Part shown: one piece after another, positions 1-64,000 of the stretch
How positions within the stretch are numbered: the stretch's first letter is position 1
Layout: each line of letters opens with the position of its first letter
Assembly (NCBI GenBank): GCA_028386065.3
Contig: JAKUCV010001601.1
Location: 32,206 to 96,205 of the forward strand
Reading direction: 5' to 3'
Length of the DNA stretch: 64,000 bases
From: Turnera subulata
Taxonomy: Eukaryota > Streptophyta > Magnoliopsida > Malpighiales > Passifloraceae
The notes under the pieces: model-generated
Told to the model about the DNA's origin: nothing
Databases searched by the model: none
Seen by the model: the letters and a program-made list of their open reading frames with translations, nothing else
Program-made: the position numbers and the translations under genes

Positions 1-219
1 CATTTTTGCTTTTTTTTTTTTTCCCCCTTTGCAGGAATGGGGATAACATCACACCATCCTAGAAATCCATCCTATGTACTACTAATCAACAGGGAGAAGT
101 CAGATCACATAAAAATAGCGTATGTTTGTTTTTCCAGGATAACATCACACCATCCTAGAAACCCATTTTTGGAGCATTTTTAAATAGGTAAATGCTAAGA
201 CACTTATATGTTTTTTGTG
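1..219. other. Left flank of the MULE, no gene seen
   Basis: AT-rich flank with no supported coding sequence. A 24-bp sequence beginning GGATAACATCACACC is present twice as an exact direct repeat (41-64 and 137-160). The last ten bases (210-219, GTTTTTTGTG) resemble the ten bases beyond the right TIR (9293-9302, GTTTTTGGTG) with one mismatch, a plausible decayed 9-10-bp target duplication. Confidence 0.5.
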
Positions 220-463
220 GGTTAAAAGACGCAGTATGTCCTTTCACTTTTTCGATTTCAATGTTTGTGTCCCTCTTCTTTTTATTTGAAACATTATGTC
301 CCCCAACCAGTTAGAAATGAAACAATATCGTCCGAATTTCCTCCAATAGCCGGTCGTCCAATCACAAGCCGCCACGTGTCTAGGGGGCCCGGACCTGTTG
401 TCCAGCTGGAAAATATTTTAAACCCCTCCCTTTTATTTTCCGAATTTCATCTTTTGTTTTCCG
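220..463 (+). repeat. Left terminal inverted repeat of the MULE
   Basis: About 244 bp that matches the reverse complement of 9047-9292 with scattered substitutions. It includes GGTTAAAAGACGCAG, the CCCCCAACCAGTTAGAAATG region, the GCCGCCACGTG region and the GGGGGCCCGGACC region. Weaker similarity continues inward to a shared GGGGCCCGCAC block near 510-520 (reverse complement near 8975-8985). TIRs of this size are usual for MULEs and normally hold the promoter and the transposase binding sites. Confidence 0.9.
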
Positions 464-663
464 AAAAATAGGAAAAAGAAAAAGAAAATAGTTTTTAATT
501 GTTGTGGGGCCCGCACTCCTCAACCCTAATTCCTTCCCCCTCATTTTTTATTGTATTTTCTTGCAGCTTATCTAAACCATGCTCCTCCCCCCTTGGTTAT
601 TAGAAAAGCTGGGGCAAGAAACCGTAGGGGAAATCTTAGATCTACCACTAACACTCCTCTCAA

Positions 664-1176
664 ATGGCGTCTCCATCATCTTCATCTAATACTTCTCTCA
701 ACTCCATTTCTTCCAAACCGAATACCGAGAGGGCTCCCGAGAGAGATTCAATAGATGGCAAGTTCGTAATTTCAACATTAGGCCAGAAACCGGACTACGA
801 TTATGAAGGTGTTATCGTATGTTCTTGTGGGCGCAGGTCTCCCAGATGGTACTCGTGGAGCAACAGGAACACAGGGAGGAGATTCAATCGTTGTGGTTTC
901 TTCAATCGTTGTAATTTCTTGTAGTGGGTTGATGGGCAATTTGAAGACAGAGCTCGACAACTCTTAATTGGATTGAGGAATCGTGAGAGGCAATTGGTTG
1001 GACGTAATGAAGAACTTGAGCAGGAGATCAAATAGTTGAAAGAGGAAATTAGATTTCTGCGCAGCCAACGTCAAGGCAATGTCGTCTGGAGGTGGAGAAG
1101 ATGCGAGGGATACGGTGGTATAATTTTAGTTTTAGCAGTAGTCTTAGCTTGTGTTTTTATTGGTAATGGTAATTAA
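664..1176 (+). pseudogene. GRF zinc-finger protein with coiled coil and C-terminal membrane segment, carried by the MULE
   Basis: The frame opens with a Ser-rich stretch (MASPSSSSNTS), followed by a GRF-type zinc finger: C-S-C-G, then W-Y-S-W, N-T-G-R-R-F, and two further Cys, closing with W-V-D. After it come a charged helical stretch likely to form a coiled coil (RNRERQLVGRNEELEQE) and a hydrophobic C-terminal segment (IILVLAVVLACVFIG) ending at TAA 1174-1176, 170 codons from the ATG. Two in-frame TAG codons (922-924 and 1033-1035) interrupt the frame without shifting it, so this copy is a pseudogene unless read through. GRF fingers in APE2, TOP3A and NEIL3 bind single-stranded DNA. Small GRF/coiled-coil proteins are common in plant genomes, often near transposons. 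It lies just inside the left TIR, in the opposite sense to the transposase. Confidence 0.75.
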
Positions 1177-2779
1177 TACAATACAATGTTATATGCTGCG
1201 TTGTTTTGGATTTTGAGGTTTTAGCTTTGGCCTGTGGTTGGCATGTTGGGTGCGTTGGATTTTTCTGACCAAAAGGTTGTGTTTTGTGAAGTTGGGAAGT
1301 TGAAATGTTATGCATAAGTGTTTTTGCAGCACCTTAATTTTTGTGGCTGATGTCGGGTCTTGTTTTGTTCTGTTCTGTGCTATAGCAGAACGTTAATTTC
1401 ACTGAACGTTGATTTAGCTGAACGTTAATTTAGCAGAATGTTAACTAGTAAGCATTTACGTTGTGTTTTGTGTTAATGACTCCCCTAAACGGATTACTAG
1501 TTTTTAGTGCATTCTCAGGATCACGTGCAATGGTTTGGATGCTTTATGCCACCATTAAGGAGAGCATGCAGGGGGTTGAACTGACCAAATGGTATAAATG
1601 GTCAATTGAAACACAACCCGATGCTTTACATGGTGATGCCTCATCTAAACATGAAGATGCCTCATCTAAACAAATAGACATGAAAAGATCTACATAAACA
1701 TTAAAAAGAAAGATCCATAAATAGAGGTTTTGACATAAACATAAACAGAGGTTCTGACATAAACATTAAACATTAAAAGAAAGATCAACATCAACAGAGG
1801 TTCTAACATCAAAATGAGCTGACGCCTGATGCTTGCAAATAGCCATGCCCAAAAGGGCTACATAAAGAGAATAACATTGCAAAACAAGGATGGCAAGCAC
1901 TGAGTTTTTGCATCCACTGAAACTAGGTAACGTAGTAAGTTATAAAGTAGTTATAGCAAACAAGCAGGCCAAAATATGCTGTTGAGGTTCATCAATTCTT
2001 CAGCCACGACCTCTACCTCCCATCCCTCCTCTTTGTACGATTCTTCCTCTTCCTCTTCCTCTTCCCCTAACGCCACCTCTACCTCGTATTCCCATGCCTC
2101 CATTGCGAGCAAGAACTGGAGCATCTGATTCATCTGCATGACCCAAAAACAGTACCATCCGCAACAATTACAGTTAGATACGATGGAGTAGTTGCAGCAA
2201 CAATCTCAGAAGCATAACGTCAAACACCAATCAACCAATTTAAATTGAAGAACATGAACAACTACCTTCTTCACTAGTAACCCTGAAAGTCGAAGCATTT
2301 GCATAGCTCATTATGTCATCAACTTTTCGGGTGAGTCTTCTAGGATTTTTAGGCACATGTATGATACGTTGGTACCTTGTTCCAGGTTGCATGCAGAATG
2401 CATTTTCAATAAGATGAAAAAGATGGGTATTTACTACAACCATTTAAGATATTTACAACATAGCAGAAAGAGAAATCTATGTACTACAGACATACATTTT
2501 CAACCATCAAGCCGGATTCAGTAACTAATACTCCTCTTCCCTCCTGGCGGAAGTTATGCCTTCTGCTATTGATTCTATTCTCCCAGATTCTGTTATTAGG
2601 CCTTTGGGGTGGTTGATCTTTATTTTGCACTACATTCGGTACTGATGTATTCTGGACCTACATTGGGCACTCACTTAGGCAATCACTCACTTCTCAATAC
2701 ACATTCTTAGCCATGGTATCTCATGTAATTGTATTTGAGCCAAACAAAGGCATTTGAAGTAACTTACAAAAGGTGCAAC

Positions 2780-3694
2780 AGACAGAGGTGCTCCTCCAAC
2801 AATTTCAGTTGGTTCCTTACAAACAACAAGTTAATATTGTTAACTAATTGAAATATTAACAAATTGAACTAGGTGATTGTGTATGAGTAGAATGCAACTT
2901 ACTGTATTCAGTCTCAAACTCCTTCTAACTGGAGAGTTTGTTGCAAATGGTGCAACCACACCTGCAGCACTTGGTTGTCCAACAATGTCCCTTGATTCCT
3001 TCAAAATAATAATGAAGAATTATCGCAGTGTTTGCGAATGCTTCATCATTAACAACTAGTTAAAATGGAAGAAATGTCATTGAATCCAACTTACTCTACT
3101 TAGTCTGCAGCTCCTTCTAACCAGGGAGTTTGCTGTTGGAGGGGGTTGAGCGACATGTGCAGTTGCTGGTGTTTCTTCAGCAACTTGTGCAGCACTTGGT
3201 TGTCCAACAATGTCCATTGATTCCTTCAAAATAATAATAAAAAATTATCGCAGTGCTGGCGAATGCTTCATCATTAACTACTAGTTAAAATGGAAGAAAT
3301 GTCATTGAATCCAACTCACTCTACTCAGTCTGGAGCTCTTTCTAACCGGGGAGTTTGCTGCTGGAGGGGGTTGAGCGACATGTGCAGTTGCTGGTGTTTC
3401 CTCAGTAAGTTGTGCAACACTTGGTTGTCCAACAATGTCGCTTGATTCCTTCAAAATAAGCATGTCGAAATATAACACTACTGGCAAAGCCTCTTATGCA
3501 CTAACAACAATTAAATCGTAATAAAGTCAACGAATGCAAGTTACTCTCCTAAGTCTGGAAGTCCTTCTAATGGGAGAGTTTGTTCTTGAAGTTGGTGCTT
3601 GGTCAGCCACTAATGCAGTTGATGCAGTTTCAACATTAGAACATCTCTGGTAATCGAGATTGCTGGTTGAAACATTCCTTGTATTGGAACAGGC
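2780..3694 (-). repeat. Tandemly duplicated exons in the 3' part of the MULE transposase gene
   Basis: Four consecutive exon-sized blocks on the minus strand (about 3694-3545, 3447-3318, 3222-3093 and 3001-2905) each end in a version of Asn-Ser-Pro-(Val/Ile)-Arg-(Arg/Lys)-x-x-Arg-Leu. Three of them also begin with Glu-Ser-x-Asp-Ile-Val-Gly-Gln-Pro-Ser. A fifth, shorter block near 2820-2780 reads EPTEIVGGAPLS and looks like a decayed copy. Introns between the blocks are duplicated too, including a shared TTAACAACTAGTTAAAATGG. The unit is about 220-230 bp, so the gene grew by tandem duplication of exon plus intron, giving a basic, Ser/Pro-rich tail between the zinc knuckle and the Gly-Arg tail. 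Confidence 0.8.
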
Positions 3695-4221
3695 CTGCAA
3701 TAGGATAAGTTCCTATCAGGTTAATGTGCATTGATGGAGAACCTTGTATCATAAAATGTACACTTTCTTTGGTATACCTTCTTTTGTCTTCCGATCACTT
3801 CAGCTGGTGTTCTTTGTTCAGACACCTTTAGACAGAAATTAATTCCATTGCATGAACGACAATAATTAGTATTACATGAGGTTTTACTCACAAAACATAA
3901 CTTCAAATTAGTTTCAAAGATTACCTTCGTTTTCTTTGAAAGTCTTGATGTTTCTGGTAATGAAGCATCTAATGCAGAATGGTAATCCATTGCTTGAGAG
4001 TCTTGCTGTCTTGCATTGCTAGATTCTGGTACATCTAATGCTGCCGCACTTAGCCCCTGGGCCTAAAAATGGTAATCCCGCAAAATAATATTACAACTTC
4101 TGTAATTGTGTTCATGCACATTAAGAGAAGAATGCAAACAATATTTTATCATACCTTCTTTTTCCGGCAAGTGGCAATATTGTGCCTGAATTGGAAGCAT
4201 AATTGGCATTGCATCACACGA

Positions 4222-4621
4222 AAAATGGCAGACCTCCCTTGTTGTAGGAAATAAGCAAATGAAAAGAAAAGTGATAAACATGGACAGAATGAAAGGAGAC
4301 ATGAATTGAATGCATTTGGCAGGGATTTATAACAATTTCCTGACCTGTGAGTTACGATAGTCCTTTTCCCCAAATTCCAAACGCCTTTTAAATGCTAGCC
4401 TTCCTCTCTTTGTGTCAGCTTAAAATGGCAGACCTCCCTTGTTGTAGGAAATAAGCAAATGAAAAGAAAAGTGATAAACATGGACAGAATGAAAGGAGAC
4501 ATGAATTGAATGCATTTGGCAGGGATTTATAACAATTTCCTGACCTGTGAGTTACGATAGTCCTTTTCCCCAAATTCCAAACGCCTTTTAAATGCTAGCC
4601 TTCCTCTCTTTGTGTCAGCTT
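4222..4621. repeat. Perfect 200-bp tandem duplication inside the transposase gene
   Basis: 4222-4421 and 4422-4621 read identically base for base by eye. The unit covers the end of exon 3, the following intron and the first bases of the zinc-knuckle exon. In the transcript this repeats the exon end and its donor and gives the intron two acceptors. Complete identity means either a very recent event or an assembly artefact. Confidence 0.9.
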
Positions 4622-7600
4622 CAGGAGGATTAACTTTAGGCATCCCGACATCATCCCAGAAAATTTCCCCAGGTACTGGATTTATGGCATGCTTGTATGA
4701 GTTAATGTAGTTGTCCTTATGGTACCAATTAGCTACATACTTCTCTGTTTTTTCTTTTTCGCTCATTATGGCTGTAGCTGCATGAGGACATGGTATCCCA
4801 GTCAATTGCCAGTTCCTACTAGTGCATTCTCTCTTCACTTTATCAACCACATGCCTGTTCTCCCCATCAATCAACTCATACTTGCCGCTGTCATTTGGTT
4901 GCACTACATAGGCTGAGGCCAGATCCTTGTTTCTATCCACCTCATTAGCTATTTTGGGTGCTAAATTGTAACTAAAACTTGACAGTAACCCTTGTCTTTG
5001 TGCAAGCCTAGCCATAAGCAGACGTCTAATATCTTCCAGCATGGACAGAATGGATTTAAAGCGAGCTTCAATGATAAAATAGTTGAATATTTCACACATA
5101 TTGTTATCCACTACGTCTGTCTTGGTGTGTGTTTGCTGATATGCTCTACAGAATTGCTTTGGACATGCCTCCAGAAAGTCTTCCTTCACTTGCTCAGAGA
5201 TGTCAGAGAATTGGTCCACCAACTTTGTCAATTCTTGTGGAGTTGAGACCTTCACGCATCTCCAGAAATGCCTCTGCAGGTCTTCACCTCGGTTAACTTT
5301 CCTCCAGTGTGCAAAAATATGGCAGGCACACTTTCTATGTTCTGCATATGGAAGTAGATCCTGTACAGCCCTCACAAGACCCTGCAACATTTGTTGCTGT
5401 AAGTACTTAATAAAATACATGCAATCCAAGTTTAGAGACAAAAGACAACAGTAACAGAAACTATTGAGTAAAGTCAGCAATGAAGGCATATAGAAATTGG
5501 ATGTCTGTCGCTTACCTTGTGTTGATCGGAAATGAAAGTCCATCCATACCCAAGTCCCTGAGGTAAGCCTAAATCCCACATCAATTGTTGGAAGAACCAC
5601 TTCCAATTTTAGTGTTCTTCACTCGTACCACTGCCCATGCCACAGGGTACATCTGATTGTTGGCATCCCTCCCAATTGCTGATAGTAGTTGCCTACCTAA
5701 ACGTCCTTTCAGAAAGCATCCATCTACGCCCAGGACATGCCTACATCCTTTATTGAATCCAGCCTTCAGTGCTTTAAAGCATATGTACATTCTTTTGAAT
5801 GTATGATTCCCAAGCCGATCCTCCTCTGTATCCACCAACACAGTGCTTCCTAGATTTGTGTCCCTTAGCACTTGTGCATAGTCATACAGTCTATTGCACT
5901 CGTCCTCCTCATCACTATTGTAATGGGCATTAACAGCTTCCTTGGCATGCCTGGCGACAGGCCATGTTGTACTGACTTTGAACTTCTTCCGGGTAACTTC
6001 CATGATCTGGGCAGGCCTCATTGTCATGGCAGTGGTGCCAAATTTTTCCAACAAATATTGTTTAATGACCTTATAGTTCACATGGGTGCTGGTGTTACCA
6101 CTACCACAGTATGCCCATCTTTTCCACCTTCGCGTATTTTCCTGATAACCCATATGTTGTTGGCCTTGTGAAATCTTATTTGAACAAACCACTTGCATCC
6201 CTTATCCTTACACACTGCTCGTAATCTCTGGTTGTCTATTTTCTTCCACTTGATGTCTCTCCTCAAGCGAAGGCTCTCTCTATCAAATGCGTCTTTTGCT
6301 TCATTTCTGTTGTTGAATATCATGCCAACCTCAAAATGTGGAGCCTTGTCTGCAGGATTGAAGTAGATACCACCCCTCTTTCGCCTGCGGCCAGTGTCAT
6401 CACCCCTGTCAGAGAGGAAACTTCCCTCATTATCAAAGAATTCGTGGTCTTCCTCCACCCATTTACCCCTTCTCAGCCGTGTTAATTCAGCTTCAGCCTC
6501 AGCGAGTTCATTATCTTCATTTGCAGCACCATCAGCATCAGCCTCATTTTTGTAGTTCACCTTATCTGGATCAGCATCCTCATTCGCCTCATTAACTTCA
6601 TTTCCAACGTGAGCTGAATTTTCTGTTCCCTCACCTACAAGAATGAGACTTCAATTAATACAAGATAATGTTTTGCAGCACTAAACAACCTAAACCACAA
6701 CCAGAAACATAATGCATAGAACCTAAAAGATATCAAAAAAAACTGATGCTTTTTTAAAACTGATGTTAACTTAAAATCCTGCCCTTGTTTAAAAAGGGAC
6801 TCAATGCAACTGAAAGTGTACAATGTACAGAGAAATAACAAGCAAGTTAAGTACCTTCATAACCTTCATCTACATTATCTTCTTCTTCTTCCTCGCCACC
6901 ACCTTCATCATTAGCTTCATCATCAGCTTCATCTCCTTGGCCTGTACTGAGCTTCCTGGACCTCCTCTGCCTCTCTTCACTTCTCTTCCTTCCCAATGTT
7001 TCTCTTAGTTGTGCCCTAAACTCATTTAGTTCCTCATTGTCTGTCAAGTACTCAACATCAACCCAGTTCTCTGTATCAAACTCCAGATCCTCTTCCTCAG
7101 CTTCAATGTTCACATCATGCTTATGCCCTCCATCAGTCGCATTTAGAGGTGTTCCTTCATCTGCTTGCTGTCCCTGTTCTCCAACTGTGGGTGCTTCTCC
7201 AACCGTGTCTTGGCCTTGGTGGTTTTGGTCATCAATGCTTAGGAATTCCTCCCTTACTGGACAACTGCTTTGACCCACATCACAAGGTGCATTGATATCA
7301 CCTTCTCTAACCCTACCAGACTCATAACTCTCACCACCTAAACTTACCCTCTCACACCCATTAATGACTTCAACTCTCTCCCCTTCACTGACACTCCCAT
7401 TAATGCCTTCAACTACTCTTTCAAGGACACCCCCACTACAGCCCACACCTCCCTCAACATTAACAGCAACATCAAATTGAATCTCGTCACCAAAGATATC
7501 ATAAGCAGGGGGGATTGGGATGTTGTGCCTCCTACAGACATTAATAGGGTTTTCTTCCCCACAGTATGGGTGGTCCCTGTCTCCATGCTCCGCATATATG

Positions 7601-8639
7601 TCTGCTCTATTGAACTTGTCCAGTAGGTCCAAGAGTGGGCCCAAGTCCTTGTCAGATGTCACTTGTACAAGTTCCTCATCTAGCAAATAATTCTGTCCCC
7701 TCCCCTTTGTTTTCTTAGGCAAATGGTAGTAAATCTTACTCACGTTCTTGTAACCTAGCTCCCCAGACATTATAATAAACGACTTCTCGAAAATTTCATC
7801 CTTATCTGCCCTTTTCTCCCTTGGCTCAACTGAATATCTAAGCTTGGGGTCCCTAACAAATTCCCCACCAATATAAAACTGAAACCGTGCACGCCGGTCA
7901 CGGTCATCCATAGCAGCAAGCCCTACATATTCCGCAAAGTGCAAACCAATTTTAAAGAGGCAATACATTATAAATTTAATCAATCTATGGAGCGCTATCC
8001 GACATCATGCATGTGAACCACAATAGACAACATACAATTTTAAATTTGTTCCAAGAACAAAACAACTCCAGGTCAAAGAAGATTTTCCACAATGGCATTA
8101 TTAGATTAAGTAATTTGGAGAAACCAACAATGCAGTACACAGTATGCAAGTGAACGTAAACCACACATCAACAACACCAGTCAAAAAGGAATAAATAACT
8201 TGTACCTCGACAGTGACGACTCAGCACAACAGTGATGCCTCTCCTTCCCTTCAACTCTCTAGCTTTTTCGCCTGCTTTCACACCACAAAAAAGATTCCCC
8301 AAGCTGGAAACACAGGACCCTACTCACTACTTTTCTTCCCTTTCCCCTCCCTTCTCCCACAGACAAGCTTTTACTTTCCTCCCCAAATGCACACACACAC
8401 AACACCACACTCAGCAACCCACAGTGACGGACGGGACTAGACAGATCTTTCGCTTCAACTTCAACTTCAACCCACGGCCTTTTTGCTTCAGACTATTCTT
8501 CTCTCCCTTCGCTAACTCTCCACACTTAGCAGAAAAAAAAATAAACTTAAAGCTCTGGCCATTTCCACAGGCTAACCCAAAAGTCAGACACCAAAACGAC
8601 AACATAACCCCCATTCAACCCTAAACGACACGGCTTAAC

Positions 8640-8993
8640 AACTCTAATTTGCCTCGCCTCTCGTGTTTTGCCAAAATCGACGACGTACCAAGAGAGCGCC
8701 ATCTCTCCTGCGTAAAGAGACCTCGCGTGTTAGTGGCCGACAGCCTACGTGTGCGGGCCCTGTAGCCCACTAACGCGCCTCGAATGTTGGAGTTTCAATT
8801 TTTTTTTTCAAGTTGAATGGGCGGGAAGCGAAACGGGGACAAGGGGTGCCGTGTAAGGGAAACGACACGGACGCGGGCCATGAGAGCCTCTCGTTTTCGA
8901 AAAAGCGACGCCGTTCCTCTCCGCGCCAAAACTGACGCCTGCACGCTTTTAGTGGCCGACAGCCCACTTGTGCGGGCCCCGCATCACACTAAC
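8640..8993. repeat. Imperfect direct repeat internal to the right TIR
   Basis: A block around AGTGGCCGACAGCC occurs at about 8731-8775 and again at about 8950-8993, preceded in both by CTCTCGT..TTTT and GCGACGCC-like sequence. The repeat is about 130 bp long and offset by about 215 bp. Sub-terminal repeats like this are common in MULEs and may hold extra transposase binding sites upstream of the transposase gene. 7912-8640 holds the probable transposase leader and nothing else I can name. Confidence 0.5.
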
Positions 8994-9046
8994 TCTCCCA
9001 AAAATAAAAAATGTTTTTATTTTCTTTTCTCAAAATATTTAAATCC

Positions 9047-9292
9047 GAAAACAAAAGATGAAATTCGGAAAATAAAAGGGAGGGAGGGGTTTAAAATATT
9101 TTCCACCTGGACAACGGGTCCGGGCCCCCTAGACAGGTGGCGGTTTGTGATTGGACGACCGGCTGTTGGAGGGAATTCGGACGACATTGTTTCATTTCTA
9201 ACAGGTTGGGGGACATAATGTTTGAAATAAAAAGAAGAGGGACACAAACATTGAAATCGAAAAAGGGAAAGGACATACTGCGTCTTTTAACC
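9047..9292 (-). repeat. Right terminal inverted repeat of the MULE
   Basis: Inverted partner of 220-463. The outermost bases read AAGACGCAGTATGTCC from the right end inward, as on the left. The transposase start (7911) lies about 1.1 kb inside this TIR, so this end would carry the transposase promoter. Confidence 0.9.
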
Positions 9293-9426
9293 GTTTTTGG
9301 TGTATTGCTAAGGTACTTACTTGTTAAGGAATCATTTTAAGGAGTGTTTGGAAATGGGCGGGGAATCAGAGTGAAGATGTTTATGCGAGTTGTAAACCGG
9401 CTCGAGCATAAGTTGAACAGCTTGAC

Positions 9427-9940
9427 GTTTTAAAAAGGAAAAAATCTCAATTTCACCACTATGTTATACACATTAGGTTAATTTGCTCCTTAAATTTTAT
9501 TTATTTTGGATCATTTGATTGTCTGTGTTTGTAAAATTGAGTCAATTTGCCCCCCAAATTTCAATTTAGTTCAATTGAATGCTTGTATTTGTAAAATTGG
9601 ATCAATTTACCTCCTAAATTTGCAAAATTGGGCCAATTCGGGGTGGATAAGTGCAATTTCTTATTCACTCACGTCGCTTAATTCATTCCCGTGAGCAACC
9701 TTAACTTTTTTCAAGCTTTGACATGATACATCATCCACAAAATCCATATTAATTAGACTTAATTTTGACTAATTTGAGTCAAAGCGTAAATTAACACAAT
9801 TTTGCAAACAGAGATATTTAATTGACCCAAATTAAAACTCAGGTAGCAAATTGACCCAAATTAAAAGTCAAGGAGCAAATTGAACCAAGGTTTATAACAT
9901 AAGGATGAAATTGAGGTTTATGCTTTTTAAAAAAAACTAA
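9427..9940. mobile_element. Short fold-back (TIR) element, non-coding
   Basis: The left arm (TTTTAAAAAGGAAAAAATCT, CAATTTCAC, ATGTTATA, CAATTTGCTCC-like) is matched by the reverse complement of the right arm (TTTAAAAAGCATAAACCTC, CAATTTCAT, ATGTTATA, CAATTTGCTCC). The arms are imperfect, over 100 bp each, and contain repeats of a TTGACCCAAATTAAAA motif. There is no coding capacity. It looks like a MITE or a fold-back MULE derivative; no clear target duplication is seen. Confidence 0.55.
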
Positions 9941-9950
9941 ATTTGACCAA

Positions 9951-10131
9951 TGTGGGGGTTGGTCTAAGTGGTAAGTGATTTAGTTCCGCCTAAGCGAGGT
10001 CTCGATTCGAGTCCTTATGTATATAAAAGATCCCTATTGAGAGACTCACCCACCATAACTAAGTGCGCTACCCGAATCGGATCCGGATTAGTCGGGGCGA
10101 AACTTCGAATACCGGATGGGAGAAAAAAAAA
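9951..10131 (+). mobile_element. tRNA-derived SINE, copy 1
   Basis: A 5' part with a Pol III A-box-like GGTTGGTCTAAGTGGTAAG and a B-box-like GATTCGAGTCC is followed by a non-tRNA body (CACCATAACTAAGTGCGC, GGATTAGTCGGGGCG) and a terminal A tract. This is the structure of a plant tRNA-derived SINE. A second, more diverged copy lies near 25900-26095. It does not fold as a full tRNA, so it is not a tRNA gene. Confidence 0.7.
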
Positions 10132-11146
10132 GTAGTGAATTTGAGCTCGAGTTCGAACTACATCGAATATAGTTGAGCTTGAGTCTTAACCCCTAAGTTC
10201 AAGCTTGGTTTGTTATTTTAAAATTAAACAAACTGGATCGGTGTTAAGCTTTGATATAGGCATAATAAAATAACTTAGTTAAATTATACATAATAAATTA
10301 AAGGCACTTCTTACAACTCGTTAGGGTCGAATCAAACTCAAGTCAAGTTTAAAAACTCTAAAAGCCAAGTTTGAAAAATCGAAGTCAATTTGGAATTTAT
10401 TTTTCTTTTTGGTCAGTACTTGGAGTTTAAAAGCCTATGTCAGGGAGCTCATAATCGTTGAAAGTGCATAGCAATAGAGTGTTTCAATTTACTCCGGAGT
10501 AGACGTTTCATCACTCACGGCATTCATGCACCCCGGAAGTTTATAGCTTCACTTCAAGGCCCTTTTCAAGATTTTCATGGATCCTACTACTGCAAGATGG
10601 GCAGACCTGGATCGGATTTGAAGTTTCTCTTTTCTGTGTGATGTATCTAGATATGGTGATGCTTTGTTCCTACTAATTATTAATATCATGCTATGTTTTA
10701 AACCGAAAAAAAAATATAGCTTTAATGGTGGGGGAGATTATTCTAGCATTAATAACCATATTATATATTATATACATCATCGAGTCTAGAAAATACATAC
10801 GAAATATGTATAAAATGAAGGAATCTAGAAAAATAAATTATAAAAAAGGATTAGTTTAGTTTATAATAAAATACTCGGGCATTATTACAACATGATATTA
10901 TATTATGTTTTTATTTTCAATCAAATTGGTTTTCAGAGCAAAATAAAATACTCAATTTAATTTTTTTTTTTTTTAAAAGATTAAAATAGACAAAATTTTT
11001 TGAAAGACAATATGTTACAATTAGATCCTAATAGTAGTTAATTATAATTTATTTAAAATAATTGATAACAAGTCAGTATTTCCATAAAAATGATTTAGGG
11101 TTGTACTTGATATAGATCGAGAAAACTAGGGCCTAATTTTATTAGA
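10132..11146. other. Intergenic DNA, no gene seen
   Basis: AT-rich, without a supported ORF. 10140-10260 contains CTCGAGTTCGAAC-like sequence resembling decayed hAT-type MITE ends. A similar fragment at 9385-9415 suggests that the fold-back element and the SINE landed inside an older repeat. I see nothing else. Confidence 0.4.
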
Positions 11147-11154
11147 TAACTATC

Positions 11155-11421
11155 CAGGGGCGGATATTGGGGGGAGCAAGGAGGGCCAGGCAAGCCCTAG
11201 AATTTGGTTTTTTTTATATATGGTAATAATTAGTCATAAAATGTTAGGTAGTTTGGTGGTTGGCTTTTTGCATTCTAAGTGATTGGCCCGGGCTCGAGTC
11301 TTGGCAAGGACTTTGTTTTTTCATTTTTTCCATTTTCACACATATGATACAATTCAGTCCTTATTAATCTAAAAATAGTACATTTTGGCCCCCCTAAAAT
11401 TTTCTTCTAGATCCGTCCCTG
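11155..11421. mobile_element. hAT-type MITE with 8-bp target duplication
   Basis: It begins CAGGGGCGGATAT and ends TAGATCCGTCCCTG, giving an inverted end of the CAGGG[G/A]CGGAT type common in plant hAT MITEs. It is flanked by TAACTATC (11147-11154) and TAACTATG (11422-11429), an 8-bp duplication with one mismatch. The interior contains a stretch resembling Pol III A and B boxes (about 11249-11302). No coding capacity. Confidence 0.8.
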
Positions 11422-11429
11422 TAACTATG

Positions 11430-11741
11430 AATATATAAATAAGGGAGAGAGGAACAGTAATTGGGCTTCGGAATCCCGAATCCTCAATCTGTCCTCATTA
11501 CGCGCTTGAAGGATATATATAGGGGGATGACCATGCCACGTGCTATGGCAATATTTTCCACGCTCGGATTTCATTCGGATATCAGGATAAGATGGGCTTC
11601 TAGTCTCGGGATTGTGGACTTAGTCTTTAGGCTTCGTCTTTAAGTCTAGACTTTAGTTACTATTTCTTTATTGGGTTGATAGCTAGGCATTTGGCCTAGT
11701 AAAAAGAAAATAGTCACAATCTAATTAAAAAATTGTTAAAC
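11430..11741. other. Intergenic DNA before element A, no gene seen
   Basis: About 310 bp with no supported gene. A 60-codon open frame at 11461-11643 has no recognisable motif. The last five bases (TAAAC) precede the LTR of element A; no matching copy is found at its truncated right end. Confidence 0.4.
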
Positions 11742-14700
11742 TGTAACAGCCCGAATAAAATTTATATTTTTACCAGGACTGTAAAAGGTTTTATACAATG
11801 ATTTACAATTTAATATTGGGTAATTAATTCAAGGTAAATCGAGCATCGTATTCCGAAACCGAGCTTTGTTCCACGTTCGGGATTTTTCCTGCGGATTTTA
11901 CGGACTCAAGTTGGCATTTTTTGGGTCCAGGAATTCTCGAAAAAATCGAGTTTAACCAAGAAAGAATGGACCAGAAGTAAAGTACAGAGGGTATAATAGT
12001 TACTTGTTGGTCGAGATGATACCCGCTTGATTATGCAGGTATCACACCTGCACGCGTCAACCAAGCAACTGCGATATTTTCTCCTGTATCACCCAGTACC
12101 TTGTCTGCTTCCTCAAGTTGCACCATGCAGGCGGTGCATTGTGATATTCTTGCCCGTTCACAACCCAGCTCTTTTTCTTCTTCCTGCAAGACGCAAACCC
12201 ATAACCCAGTCTTTTTCTCTGCCTGCAAAAGCAAAACCAGTACAACCAAAGAAGAAAGAAAGGGAAGGAAGAAAAAAAAAAAAGAAAAGGAAACAACACA
12301 CTCACAGGGCAAAACGTTGTCGTTTGGCAACAACCCCTCAGCATCACTTTCTTTTCTTCTTCCCTTCTTCTTCCCTCTCCTACCCATACACAACCTGAGA
12401 TCACCTCCTCCACCGTGCGAACTCGCCCTGCTGTCGACGTCCACCAGCAACCACCGACAGCCGCACGCTTTGCCTCGCTCGTCGTGCTGCTTCCTCCTCT
12501 GTTGCAAATCACTGTCGCCCGGAGCTGCAGCATCAGCAGCCAAGTGCCACCCACCTGATGACGCCTTGCACGCGTCGCCTCGTCTGGAACGCTGCCTTCA
12601 TTCGCGTTCCATGCGCCGCGTCTTCCCCGTCTTGCGCTGCCGAGGAGCTCGCCCTACGCCTAGGTGAGCGACACGTTTCACAAAGGTATGACGGGCGGGT
12701 CGACCCGCTGGTAATGGGTTGACCCGGATGCTCTGTGGTTGGGTTTTGATCACGGGCTCGGTTTGGGTGCCTGGGCCTTATGCACCTGGACTGGTTTTTA
12801 AAGGAACTCGAGCTTGGATTTGGGCTATGCTTTTTAGCCCAGTCCGAATCAAATAAATAATAATAATAATAATATATATTACTGGAAAAAAAGTATATAG
12901 TTTATACAATTTATATTTTCTAGAAAAATAATTATAAGATTATATGATTATATTTTCTAGAAAGAATAAATATATGGTATATGATTTCAAGTGAAATAAT
13001 CATTTTGATATATTATTACTTTTGAGGAATTAAGGTAACTATGATATGATTTATATTCTTTAAAATAAATATATGACAAACAACCTTGATATAAAATTGT
13101 GGATATATTTTCTAGAAATATATATCTATGATCAATTTCTAGAAAAATTATATTGTGGTAAATAATTTCTGTGAAAATAAATAGAGTAATTACCTTGTTA
13201 TATTATCTTCAAGAAACTAAGGTGATTGTAATATGGTATATATCCTAGAAAAATGGTACTATAGTAAATACTGTTAAGGATATATACTATGAGATATTAT
13301 ACTAGAATATATATATATGTGTGACTAGTTTTCTAGAAAAGAAATTATTATATGATAATTATTCTTTTTGGAAAAGAATATATGATATGGTAAACAATAA
13401 TTTCATGAAAAATACTTTGAAAAGGGTATTACCAAAGTATTATACCGGAATAATATCTAGGTATAAGCATAGTATATTATTTTGGCACATGAATTAAAAT
13501 GGTGAATGATGATGATAATGGTAACATAACCCGAGGCATTAACCGAGTCGGATTAGTATTTATTTTACGGTTTATAGTATTAGACTATCATCTACATGTT
13601 ATTATTGTGCATCTTATGTATGCATATTATTTTTTTAATATAGGAGTTGATAACAAGCAGTTCCTCGAGGATCTGGATTCGGAACCTGTTGAGGAATTCA
13701 ATAATTGATAATAGGCTAAGGTGAGGATATAAATTTATAAACTTCGGTATACTGCCTGTGATACTCAAGTTGTTGTGTGAATTGTTTAATATTGTGTTGT
13801 TTGGTTGATACTTGCATTGATTACGATACTAGATAATGTTGAGATTCCTGTTGTGATACTTACCTTGATTTAGAGATACTGAATCCTGTTGTGAATTCTT
13901 TGATACTTGAATTGCTTGATTGAACTGCTGAGTGGTTAAGACTCCTGTGAATATCATTGCTGGGTGAATTATGTGTTTAGGCTCGGTAAGTTTCTTATGA
14001 GCCTTGATTTGTTGATGATATTAATATATTAGCAGAAGTTGGGCCTGTCAACTGTAGTCTAAGTTCTAACTTGAAAGAACGAATATATTGATGAGTTGGT
14101 TTCCCAGATGAGCTGTGAGGCCAAAAGCCTGCTCGGGAACTGTTATTAATAAGGTATACTGGAATAGTGATGTTCTGTACTTAAGTGTCACGTGGGAAGT
14201 AGAGGTACGACCGGATGGTTAGAGGCTATTTTGTGGTGGCCATGATCGGGTTACTTGTGATAAGGATGTCTATCCTTGATTTGATATTTTGGGATGTCTA
14301 TCCTGTGGTTCTGTTTCGGATGTTTATCCCGTGATTCTGTTATGATCTGGCACCCAGAATGTGTGGATAACCTGGTACGCCCAAAGCTAATCACGTGATG
14401 TTGACCGGGCATTGATAGTCGGAGAAAAAAATAAAAAAAATAAAAAAATACGAATTGTCACGATTGGATGACGGTACGGCCAGCGACAGTAGTCTGGGTC
14501 CGTAACGACCCTGTGATTTGTTTGAGGCCGTAATGGCTCTGGACCCCGTAACGGTCCTGTGATTATTTTACGTGGAGGTACCAGTGCGGGAACCACGGGC
14601 TAGCGAGCTTGGCTACCGCGGCACGGCAAACATCTGACTTGTGACAGGGCCCTAATAATTTATTAATAAACTTCTCAGTCTATCTTAGGATGCCTAGTGT

Positions 14701-16978
14701 TGAGAGGTCGGTTGATATGTTCTGATCAGGAATGTAATTGTGGAGTCATAACATTTGTTATCGATTTCAGTTGCGATGATATGATTTTTAGTACTGCTAC
14801 TCCTGCTTGGTGGTCATTGTAATTGGTTGTTGATCACTCTATTGCCACTACTGTATGTGTGATGTTGTGTTCATATAGTTATCCTGATGTTATCCTATTT
14901 TGATGCTTGATGTTATTACGGTTGTTTTTATACTTCGGTTTATTTGTTTATCGGTGAGACAGTGGTTGGTCTCACCCCTCACACAGTTTTGCAGATTAGA
15001 TCAGGATGCATTCTGGCGGCTGTGGCGTACCCTCGGACAGGACTCGGATCCATTAGGTTGCATCAGGCTTTTCAATTGTTGTCTCTTAAGCTTATATTTG
15101 CTTCCGCTATGCTTATATTGTTGTTGTTGGCCCAGAAAAGGCTAAGAAGGGGGGGTTGAATTAGCTTTTCCTCTTTTTTGAGTTTTCAGAGATTTGGCTC
15201 AACGCAGAAGCCAAATGTTAAACTTAAGTGGAAATGCAGGAATGAAGATAGAAAAGCAATGGACACAAGCAATTTATAGTGATTTCCCACGCAGGATTAT
15301 ATCCACTACCTAAAGGTCCCCCATTTAGGATTTCTAAACTATCCATTATACTAGGCTTTTACAGGTTCAATCTTAACCTTTATAAGCTTTTACAGAAGCA
15401 GCTCTAACCTAAGCTTTTCAAAGGCTCAGCTCTAACCTAAGCCTTTCAAAGGCTCAGCTCTAATCTACGCACATGCTTTTCAAAGGCTTAGCTCTAACCT
15501 ATCCTCAAAACTATTCCTAGCTTTGAGTATCAAGTGAGATTGTAACTTAATCTCACTTATAATGCCCTCAACAAGATAACTTCAAGAGTGACTCACTCAA
15601 GAAGTGTTTACAACGAGTTTAGAACAGTAGATTCACTCAAGGTAGGCTCAATCTGAATTTTTGAATCTCTTAGAGGATTTGGCTCTAGCAGAAGCTAAAT
15701 ATCACAGAATATTTCCATAGGTTGAAGTGCTTCTTTTAATGAGGTTTCAGACCTCTTATATAGATTCTCAGGATGGGGAAGCTCTCTTACAACATTCACA
15801 TAACGACCATATGATGTCCAGGTGGCATAGGAGTTGACTTCTTGCTTCTCTAATAAAACAGTCCACGTAGGCAAGCCAAATCTGCAGAATACTTGAGTTG
15901 CAATTGTTTTTCTTCAAAAAGCTTCCCAAAAATGGAAAGTGTGGACCACCATATCTTCCAGGGTAGAGAGACGATGTGAGGACCATTTTTCTGAACTTTA
16001 TCTAACCCTTGGAGTGAAAGTTTAACCGTTAGTTGACTTGGTTTAAAACTATCCACGCAGATGAGCCAAATCTTGATATTACTTGGGCAGAAATTGTCTT
16101 TCTTCAAAAATGTTTCGAAAAATAGAAAGTAAGGACCACCAGCTCTTTGATGCATGAAAGAGGATGTGAGGGCCACTTTTCTAATCTTTTTCTGACCCTT
16201 GGTGAGCAAGCAAAACCGTTAGTTTTTTTTTTTTGAACAGTAGCAAAACCGTTAGTTGAGTTGCTTAATTGTCAACTACTTTTCGGGACCACATTCTTTA
16301 TTGGTTGAAAGTGACAGGTTGCTTGTGTGGACCACCAAAGCTTTCAAGATGCTTAGAAGGTGTGAGGACCACTTTCCAGATCTTTTTCTAACACTTGTGC
16401 TGCAAATTTGGACGTTGGTTGACATTTTAATTGCCAACTACCGATCTGGGACCACACGAAATATAGATTGACAGTGACAGCTTGTTCTGCAGCCTGTGGA
16501 GCTAAATCTTCTCTGTTTTGGTTTTTTCGTGGAACCAAATGTTTCTGCCAATACTCAATCAACATAAAACACTTAACCAATATGTTTGTTAATCATCAAA
16601 ACAATATAATGATCATCAGAAACAAATATTTATACACTAAACATTTGGTTTCTTCCTGGAACCAAATGATTCTACCCGATACTCAAACAACACAAAACAC
16701 TTAACCAATATGTTTGTTAATCATAAAAATAATATAATAATCATCAGAATCATTAGTAACATATATTTGTATACTAAACATGATTAGTCTTAATTAACTG
16801 CTAATTAAGCCACTAATCACATGTTTAGGCTAACAGTTGTGTCCCTAAGGTCGGGTGATGTGTTTGTGACATTGGGCCGATGGGCTAGGTTTTCTATTGT
16901 ATTACTGTTTGTGCCATATGTCGGCACTGTTATTCACTAAATACTGTTTTTTGGGTAAATAGTGGTCGGGGCGTTTCA
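11742..16978 (+). repeat. Left LTR of element A (interrupted by a nested LTR)
   Basis: Starts TGTAACAGCCC and ends GGGGCGTTTCA. The first 40 bases form an imperfect hairpin. A GC-rich leader (about 12100-12660) ends at a consensus splice donor (CCTAG|GTGAG, 12664). About 1 kb of AT-rich DNA follows, then an acceptor (TTTTTTAATATAG, ending 13643), a 77-bp exon-like block (13644-13720) and a second donor (AAG|GTGAGG). Palindromic GGATGT.TATCC units lie at 14260-14340. The stem GGTGAGAC..GTCTCACC is at 14953-14976. A 1711-bp foreign LTR sits at 15125-16835. Confidence 0.85.
15125..16835 (+). mobile_element. Solo LTR of a different retrotransposon nested in the left LTR of A
   Basis: Starts TGTTGGCCCAG and ends GGCTAACA (TG..CA), flanked by perfect 5-bp target duplications GTTGT (15120-15124 and 16836-16840). 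The uninterrupted sequence is seen in the right LTR of A (near 25605). The start region with GAAGGGGGGGTTGAATTAGC resembles Copia-type LTRs, but the family assignment is an inference. It is rich in internal direct repeats: CTTTTCAAAGGCT-TAGCTCTAACC units near 15410-15500, a GGACCACC-containing unit repeated at about 15950, 16130 and 16330, and a CACTTAACCAATATGTTTG unit repeated near 16570 and 16690. No protein-coding gene seen. Confidence 0.85.
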
Positions 16979-17150
16979 TTTTGGTAGCGGAGCGGGCGGT
17001 AGGTCCTTGGGTACTTTCTGTGCTTATTTGTTGTGCATAGCTCGCTTTATATCTCTATTATTTTGCACCTTTACTCATATAATTAGTGCATAATGGATCC
17101 AGTCAAGGGACACCAACCTGCTGCAGAACATTCACATAGAGGTAATTGAT
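16979..17150 (+). other. Primer-binding-site region and gag-like start remnant of element A
   Basis: Directly after the LTR, TGGTAGCGGAGC resembles the initiator-tRNA-Met primer site used by many plant LTR elements (TGGTATCAGAGC) with two mismatches. An ATG at 17093 opens Met-Asp-Pro-Val-Lys-Gly and runs about 16 codons to a possible splice donor (GAG|GTAATTGATG). The same layout exists in element C (58700-58875), so it is a conserved vestige rather than chance. Confidence 0.6.
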
Positions 17151-17195
17151 GCCATACACATGCTTAAATATACTCATTATTATTATTTATTATTA

Positions 17196-17879
17196 TTATC
17201 TGGCAGGTACAACGTTGACTCTGAAACTGTTAGAGTCGTTAGTAATGTTGACCCTGATACTCTCATTCCATGAGAACCACATACCGCTCGTGTTGTTTTG
17301 ACCATAAAGTTCGAACCAGTTTGCCGGCGGGAAACGAAGTAGGATGACACCATGATCGTCTTCAGGCTGCCACGAGGTCTCTGTGAGCAATACCATGTTG
17401 GGCTTGTACTGACTCTTCTGATCCCTCAAGGTACGCACAAATTCATGGGAACGCCTAGCGATTCCTCTACAGTTCCAGAGTAGCAGGCGAACCTTTGGCC
17501 AAGTTGGTGGTAACCTAGTTACTCTGGGAACGCTCCGGGCAATCATCGAAACCTGGTAATAACTACCTTGGTTCATGTAGAGACAAGTAGGCTCTAGTCG
17601 GAATTCCTGAAGTCTTTCAGAAATGAAAAACATGATGGAATTGGCCGAGCCGTAAAAGGAAGTTCTTAGGTTGCTTTAGTCCTTTAGGAAGAACGTCTCT
17701 TCCATAGGAGTGACAAAGAACCTGGACGAATAGAGTTCGTCAACGAAAACCAGACGAGGAATTCTGTCGAGCTCGTTTGGTAATTCCTCTGGCCGCTCGT
17801 TTATCAAGCTGTAAGCTAACCGATTCCTTCTTCCTAAGGAGGCACCCTCAACGAAAAAGACAGAAGATGGAGAAGGCAT
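17196..17879 (-). pseudogene. Antisense ORF 1 of element A: protein with LINE-endonuclease-like C-terminal half
   Basis: Minus-strand frame starting MPSPSSVFFVEGASLGRR and ending VNVVPAR, 227 codons plus stop. The first ~130 residues match nothing I recognise. From about residue 135, W-N-C-R-G-I followed some 30 residues later by L-L-T-E-T and later G-M-W-F-S-W-N resembles the N-terminal part of the endonuclease/exonuclease/phosphatase domain of plant LINEs. The catalytic Asp/His residues of the C-terminal half of that fold are absent, so activity is doubtful. One in-frame TAA (17678-17676) splits the frame after 67 codons; element C has a stop at the same place. A TATA-like CTATAAAAGTATAAAA lies about 80 bases upstream of the ATG. 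Function unknown; binding rather than cutting is one possibility. Confidence 0.55.
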
Positions 17880-17951
17880 TCTGTCTCGACGTGTTTTACA
17901 AATTTTTCTCTCAAAATATTTTTTGATTATTTACTTCTCACCACTCTGTCT

Positions 17952-17967
17952 TTTATACTTTTATAGA
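17952..17967 (-). promoter_or_regulatory. Putative TATA box for antisense ORF 1 of element A
   Basis: On the minus strand CTATAAAAGTATAAAAG lies about 75-90 bases upstream of the ATG at 17879. The corresponding place in element C (59759-59774) reads CATAAGAGTATAAAAG. With the sense GRF ORF starting at 18234, the ~350-bp gap would act as a bidirectional promoter. Confidence 0.45.
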
Positions 17968-18233
17968 AAATATGATTATCTGTTTTTCAAAGTATAGACC
18001 CCACATGTCTCCAAGAAAGCCTAAAAGATTTTTGGGTGACAGAAAAAGTAGATTCTTTTCACAAAACTCCAAACCATTTACAATCTTCAAGGTTTTACTT
18101 TTTGAAAATTTTGCCATTAGTTGAATTATTGTTTTACCACTTTGTATATTTTCTGGCTACAAATACGAGTGTTTCCCAGTTCATTTCCATCTCACAATTC
18201 TCTTACACATTGGCTATCTTGGCTTTTCTTCTT

Positions 18234-18575
18234 ATGGCTTCTTCTACATCTTTTACCCCTTCTATCACATCCATAAGAGGCCAGCGAGGTAAAATTTATG
18301 GGACGATACCTCGAGCACGGTGCATGTGCAACGAGATTGCTCCTGTTTGGACATCCTAGAGGGATATGAATCCCAAGAGATGTTTTCGCTCATGCGGAAA
18401 CTATGGACAAGGTGGTTGCCATTTCTTTCGGTGGATCGAAGAAAGAATCACTGGACATGCTCGAGATGTCATCGTCGCGTTGCGGGACAACAAATGCCTT
18501 CTACACGAAGAGAATCAATATCTCCGACAACGGCTGCAAGCTGTGATGCCTGAAGTCGAGGGACTACGTGACTAG
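18234..18575 (+). pseudogene. Sense ORF of element A: GRF zinc-finger protein with coiled-coil tail
   Basis: Starts MASSTSFTPS. A GRF-type finger follows: C-M-C near residue 30, then P-V-W-T-S, R-D-M-N-P-K-R-C-F, a C-G, and G-G-C-H-F-F-R-W, giving four Cys and the aromatic C-terminal signature. A helical, probably coiled-coil tail (LLHEENQYLRQRLQAV) completes about 113 codons. One in-frame TAG (18357-18359) lies inside the finger; element C has Trp there (TGG), so the stop is a secondary G-to-A change. GRF fingers bind single-stranded DNA, which could suit a cDNA or replication intermediate, but that role is inference. It is divergent to antisense ORF 1 and convergent to antisense ORF 2. Confidence 0.65.
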
Positions 18576-18754
18576 TCTCTAGTGTCGGATAAGAAAAACA
18601 AGTTTTATTTTAACTTCTTTATGATTGGTTCTATTTTCTTCATGTTGGTTTTTATTTTGCCTTGAAATGTTTCTTTCCATCTTTTGTGAGCTTGGATTAT
18701 TGATAAAGGGTTTGGTTTTATTAAAAAGAACAACTTGTTTATTTTGATAACACA

Positions 18755-19180
18755 TTACAATAGAGAGGAAGCACTCAATGGAGTTACTTGCTTCTCTAGA
18801 TCCTTTACAAGTTTATGCATATTATTGATCTGATAGGAGAGTCCCATATAAGCCAGTTCGATCTGCATCACCGCAGTGTTGACCTTCTTTAGGGAAGCGT
18901 TCAGATGCTCTAGTGTCTTCAGTGGTGTACTGCTGTGAGCAATTGCTTTGTCTTTCTGATCACCGGTATCCTTGCGACCGGAAGGTTCCTCTTTGGTAAC
19001 TGGCTTCTTTCGATGTTTTCGAGATATGACCATATCTTCCATACGACCAGGGATGCTCATCCGCTTGCGACGGTTCTTCAGCCCTTCCTCATCATCGGAG
19101 TCACCGAAGAGAGCAGCACCACCAGTATAACTTAACTCCTCTAAATCAGAGGTAGTTTTAGTTCTTAATGGTGAGTCCAT
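18755..19180 (-). CDS. Antisense ORF 2 of element A: acidic/basic linker protein with C-terminal coiled coil
   Basis: An intact 141-codon minus-strand ORF from MDSPLRTKTTSD to SASSLL. The N-terminus is Ser/Thr/Asp-rich and acidic. The middle (about 35-80) is strongly basic with Arg/Lys clusters resembling nuclear localisation signals. The C-terminal ~60 residues (AVMQIELAY, NNMHKLVKDLEKQV) look like a coiled coil. Element C encodes the same protein (60500-60898) with conserved N- and C-termini and a divergent middle. No known family is recognised; a multimerising or nucleocapsid-like role is only a guess. A TATA-like CCTATAAAAACGA lies about 35-45 bases upstream of the ATG. Confidence 0.6.
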   Translation of the reverse strand: MDSPLRTKTTSDLEELSYTGGAALFGDSDDEEGLKNRRKRMSIPGRMEDMVISRKHRKKPVTKEEPSGRKDTGDQKDKAIAHSSTPLKTLEHLNASLKKVNTAVMQIELAYMGLSYQINNMHKLVKDLEKQVTPLSASSLL

Positions 19181-19212
19181 GATTCGAGTTACGCTTTGCC
19201 AGGCATAAGGTC

Positions 19213-19223
19213 GTTTTTATAGG
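19213..19223 (-). promoter_or_regulatory. Putative TATA box for antisense ORF 2 of element A
   Basis: Minus strand CCTATAAAAAC, about 35 bases upstream of the ATG at 19180. Element C has CCTCTATAAGAACC at the same place (60931-60944). Confidence 0.45.
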
Positions 19224-19333
19224 ACAACGAGAAGACGCAAAGGGGTATAACCGAGATTTCATGTTGGGTACAGTGGTCTTGATAAGGAGTATGTAAGAAG
19301 ATTGTTGATGTAGGACTCGTGATGTGACGATTG

Positions 19334-19370
19334 AATTTCGAGGACGAATGTCTTTTTAAGGTAGGTAGAC
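19334..19370 (+). other. Polypurine-tract region before the right LTR of element A
   Basis: AATTTCGAGGACGAATGTC then TTTTTAAGGTAGGTAGAC stands immediately before TGTAACAACCC. Elements B (minus strand, about 48876-48842) and C (61036-61083) carry nearly the same AATTTCG[A/G]GGACGAAATTC block before the 3' LTR. This is the signature expected for plus-strand priming in this chromovirus group. Confidence 0.6.
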
Positions 19371-21822
19371 TGTAACAACCCGGATAAAATTTGTATTTTT
19401 ATCGGGACTGTAAAAGGTTTTATACAGTGATTTATAATTTAATCTTGGGTAATTAATTCAAGGTAAATCGAGCATTGGATTCTGAAAACCGAGCCTTGTT
19501 CCACGTTCGGGATTTTTCCTGCGGATTTTACGGACTCAAGTTGGTATTTTTCGGGTCTAGAAATTCTCAGAAAAATCGATTTTAACCTCGAAAGAACGGA
19601 CTAGAAATAAAGTACAGAGGGTATAATACTTATTTGTTGGTCCAGACGATACCTGCTTGATTATGCAGGCATCACACCTGCACGCGTCGACCATGCAGTT
19701 GCGATATTTTCTTCTATGTCACCCATTACCATGTCTGCTTCCTCAAGTTGCATCATGCAGGCGGTGCGTTTGTGATATTCTTGCTTGTTCACAACCTAGC
19801 TCTTTTTCTTCTTCCTGCAAGACACAAACCCATAACCCAGTCTTTTTCTCTACCTGCAAAACCAAAACCAGTACAACCAAAGAAGAAATAAAGGGAAGGA
19901 AGAAAAAAAAAAAAAAAAGGAAAGGAAACAACACACTCACAGGGCAAAACGTTGCCGTTTGGCAACAACCCCTCACCATCACTTTCTTTCCTTCTTCCCT
20001 TCTTCTTCCCCCTCTACCCACACACAACCCGAGACAACCTCCTCCACCGTGCAAACTCGCCCTGCTGTCGACGTCCACCAGCAACCATCGACAGCCGCAC
20101 GCTCTACCTTGCTTGTCGCGCTGCTTCCTCCTCTGTTGCAAATCGCCGCCGCCCGGAGCTGCAGCATCGGCAGCCAAGTGCCACCCACCTGCACGACGCC
20201 TTGCAGGCGTGCGCCTCGTCTTCCCCGTCTTGCGCCGCCGAGGAGCTCTCCCTACGCCTAGGTGAGCGACCCGTTTCACACAGGAGTGACGAGCGGGTCG
20301 ACCCGTTGGTAATGGGTTGACCTGGATGCTCTATGGTTGGGTTTTGACCACGGGCTGGGTTTGGGTGCCTGGGCCTTGGGTGCCTGGTTTTTAAAAGAAC
20401 CCGAGCTTGGATTTGGGCTGTGCTTTTTAGCCCAGTCCGAATCAAATAAAAAAAATAATATATATATATATGATTACTGGAAAAAAATGTAACAGTCCGG
20501 GTAAAAATTTTGGATTTTTACCGGGACTGTAAAAGTCTTTTTATCGTGATTTACTGTTGAATTAATCTTGGGTAATTAATTCAAGGTAAATCGGGCGCCG
20601 TTTTTCGAAACCGAGAGTTTTCCCGCGCTCGTGATTTTTCCGTGGATTTTTCGGGCCTAAGTTGGTATTTTTCGGGTCCCGGGATTTTCGGAAAAATCAC
20701 ACCGGAAAATAACTAAGGGGGTATCAGTTATTTTCTGGTCCGGACCGACTTGCTCTATAATGCAGACAGGCTGCATTATTGATGAATCACAGGTTAAACA
20801 GTGTATTACGTCTATAAAAAGAAGAAAGCAGGAGAGGGGAAGAAGAGAAGAGAAAAAGAGAGAAGGGGAAGAAAAAGAAAAAGAGAGGAAAAGAGAAAAA
20901 AAGAGAGAAAAAGAAAAAAAAAAGAGAAAGAAAAGAAAAAAAAAAAGAGAAAAGAGAAAATCAGAAAAAAGGGAGGAAGAAAATAAGCAAAAAAAAGGAA
21001 GAAAAAAAAAGAAAAAGAAGCAAAAGCAAAAATCGGAAAATCAGAAGAAAATAGAAAAAAAGAAGAGAAAATAGAAAATCGGAAAAAAAATGGGTGAACA
21101 GTGTCGTCAACCCAGGGCGCCCCGTTACTGTACACGACGAAGCGACCGGCGCCGACCCGAGGTTCACCGCCACCACCAGTTGGACGCCCGAGACGTCGCC
21201 GACCTTCTGCAGCCCTTTCCTCCCGTCCCCGCTGTGAGACGCGCCGCCGAGCGCCGTTGACCCACGGATCTCCTTCTCCGAGCCGCTGACGACGACACCG
21301 GCGATGCCGCGCCTCTTTTCCGCCGCCCTTGCGCCGCTCCAAGCCGTCCGATGCCGCTGTTGTGCTCGCTTTCCCTTCCCCGCGTTTGTCGCGCCGCCGC
21401 CGCTGCAACCCAAGGTGAGCAGACCCGCGTTCGACCCGGATGCCTGTGGTCGGGTTATGACCTGTGGATGTGTGTTGGGCCGGGTCTGGGCGTGGGCCTG
21501 TGCTTCGGGCCTGCTGCCTTGGTCTGGGCCGGCACTATTCATGGCCCAGTCCGTTTAATTTAAAAAAACAAAATATATACATATATGTATTTATTATATT
21601 CTGGTATTTAATTTTGAGAAAAAAAATATATTTATTTTGAGAAAATTATGGCCAATTTAATTCTTGTATTTTGAGGAAAATATAAATATATATACTTTGA
21701 TAAATAATTAAGCTATGTTTTGGAGAAAAACTAATATTATTTGGAAAAATATATAAATATCATGAAAATAAATTCTGGAAATTTAATATATGTATTATTT
21801 TCTCTAGAAAATTATGGTTATG

Positions 21823-21857
<35 letters not shown>

Positions 21858-24800
21858 TACTTTGGAAATTAAAGGTAATTATATTTTATGTTGGAAAATA
21901 TTATTATGTATATTTAGAAAAAGATAAATACTATATATACTTTCTGGAAATTGTACATAGGTTATTATTTTTTCTGGAAAATTATGGAGATTATAATTTT
22001 GGAAATTATAATTATTTTATGAAAATATTTTGAAAAAAAATTAATTAAAGTATGGTACCGAAATTATATTCGGATATACGTACGGTATAATATTTTTGGT
22101 AAATGGAAATAATAAAAGATATGTACATTGGTAACCGGGATGGGTATATTTCGCAGTATTGGCATCATAGTATACCGATTATGTGCATTTATGTGTATAT
22201 ATTGTCTTGTAGTATAGGTTTGGATATCGGGCAGTTTCCCGAGGAGCCGTCGTCGGACCGGTCATTGTCTCCGGAGTTGAGTAATCGGCCAAGGTGAGGA
22301 TGGATTTCCTTCAATATGTGCCTGTATTACTCGGTTATTGTGTTTGATGTTTAAATGCACTGTTGGTTGTTGCATTTGCTGTGGCTTGATTCGGGATGTT
22401 TATCCCATTGTCTTGATTGTTGTCGGGATGTTTATCCCATGTTGGTTTTTGGATGTTTACCCTTGCATCTTTTTGGTTTAAAATATAATGGAATTAATAA
22501 TAAATTGTGATAAGGATGTCGATCTTTGATTTTGGATAGGGATGTCTATCCCGGTATTTTGGTTAGGGATGTTGATCCCTGTGATTTGATTTTGATGACG
22601 ATAATATAATTGTCACGTGGTAAGTAGTGGTACGATTCGATGGTTTAAGACTGTTTCGTGGTGGCCTTGACCTGGGTTACTTGTGATAAGCATGTCTATG
22701 CTTGGGATGTCTATCCCGTGATTATTTTTGGGATGTCTATCCCTGGGTTCGTATTTTTGGGATGTCGATCCCTGGGTTCTCTGGATTTGGTCTGGCACCC
22801 GGAATGTGTTGATAACCAGGTCTAACCTCTAGCTTATCCGTGACGGGACCCGGAAAAGATAAAATTGGAAAATTGGATTTAATTTGAGTCTTTTGGTCTC
22901 GGACGGGTTTTGGGTCGAGTCTTTTGGTATGGCTGTTGTGCCTGTTTTTTACTTGAGTAATTATAGTTGCATTTTGATTGTCTATCCTTCGTCGGTGAGC
23001 ACTTCGGACTCACCCCTCACCTGCGGGCTTTCATCCCGTAGGATGGATTATTTGTGGTACAGGTTTGATGCATACCAGACAGGCTGCGGCGTTATCCCTT
23101 GGACAGGGTTCGGATCTATAGTTTGCATCAGTGTCGCATACAGTGTTTTGTGAGTTATTAAAGTCTTCCGCTGTGCATTATTTTGTTATTGTTGGGCCAT
23201 TGGGCCGACTATGTTGTTATTGACGTTATTATTTTTGGGCTATTGAGCCCGAGTTACTGTTGTATGCACTGTATGCTGGGCTTTATTTGGTCAGGTTGTT
23301 ACAGTTCCGGCACGTGTTTACTGTGTACGGTAAATACGGGTCGGGGCGTTTCAAAAAATATATAGTTTATACAATTTATATTTTCTAGAAAAATAATTAT
23401 AAGATTATATGATTATATTTTCTAGAAAGAAAATAAATATATGGTATAGGATTTCAAGTGAGATAATCACTTTGACATATTATTACTTTTGAGGAATTAA
23501 GGTAACTATGATATGATTTATATCTTTTAAAATAAATATATGACAAACACCCTTGATATAAAATTGTGGATATATTTTCTAGAAATATACATCTATGATC
23601 ATTTTCTAGAAAAATTATATTGTGGTAAATAATTTTTGTGAAAATAAATGAAGTAATTGCCTTTTCATATTATCTTCAAGAAACTAAGGTGATTGTAATA
23701 TGGTATATATCCTAGAAAAATGGTACTATAGTAAATACTGTTAAGGATATATACTATGAAATATTATACTAGAATATATATATGTGTGACTAGTTTTCTA
23801 AAAAAAAATTATTATATGATAATTATTCTTTTTGGAAAAGAACATCTGATATGGTAAACAATAATTTCATGAAAAATACTTTGAAAAGGGTATTACCAAA
23901 GTATTATACCGGAATAATATCCGGATATAAGCATAGTATATTATTTTGGCATATGAATTAAAATGGTGAATGATGATGATAATGGTAACATAACCCAAGG
24001 CATTAACCGAGTCGGATTAGTATTTATTTTACGGTTTACAGTATTAGACTATCATCTACATGTTATTATTGTGCATCTTATGTATGCATATTAATTTTTT
24101 TAATATAGGAGTTGATAACGAACAGTTCCTCGAGGATCTGGATTCGGAACCTGTTGAGGAATTCAATAATTGATAACAGGCTAAGGTGAGGATATAAACT
24201 TATAAACTTCGGTATGTTGCCTGTGATACTCAAGTTGTTGTGTGAATTGTTTAATATTGTGTTGTTTGGTTGATACTTGCATTGATTACGATATTGGATA
24301 ATGTTGAGATTCCTGTTGTGATACTTACCTTGATTTAGAGATACTGAATCCTGTTGTAAATTCTCTGATACTTGAATTGCTTGATTGAACTGCTGAGTGG
24401 TTAAGACTCCTGTGAATATCATTGCTGGGTTGAATTATGTGTTTAGGCTCGGTAAGTTTCTTATGAGCCTTGATTTGTTGATGATAATAATCTGTTAGCA
24501 GAAGTTGGGTCTGTTAACTGTAGTCTAAGTTCTAACTTAAAAGATCAAATATATTGATGAGTTGGTTTCCCAGATGAGCTGTGAGGCCGAAAGCCTGCTC
24601 GAGAACTGTTATTAATAAGGTACACTGGAATAGTGATGTTCTGTACTTAAGTGTCACGTGGGAAGTAGAGATACGACCGGATGGTTAGAGGCTATTTTGT
24701 GGTGGCCATGATCGGGTTACTTGTGATAAGGATGTCTATCCTTGATTTGATATTTTGGGATGTCTATCCCGTGGTTCTGTTTGGGATGTTTATCCCATGG

Positions 24801-25730
24801 TTCTGTTATGATCTGGCACCCAGAATGTATTGATAACCTGGTATGCCCAAAGCTGATCACGTGAAGTTGACCGGGCATTGATAGTCGGAGAGAAAAATAA
24901 AAAAATAAAAAAATACTAATTGTTACTATTGGATGATGGTACGGCCAGTGGCGATAGTCTGGGTCCGTAACGACCCTGTGATTTGTTTGAGCCCGTAAAG
25001 GCTCTGGACCCGTAACGGTCCTGTGATTTTGATTCGGCCCGTAATGGTCCTGTGATTATTTTACGAGGAGGTACCAGTGCGGGATCCACGGGCTAGCTAG
25101 CTTGGCTACCGCGGCACGACCAACATCTAACTTGTGACAGTGCCCTAATAAATTATTAATAAACTTCTCAATCTATCTTAGGATGCCTAGTGTTGAGAGG
25201 TCGGTTGATATGTTCCGATCAGGAATGTAATTGTGGAGTCACATCATTTGTTATCGATATCAGTTGCGATGATATGATTTTTAGTACTGCTACTCCTGCT
25301 TGATGGTCATTGTAATTGGTTGTTGCTCACTCTATTGCCACTACTGTATGTGATGTTGTGTTCATATAGTTATCCTATTTTGATACTTAATGTTATTACG
25401 GTTGCTTGTATACTTCGGTTTATTTGTTTATCGGTGAGACAATGGTTGGTCTCACCCCTTACACAGTTTTGCAGGTTAGATCAGGATGCATTCTGGCGGC
25501 TGTGGCGTACCCTCGGGCAGGACTCGGATCCATTAGGTTGCATCAGGCTTTGCAATTGTTGTCCCTTAAGCTTATATTTACTTCCGCTGTGCTTATATTG
25601 TTGTGTCCCCAAGGTCGGGTGACGTGTTTGTGACATTGGGCCGATGGGCCAGATTTTCTATTGTATTACTGTTTGTGCCATATGTCGGCACTGTTATTCA
25701 CTAAATACTGTTTGTTGGGTAAATAGTGGT
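19371..25730 (+). repeat. Right LTR of element A, truncated at its end and interrupted by a solo LTR
   Basis: Starts TGTAACAACCCGG and is collinear with 11742-16978 apart from the insertions. The donor at the end of the GC-rich leader is at 20262. The exon-like block is 24109-24185 after an acceptor ending at 24108, with a donor at 24186. The GGTGAGAC..GTCTCACC stem is at 25433-25456. It stops at GTAAATAGTGGT, about 12 bp short of the expected GGGGCGTTTCA end. A 2866-bp solo LTR occupies 20488-23353. Confidence 0.85.
20488..23353 (+). mobile_element. Solo LTR nested in the right LTR of A
   Basis: TGTAACAGTCCGGG to GGGGCGTTTCA, 2866 bp, flanked by AAAAA on each side (20483-20487 and 23354-23358). 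The left LTR of A reads through the site uninterrupted (near 12885). It contains a TATA-like TCTATAAAAAG (about 20811), an exceptionally long purine tract (about 20813-21098), a leader ending at a donor (21415), an AT-rich segment with a (TA)n run near 21825-21855, an acceptor (ends 22217), a 76-bp exon-like block (22218-22293), palindromic GGGATGT.TATCCC units (about 22395-22770), and two consecutive hairpins (22994-23014, 23020-23042). The LTR is closer to that of C than to that of A. Confidence 0.88.
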
Positions 25731-25899
25731 TGAAAATGATGTTTTATAACATATAATAGATATTAAAAACCTCTTAATTATCAAATATTTGAACGAAATA
25801 TAACTAAAATTTCATATGACCTGCAAATATAATACAAAAATTAATGTTAAAATATGAAAATTTTAAGGCAAAAAAGGTAAATTTTCAGTATAATAATTG
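25731..25899. other. AT-rich DNA after element A, no gene seen
   Basis: Abuts the truncated end of the right LTR. No coding sequence or structured repeat is visible. Confidence 0.35.
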
Positions 25900-26095
25900 C
25901 TTGACTCGTTTAAAGTGCGAGCAAATATAGCCTTTAAGGATAGCAGGGACATTAGTCGAACTCTTACTACATGAATATGTTTTTGTAGAAATACAAAAAA
26001 TTCACATTGGGAGGCTAATCCACCATAACTAAATGCGTGATTTGGGTCGAATTCGGATTAGTGGGGACAAAGCTTTGGATAATCGATGAAAAAAA
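25900..26095 (+). mobile_element. tRNA-derived SINE, diverged copy 2
   Basis: The 3' body (CCACCATAACTAAATGCG, CGGATTAGTGGGGAC, GGATAATCGATG, then an A tract) matches copy 1 at 9951-10131. The 5' part is degraded (AGTCGAACTC where the B box should be). The start is approximate. Confidence 0.5.
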
Positions 26096-26109
26096 AAAGC
26101 AAAAAAGTA

Positions 26110-27227
26110 ACTATTATCTAGGCTTGGACCCATAAGACAGCCACTGGGCCTATGCAATCAACTGCACACCATCCCTGAAGATCCAATGCCCATTATTACA
26201 GTGTGGGTACCTTATAAAAATATTCTCTCTCTCCCTCTCTCCGCCCTACACCAGAAACAATATAAATTATTATTATAATTAATGATATAAATTATTAGTA
26301 TGAATTAGGAATCTAAAAAATGTGAGATGTGCAGGGGCCAGTGGGTGTGTCAGTAGTAGTGTCCTGTGGTGCGTGCTCCTTAGGCATCTTTTCGTGTTTC
26401 TAACGGACTCTTTACGATTTGCAGCCAACAGCACTCTCTACCCAACTCCCCCTTGTCTGATCGCCCAATCAGTCATCATCATCCTCCCATCAGGTAATAA
26501 TCACTCTCTCCTCCCCTTTCCCCTCTTTTTTAAGACACTCTAATTTTATGTACATATAACCATTTCTTCTCTCGCGTCAATTTCATGCCCGATCATACAT
26601 ACTTCTTCCTTCTCCTCTTCTATCAATTGTTCCATCAAGGTATTGTTTTTTTTTTCTTTTGTTGTATCTAATACCCCTGTTTCTGCATCCATCAAATTTG
26701 TGAACTTATGATTACTACTACTACTATTACAAAGGTTTCAACTTGGGCATCTCTTCTTGTTTGGTGATGATGTCTTGGGTTTATATTCGTCAAGACTCTT
26801 TTTTGACTTTGCCACCAACAAGATGTGACAAAAATATCTTCTGGGCATGCAATGGAAATGAAGGCTGATATGATATACGAGCTGGAAATGAATTAATGGA
26901 TTGAAAAAAAAAAAAATGTTTTCTTATTGATTGCTGTTTTTGATGTATATATATGCTTTTCACGTAATCGATCCCTGCTACCCTCACCCTTCTTGGGGCC
27001 ATTACTGGGCTAAATTTTCGCCATTTTGTTTGCAATTTTGTCTGTTAACGTGAAGCCTATAGTGAATCTCTGCATTTGGCATGCCAATCATGGAAGCGAG
27101 GATTCTGTGTTTCTTGAATGATGTGTCACAGTGAGTGCAATGTATTACTGTTTTCTAAAAACCAATAATGAATGAAATGCTTTCTCTTTGTCTAGTTCAA
27201 TCGTTATAACCAGGCACAAGGCTCACA
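26110..27227 (+). promoter_or_regulatory. Promoter and 5' leader of the endosulfine gene
   Basis: A pyrimidine patch (CTCTCTCTCCCTCTCTCC, about 26224-26241) near a probable start region is followed by possible leader donors (CATCAG|GTAATAATC at 26492, ATCAAG|GTATTG at 26639). A clear acceptor TTTCTCTTTGTCTAG ends at 27195, 32 bases before the ATG at 27228, so the leader is interrupted by an intron. Which donor is used cannot be decided from sequence alone. No coding capacity is seen. Confidence 0.45.
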
Positions 27228-29218
27228 ATGTCAAACGCTAATGTTGGGGACATTAAAGCGCAAGAGTTTGGTGATGACAAAGTTACAGATCAAGTTCAGG
27301 GAGAGCACACATCAGAAAACCAGAACAAAGATGACACTGCAGAGAATCCCATGCCCACACCGCAGCAGGAGGTATACTGAAAATAACTTCTGTATTGATT
27401 CTAAAGCTTCTTATCCTGGGGATGGACATTTTAGTGCTACCTTTTGGGACTATAGTCTGAGAGTTCATTTGACCGACTGCAGATCCATCCTTGCATTTGT
27501 TGCTGTATAATCACTTTTGTGCTTACTGTGTGTTTTCTTATTGCTTTTTCAGGAGGAAACAATCAAGAAAAAATACGGGGGCATATTGCCCAAGAAGAAG
27601 CCATTAATATCCAAGGTAGACATTGTTCCTCTTCAGTTTCTGCTCCACTCAAGTTGTTTCATTTGAATATCCACCAAGCAGAATTCACCAACCAAGATGT
27701 TTCATGCTCTGCCAGGATCATGAACGTGCATTCTTTGATTCGGCTGATTGGGCATTGGGAAAGGTTAGTGCTTGAAATTTCCTTTAGAGTGTTTAACCGC
27801 TTGGATGGATGATTCTAATTTCTGAGCACTTTCATATCTTATCAATTCCATTATCAAATGCCTGATTCAAATGGTGACTTGTTTTCCCGTAGCAAGGAGC
27901 ACAAAAACCGAAAGGGCCACTTGAAGCTCTCCGCCCAAAATTGCAGGTATTTTTATGCTTTCTGATGATATGCTGCTAGATATTCCTCTTTGTTTTCTAT
28001 ATTAGGAGATCTGTGCCTCTGACTCATACAATATATTCAGAGCCATTTTGCTACTCTTGGTTTTACATGGAATCCTTCTCTGAACTTGACCTTCGTGATT
28101 CTGATGGAAATACTATGCTATAATAATCTACCCATTGGGGGGATTTTGTGTTTTGACCTTATACAATTCAGCCTTACCTGCCTTTAAATGGTTCTAGTTA
28201 AGCTTGTAGTTGATCAGGATGGCAACTAAAACCTCCCGCTTCACACCAGTTGGCAGGTGTAGAAAATCCTTTCTGATGATGTCTTTTAACCCAAACTGTC
28301 TCGGTTTCATCGTAAATTCTTACAGATAAACCGCAAGAATCAGTTTTATCTGGAGGAAGTATTTTTCTGGAGAATGATCCGAACATTCATCCTGAACTAA
28401 GAATATTTGGACATTCATTTTCCTAGTGTTCAAGTAACAGTCCAAGATTTGCTTCAGTTTACTTTTCTAACCAACTGGATGGGACCAATAACTTTGAGAG
28501 TTAGCTCTGTTTTTCTTTCCATGAGTATGTCAATACTCCTAGGCCTGTTGGTATTCTAAGGCATAGTCTTCATGATACATTCATCAAATGTGTATTGTTG
28601 TACAACCGATTTAGTGTATACTGATAGGGATATTGTAACCCGGATTTCCATCATTGATTTCATAGGCTTTTCTGTTGGCTTGCATTATTGCCGTCTTGCT
28701 GCATTCTTGAACTGTGTGATGTTTAGTTCAGGCTCTAACATTTTGGTAAAGAGAGTTACCAGGATAATCAGTCTTGAATATGTCAATGCATATTGGAGAG
28801 TTACACTCTTGGCTGAATCAAATCAACACTTTCTTCTCCTAGTATTATGGTATTAATTTCATCATTGACACTCATGTTGAACGTTTGCATCATCTTAGGC
28901 ACTTTTCATATATATCTCTAATCCTAATGTGCGTGCAAATGCTTAATCAGTTTTTCATGTTACAGCCTACACACCAGCAAGCGCGTTCAAGGCGTTCAGC
29001 TTATGCTCCTGCAGATGGTGGTGACGGTATACTCATTAATACCCTCACACCCTTTCGCATCTTGTTTATGTTAACTCGATAGCTCATCACTCTGATTCCC
29101 CTTTTTTCTGGTGACAGACGATGGCCAGGAACATGCATCTGGCGAGGATGAGAACTGCAAGAATGATGATGAGAAGGATAAGACTGGTACTGCTGAGGAT
29201 CTTAGCTCCCGGGGCTAG
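27228..29218 (+). CDS. Endosulfine (ENSA/ARPP19-like) family protein
   Basis: Six coding exons with GT-AG introns: 27228-27371, 27553-27615, 27716-27763, 27893-27946, 28966-29026 and 29118-29218. Together they encode about 156 residues with all junctions in frame. The family core is intact: K-K-Y-G-G-I-L-P-K-K-K-P-L-I at residues 53-67, then F-D-S-A-D-W at about 75-80, then GPLEALRPKL. In animals and yeast the Ser of F-D-S-(G/A)-D is phosphorylated by Greatwall kinase, turning the protein into an inhibitor of PP2A-B55 at mitotic entry; plant members keep the motif, and their role is inferred from that. The tail is acidic and disordered-looking (ASGEDE, NDDEKDK). The start was chosen because the ATG follows a leader intron and the N-terminus is acidic like other plant members. 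Intron 4 is about 1 kb. Confidence 0.88.
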
Positions 29219-32200
29219 GCGTGGAAGATGATCATACAATAATAACCAAACTTGCATGGTTTCACCATACGTATTTTGTTATAGTGGACCAAGCTTATAA
29301 ACATGGAAACATGGGACCGTCCTCCGAAAATTGCATCCCTCTGATTTATCTATCGTTAGCTGTCTTGTACTCAATGCCGTTTATGGTTCTTATTTAATTG
29401 AAAGCTTGACTGTAACTCATTAAATCCTAAAAATAGAATTTTCCAGTCATAAAAATTTTTACCTATTAATTTTTCAGGATTTCTTTCCCTTCTAATTTTT
29501 TTCCCTCCTTCCAATTACACATGTATTTCTGGTTGAGTTTGGGGATTGGTGTTTTGTGCCTAAAAGTCGGGCTAAGAGACTCAGATGGGGCTGCACCTGC
29601 TTTTGAATAGTCTCTTCCACTAATTCAAGCACTTCTTCTTTCTTCCTCATATAGTGATTGATGTTCTAACAAAGTATGGTGGGAGATTACTAGTGTCATT
29701 TTCCAAAGTTTTTTTCTTGCCAAAGCACCAATCAAGCCAATTGTTCCTGGGTTCCCTAGCCACAATAGTATCGTCTTAAAACAAGGCTAATTGTTCACTA
29801 GCTAGTCTATAGCATTATATATGGTCTGCTTCTGTGAAACAACCAAATTTATTGAAAGGAAATTCTTGTACTCAGGTTAATCCACAATATCTTTTATTAA
29901 AAGACATTTTATACAAATTAAAACAATGGTTGTGATCATCTAATTCCTGATGGGGGTGTGCAAAAATTCAGTCCAGAAATGCCTTCAATTGGTGGACTTA
30001 GAAAATGATTGAAGTGGCATGACCGGCATCTATGACTTTGTGGACCTATTTCAGCACTAGTTAAAGGAATGAGGGGAAAAAAAACTTGCAGATGAACTTG
30101 CAGGTGTCTATAAAAATGTTAATTCAGAAAGATGGAGAGAATTTCGATAAGAGGAAACAGGAAAAAAAATAGAAAATAGAAAGGAAAGAGATCATGAAAA
30201 TTTAATAAATAAAGATTTTTATGATTGGAAAATTCTAATTTTAGAAATAATAAATGAAAATAAAGATGATATGGAGAGCTAATAAAATCATGCAATGAAA
30301 GCATGCCACATGTTTGTAAGACTTTCTTAGTGGAAAATTCTCAGTAACTCTAGCATTATTGTTAAATTCTTTAGTGAGCATTTTTTTCTTACCAGCATAT
30401 ACAATGGCGTAGTACTTCTTAAGGACTTTTGATCTTTTTAAATGGGTAGACGTGAAAGCTTACTGATTTACAGCTCAGGAATTCTTTTGAGAGAGTCCAA
30501 TACTTTCCTTTCAGTCTAAACAAAAAGGTTGAAGGAATATTTGAGAATCAAATCGTTCAACCAACATAAACACTCAGAACCATTTGCAGGTAGGCCAGAC
30601 ATTCAGGGCATCAGTAGCGAACAAACCCAAGCAGATGCGTGAAGTTATGCACTGCATTTATTACCTAGACGCCCACAATACACTTGCCAGATCTGCCAAA
30701 TGATGATTGGCATGGCTCCGTCCAAGTTCTAATTGATTTTTCCTTCCCATTTCATTGGAAAAATGAGTAGCAAATGTAAGCCAAATTCACTATAATCAGA
30801 CTGGTGACTAGTTATAAAGAACATGACTACACAGCCTATTCCCTGTGAAATCCTATAAAGAACATGACTACACAGCCAATTCCCTGCGAAATCCTTAGGC
30901 ATGAAGCATCTCATTCCATTGCCAATAGAGATATAGATATCAAAAGGTCTGAGAGAGGCAAACCAAACAGTTATCAGGAACTGCAGAAACGCAATATCAG
31001 TGCAGTAGACTCAAAAGGATGGATGCTAACAGAGTACATCATAGACACTAAATCAAAGTTCATAAGACACCAGAATCTTAACTAAACAGGTTAGCACACA
31101 AATACACAAACAAGTCCACACAAGAAGAAAATAGAAGGGACTAATTGGCATTTGTTCATGTTCGACATGAACACAATAAGATTTCACTTATCGCCTTCCT
31201 ATCATCATGGTGATTAGCATAACAGAAAATGGAGCAGTTTCACTTGTTTTCTTTGCCATCTTCTTTACCTTTCTCCACTCACTAAATGATTCCCTGCCCC
31301 ATAGTAAAGGATAGGAGTACAGATTCCTGATGTTTAAGTCACAAAAACAGTTAGAAAATTAGTTGCTTTTGCCTGTTTGAAATTTCAGCCACAAATACTT
31401 GACAAAATCTATGCTCTACGATTTTATCATTTATTTAAATTTAAACGAGCATAGATCATAAATGATACAAACATCCAAGGTAAACACTAGTCATAGATTA
31501 GCATACCTGCATCTGCATCCCATAACATATCAAACCTGTGATGTTAATTGCACAAAGACCTTATAAAAATGTCCTCTCAAGGCCTGTGAACAGGAATGTG
31601 AGGGTGCATAAACTGATGTAAATGCAATATCCTTGAGCTGATTTGACCTTACCAAGGTCAATATCGGTGACTCAACTCAAAAGAGCGATATGGATAATTG
31701 CCTCAAACGTAAATCACAGTCTGCATATTATTTTCGAACACAGCTCACAAAATAAATAGGAAACCATACCCATGAACTAGGGTAAGTGACCTTTAAGGTA
31801 ATTCAAAGTTATAGAGCTCCTTGTACCATTATTTGCAGCCAGTACTCAAGGATTCCAGCTAAAAGTGGGACCAAAGAGAAATCAAATTTGTATCTATGTA
31901 CTCAGTGAAGAACTAGAGTGTATATAAAATTCGAATAATTTTGAAAATGCAGATGGAATAAACTGCCATGATCTTTTTATTTCTCTACTAGGAAAAATAT
32001 AATGCACGCCAAAGAAATTTAATGCAAAAAAATAACATAAATATTGTACAATAGCATAACTTGTAGTAGTGGAAAAATATATACCATGATATTAAATACA
32101 CATACAATGTTTCAACACAAGATGACACTCTAATAAGTTTAACTTTCAAGTCTAATTTTCAGTCCATTTCTAGAGATGATCACTACATATGGTTGACACT

Positions 32201-33058
32201 TAATGGCCAGAGCATTCTATTCAATCATGTAAGCTCTGGTTAACACTCAAAAGAAAATATTTATATCATCCACGTGCAGTGTCAAATGTTCAAAAGGCTA
32301 GGAAAATAGAAAAAATATATTGTACTCTCAAAACATAAGAAAGAGCAATACATAACAAACACCACATGGGTTACAAACCAAATATAGTGCTGAAAAATGA
32401 CAATGGCTAACCAAATAAAAGTATGTCTGAATAATAATGACAGTACAGTCTATCTGAACACCTAATGTTTCTTGGCCTATCAAGCCATACTCTGACAGCA
32501 CACACAGTATGATAACTAAGAGAAGTACATACTAACAGAATTCAGTTGTAAAACAAAATGAAGTGATGGCTGAAAAATATAAATAAGTTTACAGAGAAAA
32601 CAAAAACGTCACTGCTGCTCCAGAAAAGCACTCTCACTCTGATGACCATTTGAAATACAAAGATAGAACTCGCTAAATAAAGGTGTAGGGTACACAGATG
32701 ATTTGAACGGTGAGTTACATCATCAGATCATAGAGGTCATCCAAACAAACATTGAGGGTAGGCCAAGGTGTAGCGCATTTTCTCATAAGCTGTACTCTGA
32801 TCTTTTCAGACCTAGTTCGAAGGCTTCAGCAAAGGGTCAAAGGGCTGGCTTCAGGTTGAAGATCACTTCTGTTTAGATTGTAGAGGGAAGGCAAGAAAGG
32901 CAAAAAGGTGCATTAGAATTCTAAATTAGGATGGTGAGGTAGATTTCATGTCGTTCTGTCCACCACGATTACAAGGAAAATAACATAAACATGCTTGCTG
33001 CATGAGAATAAAGAGAAAAGATAGAATTTTGTCTACCTGTTGGCCTTATACTGCAAGA
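29219..33058. other. Intergenic region with the 3' flanks of the endosulfine and KH genes
   Basis: About 3.8 kb without a supported gene. 29219 to about 29450 should contain the endosulfine 3' UTR (AT-rich, AATAAT-like signals). The part next to 33058 is the 3' UTR side of the KH gene. A ~45-bp tandem repeat (TATAAAGAACATGACTACAC units) lies at about 30813-30895. No LTR, TIR or RNA gene was recognised. Confidence 0.4.
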
Positions 33059-35828
33059 CTAATACCCATGATGTTTTCTTTGGGAAACTGAGTTCTGACC
33101 AGATAACCTGGAAATATATGCTAAGAATCAGGAAGGTTATCATTGAAAATAAAAAATCAAATACATGAAACTTTGGAGGGTAAAAAGACTGCACCATTAG
33201 TGCATTACACTAAAAATTTGGACAAGAAATAATGTTTCAGTTATCTGCTTGGTGGAAATCAAGAGATTCATACCCAGTACCACCAGAGCGCCCAGAAGCA
33301 AACGCACCATAAGCTCCATAACTGCTTTCGCCACCACTCTGAATACGGCCAGAACCAATAAGATTATAGACAGGTCATGAAACATGCAACTAGTGATCCA
33401 CTATACAAGATTAACATGAATAAGCAAATCCAGCTTACCAATGAACCACTGTTACTCCCATAATTGTCAGTTGGGGCTAGATCACGAGCACCATAACCAC
33501 CAGTGGAAGAAGCATATCCCCGTCCACGTGATTGACCATCTCGAATTCCATATCTTGGACCATCTGACACATCCATTGACATGGGAATATATGGAAAAGT
33601 TGGAGGAAGTGCAGTTAGTGCTCCATCCCTTCCAAACACATTGGCTTTTAACCTCAAAATAACTTGTACAAGGGCATTGCTAGCCACTTCAAGGCTTCCG
33701 GTGATCTGGTCAGCATTTTAAACATTCTCAAGTTAAGTTGGACCAAAAGATACAGCGAAAAGAAAAAGAAGAACCAAGAATGCAAATCGTTTAATCAAAT
33801 GATTCACCTGCACCATTTCATCATCTTCCTCGGCAACCTTGGGAAGATTTTCCTCTGAAAGAATCCGAATACTTGCCCTTGTTACACTCCTCATCTCAGA
33901 AATAATAGCCCCTCCTTTACCCATAAGACATCCAATCTGTGACCTTGGCACAAGAAGTCGAGTGGTGATTACAGAATCACCTGATTCCTTTTCAGTTTTC
34001 TCACTGCATCGTGGTTGCAACCGCAGCGCCGCATTCATTGTAGGAGATTGTTCTTCAAGAAACTAAAAGGACATATGCTTATACAGTCAAAGATATTCTA
34101 TCTGTTTGTTTAGTAAAGCAACAAAAGGAGGCCATTTGCTATTGAAGAACCAGTACACACCTCTTTTGCTGATATAAATATGATGCAATCATCTCCTTCA
34201 GCTCCTGAGCTATCAACTTTAATGGAAGCTCTGGATTCCTGACGAATTTGCTTAATGATGCCACCACCTTTCCCAATAACGCTTCCAATATTTCCAATTG
34301 GACATACCATACGGACAGAGAATTCTCTTGCAGAAGCTTCATCTCTCTGATCAGAGTAAAGAGATGATGACCAACCACCTTTGTAATTTCCATAAATACC
34401 CATAATAGGGGCTCCAGAACTGCCAGTCATAAACATCCCACTAGATTGATGCAAGGTTGAAGAAGACAAGAGCAGGTGCTGAGATCGAGAAGGATTCTCG
34501 TGAAGTCGAGATGCCACCTGCATGAGGGCCTTTCTTACAACTGCAGGTTCTCCAATAATCTGTAAACCAAGAAAATCAAAGGACACATTAAAAGTTCACA
34601 CAGCCTACATACTGGAGATAGTAATAGATAAGAAACAAATAATGGAAAGAAACCAACTAATTTTTCTTTAAAGAAGTCCACTCAAACTCAACCAATAAAT
34701 CTATAAGTAAATAGGAGAGAAAATTTTCTCCAAAATTAATGTTTGTTCTGCCCATATTGAGAAAGAGCCAGATAAACAGAAACAATGAACAGTTTTGATA
34801 TGACTACAAAAGGCAAAAACTTTCTCATTGCAAAGCAATCTAGTAGTTTTAAGCACAATTTTGATATGAATGAAAAAAGGAAAACTTTGTAACAGCACAG
34901 CAGTCTAGCCGTTTAAGCAGAGGCAACTATATCAATTTTGGCAGTATTCGAGCACACAAAATCCCTCATTTACAATTCTCTCTTTTTTCTTTTTTTTTCC
35001 TTTTCTATGGTTGTAAAATCCTATAGTTGTAAGCAAACAAAATAAGGAAAACTTTGTAACAGCACAGCAGTCTAGCCGTTTAAGCAGAGGCAACTATATC
35101 AATTTTGGCAGTATTCGAGCACACAAAATCCCTCATTTACAATTCTCTCTTTTTTCTTTTTTTCCTTTTCTATGGTTGTAAAATCCTATAGTTGTAAGCA
35201 AACAAAATAAGGAAAGCAAGGATATTGTTACCAGAAGAAGCTCGTCGGTGCTCAAGGCCAAAGGAGGCAGATGTTCGTCTTTCAAAACACGAATCTGAGC
35301 ACGGGTTTCACTACGTATATTCTGAATTACTTGTCCTCCTTTGCCAATAACGCACCCAATCTGATCCGAGGGGACCAGCATCCGGACGGTAATTTGTGGG
35401 GCAACCTCCCCAAATTCGTCTTCTCCATCATCATTACCGCCAGAAGCCTGCAGCTCCTCGGCTACAATCCTGTCATGCACCATGAACAGTGCATCCTGTG
35501 CGGGACAGATGAACTCGCCAGTGTCTCCAAACAGATTAGTTTCCTCACTGGAACTATAAATGGTGACAATGCGCTCATCATATCCCGGCATAGCCTCACT
35601 AATCCTAATGTTGGATTTACTATCAGCTCTTAGCTGTTTGGCAATCTCTCCACCTTTCCCGATAATACTACCAATCTTTCTAAGAGGACACAAGTAACGG
35701 TACACAGTATCCTCATTACCGATTGCATGCTGGTCAGCATCGTCACCCGGGTTTCTGCGTTTACCCCCACCGTAATCAGACTGAGAATGGGATCTCTTCC
35801 CATAGTCATTCCTCTGACCAGCCATCAT
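33059..35828 (-). CDS. RNA-binding protein with four KH domains (PCBP / HEN4-like)
   Basis: Minus-strand gene with six coding exons: 35828-35232, 34559-34161, 34062-33808, 33705-33439, 33338-33274 and 33107-33059, all GT-AG and in frame, giving about 543 residues. The N-terminus (GQRNDYGKRSHSQSDYGGG) is polar and Gly-rich. Four KH domains are visible by their G-K-G-G loops: I-G-S-I-I-G-K-G-G, I-G-C-V-I-G-K-G-G, I-G-S-V-I-G-K-G-G and I-G-C-L-M-G-K-G-G. The C-terminus is Gly/Tyr/Ser-rich and ends SQRKHHGY, as in plant KH proteins of the At4g18375/At5g15270/HEN4 group. Such proteins bind pyrimidine-rich single-stranded RNA and act in nuclear RNA processing; the exact target is not known here. 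A 5' UTR intron is likely (acceptor TGCTTGCAG just before about 35853). Confidence 0.9.
34877..35208. repeat. Tandem 167-bp duplication in intron 1 of the KH gene
   Basis: AAGGAAAACTTTGTAACAGC to AAGCAAACAAAAT is present twice in a row (34877-35043 and 35044-35208). It is identical except for two fewer T in a homopolymer in the second copy. It lies entirely in the intron and should not change the protein. Confidence 0.9.
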
Positions 35829-36379
35829 ATAGTTCTTCTAGTAGCAAGTCTCAACTGCAAGCAAGCATTAAAAAGGACTTACTCAGTTCACAAATACCCC
35901 ACAAAGAGAAAATCCGGAAAAAAAAAAATAGCAAATCTTTCACATGAAATGCCATGGAAGAATAGCCATAACAGAACTTGCTAATATATTTACTGATTGC
36001 ATCATAGCATGGAACTAATGCCAAAACTTACCTTGTCCACTAAAAGAGGGATACTAAACTACCAGGAAAAAAAAAAATTGAAGCAAATATTAAAGCTGAC
36101 AATGTAATAAATTGAGCTACCATCAGTATTAAATATCTTTTAGTGTAGGATTTTTTTTGTTCATTTGGGGCAACCAGAAGAACGGAACAGTCAACTATAT
36201 AGCTAAAGTATATGAGAGCTCATAAAAGTAGCAAAATAAGCCACAGGAACAAGCAGATTAAGTAATTAGGGGAATTAATAGACACAAACAGTGTGATTAT
36301 TCGTTTTTAAAAATTTAGATCTGCAAGAAGAAAATAGTCAGTTGACGCATAACTAAGAGGAGAAAACTAAACGGAGAGT

Positions 36380-36482
36380 GAGAGAGAGAGAGAGACGAAC
36401 AGGGAAAAGGGTGTAGCTGCTGGAGGCAAAGCGGAGGAAGAGTGGTGGTGCTGTGGTGGTGGTGGTGGTGGTGGTGGTGGTC
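36380..36482. repeat. GA and GGT microsatellites in the leader/promoter of the KH gene
   Basis: A (GA)n run at about 36381-36394 and a (GGT/GTG)n run at about 36447-36482. On the transcribed (minus) strand they are CT- and ACC-rich, typical of plant core promoters and 5' UTRs. 35829-36380 holds the probable leader intron. 36483-37355 is the shared upstream region of the KH gene and the methyltransferase gene, with no further gene seen. Confidence 0.5.
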
Positions 36483-37355
36483 GGTTAATTGACTTGTTCT
36501 TTTTGTCTGTGAGGTCTTTTCTATTACGTCTGCTACTGCTGTGGAGAAACTAAAGACTATATATACATGGAGAGAGATTAATATTATTTTTTATTTTTCC
36601 AATCCAAAGAGAAAAAAAAGAATAAATGTGTGTGAAAAGCTAATAAACGAGCTTATTACGACGTCGTCATGTATTAATGATAACGCCTTCTTTTACTTGC
36701 CGGTTCTTGAGATGATTCTTTTACGTAGGGGTTGGGTTGGGTTGGGTTGGACTTGGGGTATTTGAGGTTTCTGGTATCTTCACTTCGATACGATACGACT
36801 ACGTAGTACACTCCCATAATAATAATATACCCACGCGGCCACAAGAGGAGACGTATGGATGGTTGGTGAGGTACCGAGGTTCCTCTTGTTCTTTTTGGCC
36901 AAGTGGTTGGTGAGGTTTTTTTTACTGAGAGTAGTAATGCAATTTTAAGTAACTAAGCTAACTCTATTTCGGTAACATACCAATTTTTTAACTTCAATTA
37001 TCCTCTTCGAACGAGACTTCATCATGGAAATATCATCTTTTGACTCAAATATTCAAACCATAAATTCCTTCTCAACATAATGAAGCAAGTGTGGGGATTC
37101 GATATGATTCCGCTATTATGTCAGGTGACTATCTCAACCAAAACGTAAGCTGATAGTTGAGACTTTAGGACTGTTTTGTGTTTATTACTCTAACAAACCC
37201 CTCCCTTTTTATGTGTAGCAAATATGGGTTCCCTACCTATAGGACGAGAGATCTTTTATGTATAACAAGGAACTGGACACGCAAATTAATATTGTGTGGC
37301 TGCGAGGGAGCAATATTATCATGGGACTGGACGGACATATCATTAATATCTCACA

Positions 37356-39147
37356 ATGATCCTTCTTATGTCCTCTCCCCTTCCACTCAAGTACTTCCAC
37401 ACTTTGTGTTCTAATTACCATCATCAAACTTGTAGTACTCCCTTCATCATCAAACCACCCTTTAACATTAATGTCACTTCCAAGCAGTCCAATTCATCAT
37501 CAGGAGGATTAAACGCAAGAAAAAATGGTGATGATGATGAGCAACCACTTGCTATTGGTACTAGGATGGGATTTTGCTCATGTGGAACTGGGAGAAGGCA
37601 TTTTATCACTGAAACAGCAACAGCCGCAGCTGCAGCTTTGCTTCCAATGTGTCCTTCACATGCTTCGGCCGGTTTAGAGGATCAATACATGGTAAACCAA
37701 TATATCAAATGCTATCAATTATATATAAGTGAACACTTTGATTGATTGAGTTGAAGGAGAACCATTTCTTATGATATCTACATAGTTTGCTGCACATTGA
37801 TTTGCAGGCTATATTGTTGATTATTTCTATATAATTATTATAGGAAAGGGGTGAAAATCTTTGTTCATTAATGTTGATTTTTATGGGACTCGCTTGTTTC
37901 TCATTGTGAAAGTATAAGTTCAAATGATTAATTTGGAGATGCTATATATTTAATTGTAGGCTACATTGAATAAAGTTCACCCCTCAAAACCAGATTGGTA
38001 CGAGGAACTATACGCACATGTTCTTGATTCAGACATGGAATCATTCGAGGCAGAGGTTAGCACTGGCCTTTCTAAATTAATCGAGGAAGTTCTCTTTTCA
38101 TTGGCCTTCAGTTAATGTAGTATTTTGTTTGCTTGGTGTAAGGTCGCAGCTTACAAGTCACAGTTGTTTGCAAGTTTGAGAGGAAAGGCCCAGAGGATAT
38201 TGGAGCTTGGCATTGGCACAGGTCCTAACCTTAAATATTATGCTGGAGAACCTGACATTGTTAAAGTTTTGGGTGTGGATCCAAACCGGAAAATGGAAAA
38301 ATATGCCAAGAAAGCAGCATTAGCCGCTGGCCTCCCTATTGAAAATTTCAATTTTGTACAGGCGGTATGCTCACTCTTGCAATTACTCTGAATTTCAATT
38401 TTGCTTACTTTTCTTCCTTTTTTTCACAAATTTCATTGAAAAGTATCATATGTTTCTTCAATGAAACATGTATACCTATCTGTCTTCTGGTTGTAGTTGA
38501 AGTTAGGTGAAAATAGAAGGTGGTTCTGCATTAACCATTGAACCCACTTATTTATAATTACGTCCAGGTTGGAGAAGCCATTCCACTGCTTGATGCTTCT
38601 GTTGATGCAGTTGTTGGGACACTAGTGCTGTGCTCTGTTAAAGATGTTGATCAGACACTAAAAGGTGGTTGTTCTTTAAATTGGGTCTATATATATATAT
38701 ATATATATATATCAGTTTCTTGATTCAGCTGTTAATTAAGAATAAACTTGAAAATTTGTGTGATTAGAGGTGAAGAGGGTGCTCAAACCCGGTGGGCTTT
38801 ACTTATTTGTGGAGCATGTGGCGGCAAGAGGTAAGTATTGAGCTACTTATATTCATTCAATGATCCATTTTTCTGGAATTTAATTAGTTGGTTACGATGA
38901 ACAACACTAGCTCATGTTGTTGTTAATGGTAGTACTGTTTTTGAATGGTGCAGAGGGAAGCATTCTTCGGTTCCTCCAAAATATGCTTGATCCTCTGCAG
39001 CAGACACTTTCTGATGGGTGCCACCTAACCAGGGAAACAGGGAACAACATCTTTTATGCTGGCTTCTCGCACCTTGATTTAAGCATCACTTCATTGTCTA
39101 GTCAACTATTTCTAAATCCTCTAGTCTATGGAATAGCCAGTAAATAA
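37356..39147 (+). CDS. SAM-dependent methyltransferase (type 11, METTL7-like)
   Basis: Six coding exons: 37356-37691, 37960-38055, 38143-38364, 38568-38664, 38768-38830 and 38954-39147, all GT-AG and in frame, about 335 residues (331 if the second Met at 37368 is used). Exon 1 is Ser/Thr-rich and poorly conserved-looking, compatible with a chloroplast transit peptide; it contains RMGFCSCGTGRRHFI. Exon 3 has SAM motif I (I-L-E-L-G-I-G-T-G-P-N) and the acidic residue of motif II (V-D-P-N). Exon 4 has VDAVVGTLVLCSV, and exon 5 has the VLKPGGLYLFVEH motif. This is the layout of class I methyltransferases of the METTL7 / Arabidopsis At1g69526 group. The substrate is unknown. It is divergent from the KH gene, about 1.5 kb away. 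Confidence 0.87.
38687..38712. repeat. (TA)n microsatellite in intron 4 of the methyltransferase gene
   Basis: About 13 TA units directly downstream of the exon 4 donor. Useful as a length-variable marker; no effect on coding is expected. Confidence 0.8.
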
Positions 39148-40354
39148 CACAAGCAATTCACAATCCCTTTCGAGCACCGATAATTGTCACACTACAAGTG
39201 AGACATAGATACCATTTTCACCATGACACTAATCTGGCACTTGCCATTTGGCATTTGCTGAACTTAGCTGGCTTTGGTGAGTGTCTTTTTTTGTTTATTG
39301 ACCAAAAGTGTCTATTGATAACGTGCAGGCAACAAATAATCACAATGACTATTATCATTACTAATTTTTGGATAAAACCGTTTTATGTAAATTCTAAAAA
39401 AAAAAAACTTTTTTACGTACGTCGTCGTGCTTTTAATTTGTCCCCATTATATATTCCAAACTTCTTTTGTTCCTATTATAAACTAATGTTCTATCCCATT
39501 CTTATGCCCCGGGCAATCGAGGTGTTGATGTAGAAAATCTAGAACCCATAATAATGTTTTATTTTTGATTTTTTGAAATATGGATAAACATAGCGTTGTA
39601 CTCATATTGTGAGTGTCAATTATATAAAATTAATGAAAACAACTAAACTATTATGAAACTGCTTAAATCTGAAATCTGTGTTGCTAAATTGTCAACAATG
39701 ACATTCAACTATTCTCATGGTATTTATTAAAGAGGGTACTAATATTGCTGAAATAGTCTTTATATTTTAAAAAATAAAATTCTATATTTTTAAAAAGAAT
39801 AAAAATTTTTCTTCTATTTACCTTGAATTTTCCATTTATTCAATTTTTAACTAATTTTTCATAAATATTACTACAATGTGAAACATACTGTTGCTTTTCA
39901 GTAACTTGCAAATAAAAAAAGAGGGTCCGAGAATGTTTTAAGGCTCTCTTTCTCAACATAGAAAATGAGGACAGAAAAGTATTGAAGTTCTTAAATTAAT
40001 AGTATACCACGGTTGGTTCGAGTGATTTAGTATTTAGTCCCTTTAACTAAAATATTTTTTTATACTAGAAGAGTTTCCTAGCCACTCCCTTAATTAAAAT
40101 AGTAAATTCAAATTTTGCAAATAAAGATCAATACTCATGAGAAAGCTTTATCATTTAGTAGATTGACCAAAATCAAAGTAATTGTAATAATTTCTAGATG
40201 ATTCTGCATGGGAGTAATTAAAAAAAAAAACATAAACTGTCTAGAACAATATGATTCTGTCATCCATCCACCAATTTATGCCTAGAATCAACTTTAAATT
40301 TTTTTACCAATGTTGTTAATTGTTGGCATTTATTTTGTTATAAAGATCTATAGG
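39148..40354. other. Intergenic DNA, no gene seen
   Basis: AT-rich 3' flank of the methyltransferase gene. I see no protein, RNA gene or element boundary. The last five bases before the next LTR (TGGTT, 40355-40359) are the left copy of its target duplication. Confidence 0.4.
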
Positions 40355-40359
40355 TGGTT

Positions 40360-43268
40360 TGTAACAGCCCGGGTAATTTTTACGTTTTTACCGTCACCGT
40401 AAAATTTAATTTTACAGTCTTTTACCATTAAAATTAATCTTGAATAATTAATTAATGGTAATTTACGCTTCGGATTCCGAAACCGAGCCCTGTCCCACGC
40501 TCGGGATTTTTCTGCAGATTTCCCGGACCAAAGTTGGAATTTTTCGGGTCCAGGAATGTCGAGAAAAGTCAGGATTAACCCCGAATTATCGGACCAACAA
40601 TTAAGTCAAGGGGGTATTATTAATATTTTCTGGTCCGGACGGGGACGACAGCATAATGCAGCCGCCTTGCTCCTGTACGCACGTGAACTCTTGTTTCCCC
40701 TGTGATGCTCGTGATGTGCCAGTACCCTGCATGTTTTATTTTCCTTCCTCTCGTACCCATCCTCAACTGCAAAAAAAAACCTATCCCCAGTATCATCTTC
40801 ACCTGCACAAAGAAAACTCAGCCTCATTCTTCTTCTGCCAACCTCAACTGCAAACAAAATACACAACCCAGTACTCCTCCTGCAACTCCTTTCACCAACC
40901 AAACCAGAAACACAATAACAATAACAAAAAAAAAAAGAAAAAAAGAGAATAGAAAGAAAGAAACCGGGAAAGAAAAGAAGAAGAAAAAAAAAGAAAAAGA
41001 AAAAGAGAAAGGGAAGGGGACCGCCGGCCACCACCACGAAACACCACCCGCCACCAGTTCGCCACCCGTTCCTCCTCTCCCTTCCGTCGCCTTTGCCCCT
41101 GCGTGTGACAACCAGCAGCCCAACGTCGTCCACTCGCTCGCCGCTGCAGATCCGCCCTCCACCGCCGCCATCGTTGAGGAGTTCGTTCTGACGAGGTCAC
41201 GTCGCGCCGCCCGCAGCCGCCACAACACCTCGCCTTCCTCGCCGTCACCTCACGCTCCCTGTGTTGCCTGCCGTGTCGCGCCGTCTGCGCCGCCGTCGCG
41301 TCTAGGTGAGTAACCCGTTTGTAAACGGGTATGTGTTGATGGGTTGAAGACGACCCGAATAACAGGGTCGCGGGTCGACCCGTTTTTATCCGGGTCGCGG
41401 GTTGTTTGGCCTGATGGGTGTTGGGGTGCTTGGGCTTGGGCCTTGGTAGGTTGGGCTGGGCCACGCGGGCCTGCGCCTGGGCCTCAGCTTGAGGTCTGGC
41501 CTGGTACTGTGCAGGCTTGGCTGGCACTATTCACGGGCTCAGTTCAGTATATAAAAAAAGAAGAGAAAATAAATACTGGAATGAGGGATAAATAATAATA
41601 AAAAAATAAAAATAAAAATAAAAATAATTCTGGAATAGATAGAAAAATTCTGAAAAAAAGAATTAATTGGAAAAAAATAATGAAAAGGGGTGTAATTAGG
41701 GTAAATAATATTATAGAAAATAAAATAGATATATTTTGGGAATAAAAATAACTTGTATTCTAGGGAAATATAAATAGTGGAATAATTGAGGAGATAATCA
41801 TGGAAATAATAATAATAATAGTAATAGTAATTAATAATTTTGGAAAGTACATACTTGTAGAAATAAATTGGAAAGGGTATTATCAAAGTAGGTATTGTAT
41901 AGGAATACGTATGAGTAAATTATTACTTTAGACACTGAAAAAATGGGGAATGGTGATGATGATAGAAAATAACCCAGGGGAGTAACCGAGACGAGTCAGT
42001 ATTTAATTTTTGTAAATACAGTAGTAGCATGACATTGCATACCACTTATATGTGCATATTATTTGCTTGATATAGGAGTTGATAACGAACAGATACCTGA
42101 GGAGCCGGACTTGGAGTCTGTTGGACAGTTCCAAACTTGATATCGGCTAAGGTGAGGATGGATAACCTTAGATATGTGCCTGTAGTACTGTGTTTGTTTT
42201 GCTGTTTGATTGAACTGCTGAATTGATTATCGACTGTTATTTGATTGTTGTGGAACTGTTGATGCTGTTGTTGGATTATGATTAGACTCGTGAATATTGT
42301 GTTGAATAGTGCTGAATTGTAAAGCTGTGATTAATTGATGATATGAGTTTGTTGTTGAGTTGATCTGAGAAATAATCTGGAACAATGAAAAGATGGATAA
42401 TTGAGAAAAGAGTAAAGGAATTGGAACTGATTTTGAGATGATGATATAATTGTCACTTGGAAAGTAGAGGTACGACTAGATGGTTAGAGACTAGTTCTGT
42501 GGTGTCATGGCCGGTGGGTTGGTTGATTGGGATGTTGATCCCGGATTTGTGATATTAGGATGTTGATCCCGGATTTTGTGATATTGGGATGTTGATCCCG
42601 GATTTGAGATATTGGGATGTTGATCCCGGATTTATGATATTGGGATGTTGATCCCGGATTGTGGTTGGGCCTGGCATCCAGAATTAGTTAATAACCAGGT
42701 ACGACCCTAGCTTGTCCAGTGACGGGCCCGGAAGATAAAATTGATAATAAGAAAATAATTAAGCATTCTTTTGGTCTTAGTATAGTTGCATGGTAGTTTC
42801 CTTTGTGCTGTGATTGATTGTACTTTCAGTTGAAATTGTTGTGTTACTTCGAAAGTATTACAGTTGAATATATCTCTGTTTATCCTTCGTCGGTGAGCAC
42901 TTCGGACTCACCCCTCGCCTGCGGGGTTTCATCCCGTAGGTTTGGTTGATCATAGTTCAGGTACGATGTTCGTTGGCTGCTGCTTTCTTCTCCACCTGAC
43001 TCCGGATCCATACACCGCTGCATCTGCATTTTAGTCTTCCGCTGCTTGTCTTACTATTGTGTTATCGCTGTTGTTGTTGTATTATAACTGTTGTTGATTG
43101 GATTGGAGTGTAATGGTTTGAATAATGGTCCCCGAGTTCGGGTGACGAATATTGTATTTGAGGATTGCGTGTATTGTAATTTATGTTGCATGTACTGTCT
43201 GCTACTGTAGTAAGAACAGTTCCGGCACGTGTTTACCTTGTACGGTAAATACGGGTCGGGGCGCTTCA
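40360..43268 (+). mobile_element. Solo LTR of the TGTAACAGCCC superfamily
   Basis: TGTAACAGCCCGGG to GGGGCGCTTCA, 2909 bp, flanked by a perfect TGGTT duplication (40355-40359 and 43269-43273). It holds a pyrimidine/proline-rich leader with a purine tract (about 40920-41020), a donor TCTAG|GTGAGT (41306), an AT-rich segment, an acceptor ending at 42075, a 76-bp exon-like block (42076-42151), a second donor, an array of five palindromic units (42527-42660) and a GGTGAG..CTCACC stem (42892-42912). Sequence and features are closest to the LTRs of element B. With no internal region, it arose by LTR-LTR recombination. Confidence 0.9.
42527..42660 (+). repeat. Array of five ~29-bp palindromic units
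   Basis: Five copies of GATGTTGATCCCGGATTT, most preceded by GATATTGG. Each contains the palindrome GGGAT-GTTG-ATCCC. Other LTRs of the superfamily carry scattered relatives (GGGATGTCTATCCC, GGGATGTTTATCCC) in the same region, so the motif is old and this LTR has amplified it. Confidence 0.85.
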
Positions 43269-43273
43269 TGGTT

Positions 43274-43711
43274 TCAGGAACTCGGCATGATTTTTAATTT
43301 TGGGATTATATAATGTTGGTCTGGTATTGAACCAATTTTCTTTTTTAATCTTCAATTATTTAGTTTTTGTCACGAGTGTTAATCCTATCTTCTACTAGAA
43401 TGCTAAGGAAATGCTCACCAAAAAAATTACAAAATCCTATGTCAATTTTGCAATTAATGTAACCTTCATGACAAAATTGAATGACATTTGTCATCACTCC
43501 TAATTATGTGAAATGTCTTAGAAGGATCTCAATTGATCCCCTTTCATTTTCATTGATATAATGAATGTCATAATTTATTCTCATAAAGTCCAAATCAATT
43601 AGCTGAAGAACTTCCAAAAAGATTTTTATTTTCGCTAATGGCTGTTAGATTTTTTATAAACAACATCAAGGGTTAAAAATATTATCACTGGTAGGTGCAG
43701 GTCGCTCATGC
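43274..43711. other. Intergenic DNA, no gene seen
   Basis: About 440 bp of AT-rich sequence between a solo LTR and a hAT element, without ORF or recognisable repeat. Confidence 0.35.
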
Positions 43712-43719
43712 CTTCAAAG

Positions 43720-44906
43720 TAGAGGTGGCAAAATGGGTTGGGTACCCAATGGGTTACCCATTTAACCCATAGATAAATGGGTAATGGGTATAAATGGGTC
43801 AGTACAATTTTATATGGGTCTAATTGGATAATTTATCCATTTAACCCATAAAATAGTGGGTTTATATGGGTTGGGTAATGGATATCCATGAACCCATATA
43901 TTAATAATCTAATTCAATTATCCACGTGGGCCAAGATGGGCCCAATCCATTTGGGCCTAATTGGGCCTATTGGGCCCATCCCGGCCCAACCAATATGGGC
44001 CCGATTTTGCTCGGGTGGGCCTATTCCGGCTCGTCCCATATGGGCCTAGTTGGGCCAGATGTGGGCCTATATGGGCCCAATGTGGGCATAGTTGGGCCCA
44101 ATATAGTCCAAACCATACAGACCTAGTTGGGCTCATATGGGCCAATTTAAACCAGACCGAGCACATCTCGTTCGCGCCTAGTTAGGCTCGTATTGGCTAT
44201 GCCGGGTTAATAACTAGGTCGGATTAATATTCATAAAGTTAAAAAATTTAAGATACAAATTTTAAAAATATATATTAAGTCTTAATATTATATGAGTAAA
44301 TANNNNNNNNNNNNNNNNNNNNNNNNNNNNNNNNNNNNNNNNNNNNNNNNNNNNNNNNNNNNNNNNNNNNNNNNNNNNNNNNNNNNNNNNNNNNNNNNNN
44401 NNNNNNNNNNNNNNNNNNNNNNNNNNNNNNNNNNNNNNNNNNNNNNNNNNNNNNNNNNNNNNNNNNNNNNNNNNNNNNNNNNNNNNNNNNNNNNNNNNNN
44501 NNNNNNNNNNNNNNNNNNNNNNNNNNNNNNNNNNATACAGACCTAGTTGGGCTCATATGGGCCAATTTAAACCAGACCGAGCACATCTCGTTCGCGCCTA
44601 GTTAGGCTCGTATTGGCTATGCCGGGTTAATAACTAGGTCGGATTAATATTCATAAAGTTAAAAAATTTAAGATACAAATTTTAAAAATATATATTAAGT
44701 CTTAATATTATATGAGTAAATAGGTACACCCACATTAAATGGGTCTAAATGGATAAATGGGTAACCCACATTAAATGGGTTTAAATGGGTTTGGGTATCC
44801 ATTTAAATTTTTTAATGGGTCATAAATAGATAAATGGGTATAAATGGGTATGACCCATTATGACCCAACCCATGGGTACCCATGAACACCCATTTTGCCA
44901 CCCCTA
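43720..44906. mobile_element. Non-autonomous hAT-type element with GGGCC-rich interior, containing an assembly gap
   Basis: Left end TAGAGGTGGCAAAATGGG and right end CCCATTTTGCCACCCCTA are inverted copies, flanked by perfect 8-bp duplications CTTCAAAG (43712-43719 and 44907-44914). The 8-bp duplication and end sequence fit the hAT superfamily. Sub-terminal regions carry many copies of AAATGGGTA/TACCCATTT in both orientations. The interior (43925-44110) is packed with TGGGCC/GGCCCA. No transposase frame is seen. Confidence 0.85.
44303..44534. other. Assembly gap (232 N) flanked by an identical 188-bp duplicate
   Basis: N run. The 188 bp before it (44115-44302) and the 188 bp after it (44535-44722) are identical by eye. 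This is the pattern expected when two overlapping contig ends were joined with a gap instead of being merged, so the true element is probably about 420 bp shorter. Confidence 0.9.
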
Positions 44907-45087
44907 CTTCAAAGTAGCCAACTTGTGCACCCATTGGCTAGCGAAGTTTGCGTTTTACCTTAAACTATCGAGGCTCCTTCAGGGCTGTCTCTGCCTTTTT
45001 ACGTGGGTCTTGGATTTCCCTGAGTTCACCATTGTTTCATCTAATTAATTAGCTGTCTTCTCTTTGCATTAAAAAATTATTATAAAC

Positions 45088-45408
45088 ATGGTCTCATCAA
45101 GCAACATGACAAATATAGTACTTGTAATTACAATTTTGATCGAGATAGCAACATTGGCCAAAGGTGGAGGTGGTGGTGGGGGAGCTAGAGGTGGAGGTGG
45201 TGGTGGTGGAGGAGGAGGAGCTAGGGGTGGTGGTGGTGGAGGGAGAGCTAGAGGTGGTGGCAGCCGAAGTGGTGGGAAGTTTCCTAATCCTAGCTGTCCT
45301 TCTTGTAAAGACCAAAATGTTGAATCATGGGCTGCTTCTTCCAAACTCAACCTTATAAACCATCTAGTCTTTATTTATCTCACTTTCATGGCAATCCAAG
45401 GCATGTAA
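45088..45408 (+). CDS. Short glycine-rich protein with N-terminal signal peptide
   Basis: 106 codons, single exon. The N-terminus M-T-N-I-V-L-V-I-T-I-L-I-E-I-A-T-L-A is a hydrophobic signal-peptide-like segment, with likely cleavage just before K-G-G. Residues about 27-62 are almost pure Gly with occasional Ala-Arg and Arg. A C-terminal part with C-P-S-C and a hydrophobic end follows. This is the make-up of small plant cell-wall or secreted glycine-rich proteins. The start at 45088 (MVSSSN) or at the inner Met (MTNIV) cannot be separated. The GGT repeats also open frames on the other strand, which I take as shadows. Expression is not shown by sequence, and the C-terminus could change if there is an unseen intron. 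Confidence 0.5.
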   Translation: MVSSSNMTNIVLVITILIEIATLAKGGGGGGGARGGGGGGGGGGARGGGGGGRARGGGSRSGGKFPNPSCPSCKDQNVESWAASSKLNLINHLVFIYLTFMAIQGM

Positions 45409-46087
45409 CTTTCATGAACAATCCGAGGGATGTAATTAGTAAGATGTTCTTTTTTTTTTTCAGGGAAACTTGTAGCTTTACCAAGAATAATAGATGAAAA
45501 TATTTTATGTTTGTGTTTTTTCGATTCGGATGAATATCCATACAAAGCCTTACGCTTTGCTTGTTTTATTTGTTTGTTGAATTGACAAAAAAAGAAAATA
45601 TATTTTTAGCTACGATGATCCCATTAGCTTTTCCTGACAATTCGTATTGTCGTGTCGAATTGAACAGGTAAGCAAGTTTTGATTCCTCAATCCAACCCGA
45701 CTCATTTAATAATCGCATCAATTCGAACCTATTTGTGTCAGGTCCGGGTTGATGCACAATGTTAACCTATTAATTCTAACAAATCTACATACAAATTCGT
45801 TTGGAGTTTTTTTTTAAAAACCAATAAGCATATAATTAGATTTCTCATATATTAGATGAAATTATAAATTATAGAATCATACTATAATAACATGTTAAAG
45901 TATTTACAAAACTAGTACAATACCCCGTGTGTCACATGAGAGTCAATAATGATGCATTAGTATTTATTAAGAGAGACAAATCAAATGAGGATGTATTAAA
46001 CAACAATTTCATTCTCAAAAAAAAAATTCATCCATTAAGAAAGATTAAATGGTTTTTTCTCCACAGATTAAAAATTTAATTAGTTAA
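45409..46087. other. Intergenic DNA, no gene seen
   Basis: About 680 bp of AT-rich sequence. 45600-45770 contains AATTCGTATTGTCGTGTCG-like text that may be a decayed repeat; nothing firm. The final GAAAA (46088-46092) is the left target duplication of element B. Confidence 0.35.
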
Positions 46088-46092
46088 GAAAA

Positions 46093-48841
46093 TAAAGCGC
46101 CCCGACCCGTATTTACTATGCACAATAAACACGAGCCGAAACTATTCTTTTTAATAGTACAGGCAGTACATCACAGTAAAATACTACACAGTAAATTCAA
46201 ATACAACAGCACACTGTATATTACAACTGTCACCCATACCCGGGGACCATTATTCAAACCACACACAATACTCAACAGCAACAGCATAATCCAGACTAAA
46301 CAGCATCATAAGCGATATAGAAAGCAGCAACACAACAACATATATAGCACAGCAGCGGAAGACTTAAATGCACATGCAGTGGAGGTATGGATCCGGAGTC
46401 AGGTGGGGAAAAAAGCAGCAGCCATCGAACGTCGTACCTGATTTATGAAACAACTAAACCTACGGGATGAAACCCCGCAGGCGAGGGGTGAGTCCGAAGT
46501 GCTCACCGACGAAGGATAAACAGAGATATGTAGTCAACCATAATACTTCCGAAGTAAACACAGACAAGCACAACACAAAGATTCTATTAAAACACAACTG
46601 AGCCAAGACCAAAAGATTATTTATTATTATTACCAATTTTATCTTCCGGGCCCCGTCACTAGACAAGCTAGGGTCGTACCTGGTTATTAACTAATTCTGG
46701 ATGCTAGGCCAAAACACAATCCGGGATCAACTTCCCAACAACAACCAATCCGGGATCAACATCCCAATATCCAAATCATCCGGGATCAACATCCCCAATA
46801 TCCAAACCAAACCGGCCATGACACCACAGAACTAGCCTCTAACCATCTAGTCGTACCACTACTTTCCACGTGACAAATAAATCATCATCTCAAATTCAAT
46901 TCCAATTCCATTTTTCTATCCTCATTTATCCAACTTCCTATGATCTCAAGTTATTCCACAGACCCTTCCAATCAACAATCACATATTACCAATTATTCAC
47001 AATTAGCAGTTCAATGATTACTCACAATATCCACAGTCCAACAACACAATCCAGCAACATCAACAACAATATCCATAGCAAACGAACAATAATCAATAAA
47101 CATCTCAGCAGTTCAATCAAACAACAAAAATACACACACAGTATTACGGGCACATATCCAAGGTTATCCATCCTCACCTTAGCCGATTATCAATTTTGGA
47201 AATGCCCGACAGACTCCAAGTCCGGTTCCTCAAGTATCTGCTCGTTATCAACTCCTATATCAAACAAATAATATGCATACATAAGTGATATGCAAATGTC
47301 ATGCTAGTACTGTATACCGAAAAAATAAATACTAACTCGTCTCGATTACTGCCTCGGGTTAATTTTCCATTATCATCATAATTCACCATTTATTTCCAGT
47401 GTCCAAAAATAATACCATACTTATACCTATACCTGGATACTATATCGGTACCATACTTCTTTGATAATACCCTTTTCATATTTATTTTCCTCCAAAATAA
47501 TTATTATTTACCATATAATATACTTTTCCCAAAAATATTATTTTCACCAATTATTTTTATTTCCATAAGTATGTACTTTCCAAATATTTTCCATAAAATT
47601 ATACTTCCCAAATATATTATATACTTTCCATAATATTATTTCCAGAAAAATTAAACCTTGTTATATTATTATTTTTTTTCCATTAAATTCCTAGAATTAT
47701 ATCTATTTTTATTTTCCAGAATGTATTTATTTTATTTTTTTTCTATTAAATCCGGACTGGGCCAACAGTCCAACCCCATGAACTACCATCAACCCAACTG
47801 GTCAGCCTATGGTCCAAGCATAGAGCCCAGAACAAGGCATGAGCCACAGGCCCACACCAAGACCAGGCCCGCACCAACCATCCAGCTGACCCGTTGAGGA
47901 AACGGGTCACTCACCCTCGATCCTGGTCAGGGGACGCGGCGCGGGTCACGGCAGGAGCAAGGCGTCGAGCAGGCGGCAAGAACGGCGAGGAGGAGATCGC
48001 GACGAGAAGGACGAGGCGCTGGCGTGACGACGGAGGCGGCGGCTGTTGGCGCGGCCTGCTGCGGCTAACGACAAGCGGTAGGGAGGAGGTGCAGCTCGTC
48101 GGGTTCTCTGTCGTTGGCGGCACGTCGGGAGGCGTAATCGGGCAGTGACGACTGGGTCTGGTCAGCGACGGCACGGGGAGTACGATGGGGAGGGTGGTGT
48201 TGCGTGTGGCGGCTCGGTTCACCTACGTGTGAACAGTAACGAGGGGAGGGAGAAAGAGGAAGGTGGCGGTGGTGTTGTGATGGTGATGATGTGGCAGGTT
48301 CTGATTGGTTGTCTGGTGTGTGTTGTGTGTTTTCTCTTTTTTTTTTCTGGTTTTAGGCAGTTTTGTAGGAGAGTAAGACGATGGTGTTTGTAAGAAGAAG
48401 ATGGAGATAAGGATGATGATGGTGTACTGAGAAGGTAAGAAGAACACAGGTTTAAGGCATGCAAGGCACGAGTAAGGCACTGGTAAGGCACGGGTACACT
48501 ATCAGCTCACAGGTTCACAGTGGGAGGCGGCTGCATAAATCAATTATGCAGTCGTGTCCCGTCCGGACCAGAAAATATCCAATGTACCCCCGTACCTTTA
48601 TTTCTGGTCCATAAACTCGAGGGGTAAACCTGGCTTTTCTGAAGATTCCTGGACCCGAAAAATTCCAACTTTGGTCCAAAAAATCCACAAAAAAATCCCG
48701 AACGTGGGACAGGGTTCGGTTTCGGAATCCAAAGCTCAAATTACCATAAATTAATTACCCAAGATTAATTTTAATGGTAAATAACGGTAAAATAAATTTT
48801 ACGGTACCGGTAAAAATGCAAAAATTACCCGGGTTGTTACA
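46093..48841 (-). repeat. 3' LTR of element B
   Basis: Read on the minus strand: TGTAACAACCCGGG at 48841 to GGGGCGCTTTA at 46093. The last dinucleotide is TA instead of CA, a point change in the integrase end. It carries the leader donor (47914), an acceptor ending at 47255, an exon-like 77-bp block (47254-47178) followed by AAG|GTGAGG, GGGATGTTGATCCC-type units (46715-46800) and a GGTGAG..CTCACC stem (about 46486-46506). Confidence 0.88.
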
Positions 48842-48876
48842 GCCTGCCCACCTTAAAAGAATTTCGTCCCCGAAAT

Positions 48877-51800
48877 TCACTCTGACGCTGTGAACAGGTG
48901 CGGATACTGAGTACGCTTGTGCTCCTCAACTTCCCACGTAGACTCGTTCGCAGAGTGCTTGCTCCACTTAACCTTTACCATCGGTATGACTCAGTTTCTC
49001 AACTGTCTGACCTCTCGAGCAAGAATCTGTTCTAGCAATTCTGTATACGTAAGATCCTCTGCGACTTCAACATCTGCTGTAGTAACCACGTGACTTGGGT
49101 CTGATCTGTACCTCCTCAACATGGAAACATGGAACACATCATGAATCCGTGACAACTCCTTTGGTAAAGATAATCTGTACGCCAAGGGTCCAACCCTTTC
49201 CACAATCTCATACGGCCCGATATACCTGGGACTCAGTTTCCCTCTTTTCCCGAATCTGATAACACCCTTCCATGGTGCAACTCGGAGGAAAACTCTTTCT
49301 CCCACTTGGTACTCCATCTCACGACGATGTTTGTCAGCATAACTCTTCTGTCGATCCTGTGCTGCTCTCATGCTCTGCTTAACTACCTGAATCTTATCAA
49401 CTGTCTGCTTAACCAAATCTGGTCCCACAATCAAACGGAGACCTTCCTCACCCCAATATACTGGACTTCGGCATTTCCTTCCGTAAAGAGCTTCAAACGG
49501 TGGCATGCGGATGCTGGAATGAAAATTGTTGTTGTCGAACTCCGCTATGGACAAATACTGATCCCAACTCCCACTGAAATTAAGAGCATAAGCTCTTAGA
49601 ATGTCCTCCAGTGCCTGAATAGTCCTCTCTGACTGTCTGTCTGTCTGAGGATGAAAAGCGGTACTGAAACTCAGCTTCGTTCCCAAAGCTGCTTGCAGAC
49701 TCTTCCAAAACCGTGATGTGAATCTCAGATCTCTATCTGAGACTATGGACTTAGGAATCCCATGTAGTCTCACAATCTCTGCAATATATTGTTTCGCCAA
49801 CTTATCCAGAGTATCTGTCTGTCGGATGGGAAGAAAATGAGCTGATTTTGTAAGTTGATCAACGATAACCCAGATGGCATCATGCTGTCTCCGGGTCAAC
49901 GGTAATCCAACCACAAAATCCATAGTGATCATCTCCCACTTCCACTCTAGCACTGTCAAAGAACTCAATTTTCCCGCTGGAGCCTGATGCTCGGCTTTCA
50001 CTTGCTGACACGAGATACACTTAGCCACATACTGGGCTACATCTTTCTTCATATGCGGCCACCAAAAATGACTCCTCAAATTCTGATACATTTTAGTGCT
50101 TTCAGGGTGCATAGCATACGGCGTCATATACCCTTCTTCCAAAATCTGACTATATAGGTCACCAACACTGGGTACACATAGGCGTTTCCCCAGCATCAAT
50201 GCACTATCCTCAGCTATATGAAACTTGTCTTCTTTTCCACTACGGACTGCTTCCTTCAGCTTGATCAAGTCGGGATCTCCTTCTTGTAATTCCACAATCC
50301 AGCCTCTCAGGTTAGACTTCACTTCAATATGGGTCAACAAAGCTCCTGTCTCGTCCACTGACAAATCAACTCCCATCTTCCTTAACTCGATAAGTGAGGA
50401 CATCGAGTAGGTCATGGAAGCATCTTCTGGTTGTCTCCGGCTCAAAGCATCTGCTACAACATTCGCTTTTCCAAGGTGATACTCAATAGTACAATCATAA
50501 TCATTCAGCAACTCAACCCTACGTCGTTGTCGTAGGTTAAGTTCCTTCTGAGTCATGATGTACTTGAGACTCTTATGATCTGTGAAAATCCAGCATCTCT
50601 CACCGAACAGATAATGTCGCCAAATCTTCAAAGCAAGGATTACCGCGGCCATCTCTAGATCATGTGTCGGGTAGTTCTTCTCATGTGGTCTCAACTGTCT
50701 CAAAGTATAAGCAATCACTCGGCCCTCTTGCATCAGAACTGCTCCCACACCAAGACCTGAAGCATCGCAAAACAGCATATACTCCACTCCTGGCTTAGGT
50801 ACTGTCAAAACTGGTGCTTATGTCAACTTCTTCTTCAGTTCATCAAAACTCTTCTGGCAGACATCACTCCACACAAAGGCTTGATCTTTCCTCAATAGCT
50901 TGGTCATGGGACTGGCTATCAAGGAAAAACCGTCGATGAATCTCCAATAATATCCTGCAAGGCCAAGAAAACTTCTGACTTCAGGGTACCGTCTTGGGCG
51001 GCTCCCACTCTAGGACAGCTTCCACCTTGGCAGGGTCAACCTTAATCCCATCCTCAGATACAACATGTCCAAGGAATGCAACTTCCTCAAGCCAGAACTC
51101 GCACTTGCTGAACTTGGCATACAACTGTTTCTCTCGCAGCCTCTGCAGTACTACCCTCAGGTGCTCTTCATGTTCTTCCATGCTCTTAGAGTATATCAGA
51201 ATGTCATCGATGAAGACTACCACAAACTTGTCCAATAACTCGTTCAGGACCAAGTGCATCAAGCACATGAAAACTGCAGGTGCATTGGTCAAGCCGAAAG
51301 GAACCACTGTGAGCTCAAAATGTCTATACCGAGTACGGAAGGCTGTCTTCGATATGTCCTTCTCTGCAATCTTGATCTGATGGTAGCCAGAAGGAAGATC
51401 TTTCTTGGAAAATACAGTAGCTCCCTGCAACTGATAAAAAAGGTCATCAATCCTGGGAATCGGGTACTTGTTCTTCACTGTCACTTTGTTCAGCGGTAGT
51501 CCACACACATACGCAAACTGCCATCTTTCTTCTTCACAAAGAGAACTGGTGATCCCCAGGGTGATGTACTAGGTCTGATAAATCCCTTCTCAAGCAGCTC
51601 ATCTAATCGTTTCTTTAACTCTTGGAGTTCTGTCGGTGCCATCCGATATGGTGCCATCGAGATAGGTGTCACTCCCGGCATCAAATCAATGGTGTACTCG
51701 ACTTCCCTGTCAGGTGGCAATCCTGGTAGATCCTCCGGAAACACATCTAGAAACTCCCTCACAACTGTGATGTCCCCCAAAACCAGAGTCTGAACTTCTT

Positions 51801-53477
51801 CGCCTTTGACATGAGTCAACAAAGCATCTGGACTCAATGGCTTCATCCCAATATCTTGATTAGCAGAGATACTACATGTAGTAGCAGCTCTCCCAATACC
51901 TATCAACAAAACCTGTCGTCCACCATCGGAAGTCAACAGCACTTCCTTGGTTCGACAATTTACCATAGCACTGTACCTCGATAACCAATCCATCCCCAGG
52001 ATGATATCGAAACCTCCCATGTTCATCACAATCAACCGTGCAAGAAAAACCTTGCTATCGTACGAAAGCGAAACGTCTCTGCACATATGGGTTAACCTGA
52101 CCACTATACCCGCAGGTAACCTAACCCTCATCGGACAAGTTAAACTCTCTCTCGTATAGTTATGTTGTATTGCAAAACCTTGCACAATAAATGAATGCAT
52201 AGCACCAGGATCAATCAAAGTATAAGCAGTACTACCAAAGACTATAAATGTACCTGCTATGACATCGGCATTCTCTGGATCCTCATCAGCGGTGATCACA
52301 AATGCTCTCGGCACTGCTGCACTCTGATTCATGGCTAACTGGGTCCTAGCAGGAACAACTCCACGTCCTCGGCCTCGGCCAACTCTAGAACCACTAGGAA
52401 CACTGGCAACTGAAGCTTGCACTGTCTGAACAGGTGCCGTACCTCCAGATCGTCCCAACTTGGGACAAGAATGTCGATAGTGCCCAACTTTGTTACACTC
52501 ATAGCACCTCACCTGAGACAGAGGAGGTCTTGGGCGAGCATTCCAAGAAGAAGTCCCTCTAGACTGAGTCCAAGAACTGTCTCGGCTGTTGTAGGTGTTG
52601 TTGTTCTATCCACGTCTCTGGCTCACTGGCATAAATCGGCTCTGCCCATATCCCGACCGGTTCGCTGGTTTCAGGAACCTCTTGTTCTGTCCTTCAGAAC
52701 TCTGCACAGCATGCTTCTTACGGATCTCCTGTTGCTCTCTTTCAATGTCCCGCCAGATAATCTCGGCTTTCAAGGCATCTGTTAGTATGTCCTGGTAAGT
52801 CTCGTAAACCTTGCACCCCATGACTGTCTGGATGCCAGATCGAAGACCATCCCAGAAACATTTACATCTGGCCTCCGGAGTAGCCACAAACTCACTGGCG
52901 TAGATGGACAGGTGGTTGAACTTGATCTCATACTCATTGACCGTCTATTCTGCCCCCTGTTGCAGTCCCAGAAACTCTCGTCTCAGCTGGTCCTGGTACG
53001 CCTCAGAAACAAACTTCCTTCGGAACATCTCCATGAACTAGTTCCATGGCATAGTGATAGGTGTCGGTAGGTCCCTGGTTGTGGACTCCCACCAATCAAC
53101 AGCATCTCCTCTAAACATAGCAGCGGCATATCTGGCCCACATGTCATTCCTGCACCTCAGCTTCAGCATAACCTTGTTCATCTGTCTGAGCCACTAATTA
53201 GCATCCTGTGGTGTGGTAACACCGGTGAAAATCTCTGCCCCAAGCTTCTCCTTCTTCATATACACTGGGTCTTCAACAGGTCCCTGATTTTCCTGTTCCC
53301 GAGCTTCCATAGCATCGATACGAGCATCTCTGGCATCTTGCCTTCGTAGAATCTGAGTTACCACGTTTAACATCTACGTAGGATCTCCCAAAGGAACATT
53401 CGGAGGATGTTCCGGACCTCCCGCAATTTGCTGCGGTTGACCCACCGATACCTGATCGTCATCTAGGTGACCTCCAG
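48877..53477 (-). pseudogene. gag-pol of element B: gag, protease, reverse transcriptase, RNase H, integrase, chromodomain-like tail
   Basis: Minus strand. Gag remnant from 53477 to about 52520, interrupted by several in-frame TAG codons. CCHC knuckle C-Y-E-C-x4-H-x4-C at about 52506-52465. The protease site near 52212 reads L-I-D-P-G-A, with Pro in place of the usual Ser/Thr of D-S/T-G. RT runs over 51600-50981 with F-I-D-D near 51208. RNase H is about 50790-50450 (T-D-H-K-S-L). The integrase has a zinc-binding H-H-C-C part and a core with M-D-F, V-S-D-R-D and S-E-R. A GPY/F-type module ([13 protein letters not shown]) follows, then a shortened chromodomain-like end (W-S-K-H-S-x-x-E-S-T-W-E-V-E) to TGA 48879-48877. 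Breaks: frameshifts near 51490-51508 and near 50980, a TAA near 50818, and a TGA at 48991 separating the chromodomain-like tail. It could not give a full polyprotein. Confidence 0.88.
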
Positions 53478-55512
53478 CCGGCCATGACACCACAGAACTA
53501 GCCTCTAACCATTTAGTTGTACCACTACTTTCCACGTGACAATTATATCATCATCTCAAATTCAATTCCAATTCCATTTTTCTATCCTCATTTATCCAAC
53601 TTCCTATGATCTCAAGTTATTCCACAGACTCTTCCAATCAACAATCAGATATTACCAATTATTCACAACTAGCAGTTCAATGATTACTCACAATATCCAC
53701 AGTCCAACAACACAATCCAGCAACATCAACAACAATATCCATAGCAAACGAACAATAATCAATAAACATCTCAGCAGTTCAATCAAACAACAAAAATACA
53801 CTCACAGTATTACGGGCACATATCCAAGGTTATCCATCCTCACCTTAGCCGATTATCAATTTTGGAAATGCCCGACAGACTCCAAGTCCGGTTCCTCAGG
53901 TATCTGCTCGTTATCAACTCCTATATCAAACAAAATAATATGCACACATAAGTGATATACAAATGTCATGCTAGTACTGTATACCGAAAAAATAAATACT
54001 AACTCGTCTCGATTACTGCCTCGGGTTAATTTTCCATTATCATCATAATTCACCATTTATTTCCAGTGTCCAAAAATAATACCATACTTATACCTATACC
54101 TGGATACTATATCGGTACCATACTTCTTTGATAATACCCTTTTCATATTTATTTTCCTCCAAAATAATTATTATTTACCATATAATATACTTTTCCCAAA
54201 AATATTATTTTCACCAATTATTTTTATTTCCATAAGTAAGTACTTTCCAAATATTTTCCATAAAATTATACTTCCCAAATATATTATATACTTTCCATAA
54301 TATTATTTCCAAAAAAATTAAACCTTGTCATATTATTATTTTTTTCCCATTAAATTCCCAGAATAATATCTGTTTTTATTTTCCAGAATGTATTTATTTT
54401 ATTTTTTTTCTATTAAATCCGGACTGGGCCAACACTCCAAGCCCATGAACTACCATCAACCCAACTGGTCAGCCTATGGTCCTAGCATAGAGCCCAGAAC
54501 AAGGCATGAGCCACAGGCCCACACCAAGACCAGGCCCGCACTAACCATCCAGCTGACCCGTTGAGGAAACGGGTCACTCACCCTCGATCCGGGTCGGGCG
54601 ACGGGGCGCGGGTCACGGCAGCAGCAAGGCGTCGAGCAGGCGACACGAACGGCGAGGTGGAGATCGCGACGAGAAGGACGAGGCGCTGGCGTGACGACGG
54701 AGGCGGCGACTGTTGGCGCAGCCTGCTGCTGGTGACAACAACCGGTAGGGAGGAGGTGCAGCCCGTCGGGTTCTCTGTCGTTGGCGGCACGTCGGGAGGC
54801 GTAATCGGGCGGCGACGGCTGGGTCTGGTCGGCGACGGCACGGGGAGTACGATGGGAAGGGTGGTGTCGCGTGTGGCGGCTCGGTTCACCTACGTGTGAA
54901 CAGTAGCGAGGGGAGGGAGGAAGAGGAAGGTGGCGGTGGTGTTGTGATGGTGATGATGTGGCAGGTTCTGATTGGTTGTCTGGTGTGTGTTGTGTGTTTT
55001 CTCTTTTTTTTTTTTTTTTCTGGTTTTAGGCAGTTTTGCAGGAGAGTAAGACGATGGTGTTTGCAGGAAGAAGATGGAGATGAGGATGATGATGGTGTAC
55101 TGAGAAGGTAAGAAGAACACAGGTTTAAGGCATGCAGGCACGGGCAAGGCACTGGTAAGGCACGGGTACACTATCAGCTCACAGGTTCCCAGTGGGAGGC
55201 AGCTGCATAAATCAATTATGCAGACGTGTCCCGTCCGGACCAGAAAATATCCATTGTACCCCCGTACCTTTATTTTTGGTCCGTAAACTCGAGGGTAAAC
55301 CCAGCTTTTCTGAAGATTCCTGGACCCGAAAAATTCCAACTTTGGTCCAAAAAATCCGTAGAAAAATCCCAAACGTGGGACAGGGTTCGGTTTCGAAATC
55401 CAAAACTCAAATTACCATAAATTAATTACCCAAGATTAATTTTAATGGTAAATAACGGTAAAATAAATTTTACGATACCGGTAAAAATACAAAAATTACC
55501 CGGGCTGTTACA
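53478..55512 (-). repeat. 5' LTR remnant of element B
   Basis: Collinear with 46812-48841 of the 3' LTR from TGTAACAGCCCGGG at 55512 down to CCGGCCATGACACC at 53478, where it switches abruptly to gag sequence. The missing part corresponds to 46093-46811 of the other LTR. Both copies share the GC-rich leader region (about 54560-54900). Confidence 0.88.
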
Positions 55513-55517
55513 GAAAA

Positions 55518-55725
55518 ACATAGGATAGAAAAGAAAGTGATTATGAAAATATAACAATAATAATCACTTATATGAAAACATACAATTCAAAGGTAAATTA
55601 TTTTGAGAGTTTGAATTGGGGAAAACTATATTAGTAAAGGAGAGACTGCATGCATTCGGTAAAACTAATAAATCTTATTACTATATTAGAAAAAAGATAA
55701 TTTGAATTAAAAAGAGAACTTCAAT
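55518..55725. other. Short AT-rich spacer between elements B and C
   Basis: About 210 bp with no gene or repeat seen. It contains only the right target duplication of B at its edge and abuts the left duplication of C (ATCAC, 55726-55730). Confidence 0.5.
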
Positions 55726-55730
55726 ATCAC

Positions 55731-58699
55731 TGTAACAGCCCGGGTAAAAATTTGGATTTTTACCAGGACTGTAAAGGTCTTTTTACAGTTATTTACCGAA
55801 TGAATTAATCTTGGGTAATTAATTCAAGTTAAATCGAGCGTCGTTTTTCGAACCGAGGTTTTTCCCGCGCTCGAGTTTTTTTCGTGGATTTTACGGACCT
55901 AAGTTGGTATTTTTCGGGTCCCGGAATCCTCAAAAAAATCACACCGGAAAAATAACTAAGGGGCTATCAGTTATTTTCTGGTCCGGTCTGGACACGCCTG
56001 CATAATTGAGGCCGCCTGTGTCGCCCGTGCTTGCCTCTTGTGATATCCGTGATATCACCTCTGCCTTTTCTTTTCTTCCTGCTTCCCAGTGCACAACACA
56101 CCCTTGCTCCTGCTTGCAACCCAGTTCTTCTTCTTCGTTTCTTTTTCCTGCAAATTCACCCACAAAACCAACCAGAAAAACACACACACACACTCACCCC
56201 ACGCCGTCATTTTGCAACACCCATCTCTTTTCTTTTTTTTTTCTTTTCTTCTTCCTTCTTCCCGTGATCGAGACCACCCGACACCATCATCATCTGTTCC
56301 ACCGCGCCACCTCCTTCATTCTCCTCCCTGCCCGCCGTCGCGCCGACCTTCCTGCTGCATCGTCACCGCCGTCGTGTCCTTCTCGCGTGCGACAGCAGAG
56401 CCGCGAGCCTCCACGCGCCACCTGCAGCAGCAACGTCGCCGGGCCCTTTGTCCATGCATCTCGCCACCATCATCATCCCCTCTTCCTTTCGTTGCGTAGC
56501 AGCTGCAGCCGCCTCGAGTTCGCTGCGCCCTGCTGCAACCGTCGACGGCAACCACCGCGTCACGCCCCTCCCCGCAAGCGGCACAACCACACCGACGCCG
56601 CCGCCCGTCTCCTCACCTCCCGCCGCCACGTTGCCACCCTGCCCTTGCATCAGCCGTCCGCTGCTTCCCCGCGTGCCGCCCTGCCTTGTCATGCCGCGCC
56701 AGTTACAGGTAAACCCAAGGAAGAAGACGCAACCCGTCTTCTGCAACCGGGTCGCGGGTCGGTCTGGGTTGACCCGACGGGTCCTTGGCCTGGCCCAAGA
56801 CCTGTGCTGTACACGGGCCGGTCCACACTGTGCACGGGCCTGTTACTGTGCACAGGACTGTTACTGTGCATGGGCCAAACACTGTTCATCTGGGCCTGTT
56901 ACTGTTCACGGGCCCATCTCGGAAAAAAAATATATAAATGATAAAATAAAATTCTGGAAAAATTATATATAAGTTATTATTTTTCTAGAAAATTATGAAA
57001 CTACCTTTGGAAAATGTGTATAGAATACATAATTAATATTTCTGAAAATTTATAATTATGTTGATATCAAAATTGTTAGGAAAAGTATTTTACCTTTGGA
57101 AATATATATAGATATACTTATAAATTCGTATTTATTTTAAGAAAATAAGTTTATATGACTATTTTTTCTGGAAATATGGTTTTCTAAAGATAGTAATATT
57201 TGGTAATTATATTCTGGCAAATAATATATTTTATGCAAATAATTTCGGAAAAAATATATATATATGATATAATTTCTAGGAAAATTATATTGATATTATT
57301 TTGGAAGCCAAGGTATAATTATTCTATAAAACATATTTAAAGGAGAGTTTTAATTAAAGTATGGTACCGAAATTATATTCGGACATACGTACGGTATAAT
57401 AATTTCAGTAAAAGATGATAATAAAGGATATGAACCGGGATGGGTTTATTTCGCAGTATTGGCATCATAGTATACCGATTATGTGCATTTATGTGACCAT
57501 GTTGTTTTGTTGTATAGGTTTGATATCGGGCAGTTCCCCGAGGAGCCAGCTTCGGACCGGTCATTACCTTCAGAGTTGAGTAATCGGCTAAGGTGAGGAT
57601 GGATTTCCTTCAATATGTGCCTGTATTACTCGGTTGTTGTGATTGTTGATTATTGCACTGTTGATTGTTGCATTTGCTATGGTTTGATTCGGGATGTTTA
57701 TCCCATTGTCTTGATTGTTGTCGGGATGTTTATCCTAGTGTCTTGATTGTTTTTGGGATGTTTATCCCCGTGTTGAGTTTTGGATATTTATCTCGTTGTC
57801 ATTGGTTTAAAGAATAATGGATTAAATAATAATTTGTGATCAGGATGTCGATCCTTAGTTTTGGATTGGGATGTCTATCCCGGTATTTTGGCTGGGGATG
57901 TTGATCCCTGTGATTTGATTTTGAATGATGATAATATAATTGTCACATGGTAAGTAGTGGTAGGACTCGATGGTTTAAGACTGTTTTGTGGTGGCCATGA
58001 CCTTGGTTACTTGTGATAAGCATGTCTATGCTTGGGATGTCTATCCCGTGATTATATTTGGGATGTCTATCCCTGGGTTACTATTTTTGGGATGTCGATC
58101 CCTGGGCTCTCTTGGATTTGGTCTGGCACCCGAAATATATTGAGAACCAGATCTGACCCCTAGCTTATCCGTGACGGGCCCAGAAAGATAAAAATTGGAA
58201 ATTGGATTTTTGTTTTAAGTCTTTTGGTCTTGGACCAGTTTTGGGTCGAGTCTTTTGAATTGTTTTATTTTAGTTGTTATGCCTGTGTTTTCGACTTGAG
58301 TAACTTATAGTGTTGCATATTGATCGTCTATCCATGGTTGTCAACACTTCGGACTCACCTCTCACCTGCGGGCTTTCATCCCGTAGGTTGAGTCATTTGT
58401 GGTTCAGGTTTGATGCATTCCAGACAGGCTGTGATGTTATCCCTTGGACAGGACTCGGATCTATTAGTTTGCATCAGTGTCGCATACAGTGTCTTTGTGA
58501 GTTATTAAGTCTTCTGCTGTGCTACTTATTGATTATTGTTGGGCCTTGGGCCGGTTGTGATGTTATTGATGTTTATATTTTTTGGCTGTTGAGCTTGAAT
58601 TACTGATGTATACACTGTATGCTGGGCTTTGTTTGGTTGGGTCGTTACAGTTCCGGCACGTGTTTACTATGTACGGTAAATGCGGGTCGGGGCGTTTCA
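55731..58699 (+). repeat. 5' LTR of element C
   Basis: TGTAACAGCCCGGG to GGGGCGTTTCA, 2969 bp. The first ~40 bases fold as a hairpin around AAAAATTTGGATTTTT. The leader is pyrimidine-rich (CT tract about 56225-56265, the opposite strand bias from the purine tracts of the other LTRs) and ends at a donor CAG|GTAAAC (56709). An acceptor ends at 57517, the exon-like block is 57518-57592, and the next donor is AAG|GTGAGG. Palindromic GGGATGT.TATCCC units lie at about 57690-58105, and the CCTGCGGG..CCCGTAGG stem at about 58366-58387. Confidence 0.88.
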
Positions 58700-58875
58700 T
58701 TTTTGGTAGCGGAGCGGGCGTTAGGTCTTGTTGGGTAGTCCTTGTATGTTCGTTGTTCTTGTTTGCATAGTTCGCTCCATTTGTTTATTATTTTATATCA
58801 TTTAGTTAGTGCATGATGGATCCAGTCAAGGGACGCCAGCTGTCACAGAACATACACATAAGAGGTAATTGATGC
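58700..58875 (+). other. Primer-binding-site region and gag-like start remnant of element C
   Basis: TGGTAGCGGAGCGGGCG follows the LTR, as in A. Met-Met-Asp-Pro-Val-Lys-Gly-Arg-Gln opens at 58813 and runs to a possible donor GAG|GTAATTGATG. The same vestige is in A (17093). Confidence 0.6.
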
Positions 58876-58963
58876 CATAAATAAGCGGAAACATAAATAT
58901 TATTAATGTCACTAATAATAATATTACAAACATTAAAATTACATTATATTATAAAAAAAACTT

Positions 58964-59647
58964 TCATCTTCTCGGTACGACGTTGACCCTGAAGCTATTG
59001 GGGTCATTGTTGATGTTGACCCGGATGCTGTCGTTCCACGAGAACCACATGTCACCTGCGTTGTCCTGGGCAGGAAGCTCGAACCGGTTTTCTGGAGGGA
59101 ACCGGAGTGGGATGACACCGTGATCGTCTTCGGGCTGCCACTGGGTCTCCGTGAGAAGGACCATGTTAGGCTTGTACTGGTTCTTCAGGTCCCTCAGAGT
59201 ACGCGAGAACTCCTGGGAACGCCTGCAGATTCCTCTGGAGTTCTACACCAGAAGTCGGGCCTTTGGCCAAGTTGCGGGTAACCGAGTGACTCTGGGCATG
59301 CTCTGGGCAGTCATAAAGAGCTGGTAGTAGGTGCCTTGGTCCAGGAAATGGCAAGTGGACTCTGGGTTGAACTCCTGAAGTCTTTCAGAAATGAAAAACA
59401 TGACGGAGTTGGCCGAGCCGTAGAAGGAGGTCCTCAGGGTACCTTAGTCCTATAGGAAGAACGTCTCTTCCATGGGAGTGACGAAGAACCTCGACTAGTA
59501 GAGTTCGTCAATGAAGACCAGACGGGGCATCCTGCCGAGCTCGTTCGGTAGTTCCTCCAGACGTTCGTTGATCATGCTGTAGGCCAGCCGGTTTCTTCTT
59601 CCGAGGGAGGCACCTTCGACGAAGAAGACGGATGATGGAGCAGGCAT
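58964..59647 (-). pseudogene. Antisense ORF 1 of element C (LINE-endonuclease-like C-terminal half)
   Basis: Counterpart of 17196-17879, with the same length in codons from MPAPSSVFFVEGASLGRR to VNVVPRR; only six differences were counted in the first 50 residues. In-frame stops: TAG at 59497-59495, TAG a few codons before the TAA at 59446-59444, and a TAG replacing the Trp of the W-N-C-R-G motif. The TAA is at exactly the same codon (68) as in element A. The motif L-L-T-E-T and the segment M-W-F-S-W-N-D are kept. The frame is open for 33 codons upstream of this Met, but A does not share that extension, so I start at 59647. Confidence 0.55.
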
Positions 59648-60018
59648 TCTGACTTGGCGATTTTGTGTCTTTTCTAGACGTGTTTGTGTTTTTTTTCCTA
59701 AACGTGATACAAAACTCTCTTTCAAAATGCTTTTGATGATTTGCATCTCGCCACTCCGTCTTTTATACTCTTATGGGGAGCGTGATTACCGTTTTGTTTT
59801 TTTTTCAAAGTTTAGACCCCACCTATCCCCGGGAAAGTCTAAAGAATTTTTCGGTGATGGGAAAAGCAGATTCCCTTCACAAAGCTCCAAATCGTTTTCA
59901 TTCTTTAAGGTGTTGTTTTTGAAAATTTTGCCATGGTTTGGAATTTTGCTTCGTTACTTTATACGTTTTTTGGGCTTCAAACGAAATTGTTTTTCAGCTC
60001 TTTTCCATCTCACGATTT

Positions 60019-60249
60019 TCTGTCGCCTAGGCTAATGGGACCACACCTCGAGTAGAGTGCATGTGCGACAAGCTTACACCTGTTCGGACATCATGGAGGG
60101 ATACGAGACTTGACAGACGTTTTTGGCTCATGCGGAATTGGTGGACAAGTGGATGTCGTTTCTTTCGAGGGACACAGGACGTGCTCGTGATCATCGCCTT
60201 GCAAGTTAACGGACGTCTTTTTCACGAGGGAAACAGACGTCACCGTTAG
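60019..60249 (+). pseudogene. Degenerate GRF zinc-finger ORF of element C
   Basis: C-M-C, P-V-R-T-S-W-R-D, R-R-F and S-G-C-R-F-F-R match the GRF finger of element A in order. The Ser-rich N-terminus with its ATG is missing (about 100 bp shorter here), one zinc-binding Cys is changed and the coiled-coil tail is shortened, so this copy is probably inactive. Confidence 0.55.
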
Positions 60250-60499
60250 CTGTGCATGTCACGTTTCTCGGGATCGAGGATGTTTACGACCGATCTAGAG
60301 CGCTGATCATGAAAATATGTTTTTGTTTTAACTTCTTCGTGTTTTGGTTTTGTTAAACGAATTTTGTTTTTAATCCCTCTAAGTTTGATTTTATATTCTT
60401 ATTGTCGAATTTTGTTTTGCTTTGAAATGTTTTGATTTTCTGTTTAACATGAGATTTTGATTTAAAAAGAAAGCTTGTTTTATTTATTTCATAACAGTT

Positions 60500-60898
60500 T
60501 TACAACAGAGAAGAGGTACTGTATTGAGTTACATGCTTCTCAAGGTCTTTTATAAGTTTTTGGACGTTTTTCACGTGAGGGAAGAGTTCCGCGCACGCCA
60601 GTTCTATCTGCATCACCGCCGAGCTGACCTTCCTCAGTGAGACGTTCAGCTGCGATAGTGTCTGTAGTGGAGTGCTGCTTTCAGCCGTTGCTTTGCCCTT
60701 TCGACCCTCAGCTTTCTTGTTGGCACGCTTTTCTTGCCGTCTTGGGGAGACCGCTACATCTTCCTTCAGACTGATGGTGTTTGCTTTGAACCGGTTCTTG
60801 GGAGGTTCTTCATCGGAGCTTGTCAGGAAAGCAGTACCACCGATGTAGTTGTCATCCTCGGAGTCTGAGGTGGTTCTTGTTCTCAGTGGAGAGTCCAT
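60500..60898 (-). CDS. Antisense ORF 2 of element C (coiled-coil protein)
   Basis: An intact 132-codon ORF from MDSPLRTRTTSDSEDD to STSSLL. The N-terminal dozen residues and the C-terminal coiled coil (SAVMQIELA, LIKDLEKHV) agree with A. The acidic and Lys/Arg-rich middle is diverged and shorter. It is the only ORF of the cassette that stays open in both elements. A TATA-like CTCTATAAGAACC lies about 35 bases upstream. Function unknown. Confidence 0.6.
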   Translation of the reverse strand: MDSPLRTRTTSDSEDDNYIGGTAFLTSSDEEPPKNRFKANTISLKEDVAVSPRRQEKRANKKAEGRKGKATAESSTPLQTLSQLNVSLRKVSSAVMQIELACAELFPHVKNVQKLIKDLEKHVTQYSTSSLL

Positions 60899-61035
60899 GA
60901 CTGTGTGTGAGTTTGCCAGTCATGAGGTTCGGTTCTTATAGAGGATGAAATGTCGCTTAAGGGTATAAGCGGTATCTCGGGTTGAGTTTGGACACCTGGT
61001 GGAGTATACCAGAAGCTTATCGTGGCAGGACCCAC

Positions 61036-61083
61036 GGATAAGACGGAATTTCGAGGACGAAATTCTTTTTAAGGTGGGTATAC
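61036..61083 (+). other. Polypurine-tract region of element C
   Basis: AATTTCGAGGACGAAATTC then TTTTTAAGGTGGGTATAC directly before the 3' LTR, as in A and B. Confidence 0.6.
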
Positions 61084-62746
61084 TATAACAGCCCGGGTAA
61101 AAATTTGGATTTTTACCGGGACTGTAAAGGTCTTTTTACAGTGATTTACCGAATGAATTAATCTTGGAAATATATATAGATATACTTATAAATTCGTATT
61201 TATTTTTAGAAAATAAGTTTGTATGACTAATTTTTCTGGAAATATGGTTTTCTAAAGATAGTAATATTTGGTAATTATATTCTGGCAAATAATATATTTT
61301 ATGGAAATAATTTCGGGAAAAATATATATATATATATATATGATATAATTTCTAGGAAAATTATATTGATATTATTTTGGAAGACAAGGTATAATTATTC
61401 TATAAAAAATATTTAAAGGAGAGTTTTAATTAAAGTATGGTACCGAAATTATATTCGGATATACGTACGGTATAATATTTTCAGTAAAAGATGATAATAA
61501 AGGATATGAACCGGGATGGTTTATTTCGCAGTATTGGCATCATAGTATACCGATTATGTGCATTTATGTGACCATGTTGTTTTGTTGTATAGGTTTGATA
61601 TCGGGCAGTTCCCCGAGGAGCCAGCTTCGGACCGGTCATTACCTTCAGAGTTGAGTAATCGGCTAAGGTGAGGATGGATTTCCTTCAATATGTGCCTGTA
61701 TTACTCGGTTGTTGTGTTTGTTGATTATTGCACTGTTGATTGTTGCATTTGCTGTGGTTTGATTCGGGATGTTTATCCCATTGTCTTGATTGTTGTCGGG
61801 ATGTTTATCCTAGTGTCTTGATTGTTTTTGGGATGTTTATCCCCGTGTTGAGTTTTGGATATTTATCTCGGTGTCATTGGTTTAAAGAATAATGGATTAA
61901 ATAATAATTTGTGATCAGGATGTCAATCCTTAGTTTTGGATTGGGATGTCTATCCCGGTATTTTGGCTAGGGATGCTGATCCTTGTGATTTGGTTTTGAA
62001 TGATGATAATATAATTGTCACGTGGTAAGTAGTGGTACGACTCGATGGTTTAAGACTGTTTTGTGGTGGCCATGACCTGGGTTACTTGTGATAAGCATAT
62101 CTATGCTTGGGATGTCTATCCCTGGGTTACTATTTTTGGGATGTCGATCCCTAGGCTCTCTTGGATTTGGTCTGGCACTCGAAATATGTTGAGAACCAGG
62201 TCTGACCCCTAGCTTATCCGTGATAGGCCCGGAAAGATAAAAATTGGAAATTGAATTTTTTTAAAAGTTTTTTGGTCTTGGACCAGTTTTGGGTCGAGTC
62301 TTTTGAATTGTTTTATTTTAGCAGTTATGCCTGTGTTTTCGACTTGAGTAACTTATAGTATTGCATATTGATCGTCTATCCATGGTTGTGTGCACTTCGG
62401 ACTCACCCCTCACCTGCGGGCTTTCATCCCGTAGGTTGAGTTATTTGTGGTTCAGGTTTGATGCATTCCAGAGAGGCTGTGACATTATCCCTTGGACAGG
62501 ACTCGGATCCATTAGTTTGCATCAGTATCGCGTACAGTGTCTTTGTGAGTTATTAAGTCTTCTGCTGTGCTACTTATTGATTATTGTTGGGCCTTGGGCC
62601 GGTTGTGATGTTATTGATGTTTATATTTTGGGCTGTTGAGCCAGAATTACTAATGTATACACTGTATGCTGGGGTTTGTTTGGTTGGGTCGTTACAGTTC
62701 CGGCACGTGTTTACTATGTACGGTAAATACGGGTCGGGGCGTTTCA
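61084..62746 (+). repeat. 3' LTR of element C with ~1.3-kb internal deletion
   Basis: Starts TATAACAGCCCGGG (G-to-A change in the first dinucleotide) and ends GGGGCGTTTCA. It is collinear with the 5' LTR except that GAATTAATCTTGG is joined directly to AAATATATATAGATATAC. In the 5' LTR these lie about 1.3 kb apart, at two TTGG tetranucleotides near 55811 and 57096. The deleted part holds the promoter-proximal leader and the first donor. Confidence 0.88.
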
Positions 62747-62751
62747 ATCAC

Positions 62752-64000
62752 TATTTTTAAAAAGAGAAATAATTTAAAAAGAGATTATTTTGAAGTGATA
62801 ATTTGAAAAAAAAATTAAAGAAGCCTCAAACAATCAAACATCTAACTAATATTTAGCCACATGTCCTTTTCATATCTTTTTAAATTGTCATGTGTCACTA
62901 TTTTAATCACTCTTGAACTATGTCTCTGCTACATATACATATAGTAGATATTGGTTTGTTTTAATCTTGGTCTTAACTTATTTTTAATCTTGTTTTTGTG
63001 TTTTTTCTCAGCCAAAAGATAAGACGACAACATCCTTTCTTGAAAACCAACACTACCAAGTCCACCAACTCTACTGATTCAAAAATCCTAGGACCCAATC
63101 TATTATATATATTAATAGCTGAATCCCTCACCAGGTTTTGACACATAGGATTTTTAGAGTCTTGCTTTTTTGCCATGTGTATGTTTTGAAGTCTTTACTT
63201 TTTGCCATATGGAGGGTTCTAGGTGTTGTTTGATTGGCCCTTATTTTCATTATAATTATCCCAATTAGAGTTAAGGATAAACCTAATTATACACATCAGA
63301 TTTTTTAGCAAGATTAGTACTCTCCTCAGATTTTTTTTTAATGATACAGTCCTAATTATACTACACTTTGAAATAATGAAACCAATATGGAATATACCCC
63401 TAATTTCTTTGTTTTCTTTTTGTTTGAATAATGAACACATATGTTGCGTGGCTACAACAAAACCGATGGTATATGAAATACATGCATGTATACGGCAAAA
63501 TTATCTCTTTATCTTCATTATTATTTATTTGCTATTAAAAAAAGAGTATCTCTGTATAATTGAGGAGCTAAAACATATAATCAAGAGAACCAGGTGGCCA
63601 AAGAGATGGGACTTACACCTAATTAAAATCATCACTTTGAAACCATCATTTTCAAAAGGTGGGTAAAATGTCTCATTAGCCTTTGATGACTCCAGTTTTG
63701 GATTTGTACCGTTTAAAAGATACTGAGATTAGATTAAAAAGAAGTTAAACCCTCCAGGATCAGATTAAAAAAAGTTAAACTCTCCATGAGATCAGATTAA
63801 AAAAAACTTTAGCCCTTTTATTTTGTTCCGATTTTTTAAAAAATAAATTTAATTGATAATTGTTAAATTCTTATCTCTAAATATTTATAAATACAGGTAC
63901 AGGTTTTGTTTTTGATACTGTTTCTTCTTCATTTATTCTTCTCTGTTTTCCTACTTTTTTTATCTTGCAGTACGTACTATTCTTATTCTCTTTTTTTTTT
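62752..64000. other. Right end of window, no gene seen
   Basis: AT-rich. A short imperfect tandem repeat (about 36 bp, containing GATCAGATTAAAAAAAGTTA) lies at about 63725-63815. A 96-codon open frame at 63376-63666 has no recognisable motif. I see no element boundary. Confidence 0.4.

Follow-up and report, generated by a model that had tools for sequence, protein, structure and literature searches.

The window, a 64,000-nucleotide stretch of the Turnera subulata genome, holds an LTR element (element A) whose interior carries three coding regions and no recognisable gag-pol. This raises the question of whether the three regions are genes that the element keeps or DNA that it merely carries. 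The original prediction of a three-region interior at 16979-19370, between LTRs and with a primer site and a polypurine stretch, was reproduced in both coordinates and orientations (Table 1). ORF1 is antisense, the GRF gene sense and the coiled-coil ORF antisense, an arrangement that is divergent and then convergent. The same interior recurs in element C, as had been stated, with 72.8% identity across one segment of 1370 bp and 65.5% across another of 1195 bp. ORF1 and the GRF gene both contain in-frame stops in A. In element C, ORF1 has four stops and the GRF gene is frameshifted and lacks its N-terminus, which leaves the coiled-coil ORF as the one frame open in A as well as in C. The differences between A and C in ORF1 number 29, 29 and 86 at codon positions 1, 2 and 3, a bias beyond chance.

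Table 1. Features of elements A, B and C in the window.
Feature	Position	Strand	Remarks
5' LTR of element A	11742-16978	+	87-96% pairing with the 3' LTR in three colinear pieces; terminus ...GGGGCGTTTCA; junction with primer site at 16978/16979 in the window sequence
Extra insertion within the 5' LTR of A	about 15125-16835		
Primer-binding-site-like stretch TTTTGGTAGCGGAGC	16979-16993	+	putative
gag-start remnant (ATGGATCC...), then AG/GTAATT	17093-17141	+	
ORF1	17196-17879	-	in-frame TAA in A at 17676-17678; 227 aa in uninterrupted copies
Conserved non-coding stretch separating the divergent ORFs	17880-18233	.	blocks at 17981-18115
TATA box 5' of ORF1	17960-17965	-	motif found across copies; position in A from the conservation profile
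GRF gene (N-tail, GRF finger, coiled stretch, C-terminal hydrophobic helix)	18234-18665	+	stops in A at 18357-18359 and 18573-18575
Coiled-coil ORF	18755-19180	-	141 aa in A
TATA box of the coiled-coil ORF	19216-19221	-	about 41 bp upstream of the ATG
pol tail remnant and polypurine stretch	19333-19370	+	reads EFRGRNSF-stop in C
3' LTR of element A	19371-25730	+	begins at 19371
Solo C-type LTR inside the 3' LTR of A	20488-23353		AAAAA on either side
Element B, related chromovirus	46092-55513	-	gag-pol pieces RVP_2, RVT_1, RT_RNaseH, Integrase_H2C2, rve; chromodomain end
Element C	55731-62746	+	LTR 55731-58699, interior with cassette 58700-61084, LTR 61085-62746; target duplication ATCAC

The cassette is not confined to these two copies, as at least 80 places in the Turnera subulata genome bear it (window copies included, from disjoint lists). 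We analysed 37 copies in detail, 35 of them fetched loci (20 of about 9 kb and 15 of about 2.6 kb); the loci L020 and L021 hardly differ and could represent a single locus that entered the assembly twice. All three regions were matched in 30 of 32 copies, the exceptions being L013, with no ORF1 match, and L025, with no coiled-coil match. Five further C-type copies gave matches to ORF1 and the coiled-coil ORF.

The prediction that this is a chromovirus-related, non-autonomous family agrees with what the copies contain and what they share. The gag-pol pieces of element B gave no tblastn match at E 1e-3 in the 35 fetched loci and the 37 interiors, and the same pieces recovered themselves in the window. 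The primer-site stretch was seen in 31 of the 37 aligned copies (conservation 0.96 over 16979-16998), the gag-start remnant in 34 and the pol tail in 35 (conservation 0.94 over 19333-19356); gag start and pol tail both flank the cassette in 32/37. The autonomous partners used for comparison were one whole copy, the damaged element B, and three 5' ends of 1.5 kb. In all three 5' ends the primer-site stretch is identical, and the LTR end of the autonomous family is nearly so. The autonomous gag begins with ATGGATCC in two of the three and with ATGGATAC in the other. The pol tail of the cassette elements is that of element B, which itself has no cassette and has lost its 5' LTR end, primer-binding site and gag start. 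Element B and the parent family are presumably of the Tekay/Del type, judging from features of the tail and LTR. Target duplications of 5 bp were found for three cassette elements, and LTR pairs diverge by a K2P of 0.034-0.072 in 16 of 17 cases, so the cassette copies were mobilised without detected gag-pol. Whole LTRs measure 3.1-3.5 kb (L010, L014, L027, L028).

The cassette pieces have been inherited together. Distances of the interior segments and the leader correlate (r 0.38-0.88), a level reached by none of 500 permutations; this test used 32 of the 37 rows and left out L012, L013, L020, L021 and L031, in which the leader is wholly or partly missing.

ORF1 shows the clearest signs of selection. 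With same-strand alternative frames as controls, its dN/dS was 0.24 in recent pairs and 0.15 in deep pairs, against 0.75-1.13 and 0.72-1.55 in the control frames. Constraint on ORF1 appeared in all six lineage groups, which were picked by eye from the copy tree (dN/dS 0.19-0.32, upper bounds at most 0.48). Conservation at codon positions 1, 2 and 3 is 0.92, 0.95 and 0.82, and the coding frame holds 0.95 stops per copy versus 8.4-15.8 in the other five frames. The pN of 0.043 in 18 recent pairs does not exceed the neutral post-insertion change expected from LTR pairs (0.034-0.072), from which we infer that the protein changed little before insertion. A TATA motif lies 5' of ORF1 in 36/37 copies, compared with 1/37 on the opposite strand and 12% of shuffles.

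The 145-aa antisense ORF reported earlier does lie in a coding frame; it is only the second part of a 227-aa frame, which the TAA of element A interrupts. Among the 35 fetched copies, six have this frame uninterrupted at 227 aa and two more extend it to 262 and 263 aa; 13 of the 37 copies have no in-frame stop in ORF1. Elements A and C have the TAA in common, but recoding or a division into two genes was rejected as its meaning, because it occurs in 3/37 copies and eight fetched copies have an open frame at this point. An intron spanning the stop was also rejected, since inspection by hand showed that the candidate sites would give either an incorrect frame or an intron of insufficient length.

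The description of ORF1 as an endonuclease-like half was not supported as worded; it is a weak label, based on Pfam similarity below threshold. Its C-terminal part resembles the N-terminal part of Exo_endo_phos in 7 of 10 C-terminal rows (best E 0.0027) and, over a longer alignment, in 3 of 9 rows (best 0.00032); for the window row the match extends as far as position 89 of the 225 in the profile, which coincides with the end of ORF1. Pfam gave no endonuclease/exonuclease/phosphatase domain above the cut-off with a complete active site in ORF1. PDB searches gave no match to this fold, and structure prediction failed for ORF1 (pLDDT 32.8).

The coiled-coil ORF is stop-free before its usual end in 28 of the 37 copies, and in 33 it ends seven codons earlier than in A. 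Its dN/dS was 0.45 in recent and 0.34 in deep pairs. Purifying selection, which holds for ORF1 in every group, is clear for the coiled-coil ORF in three of the six; in the other three the values of 0.48-0.61 have wide intervals that overlap the control frames. The frame has 1.14 stops per copy, mostly its own end, versus 3.2-10.1 in the other frames. A TATA motif precedes it in all 35 copies tested (14% of shuffles), and the opposite strand matches in 33 of these because the motif is near-palindromic. The predicted protein has a charged, poorly predicted N-terminal half and a helix of 53 residues.

The GRF gene was not sustained as a constant member of the cassette. PF06839 matched all five GRF proteins tried, the best being that of L014 with 25.1 bits and E 1.8e-5, slightly under the cut-off of 25.9, and a C-terminal hydrophobic helix was noted in L013. 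A constrained dN/dS of 0.26 was obtained in one post hoc group of 11 copies, from which L019, L020 and L021 had been dropped once their GRF decay had been seen. Outside this group, 21/26 copies have a finger whose length has changed by a number of nucleotides not divisible by three, and stops are shared as well; the pairwise figures for these other lineages use six pairs, drawn from 12 of the 26 copies. Only four of the 37 copies have a GRF gene with no in-frame stop, and one of the four is frameshifted in the finger. A spliced leader-to-GRF message was considered and dropped, as the frames proved incompatible by hand.

Taken together, we consider it probable that the cassette elements are a non-autonomous LTR family, a satellite of a chromovirus, with coding capacity for accessory proteins. 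At least one gene is selectively kept in every lineage examined, so the element looks more like a satellite parasite equipped with genes of its own than like dead baggage. In this arrangement (Table 1), the compact cassette sits in place of gag-pol between a chromovirus gag start and pol tail, with two antisense coding regions preceded by conserved TATA boxes and one sense region, and the element retains the ends required for replication. The gag-pol functions are presumably supplied in trans by B-like chromoviruses, and the replacement of gag-pol may have been a single event. Least certain are the roles of the products, which might be nuclear regulators that keep family copies transcribed or unsilenced; the coiled-coil protein, with its basic runs, could be an oligomeriser and ORF1 an inactive, endonuclease-derived nucleic-acid binder. 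Such activity would explain why trans-acting products are selectively retained within a family. We tentatively suggest, with somewhat less than even confidence, a satellite retrotransposon without gag-pol that lives off a chromovirus and has a dedicated set of accessory genes, with internal antisense promoters, whose selected effect is on members of the same family, such as anti-silencing or nuclear import. This satellite reading might likewise be compared, with similar reserve, to a retroelement counterpart of a satellite virus with genes of its own.

Could the cassette instead be captured host or transposon DNA that hitchhikes without function? The broken state of most copies, the decay of GRF outside one group and the unclear coiled-coil signal in three groups are what such an insertion would leave. 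The stop-poor coding frames of ORF1 and the coiled-coil ORF speak against it, and the low dN/dS of ORF1 in all groups, among recent and deep pairs, disfavours it for that gene, so we regard it as very unlikely. Two conditions had been set as refuting the original prediction, a family of just two copies and a lack of purifying selection; both were examined, and neither outcome was obtained. Selection acting in the host or in another transposon, from which the element repeatedly recaptured or gene-converted the genes, is somewhat easier to entertain, though still quite unlikely; a host locus under selection would equally yield low dN/dS, but the gag start and pol tail that surround the cassette in most copies and the correlated cassette and leader distances argue against repeated recapture.

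Retention of the interior for a function of the RNA (packaging, dimerisation or structure), with incidental ORFs, is the least probable of these alternatives and hardly credible as the whole account. The spacer between ORF1 and GRF diverges by 0.25 in deep pairs (over 17895-18236), less than the ORF1 synonymous sites (pS 0.47), and some cis function is therefore likely as well; the codon-position pattern and frame-specific dN/dS contradict an RNA-only explanation for ORF1. The family could also descend from an autonomous Retand-like chromovirus that had both gag-pol and accessory ORFs and lost gag-pol by deletion, the proteins having served the parent. This is unlikely, if the least so of the four, since the pol tail of element B directly adjoins the LTR and leaves no space for extra ORFs, and ORF1 is constrained among sampled copies that have no gag-pol.

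The satellite family was compared with known systems. LARDs, of which Sukkula and Dasheng are examples, are usually described as having non-coding interiors, and among other non-autonomous elements TR-GAG retains gag and BARE-2 does not. The cassette family resembles LARDs in its long LTRs, primer site, polypurine stretch, lack of gag-pol and multiple copies; unlike them it encodes selected ORFs, with ORF1 constrained in all six groups and the coiled-coil ORF clearly so in three of them. It differs from TR-GAG and BARE-2 in that the entire gag-pol is replaced. In the accessible part of one source, LARDs are defined by size, a figure legend draws non-coding stretches, and TR-GAG and BARE-2 are given as non-autonomous LTR elements (PMC6696364). 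With Tekay/Del chromoviruses the family has the LTR end, primer site, gag start and pol tail in common, whereas their gag-pol with chromodomain has no match in cassette elements and lies in pieces in element B.

Antisense genes are a feature shared with Retand, Grande, RIRE2 and PvRetro13, whose antisense accessory ORFs, that of Grande with its own promoter, are given a possible nuclear role in the available portions of the sources (PMC7264820, PMC11963269). According to the same partial texts, those ORFs sit between pol and the 3' LTR, while the cassette family has no pol; the Retand antisense domain is Transposase_28, which has no Pfam match in the cassette proteins, and some Retand elements are also non-autonomous. 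Neither GRF nor zinc finger nor endonuclease is mentioned in the accessible portion of the Retand paper. Maize Bs1-type gene-capturing elements likewise hold foreign coding sequence within an LTR element; such captures are, in the part of the source at hand, usually sense and of few copies (PMC7264820), in contrast to two antisense genes of three and many copies here. Revolver, a small transposon-like element with partial homology to LARD LTRs, differs by its terminal inverted repeats and single gene (three exons, 139 aa), and its author places it in class II in the portion available (PMC2851119). The VANDAL/VANC transposons, described in the available excerpts as encoding sequence-specific anti-silencing (PMC5735166, PMC10398659), offer a possible model for how the cassette proteins act; as DNA transposons they are likened by mode only.

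ORF1, GRF and the coiled-coil protein had no homologue outside the Turnera subulata genome in a protein collection that apparently holds few plants, and two of the three ORFs had none among viral contigs from an apparently plant-poor collection. No element with this trio appeared among literature titles and abstract openings, a set that mostly falls outside subscription papers.

Non-autonomous retrotransposons are usually viewed as gene-free parasites, and the cassette family selectively keeps at least one protein. This raises the testable question of how selection can maintain a trans-acting protein in a parasite that itself relies on a second element. The family offers a natural system for seeking family-specific anti-silencing or transport factors, and it is a warning that genes may hide in LARD-like repeats.

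The original prediction had placed an antisense ORF1, a sense GRF-finger gene and an antisense coiled-coil ORF between the LTRs of element A and again in element C, the two cassette-bearing LTR elements of the window. The ORF positions and the matching interior of element C bear this out. No target duplication of element A was found. ORF1 of element A carries one in-frame stop (17676–17678) and its GRF gene two (18357–18359 and 18573–18575). In element C, ORF1 has four stops and the GRF gene is shortened and frameshifted, which leaves the coiled-coil ORF as the one frame open in the two elements. The ORF1 stop at 17678 is present in 3 of the 37 copies analysed. Six of the 35 copies fetched from the same genome retain an uninterrupted 227-aa ORF1 frame, and two others extend to 262 and 263 aa. 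Therefore intact copies of ORF1 and the coiled-coil ORF exist. A spliced sense message is conceivable, as a donor-like AG/GTAATT follows the gag-start remnant (17093–17145) and a conserved block ends in CAG before the GRF gene (18168–18179), but the frames do not join.

Features of the cassette elements, related LTR elements and other parts of the window
Feature	Position	Strand	Remarks
Element A 5′ LTR	11742–16978		later insertion at about 15125–16835
Element A interior	16979–19370		between the two LTRs
Primer-site-like stretch TTTTGGTAGCGGAGC			first part of element A interior
Gag-start remnant ATGGATCC			follows primer-site-like stretch in element A
ORF1, element A	17196–17879	antisense	
GRF-finger gene, element A	18234–18665	sense	
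Coiled-coil ORF, element A	18755–19180	antisense	
Pol-tail remnant and polypurine stretch			3′ end of element A interior
Element A 3′ LTR	from 19371		cut by solo C-type LTR (20488–23353), AAAAA on either side
Element B	46092–55513	minus	RVP_2, RVT_1, RT_RNaseH, Integrase_H2C2, rve
Element C	55731–62746		target duplication ATCAC; interior as in element A
Apparent solo LTR	40360–43270		family related to element B
GGGATGTYKATCCC sites	22393–22772, 24757–24796, 42529–42655, 57691–58102, 61766–62151	plus	
Mutator-like element piece	5584–6201		MULE domain E 2.6e-4, below cut-off
KH-domain protein gene	34113–35837	minus	two open stretches
Tandem duplications	2963–3582, 4222–4621, 34873–35215		225-bp units, 200 bp and 167 bp, respectively
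Run of 232 N	44303–44534		flanked by exact 188-bp repeat; perhaps an assembly artefact

The cassette is not limited to these two elements. The assembly containing the window comprises 518.7 Mb in 7,125 contigs. The interior of element A scored at least 40 places among 5,980 first-look candidates (A included), and that of element C at least 40 further places among 5,761 (C included). As the two lists, compared by eye, have no place in common, the genome holds at least 80 cassette places. We fetched 35 (30 from the list of element A, 5 from that of C), so that with A and C 37 of the 80 were analysed. The matched interiors span 1.6–2.6 kb. Queries with the gag-pol pieces of element B, a related chromovirus, gave no match at E 1e-3 in the 37 interiors or in the 35 loci, of which 20 measure about 9 kb and 15 about 2.6 kb; the same queries recover themselves in the window. 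Of the 37 copies, 34 keep the gag start and 35 the pol tail; 32 have the two together.

Element B indicates where the cassette lies. In its pol tail and at the start of its LTR it matches the ends of A and C; its rve match and its chromodomain end (PF00385, E 5.5e-4) are below cut-off. Its 5′ LTR end, its primer site and its gag start have been lost at 53477/53478. Forty places were scored for 5′ ends of its family and three fetched. All three have the primer site of the cassette elements and a near-identical LTR end; two of them have a gag starting ATGGATCC, the third a gag starting ATGGATAC. Since the gag start and pol tail are common to this family and the cassette elements, the cassette sits between them. 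The family is provisionally assigned to Tekay/Del, on features of its tail rather than an RT tree. The plus strand of the window has 25 occurrences of the near-palindrome GGGATGTYKATCCC, possibly a protein-binding site. All lie in LTRs of these related families, mostly in clusters, and the sequence is also present in LTRs of three autonomous-family copies. A looser form is absent in 6 of 10 cassette copies examined (L009, L014, L015, L016, L018 and L028).

The predicted purifying selection on the ORFs held in all six lineage groups for ORF1 and clearly in three for the coiled-coil ORF; for the GRF gene it held in one 11-copy group, most other copies carrying a frameshift and all of them stops. 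Pairwise codon comparison in the frame of element A gave median dN/dS values of 0.17 for ORF1 (630 pairs), 0.36 for the coiled-coil ORF (630) and 0.52 for GRF (666). The other frames gave 1.16–1.60, 0.72–0.94 and 0.68–0.78, respectively, save for one opposite-strand frame each in the ORF1 (0.27) and coiled-coil (0.45) regions, which are low because they share third positions. Across 18 disjoint recent and 12 deep pairs, dN/dS was 0.24 [0.21–0.28] and 0.15 [0.13–0.17] for ORF1, 0.45 [0.39–0.53] and 0.34 [0.29–0.39] for the coiled-coil ORF, and 0.55 and 0.50 for GRF, versus 0.64–0.76 in the same-strand control frames of the latter. The neutral difference expected between two recent copies is close to that of an LTR pair, so the ORF1 pN of 0.043 in recent pairs would be no more than post-insertion decay. 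Within the lineage groups, picked by eye from the copy tree, ORF1 gave 0.19–0.32 (upper bounds ≤0.48). The coiled-coil ORF gave 0.38–0.61, with the point estimate under the control frames in all six and clearly apart from them only in the C-type, A and L024 groups.

GRF has been disrupted in most sampled copies while ORF1 persisted. It is constrained in 11 copies (A, L009, L012–L018, L025 and L030; 0.26 [0.20–0.33] over 4 disjoint pairs, control frames 1.01 and 0.72), a group chosen after the translations were seen and leaving out L019, L020 and L021, which the tree places with it, yet whose GRF is decayed. Premature stops in the frame of element A are absent from four of the 11, one of which (L030) has a one-base finger deletion. 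None of the remaining 26 is stop-free (mean 3.5 stops); the finger length change is not a multiple of three in 21, exactly one base being lost in 15 of those. Over six pairs of these copies the finger gave 1.04 [0.58–1.98], in a frame that the frameshift makes partly the wrong one, and the whole region 0.59. The coil-plus-helix part gave 0.44 [0.31–0.62] versus 0.50 and 1.45 in control frames, which leaves room for some constraint on the C-terminal part, present or before the break.

PF06839 matched all five GRF proteins tried, each below cut-off (E values: L014 1.8e-5, L009 4.5e-5, L018 1.6e-4, L013 0.021, L025 0.032). The finger is followed by a coiled stretch and then a hydrophobic helix (L013), a finger-coil-membrane layout presumably similar to that of small plant GRF proteins. 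A two-sequence structure prediction of the coiled-coil ORF gave a single helix of 53 residues, most of it predicted with high confidence; the N half of the protein is charged, with basic runs. The C-terminal part of ORF1 contains WNCRG and LTET and, in the window row, a sub-threshold match to the first 40% of Exo_endo_phos; matches of any strength appear in 7 of 10 ORF1 rows and 3 of 9 rows of a second alignment. A PDB search with ORF1 matched no chain of this fold, and fold prediction gave no usable model. "Endonuclease half", the earlier label for ORF1, is a lead. Were it correct, ORF1 would lack the other half of the active site, and binding would be likelier than cutting.

ORF1 and the coiled-coil ORF would have promoters of their own. 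Upstream of ORF1, 36 of 37 copies show a TATA box, which the other strand has in 1 of 37 and shuffled sequence in 12% of cases. Another precedes the coiled-coil ATG by about 40 bp in 35 of 35 copies (14% of shuffles); it is near-palindromic, and the other strand matches too in 33. Upstream of GRF none was found (0 of 37). The non-coding ORF1–GRF stretch is more conserved in deep pairs than ORF1 synonymous sites (0.25 versus 0.47).

Antisense accessory ORFs between pol and the 3′ LTR are known in plant LTR elements (PMC7264820, PMC11963269), and the non-autonomous classes TRIM, LARD, TR-GAG and BARE-2 have been reviewed (PMC6696364). No title or abstract opening in the literature searched, which included few subscription papers, described the trio or any family that lacks gag-pol yet carries genes under selection. 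Distances between copies are intercorrelated across the leader, ORF1, middle, GRF, coiled-coil and tail segments (r 0.38–0.88; none of 500 permutations reaches any; 32 of 37 rows). Together with the shared junctions, this favours origin by a single replacement event and makes repeated capture from host genes less likely.

Flanks were available for 22 elements, and in 5 of these the outer ends of the two LTRs could be placed. Three (L010, L014 and C) have identical 5-bp flanks; L027 and L028 have none at the computed boundary. LTR-pair K2P distances are 0.034–0.072 in 16 of 17 elements, the exception being L026, at 0.163, its alignment perhaps confused by a nested insertion. The non-coding stretch from the coiled-coil ORF to the tail differs by 0.37 in deep pairs. 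Set beside the low LTR-pair distances, this means that long-separated lineages of the family were still moving recently.
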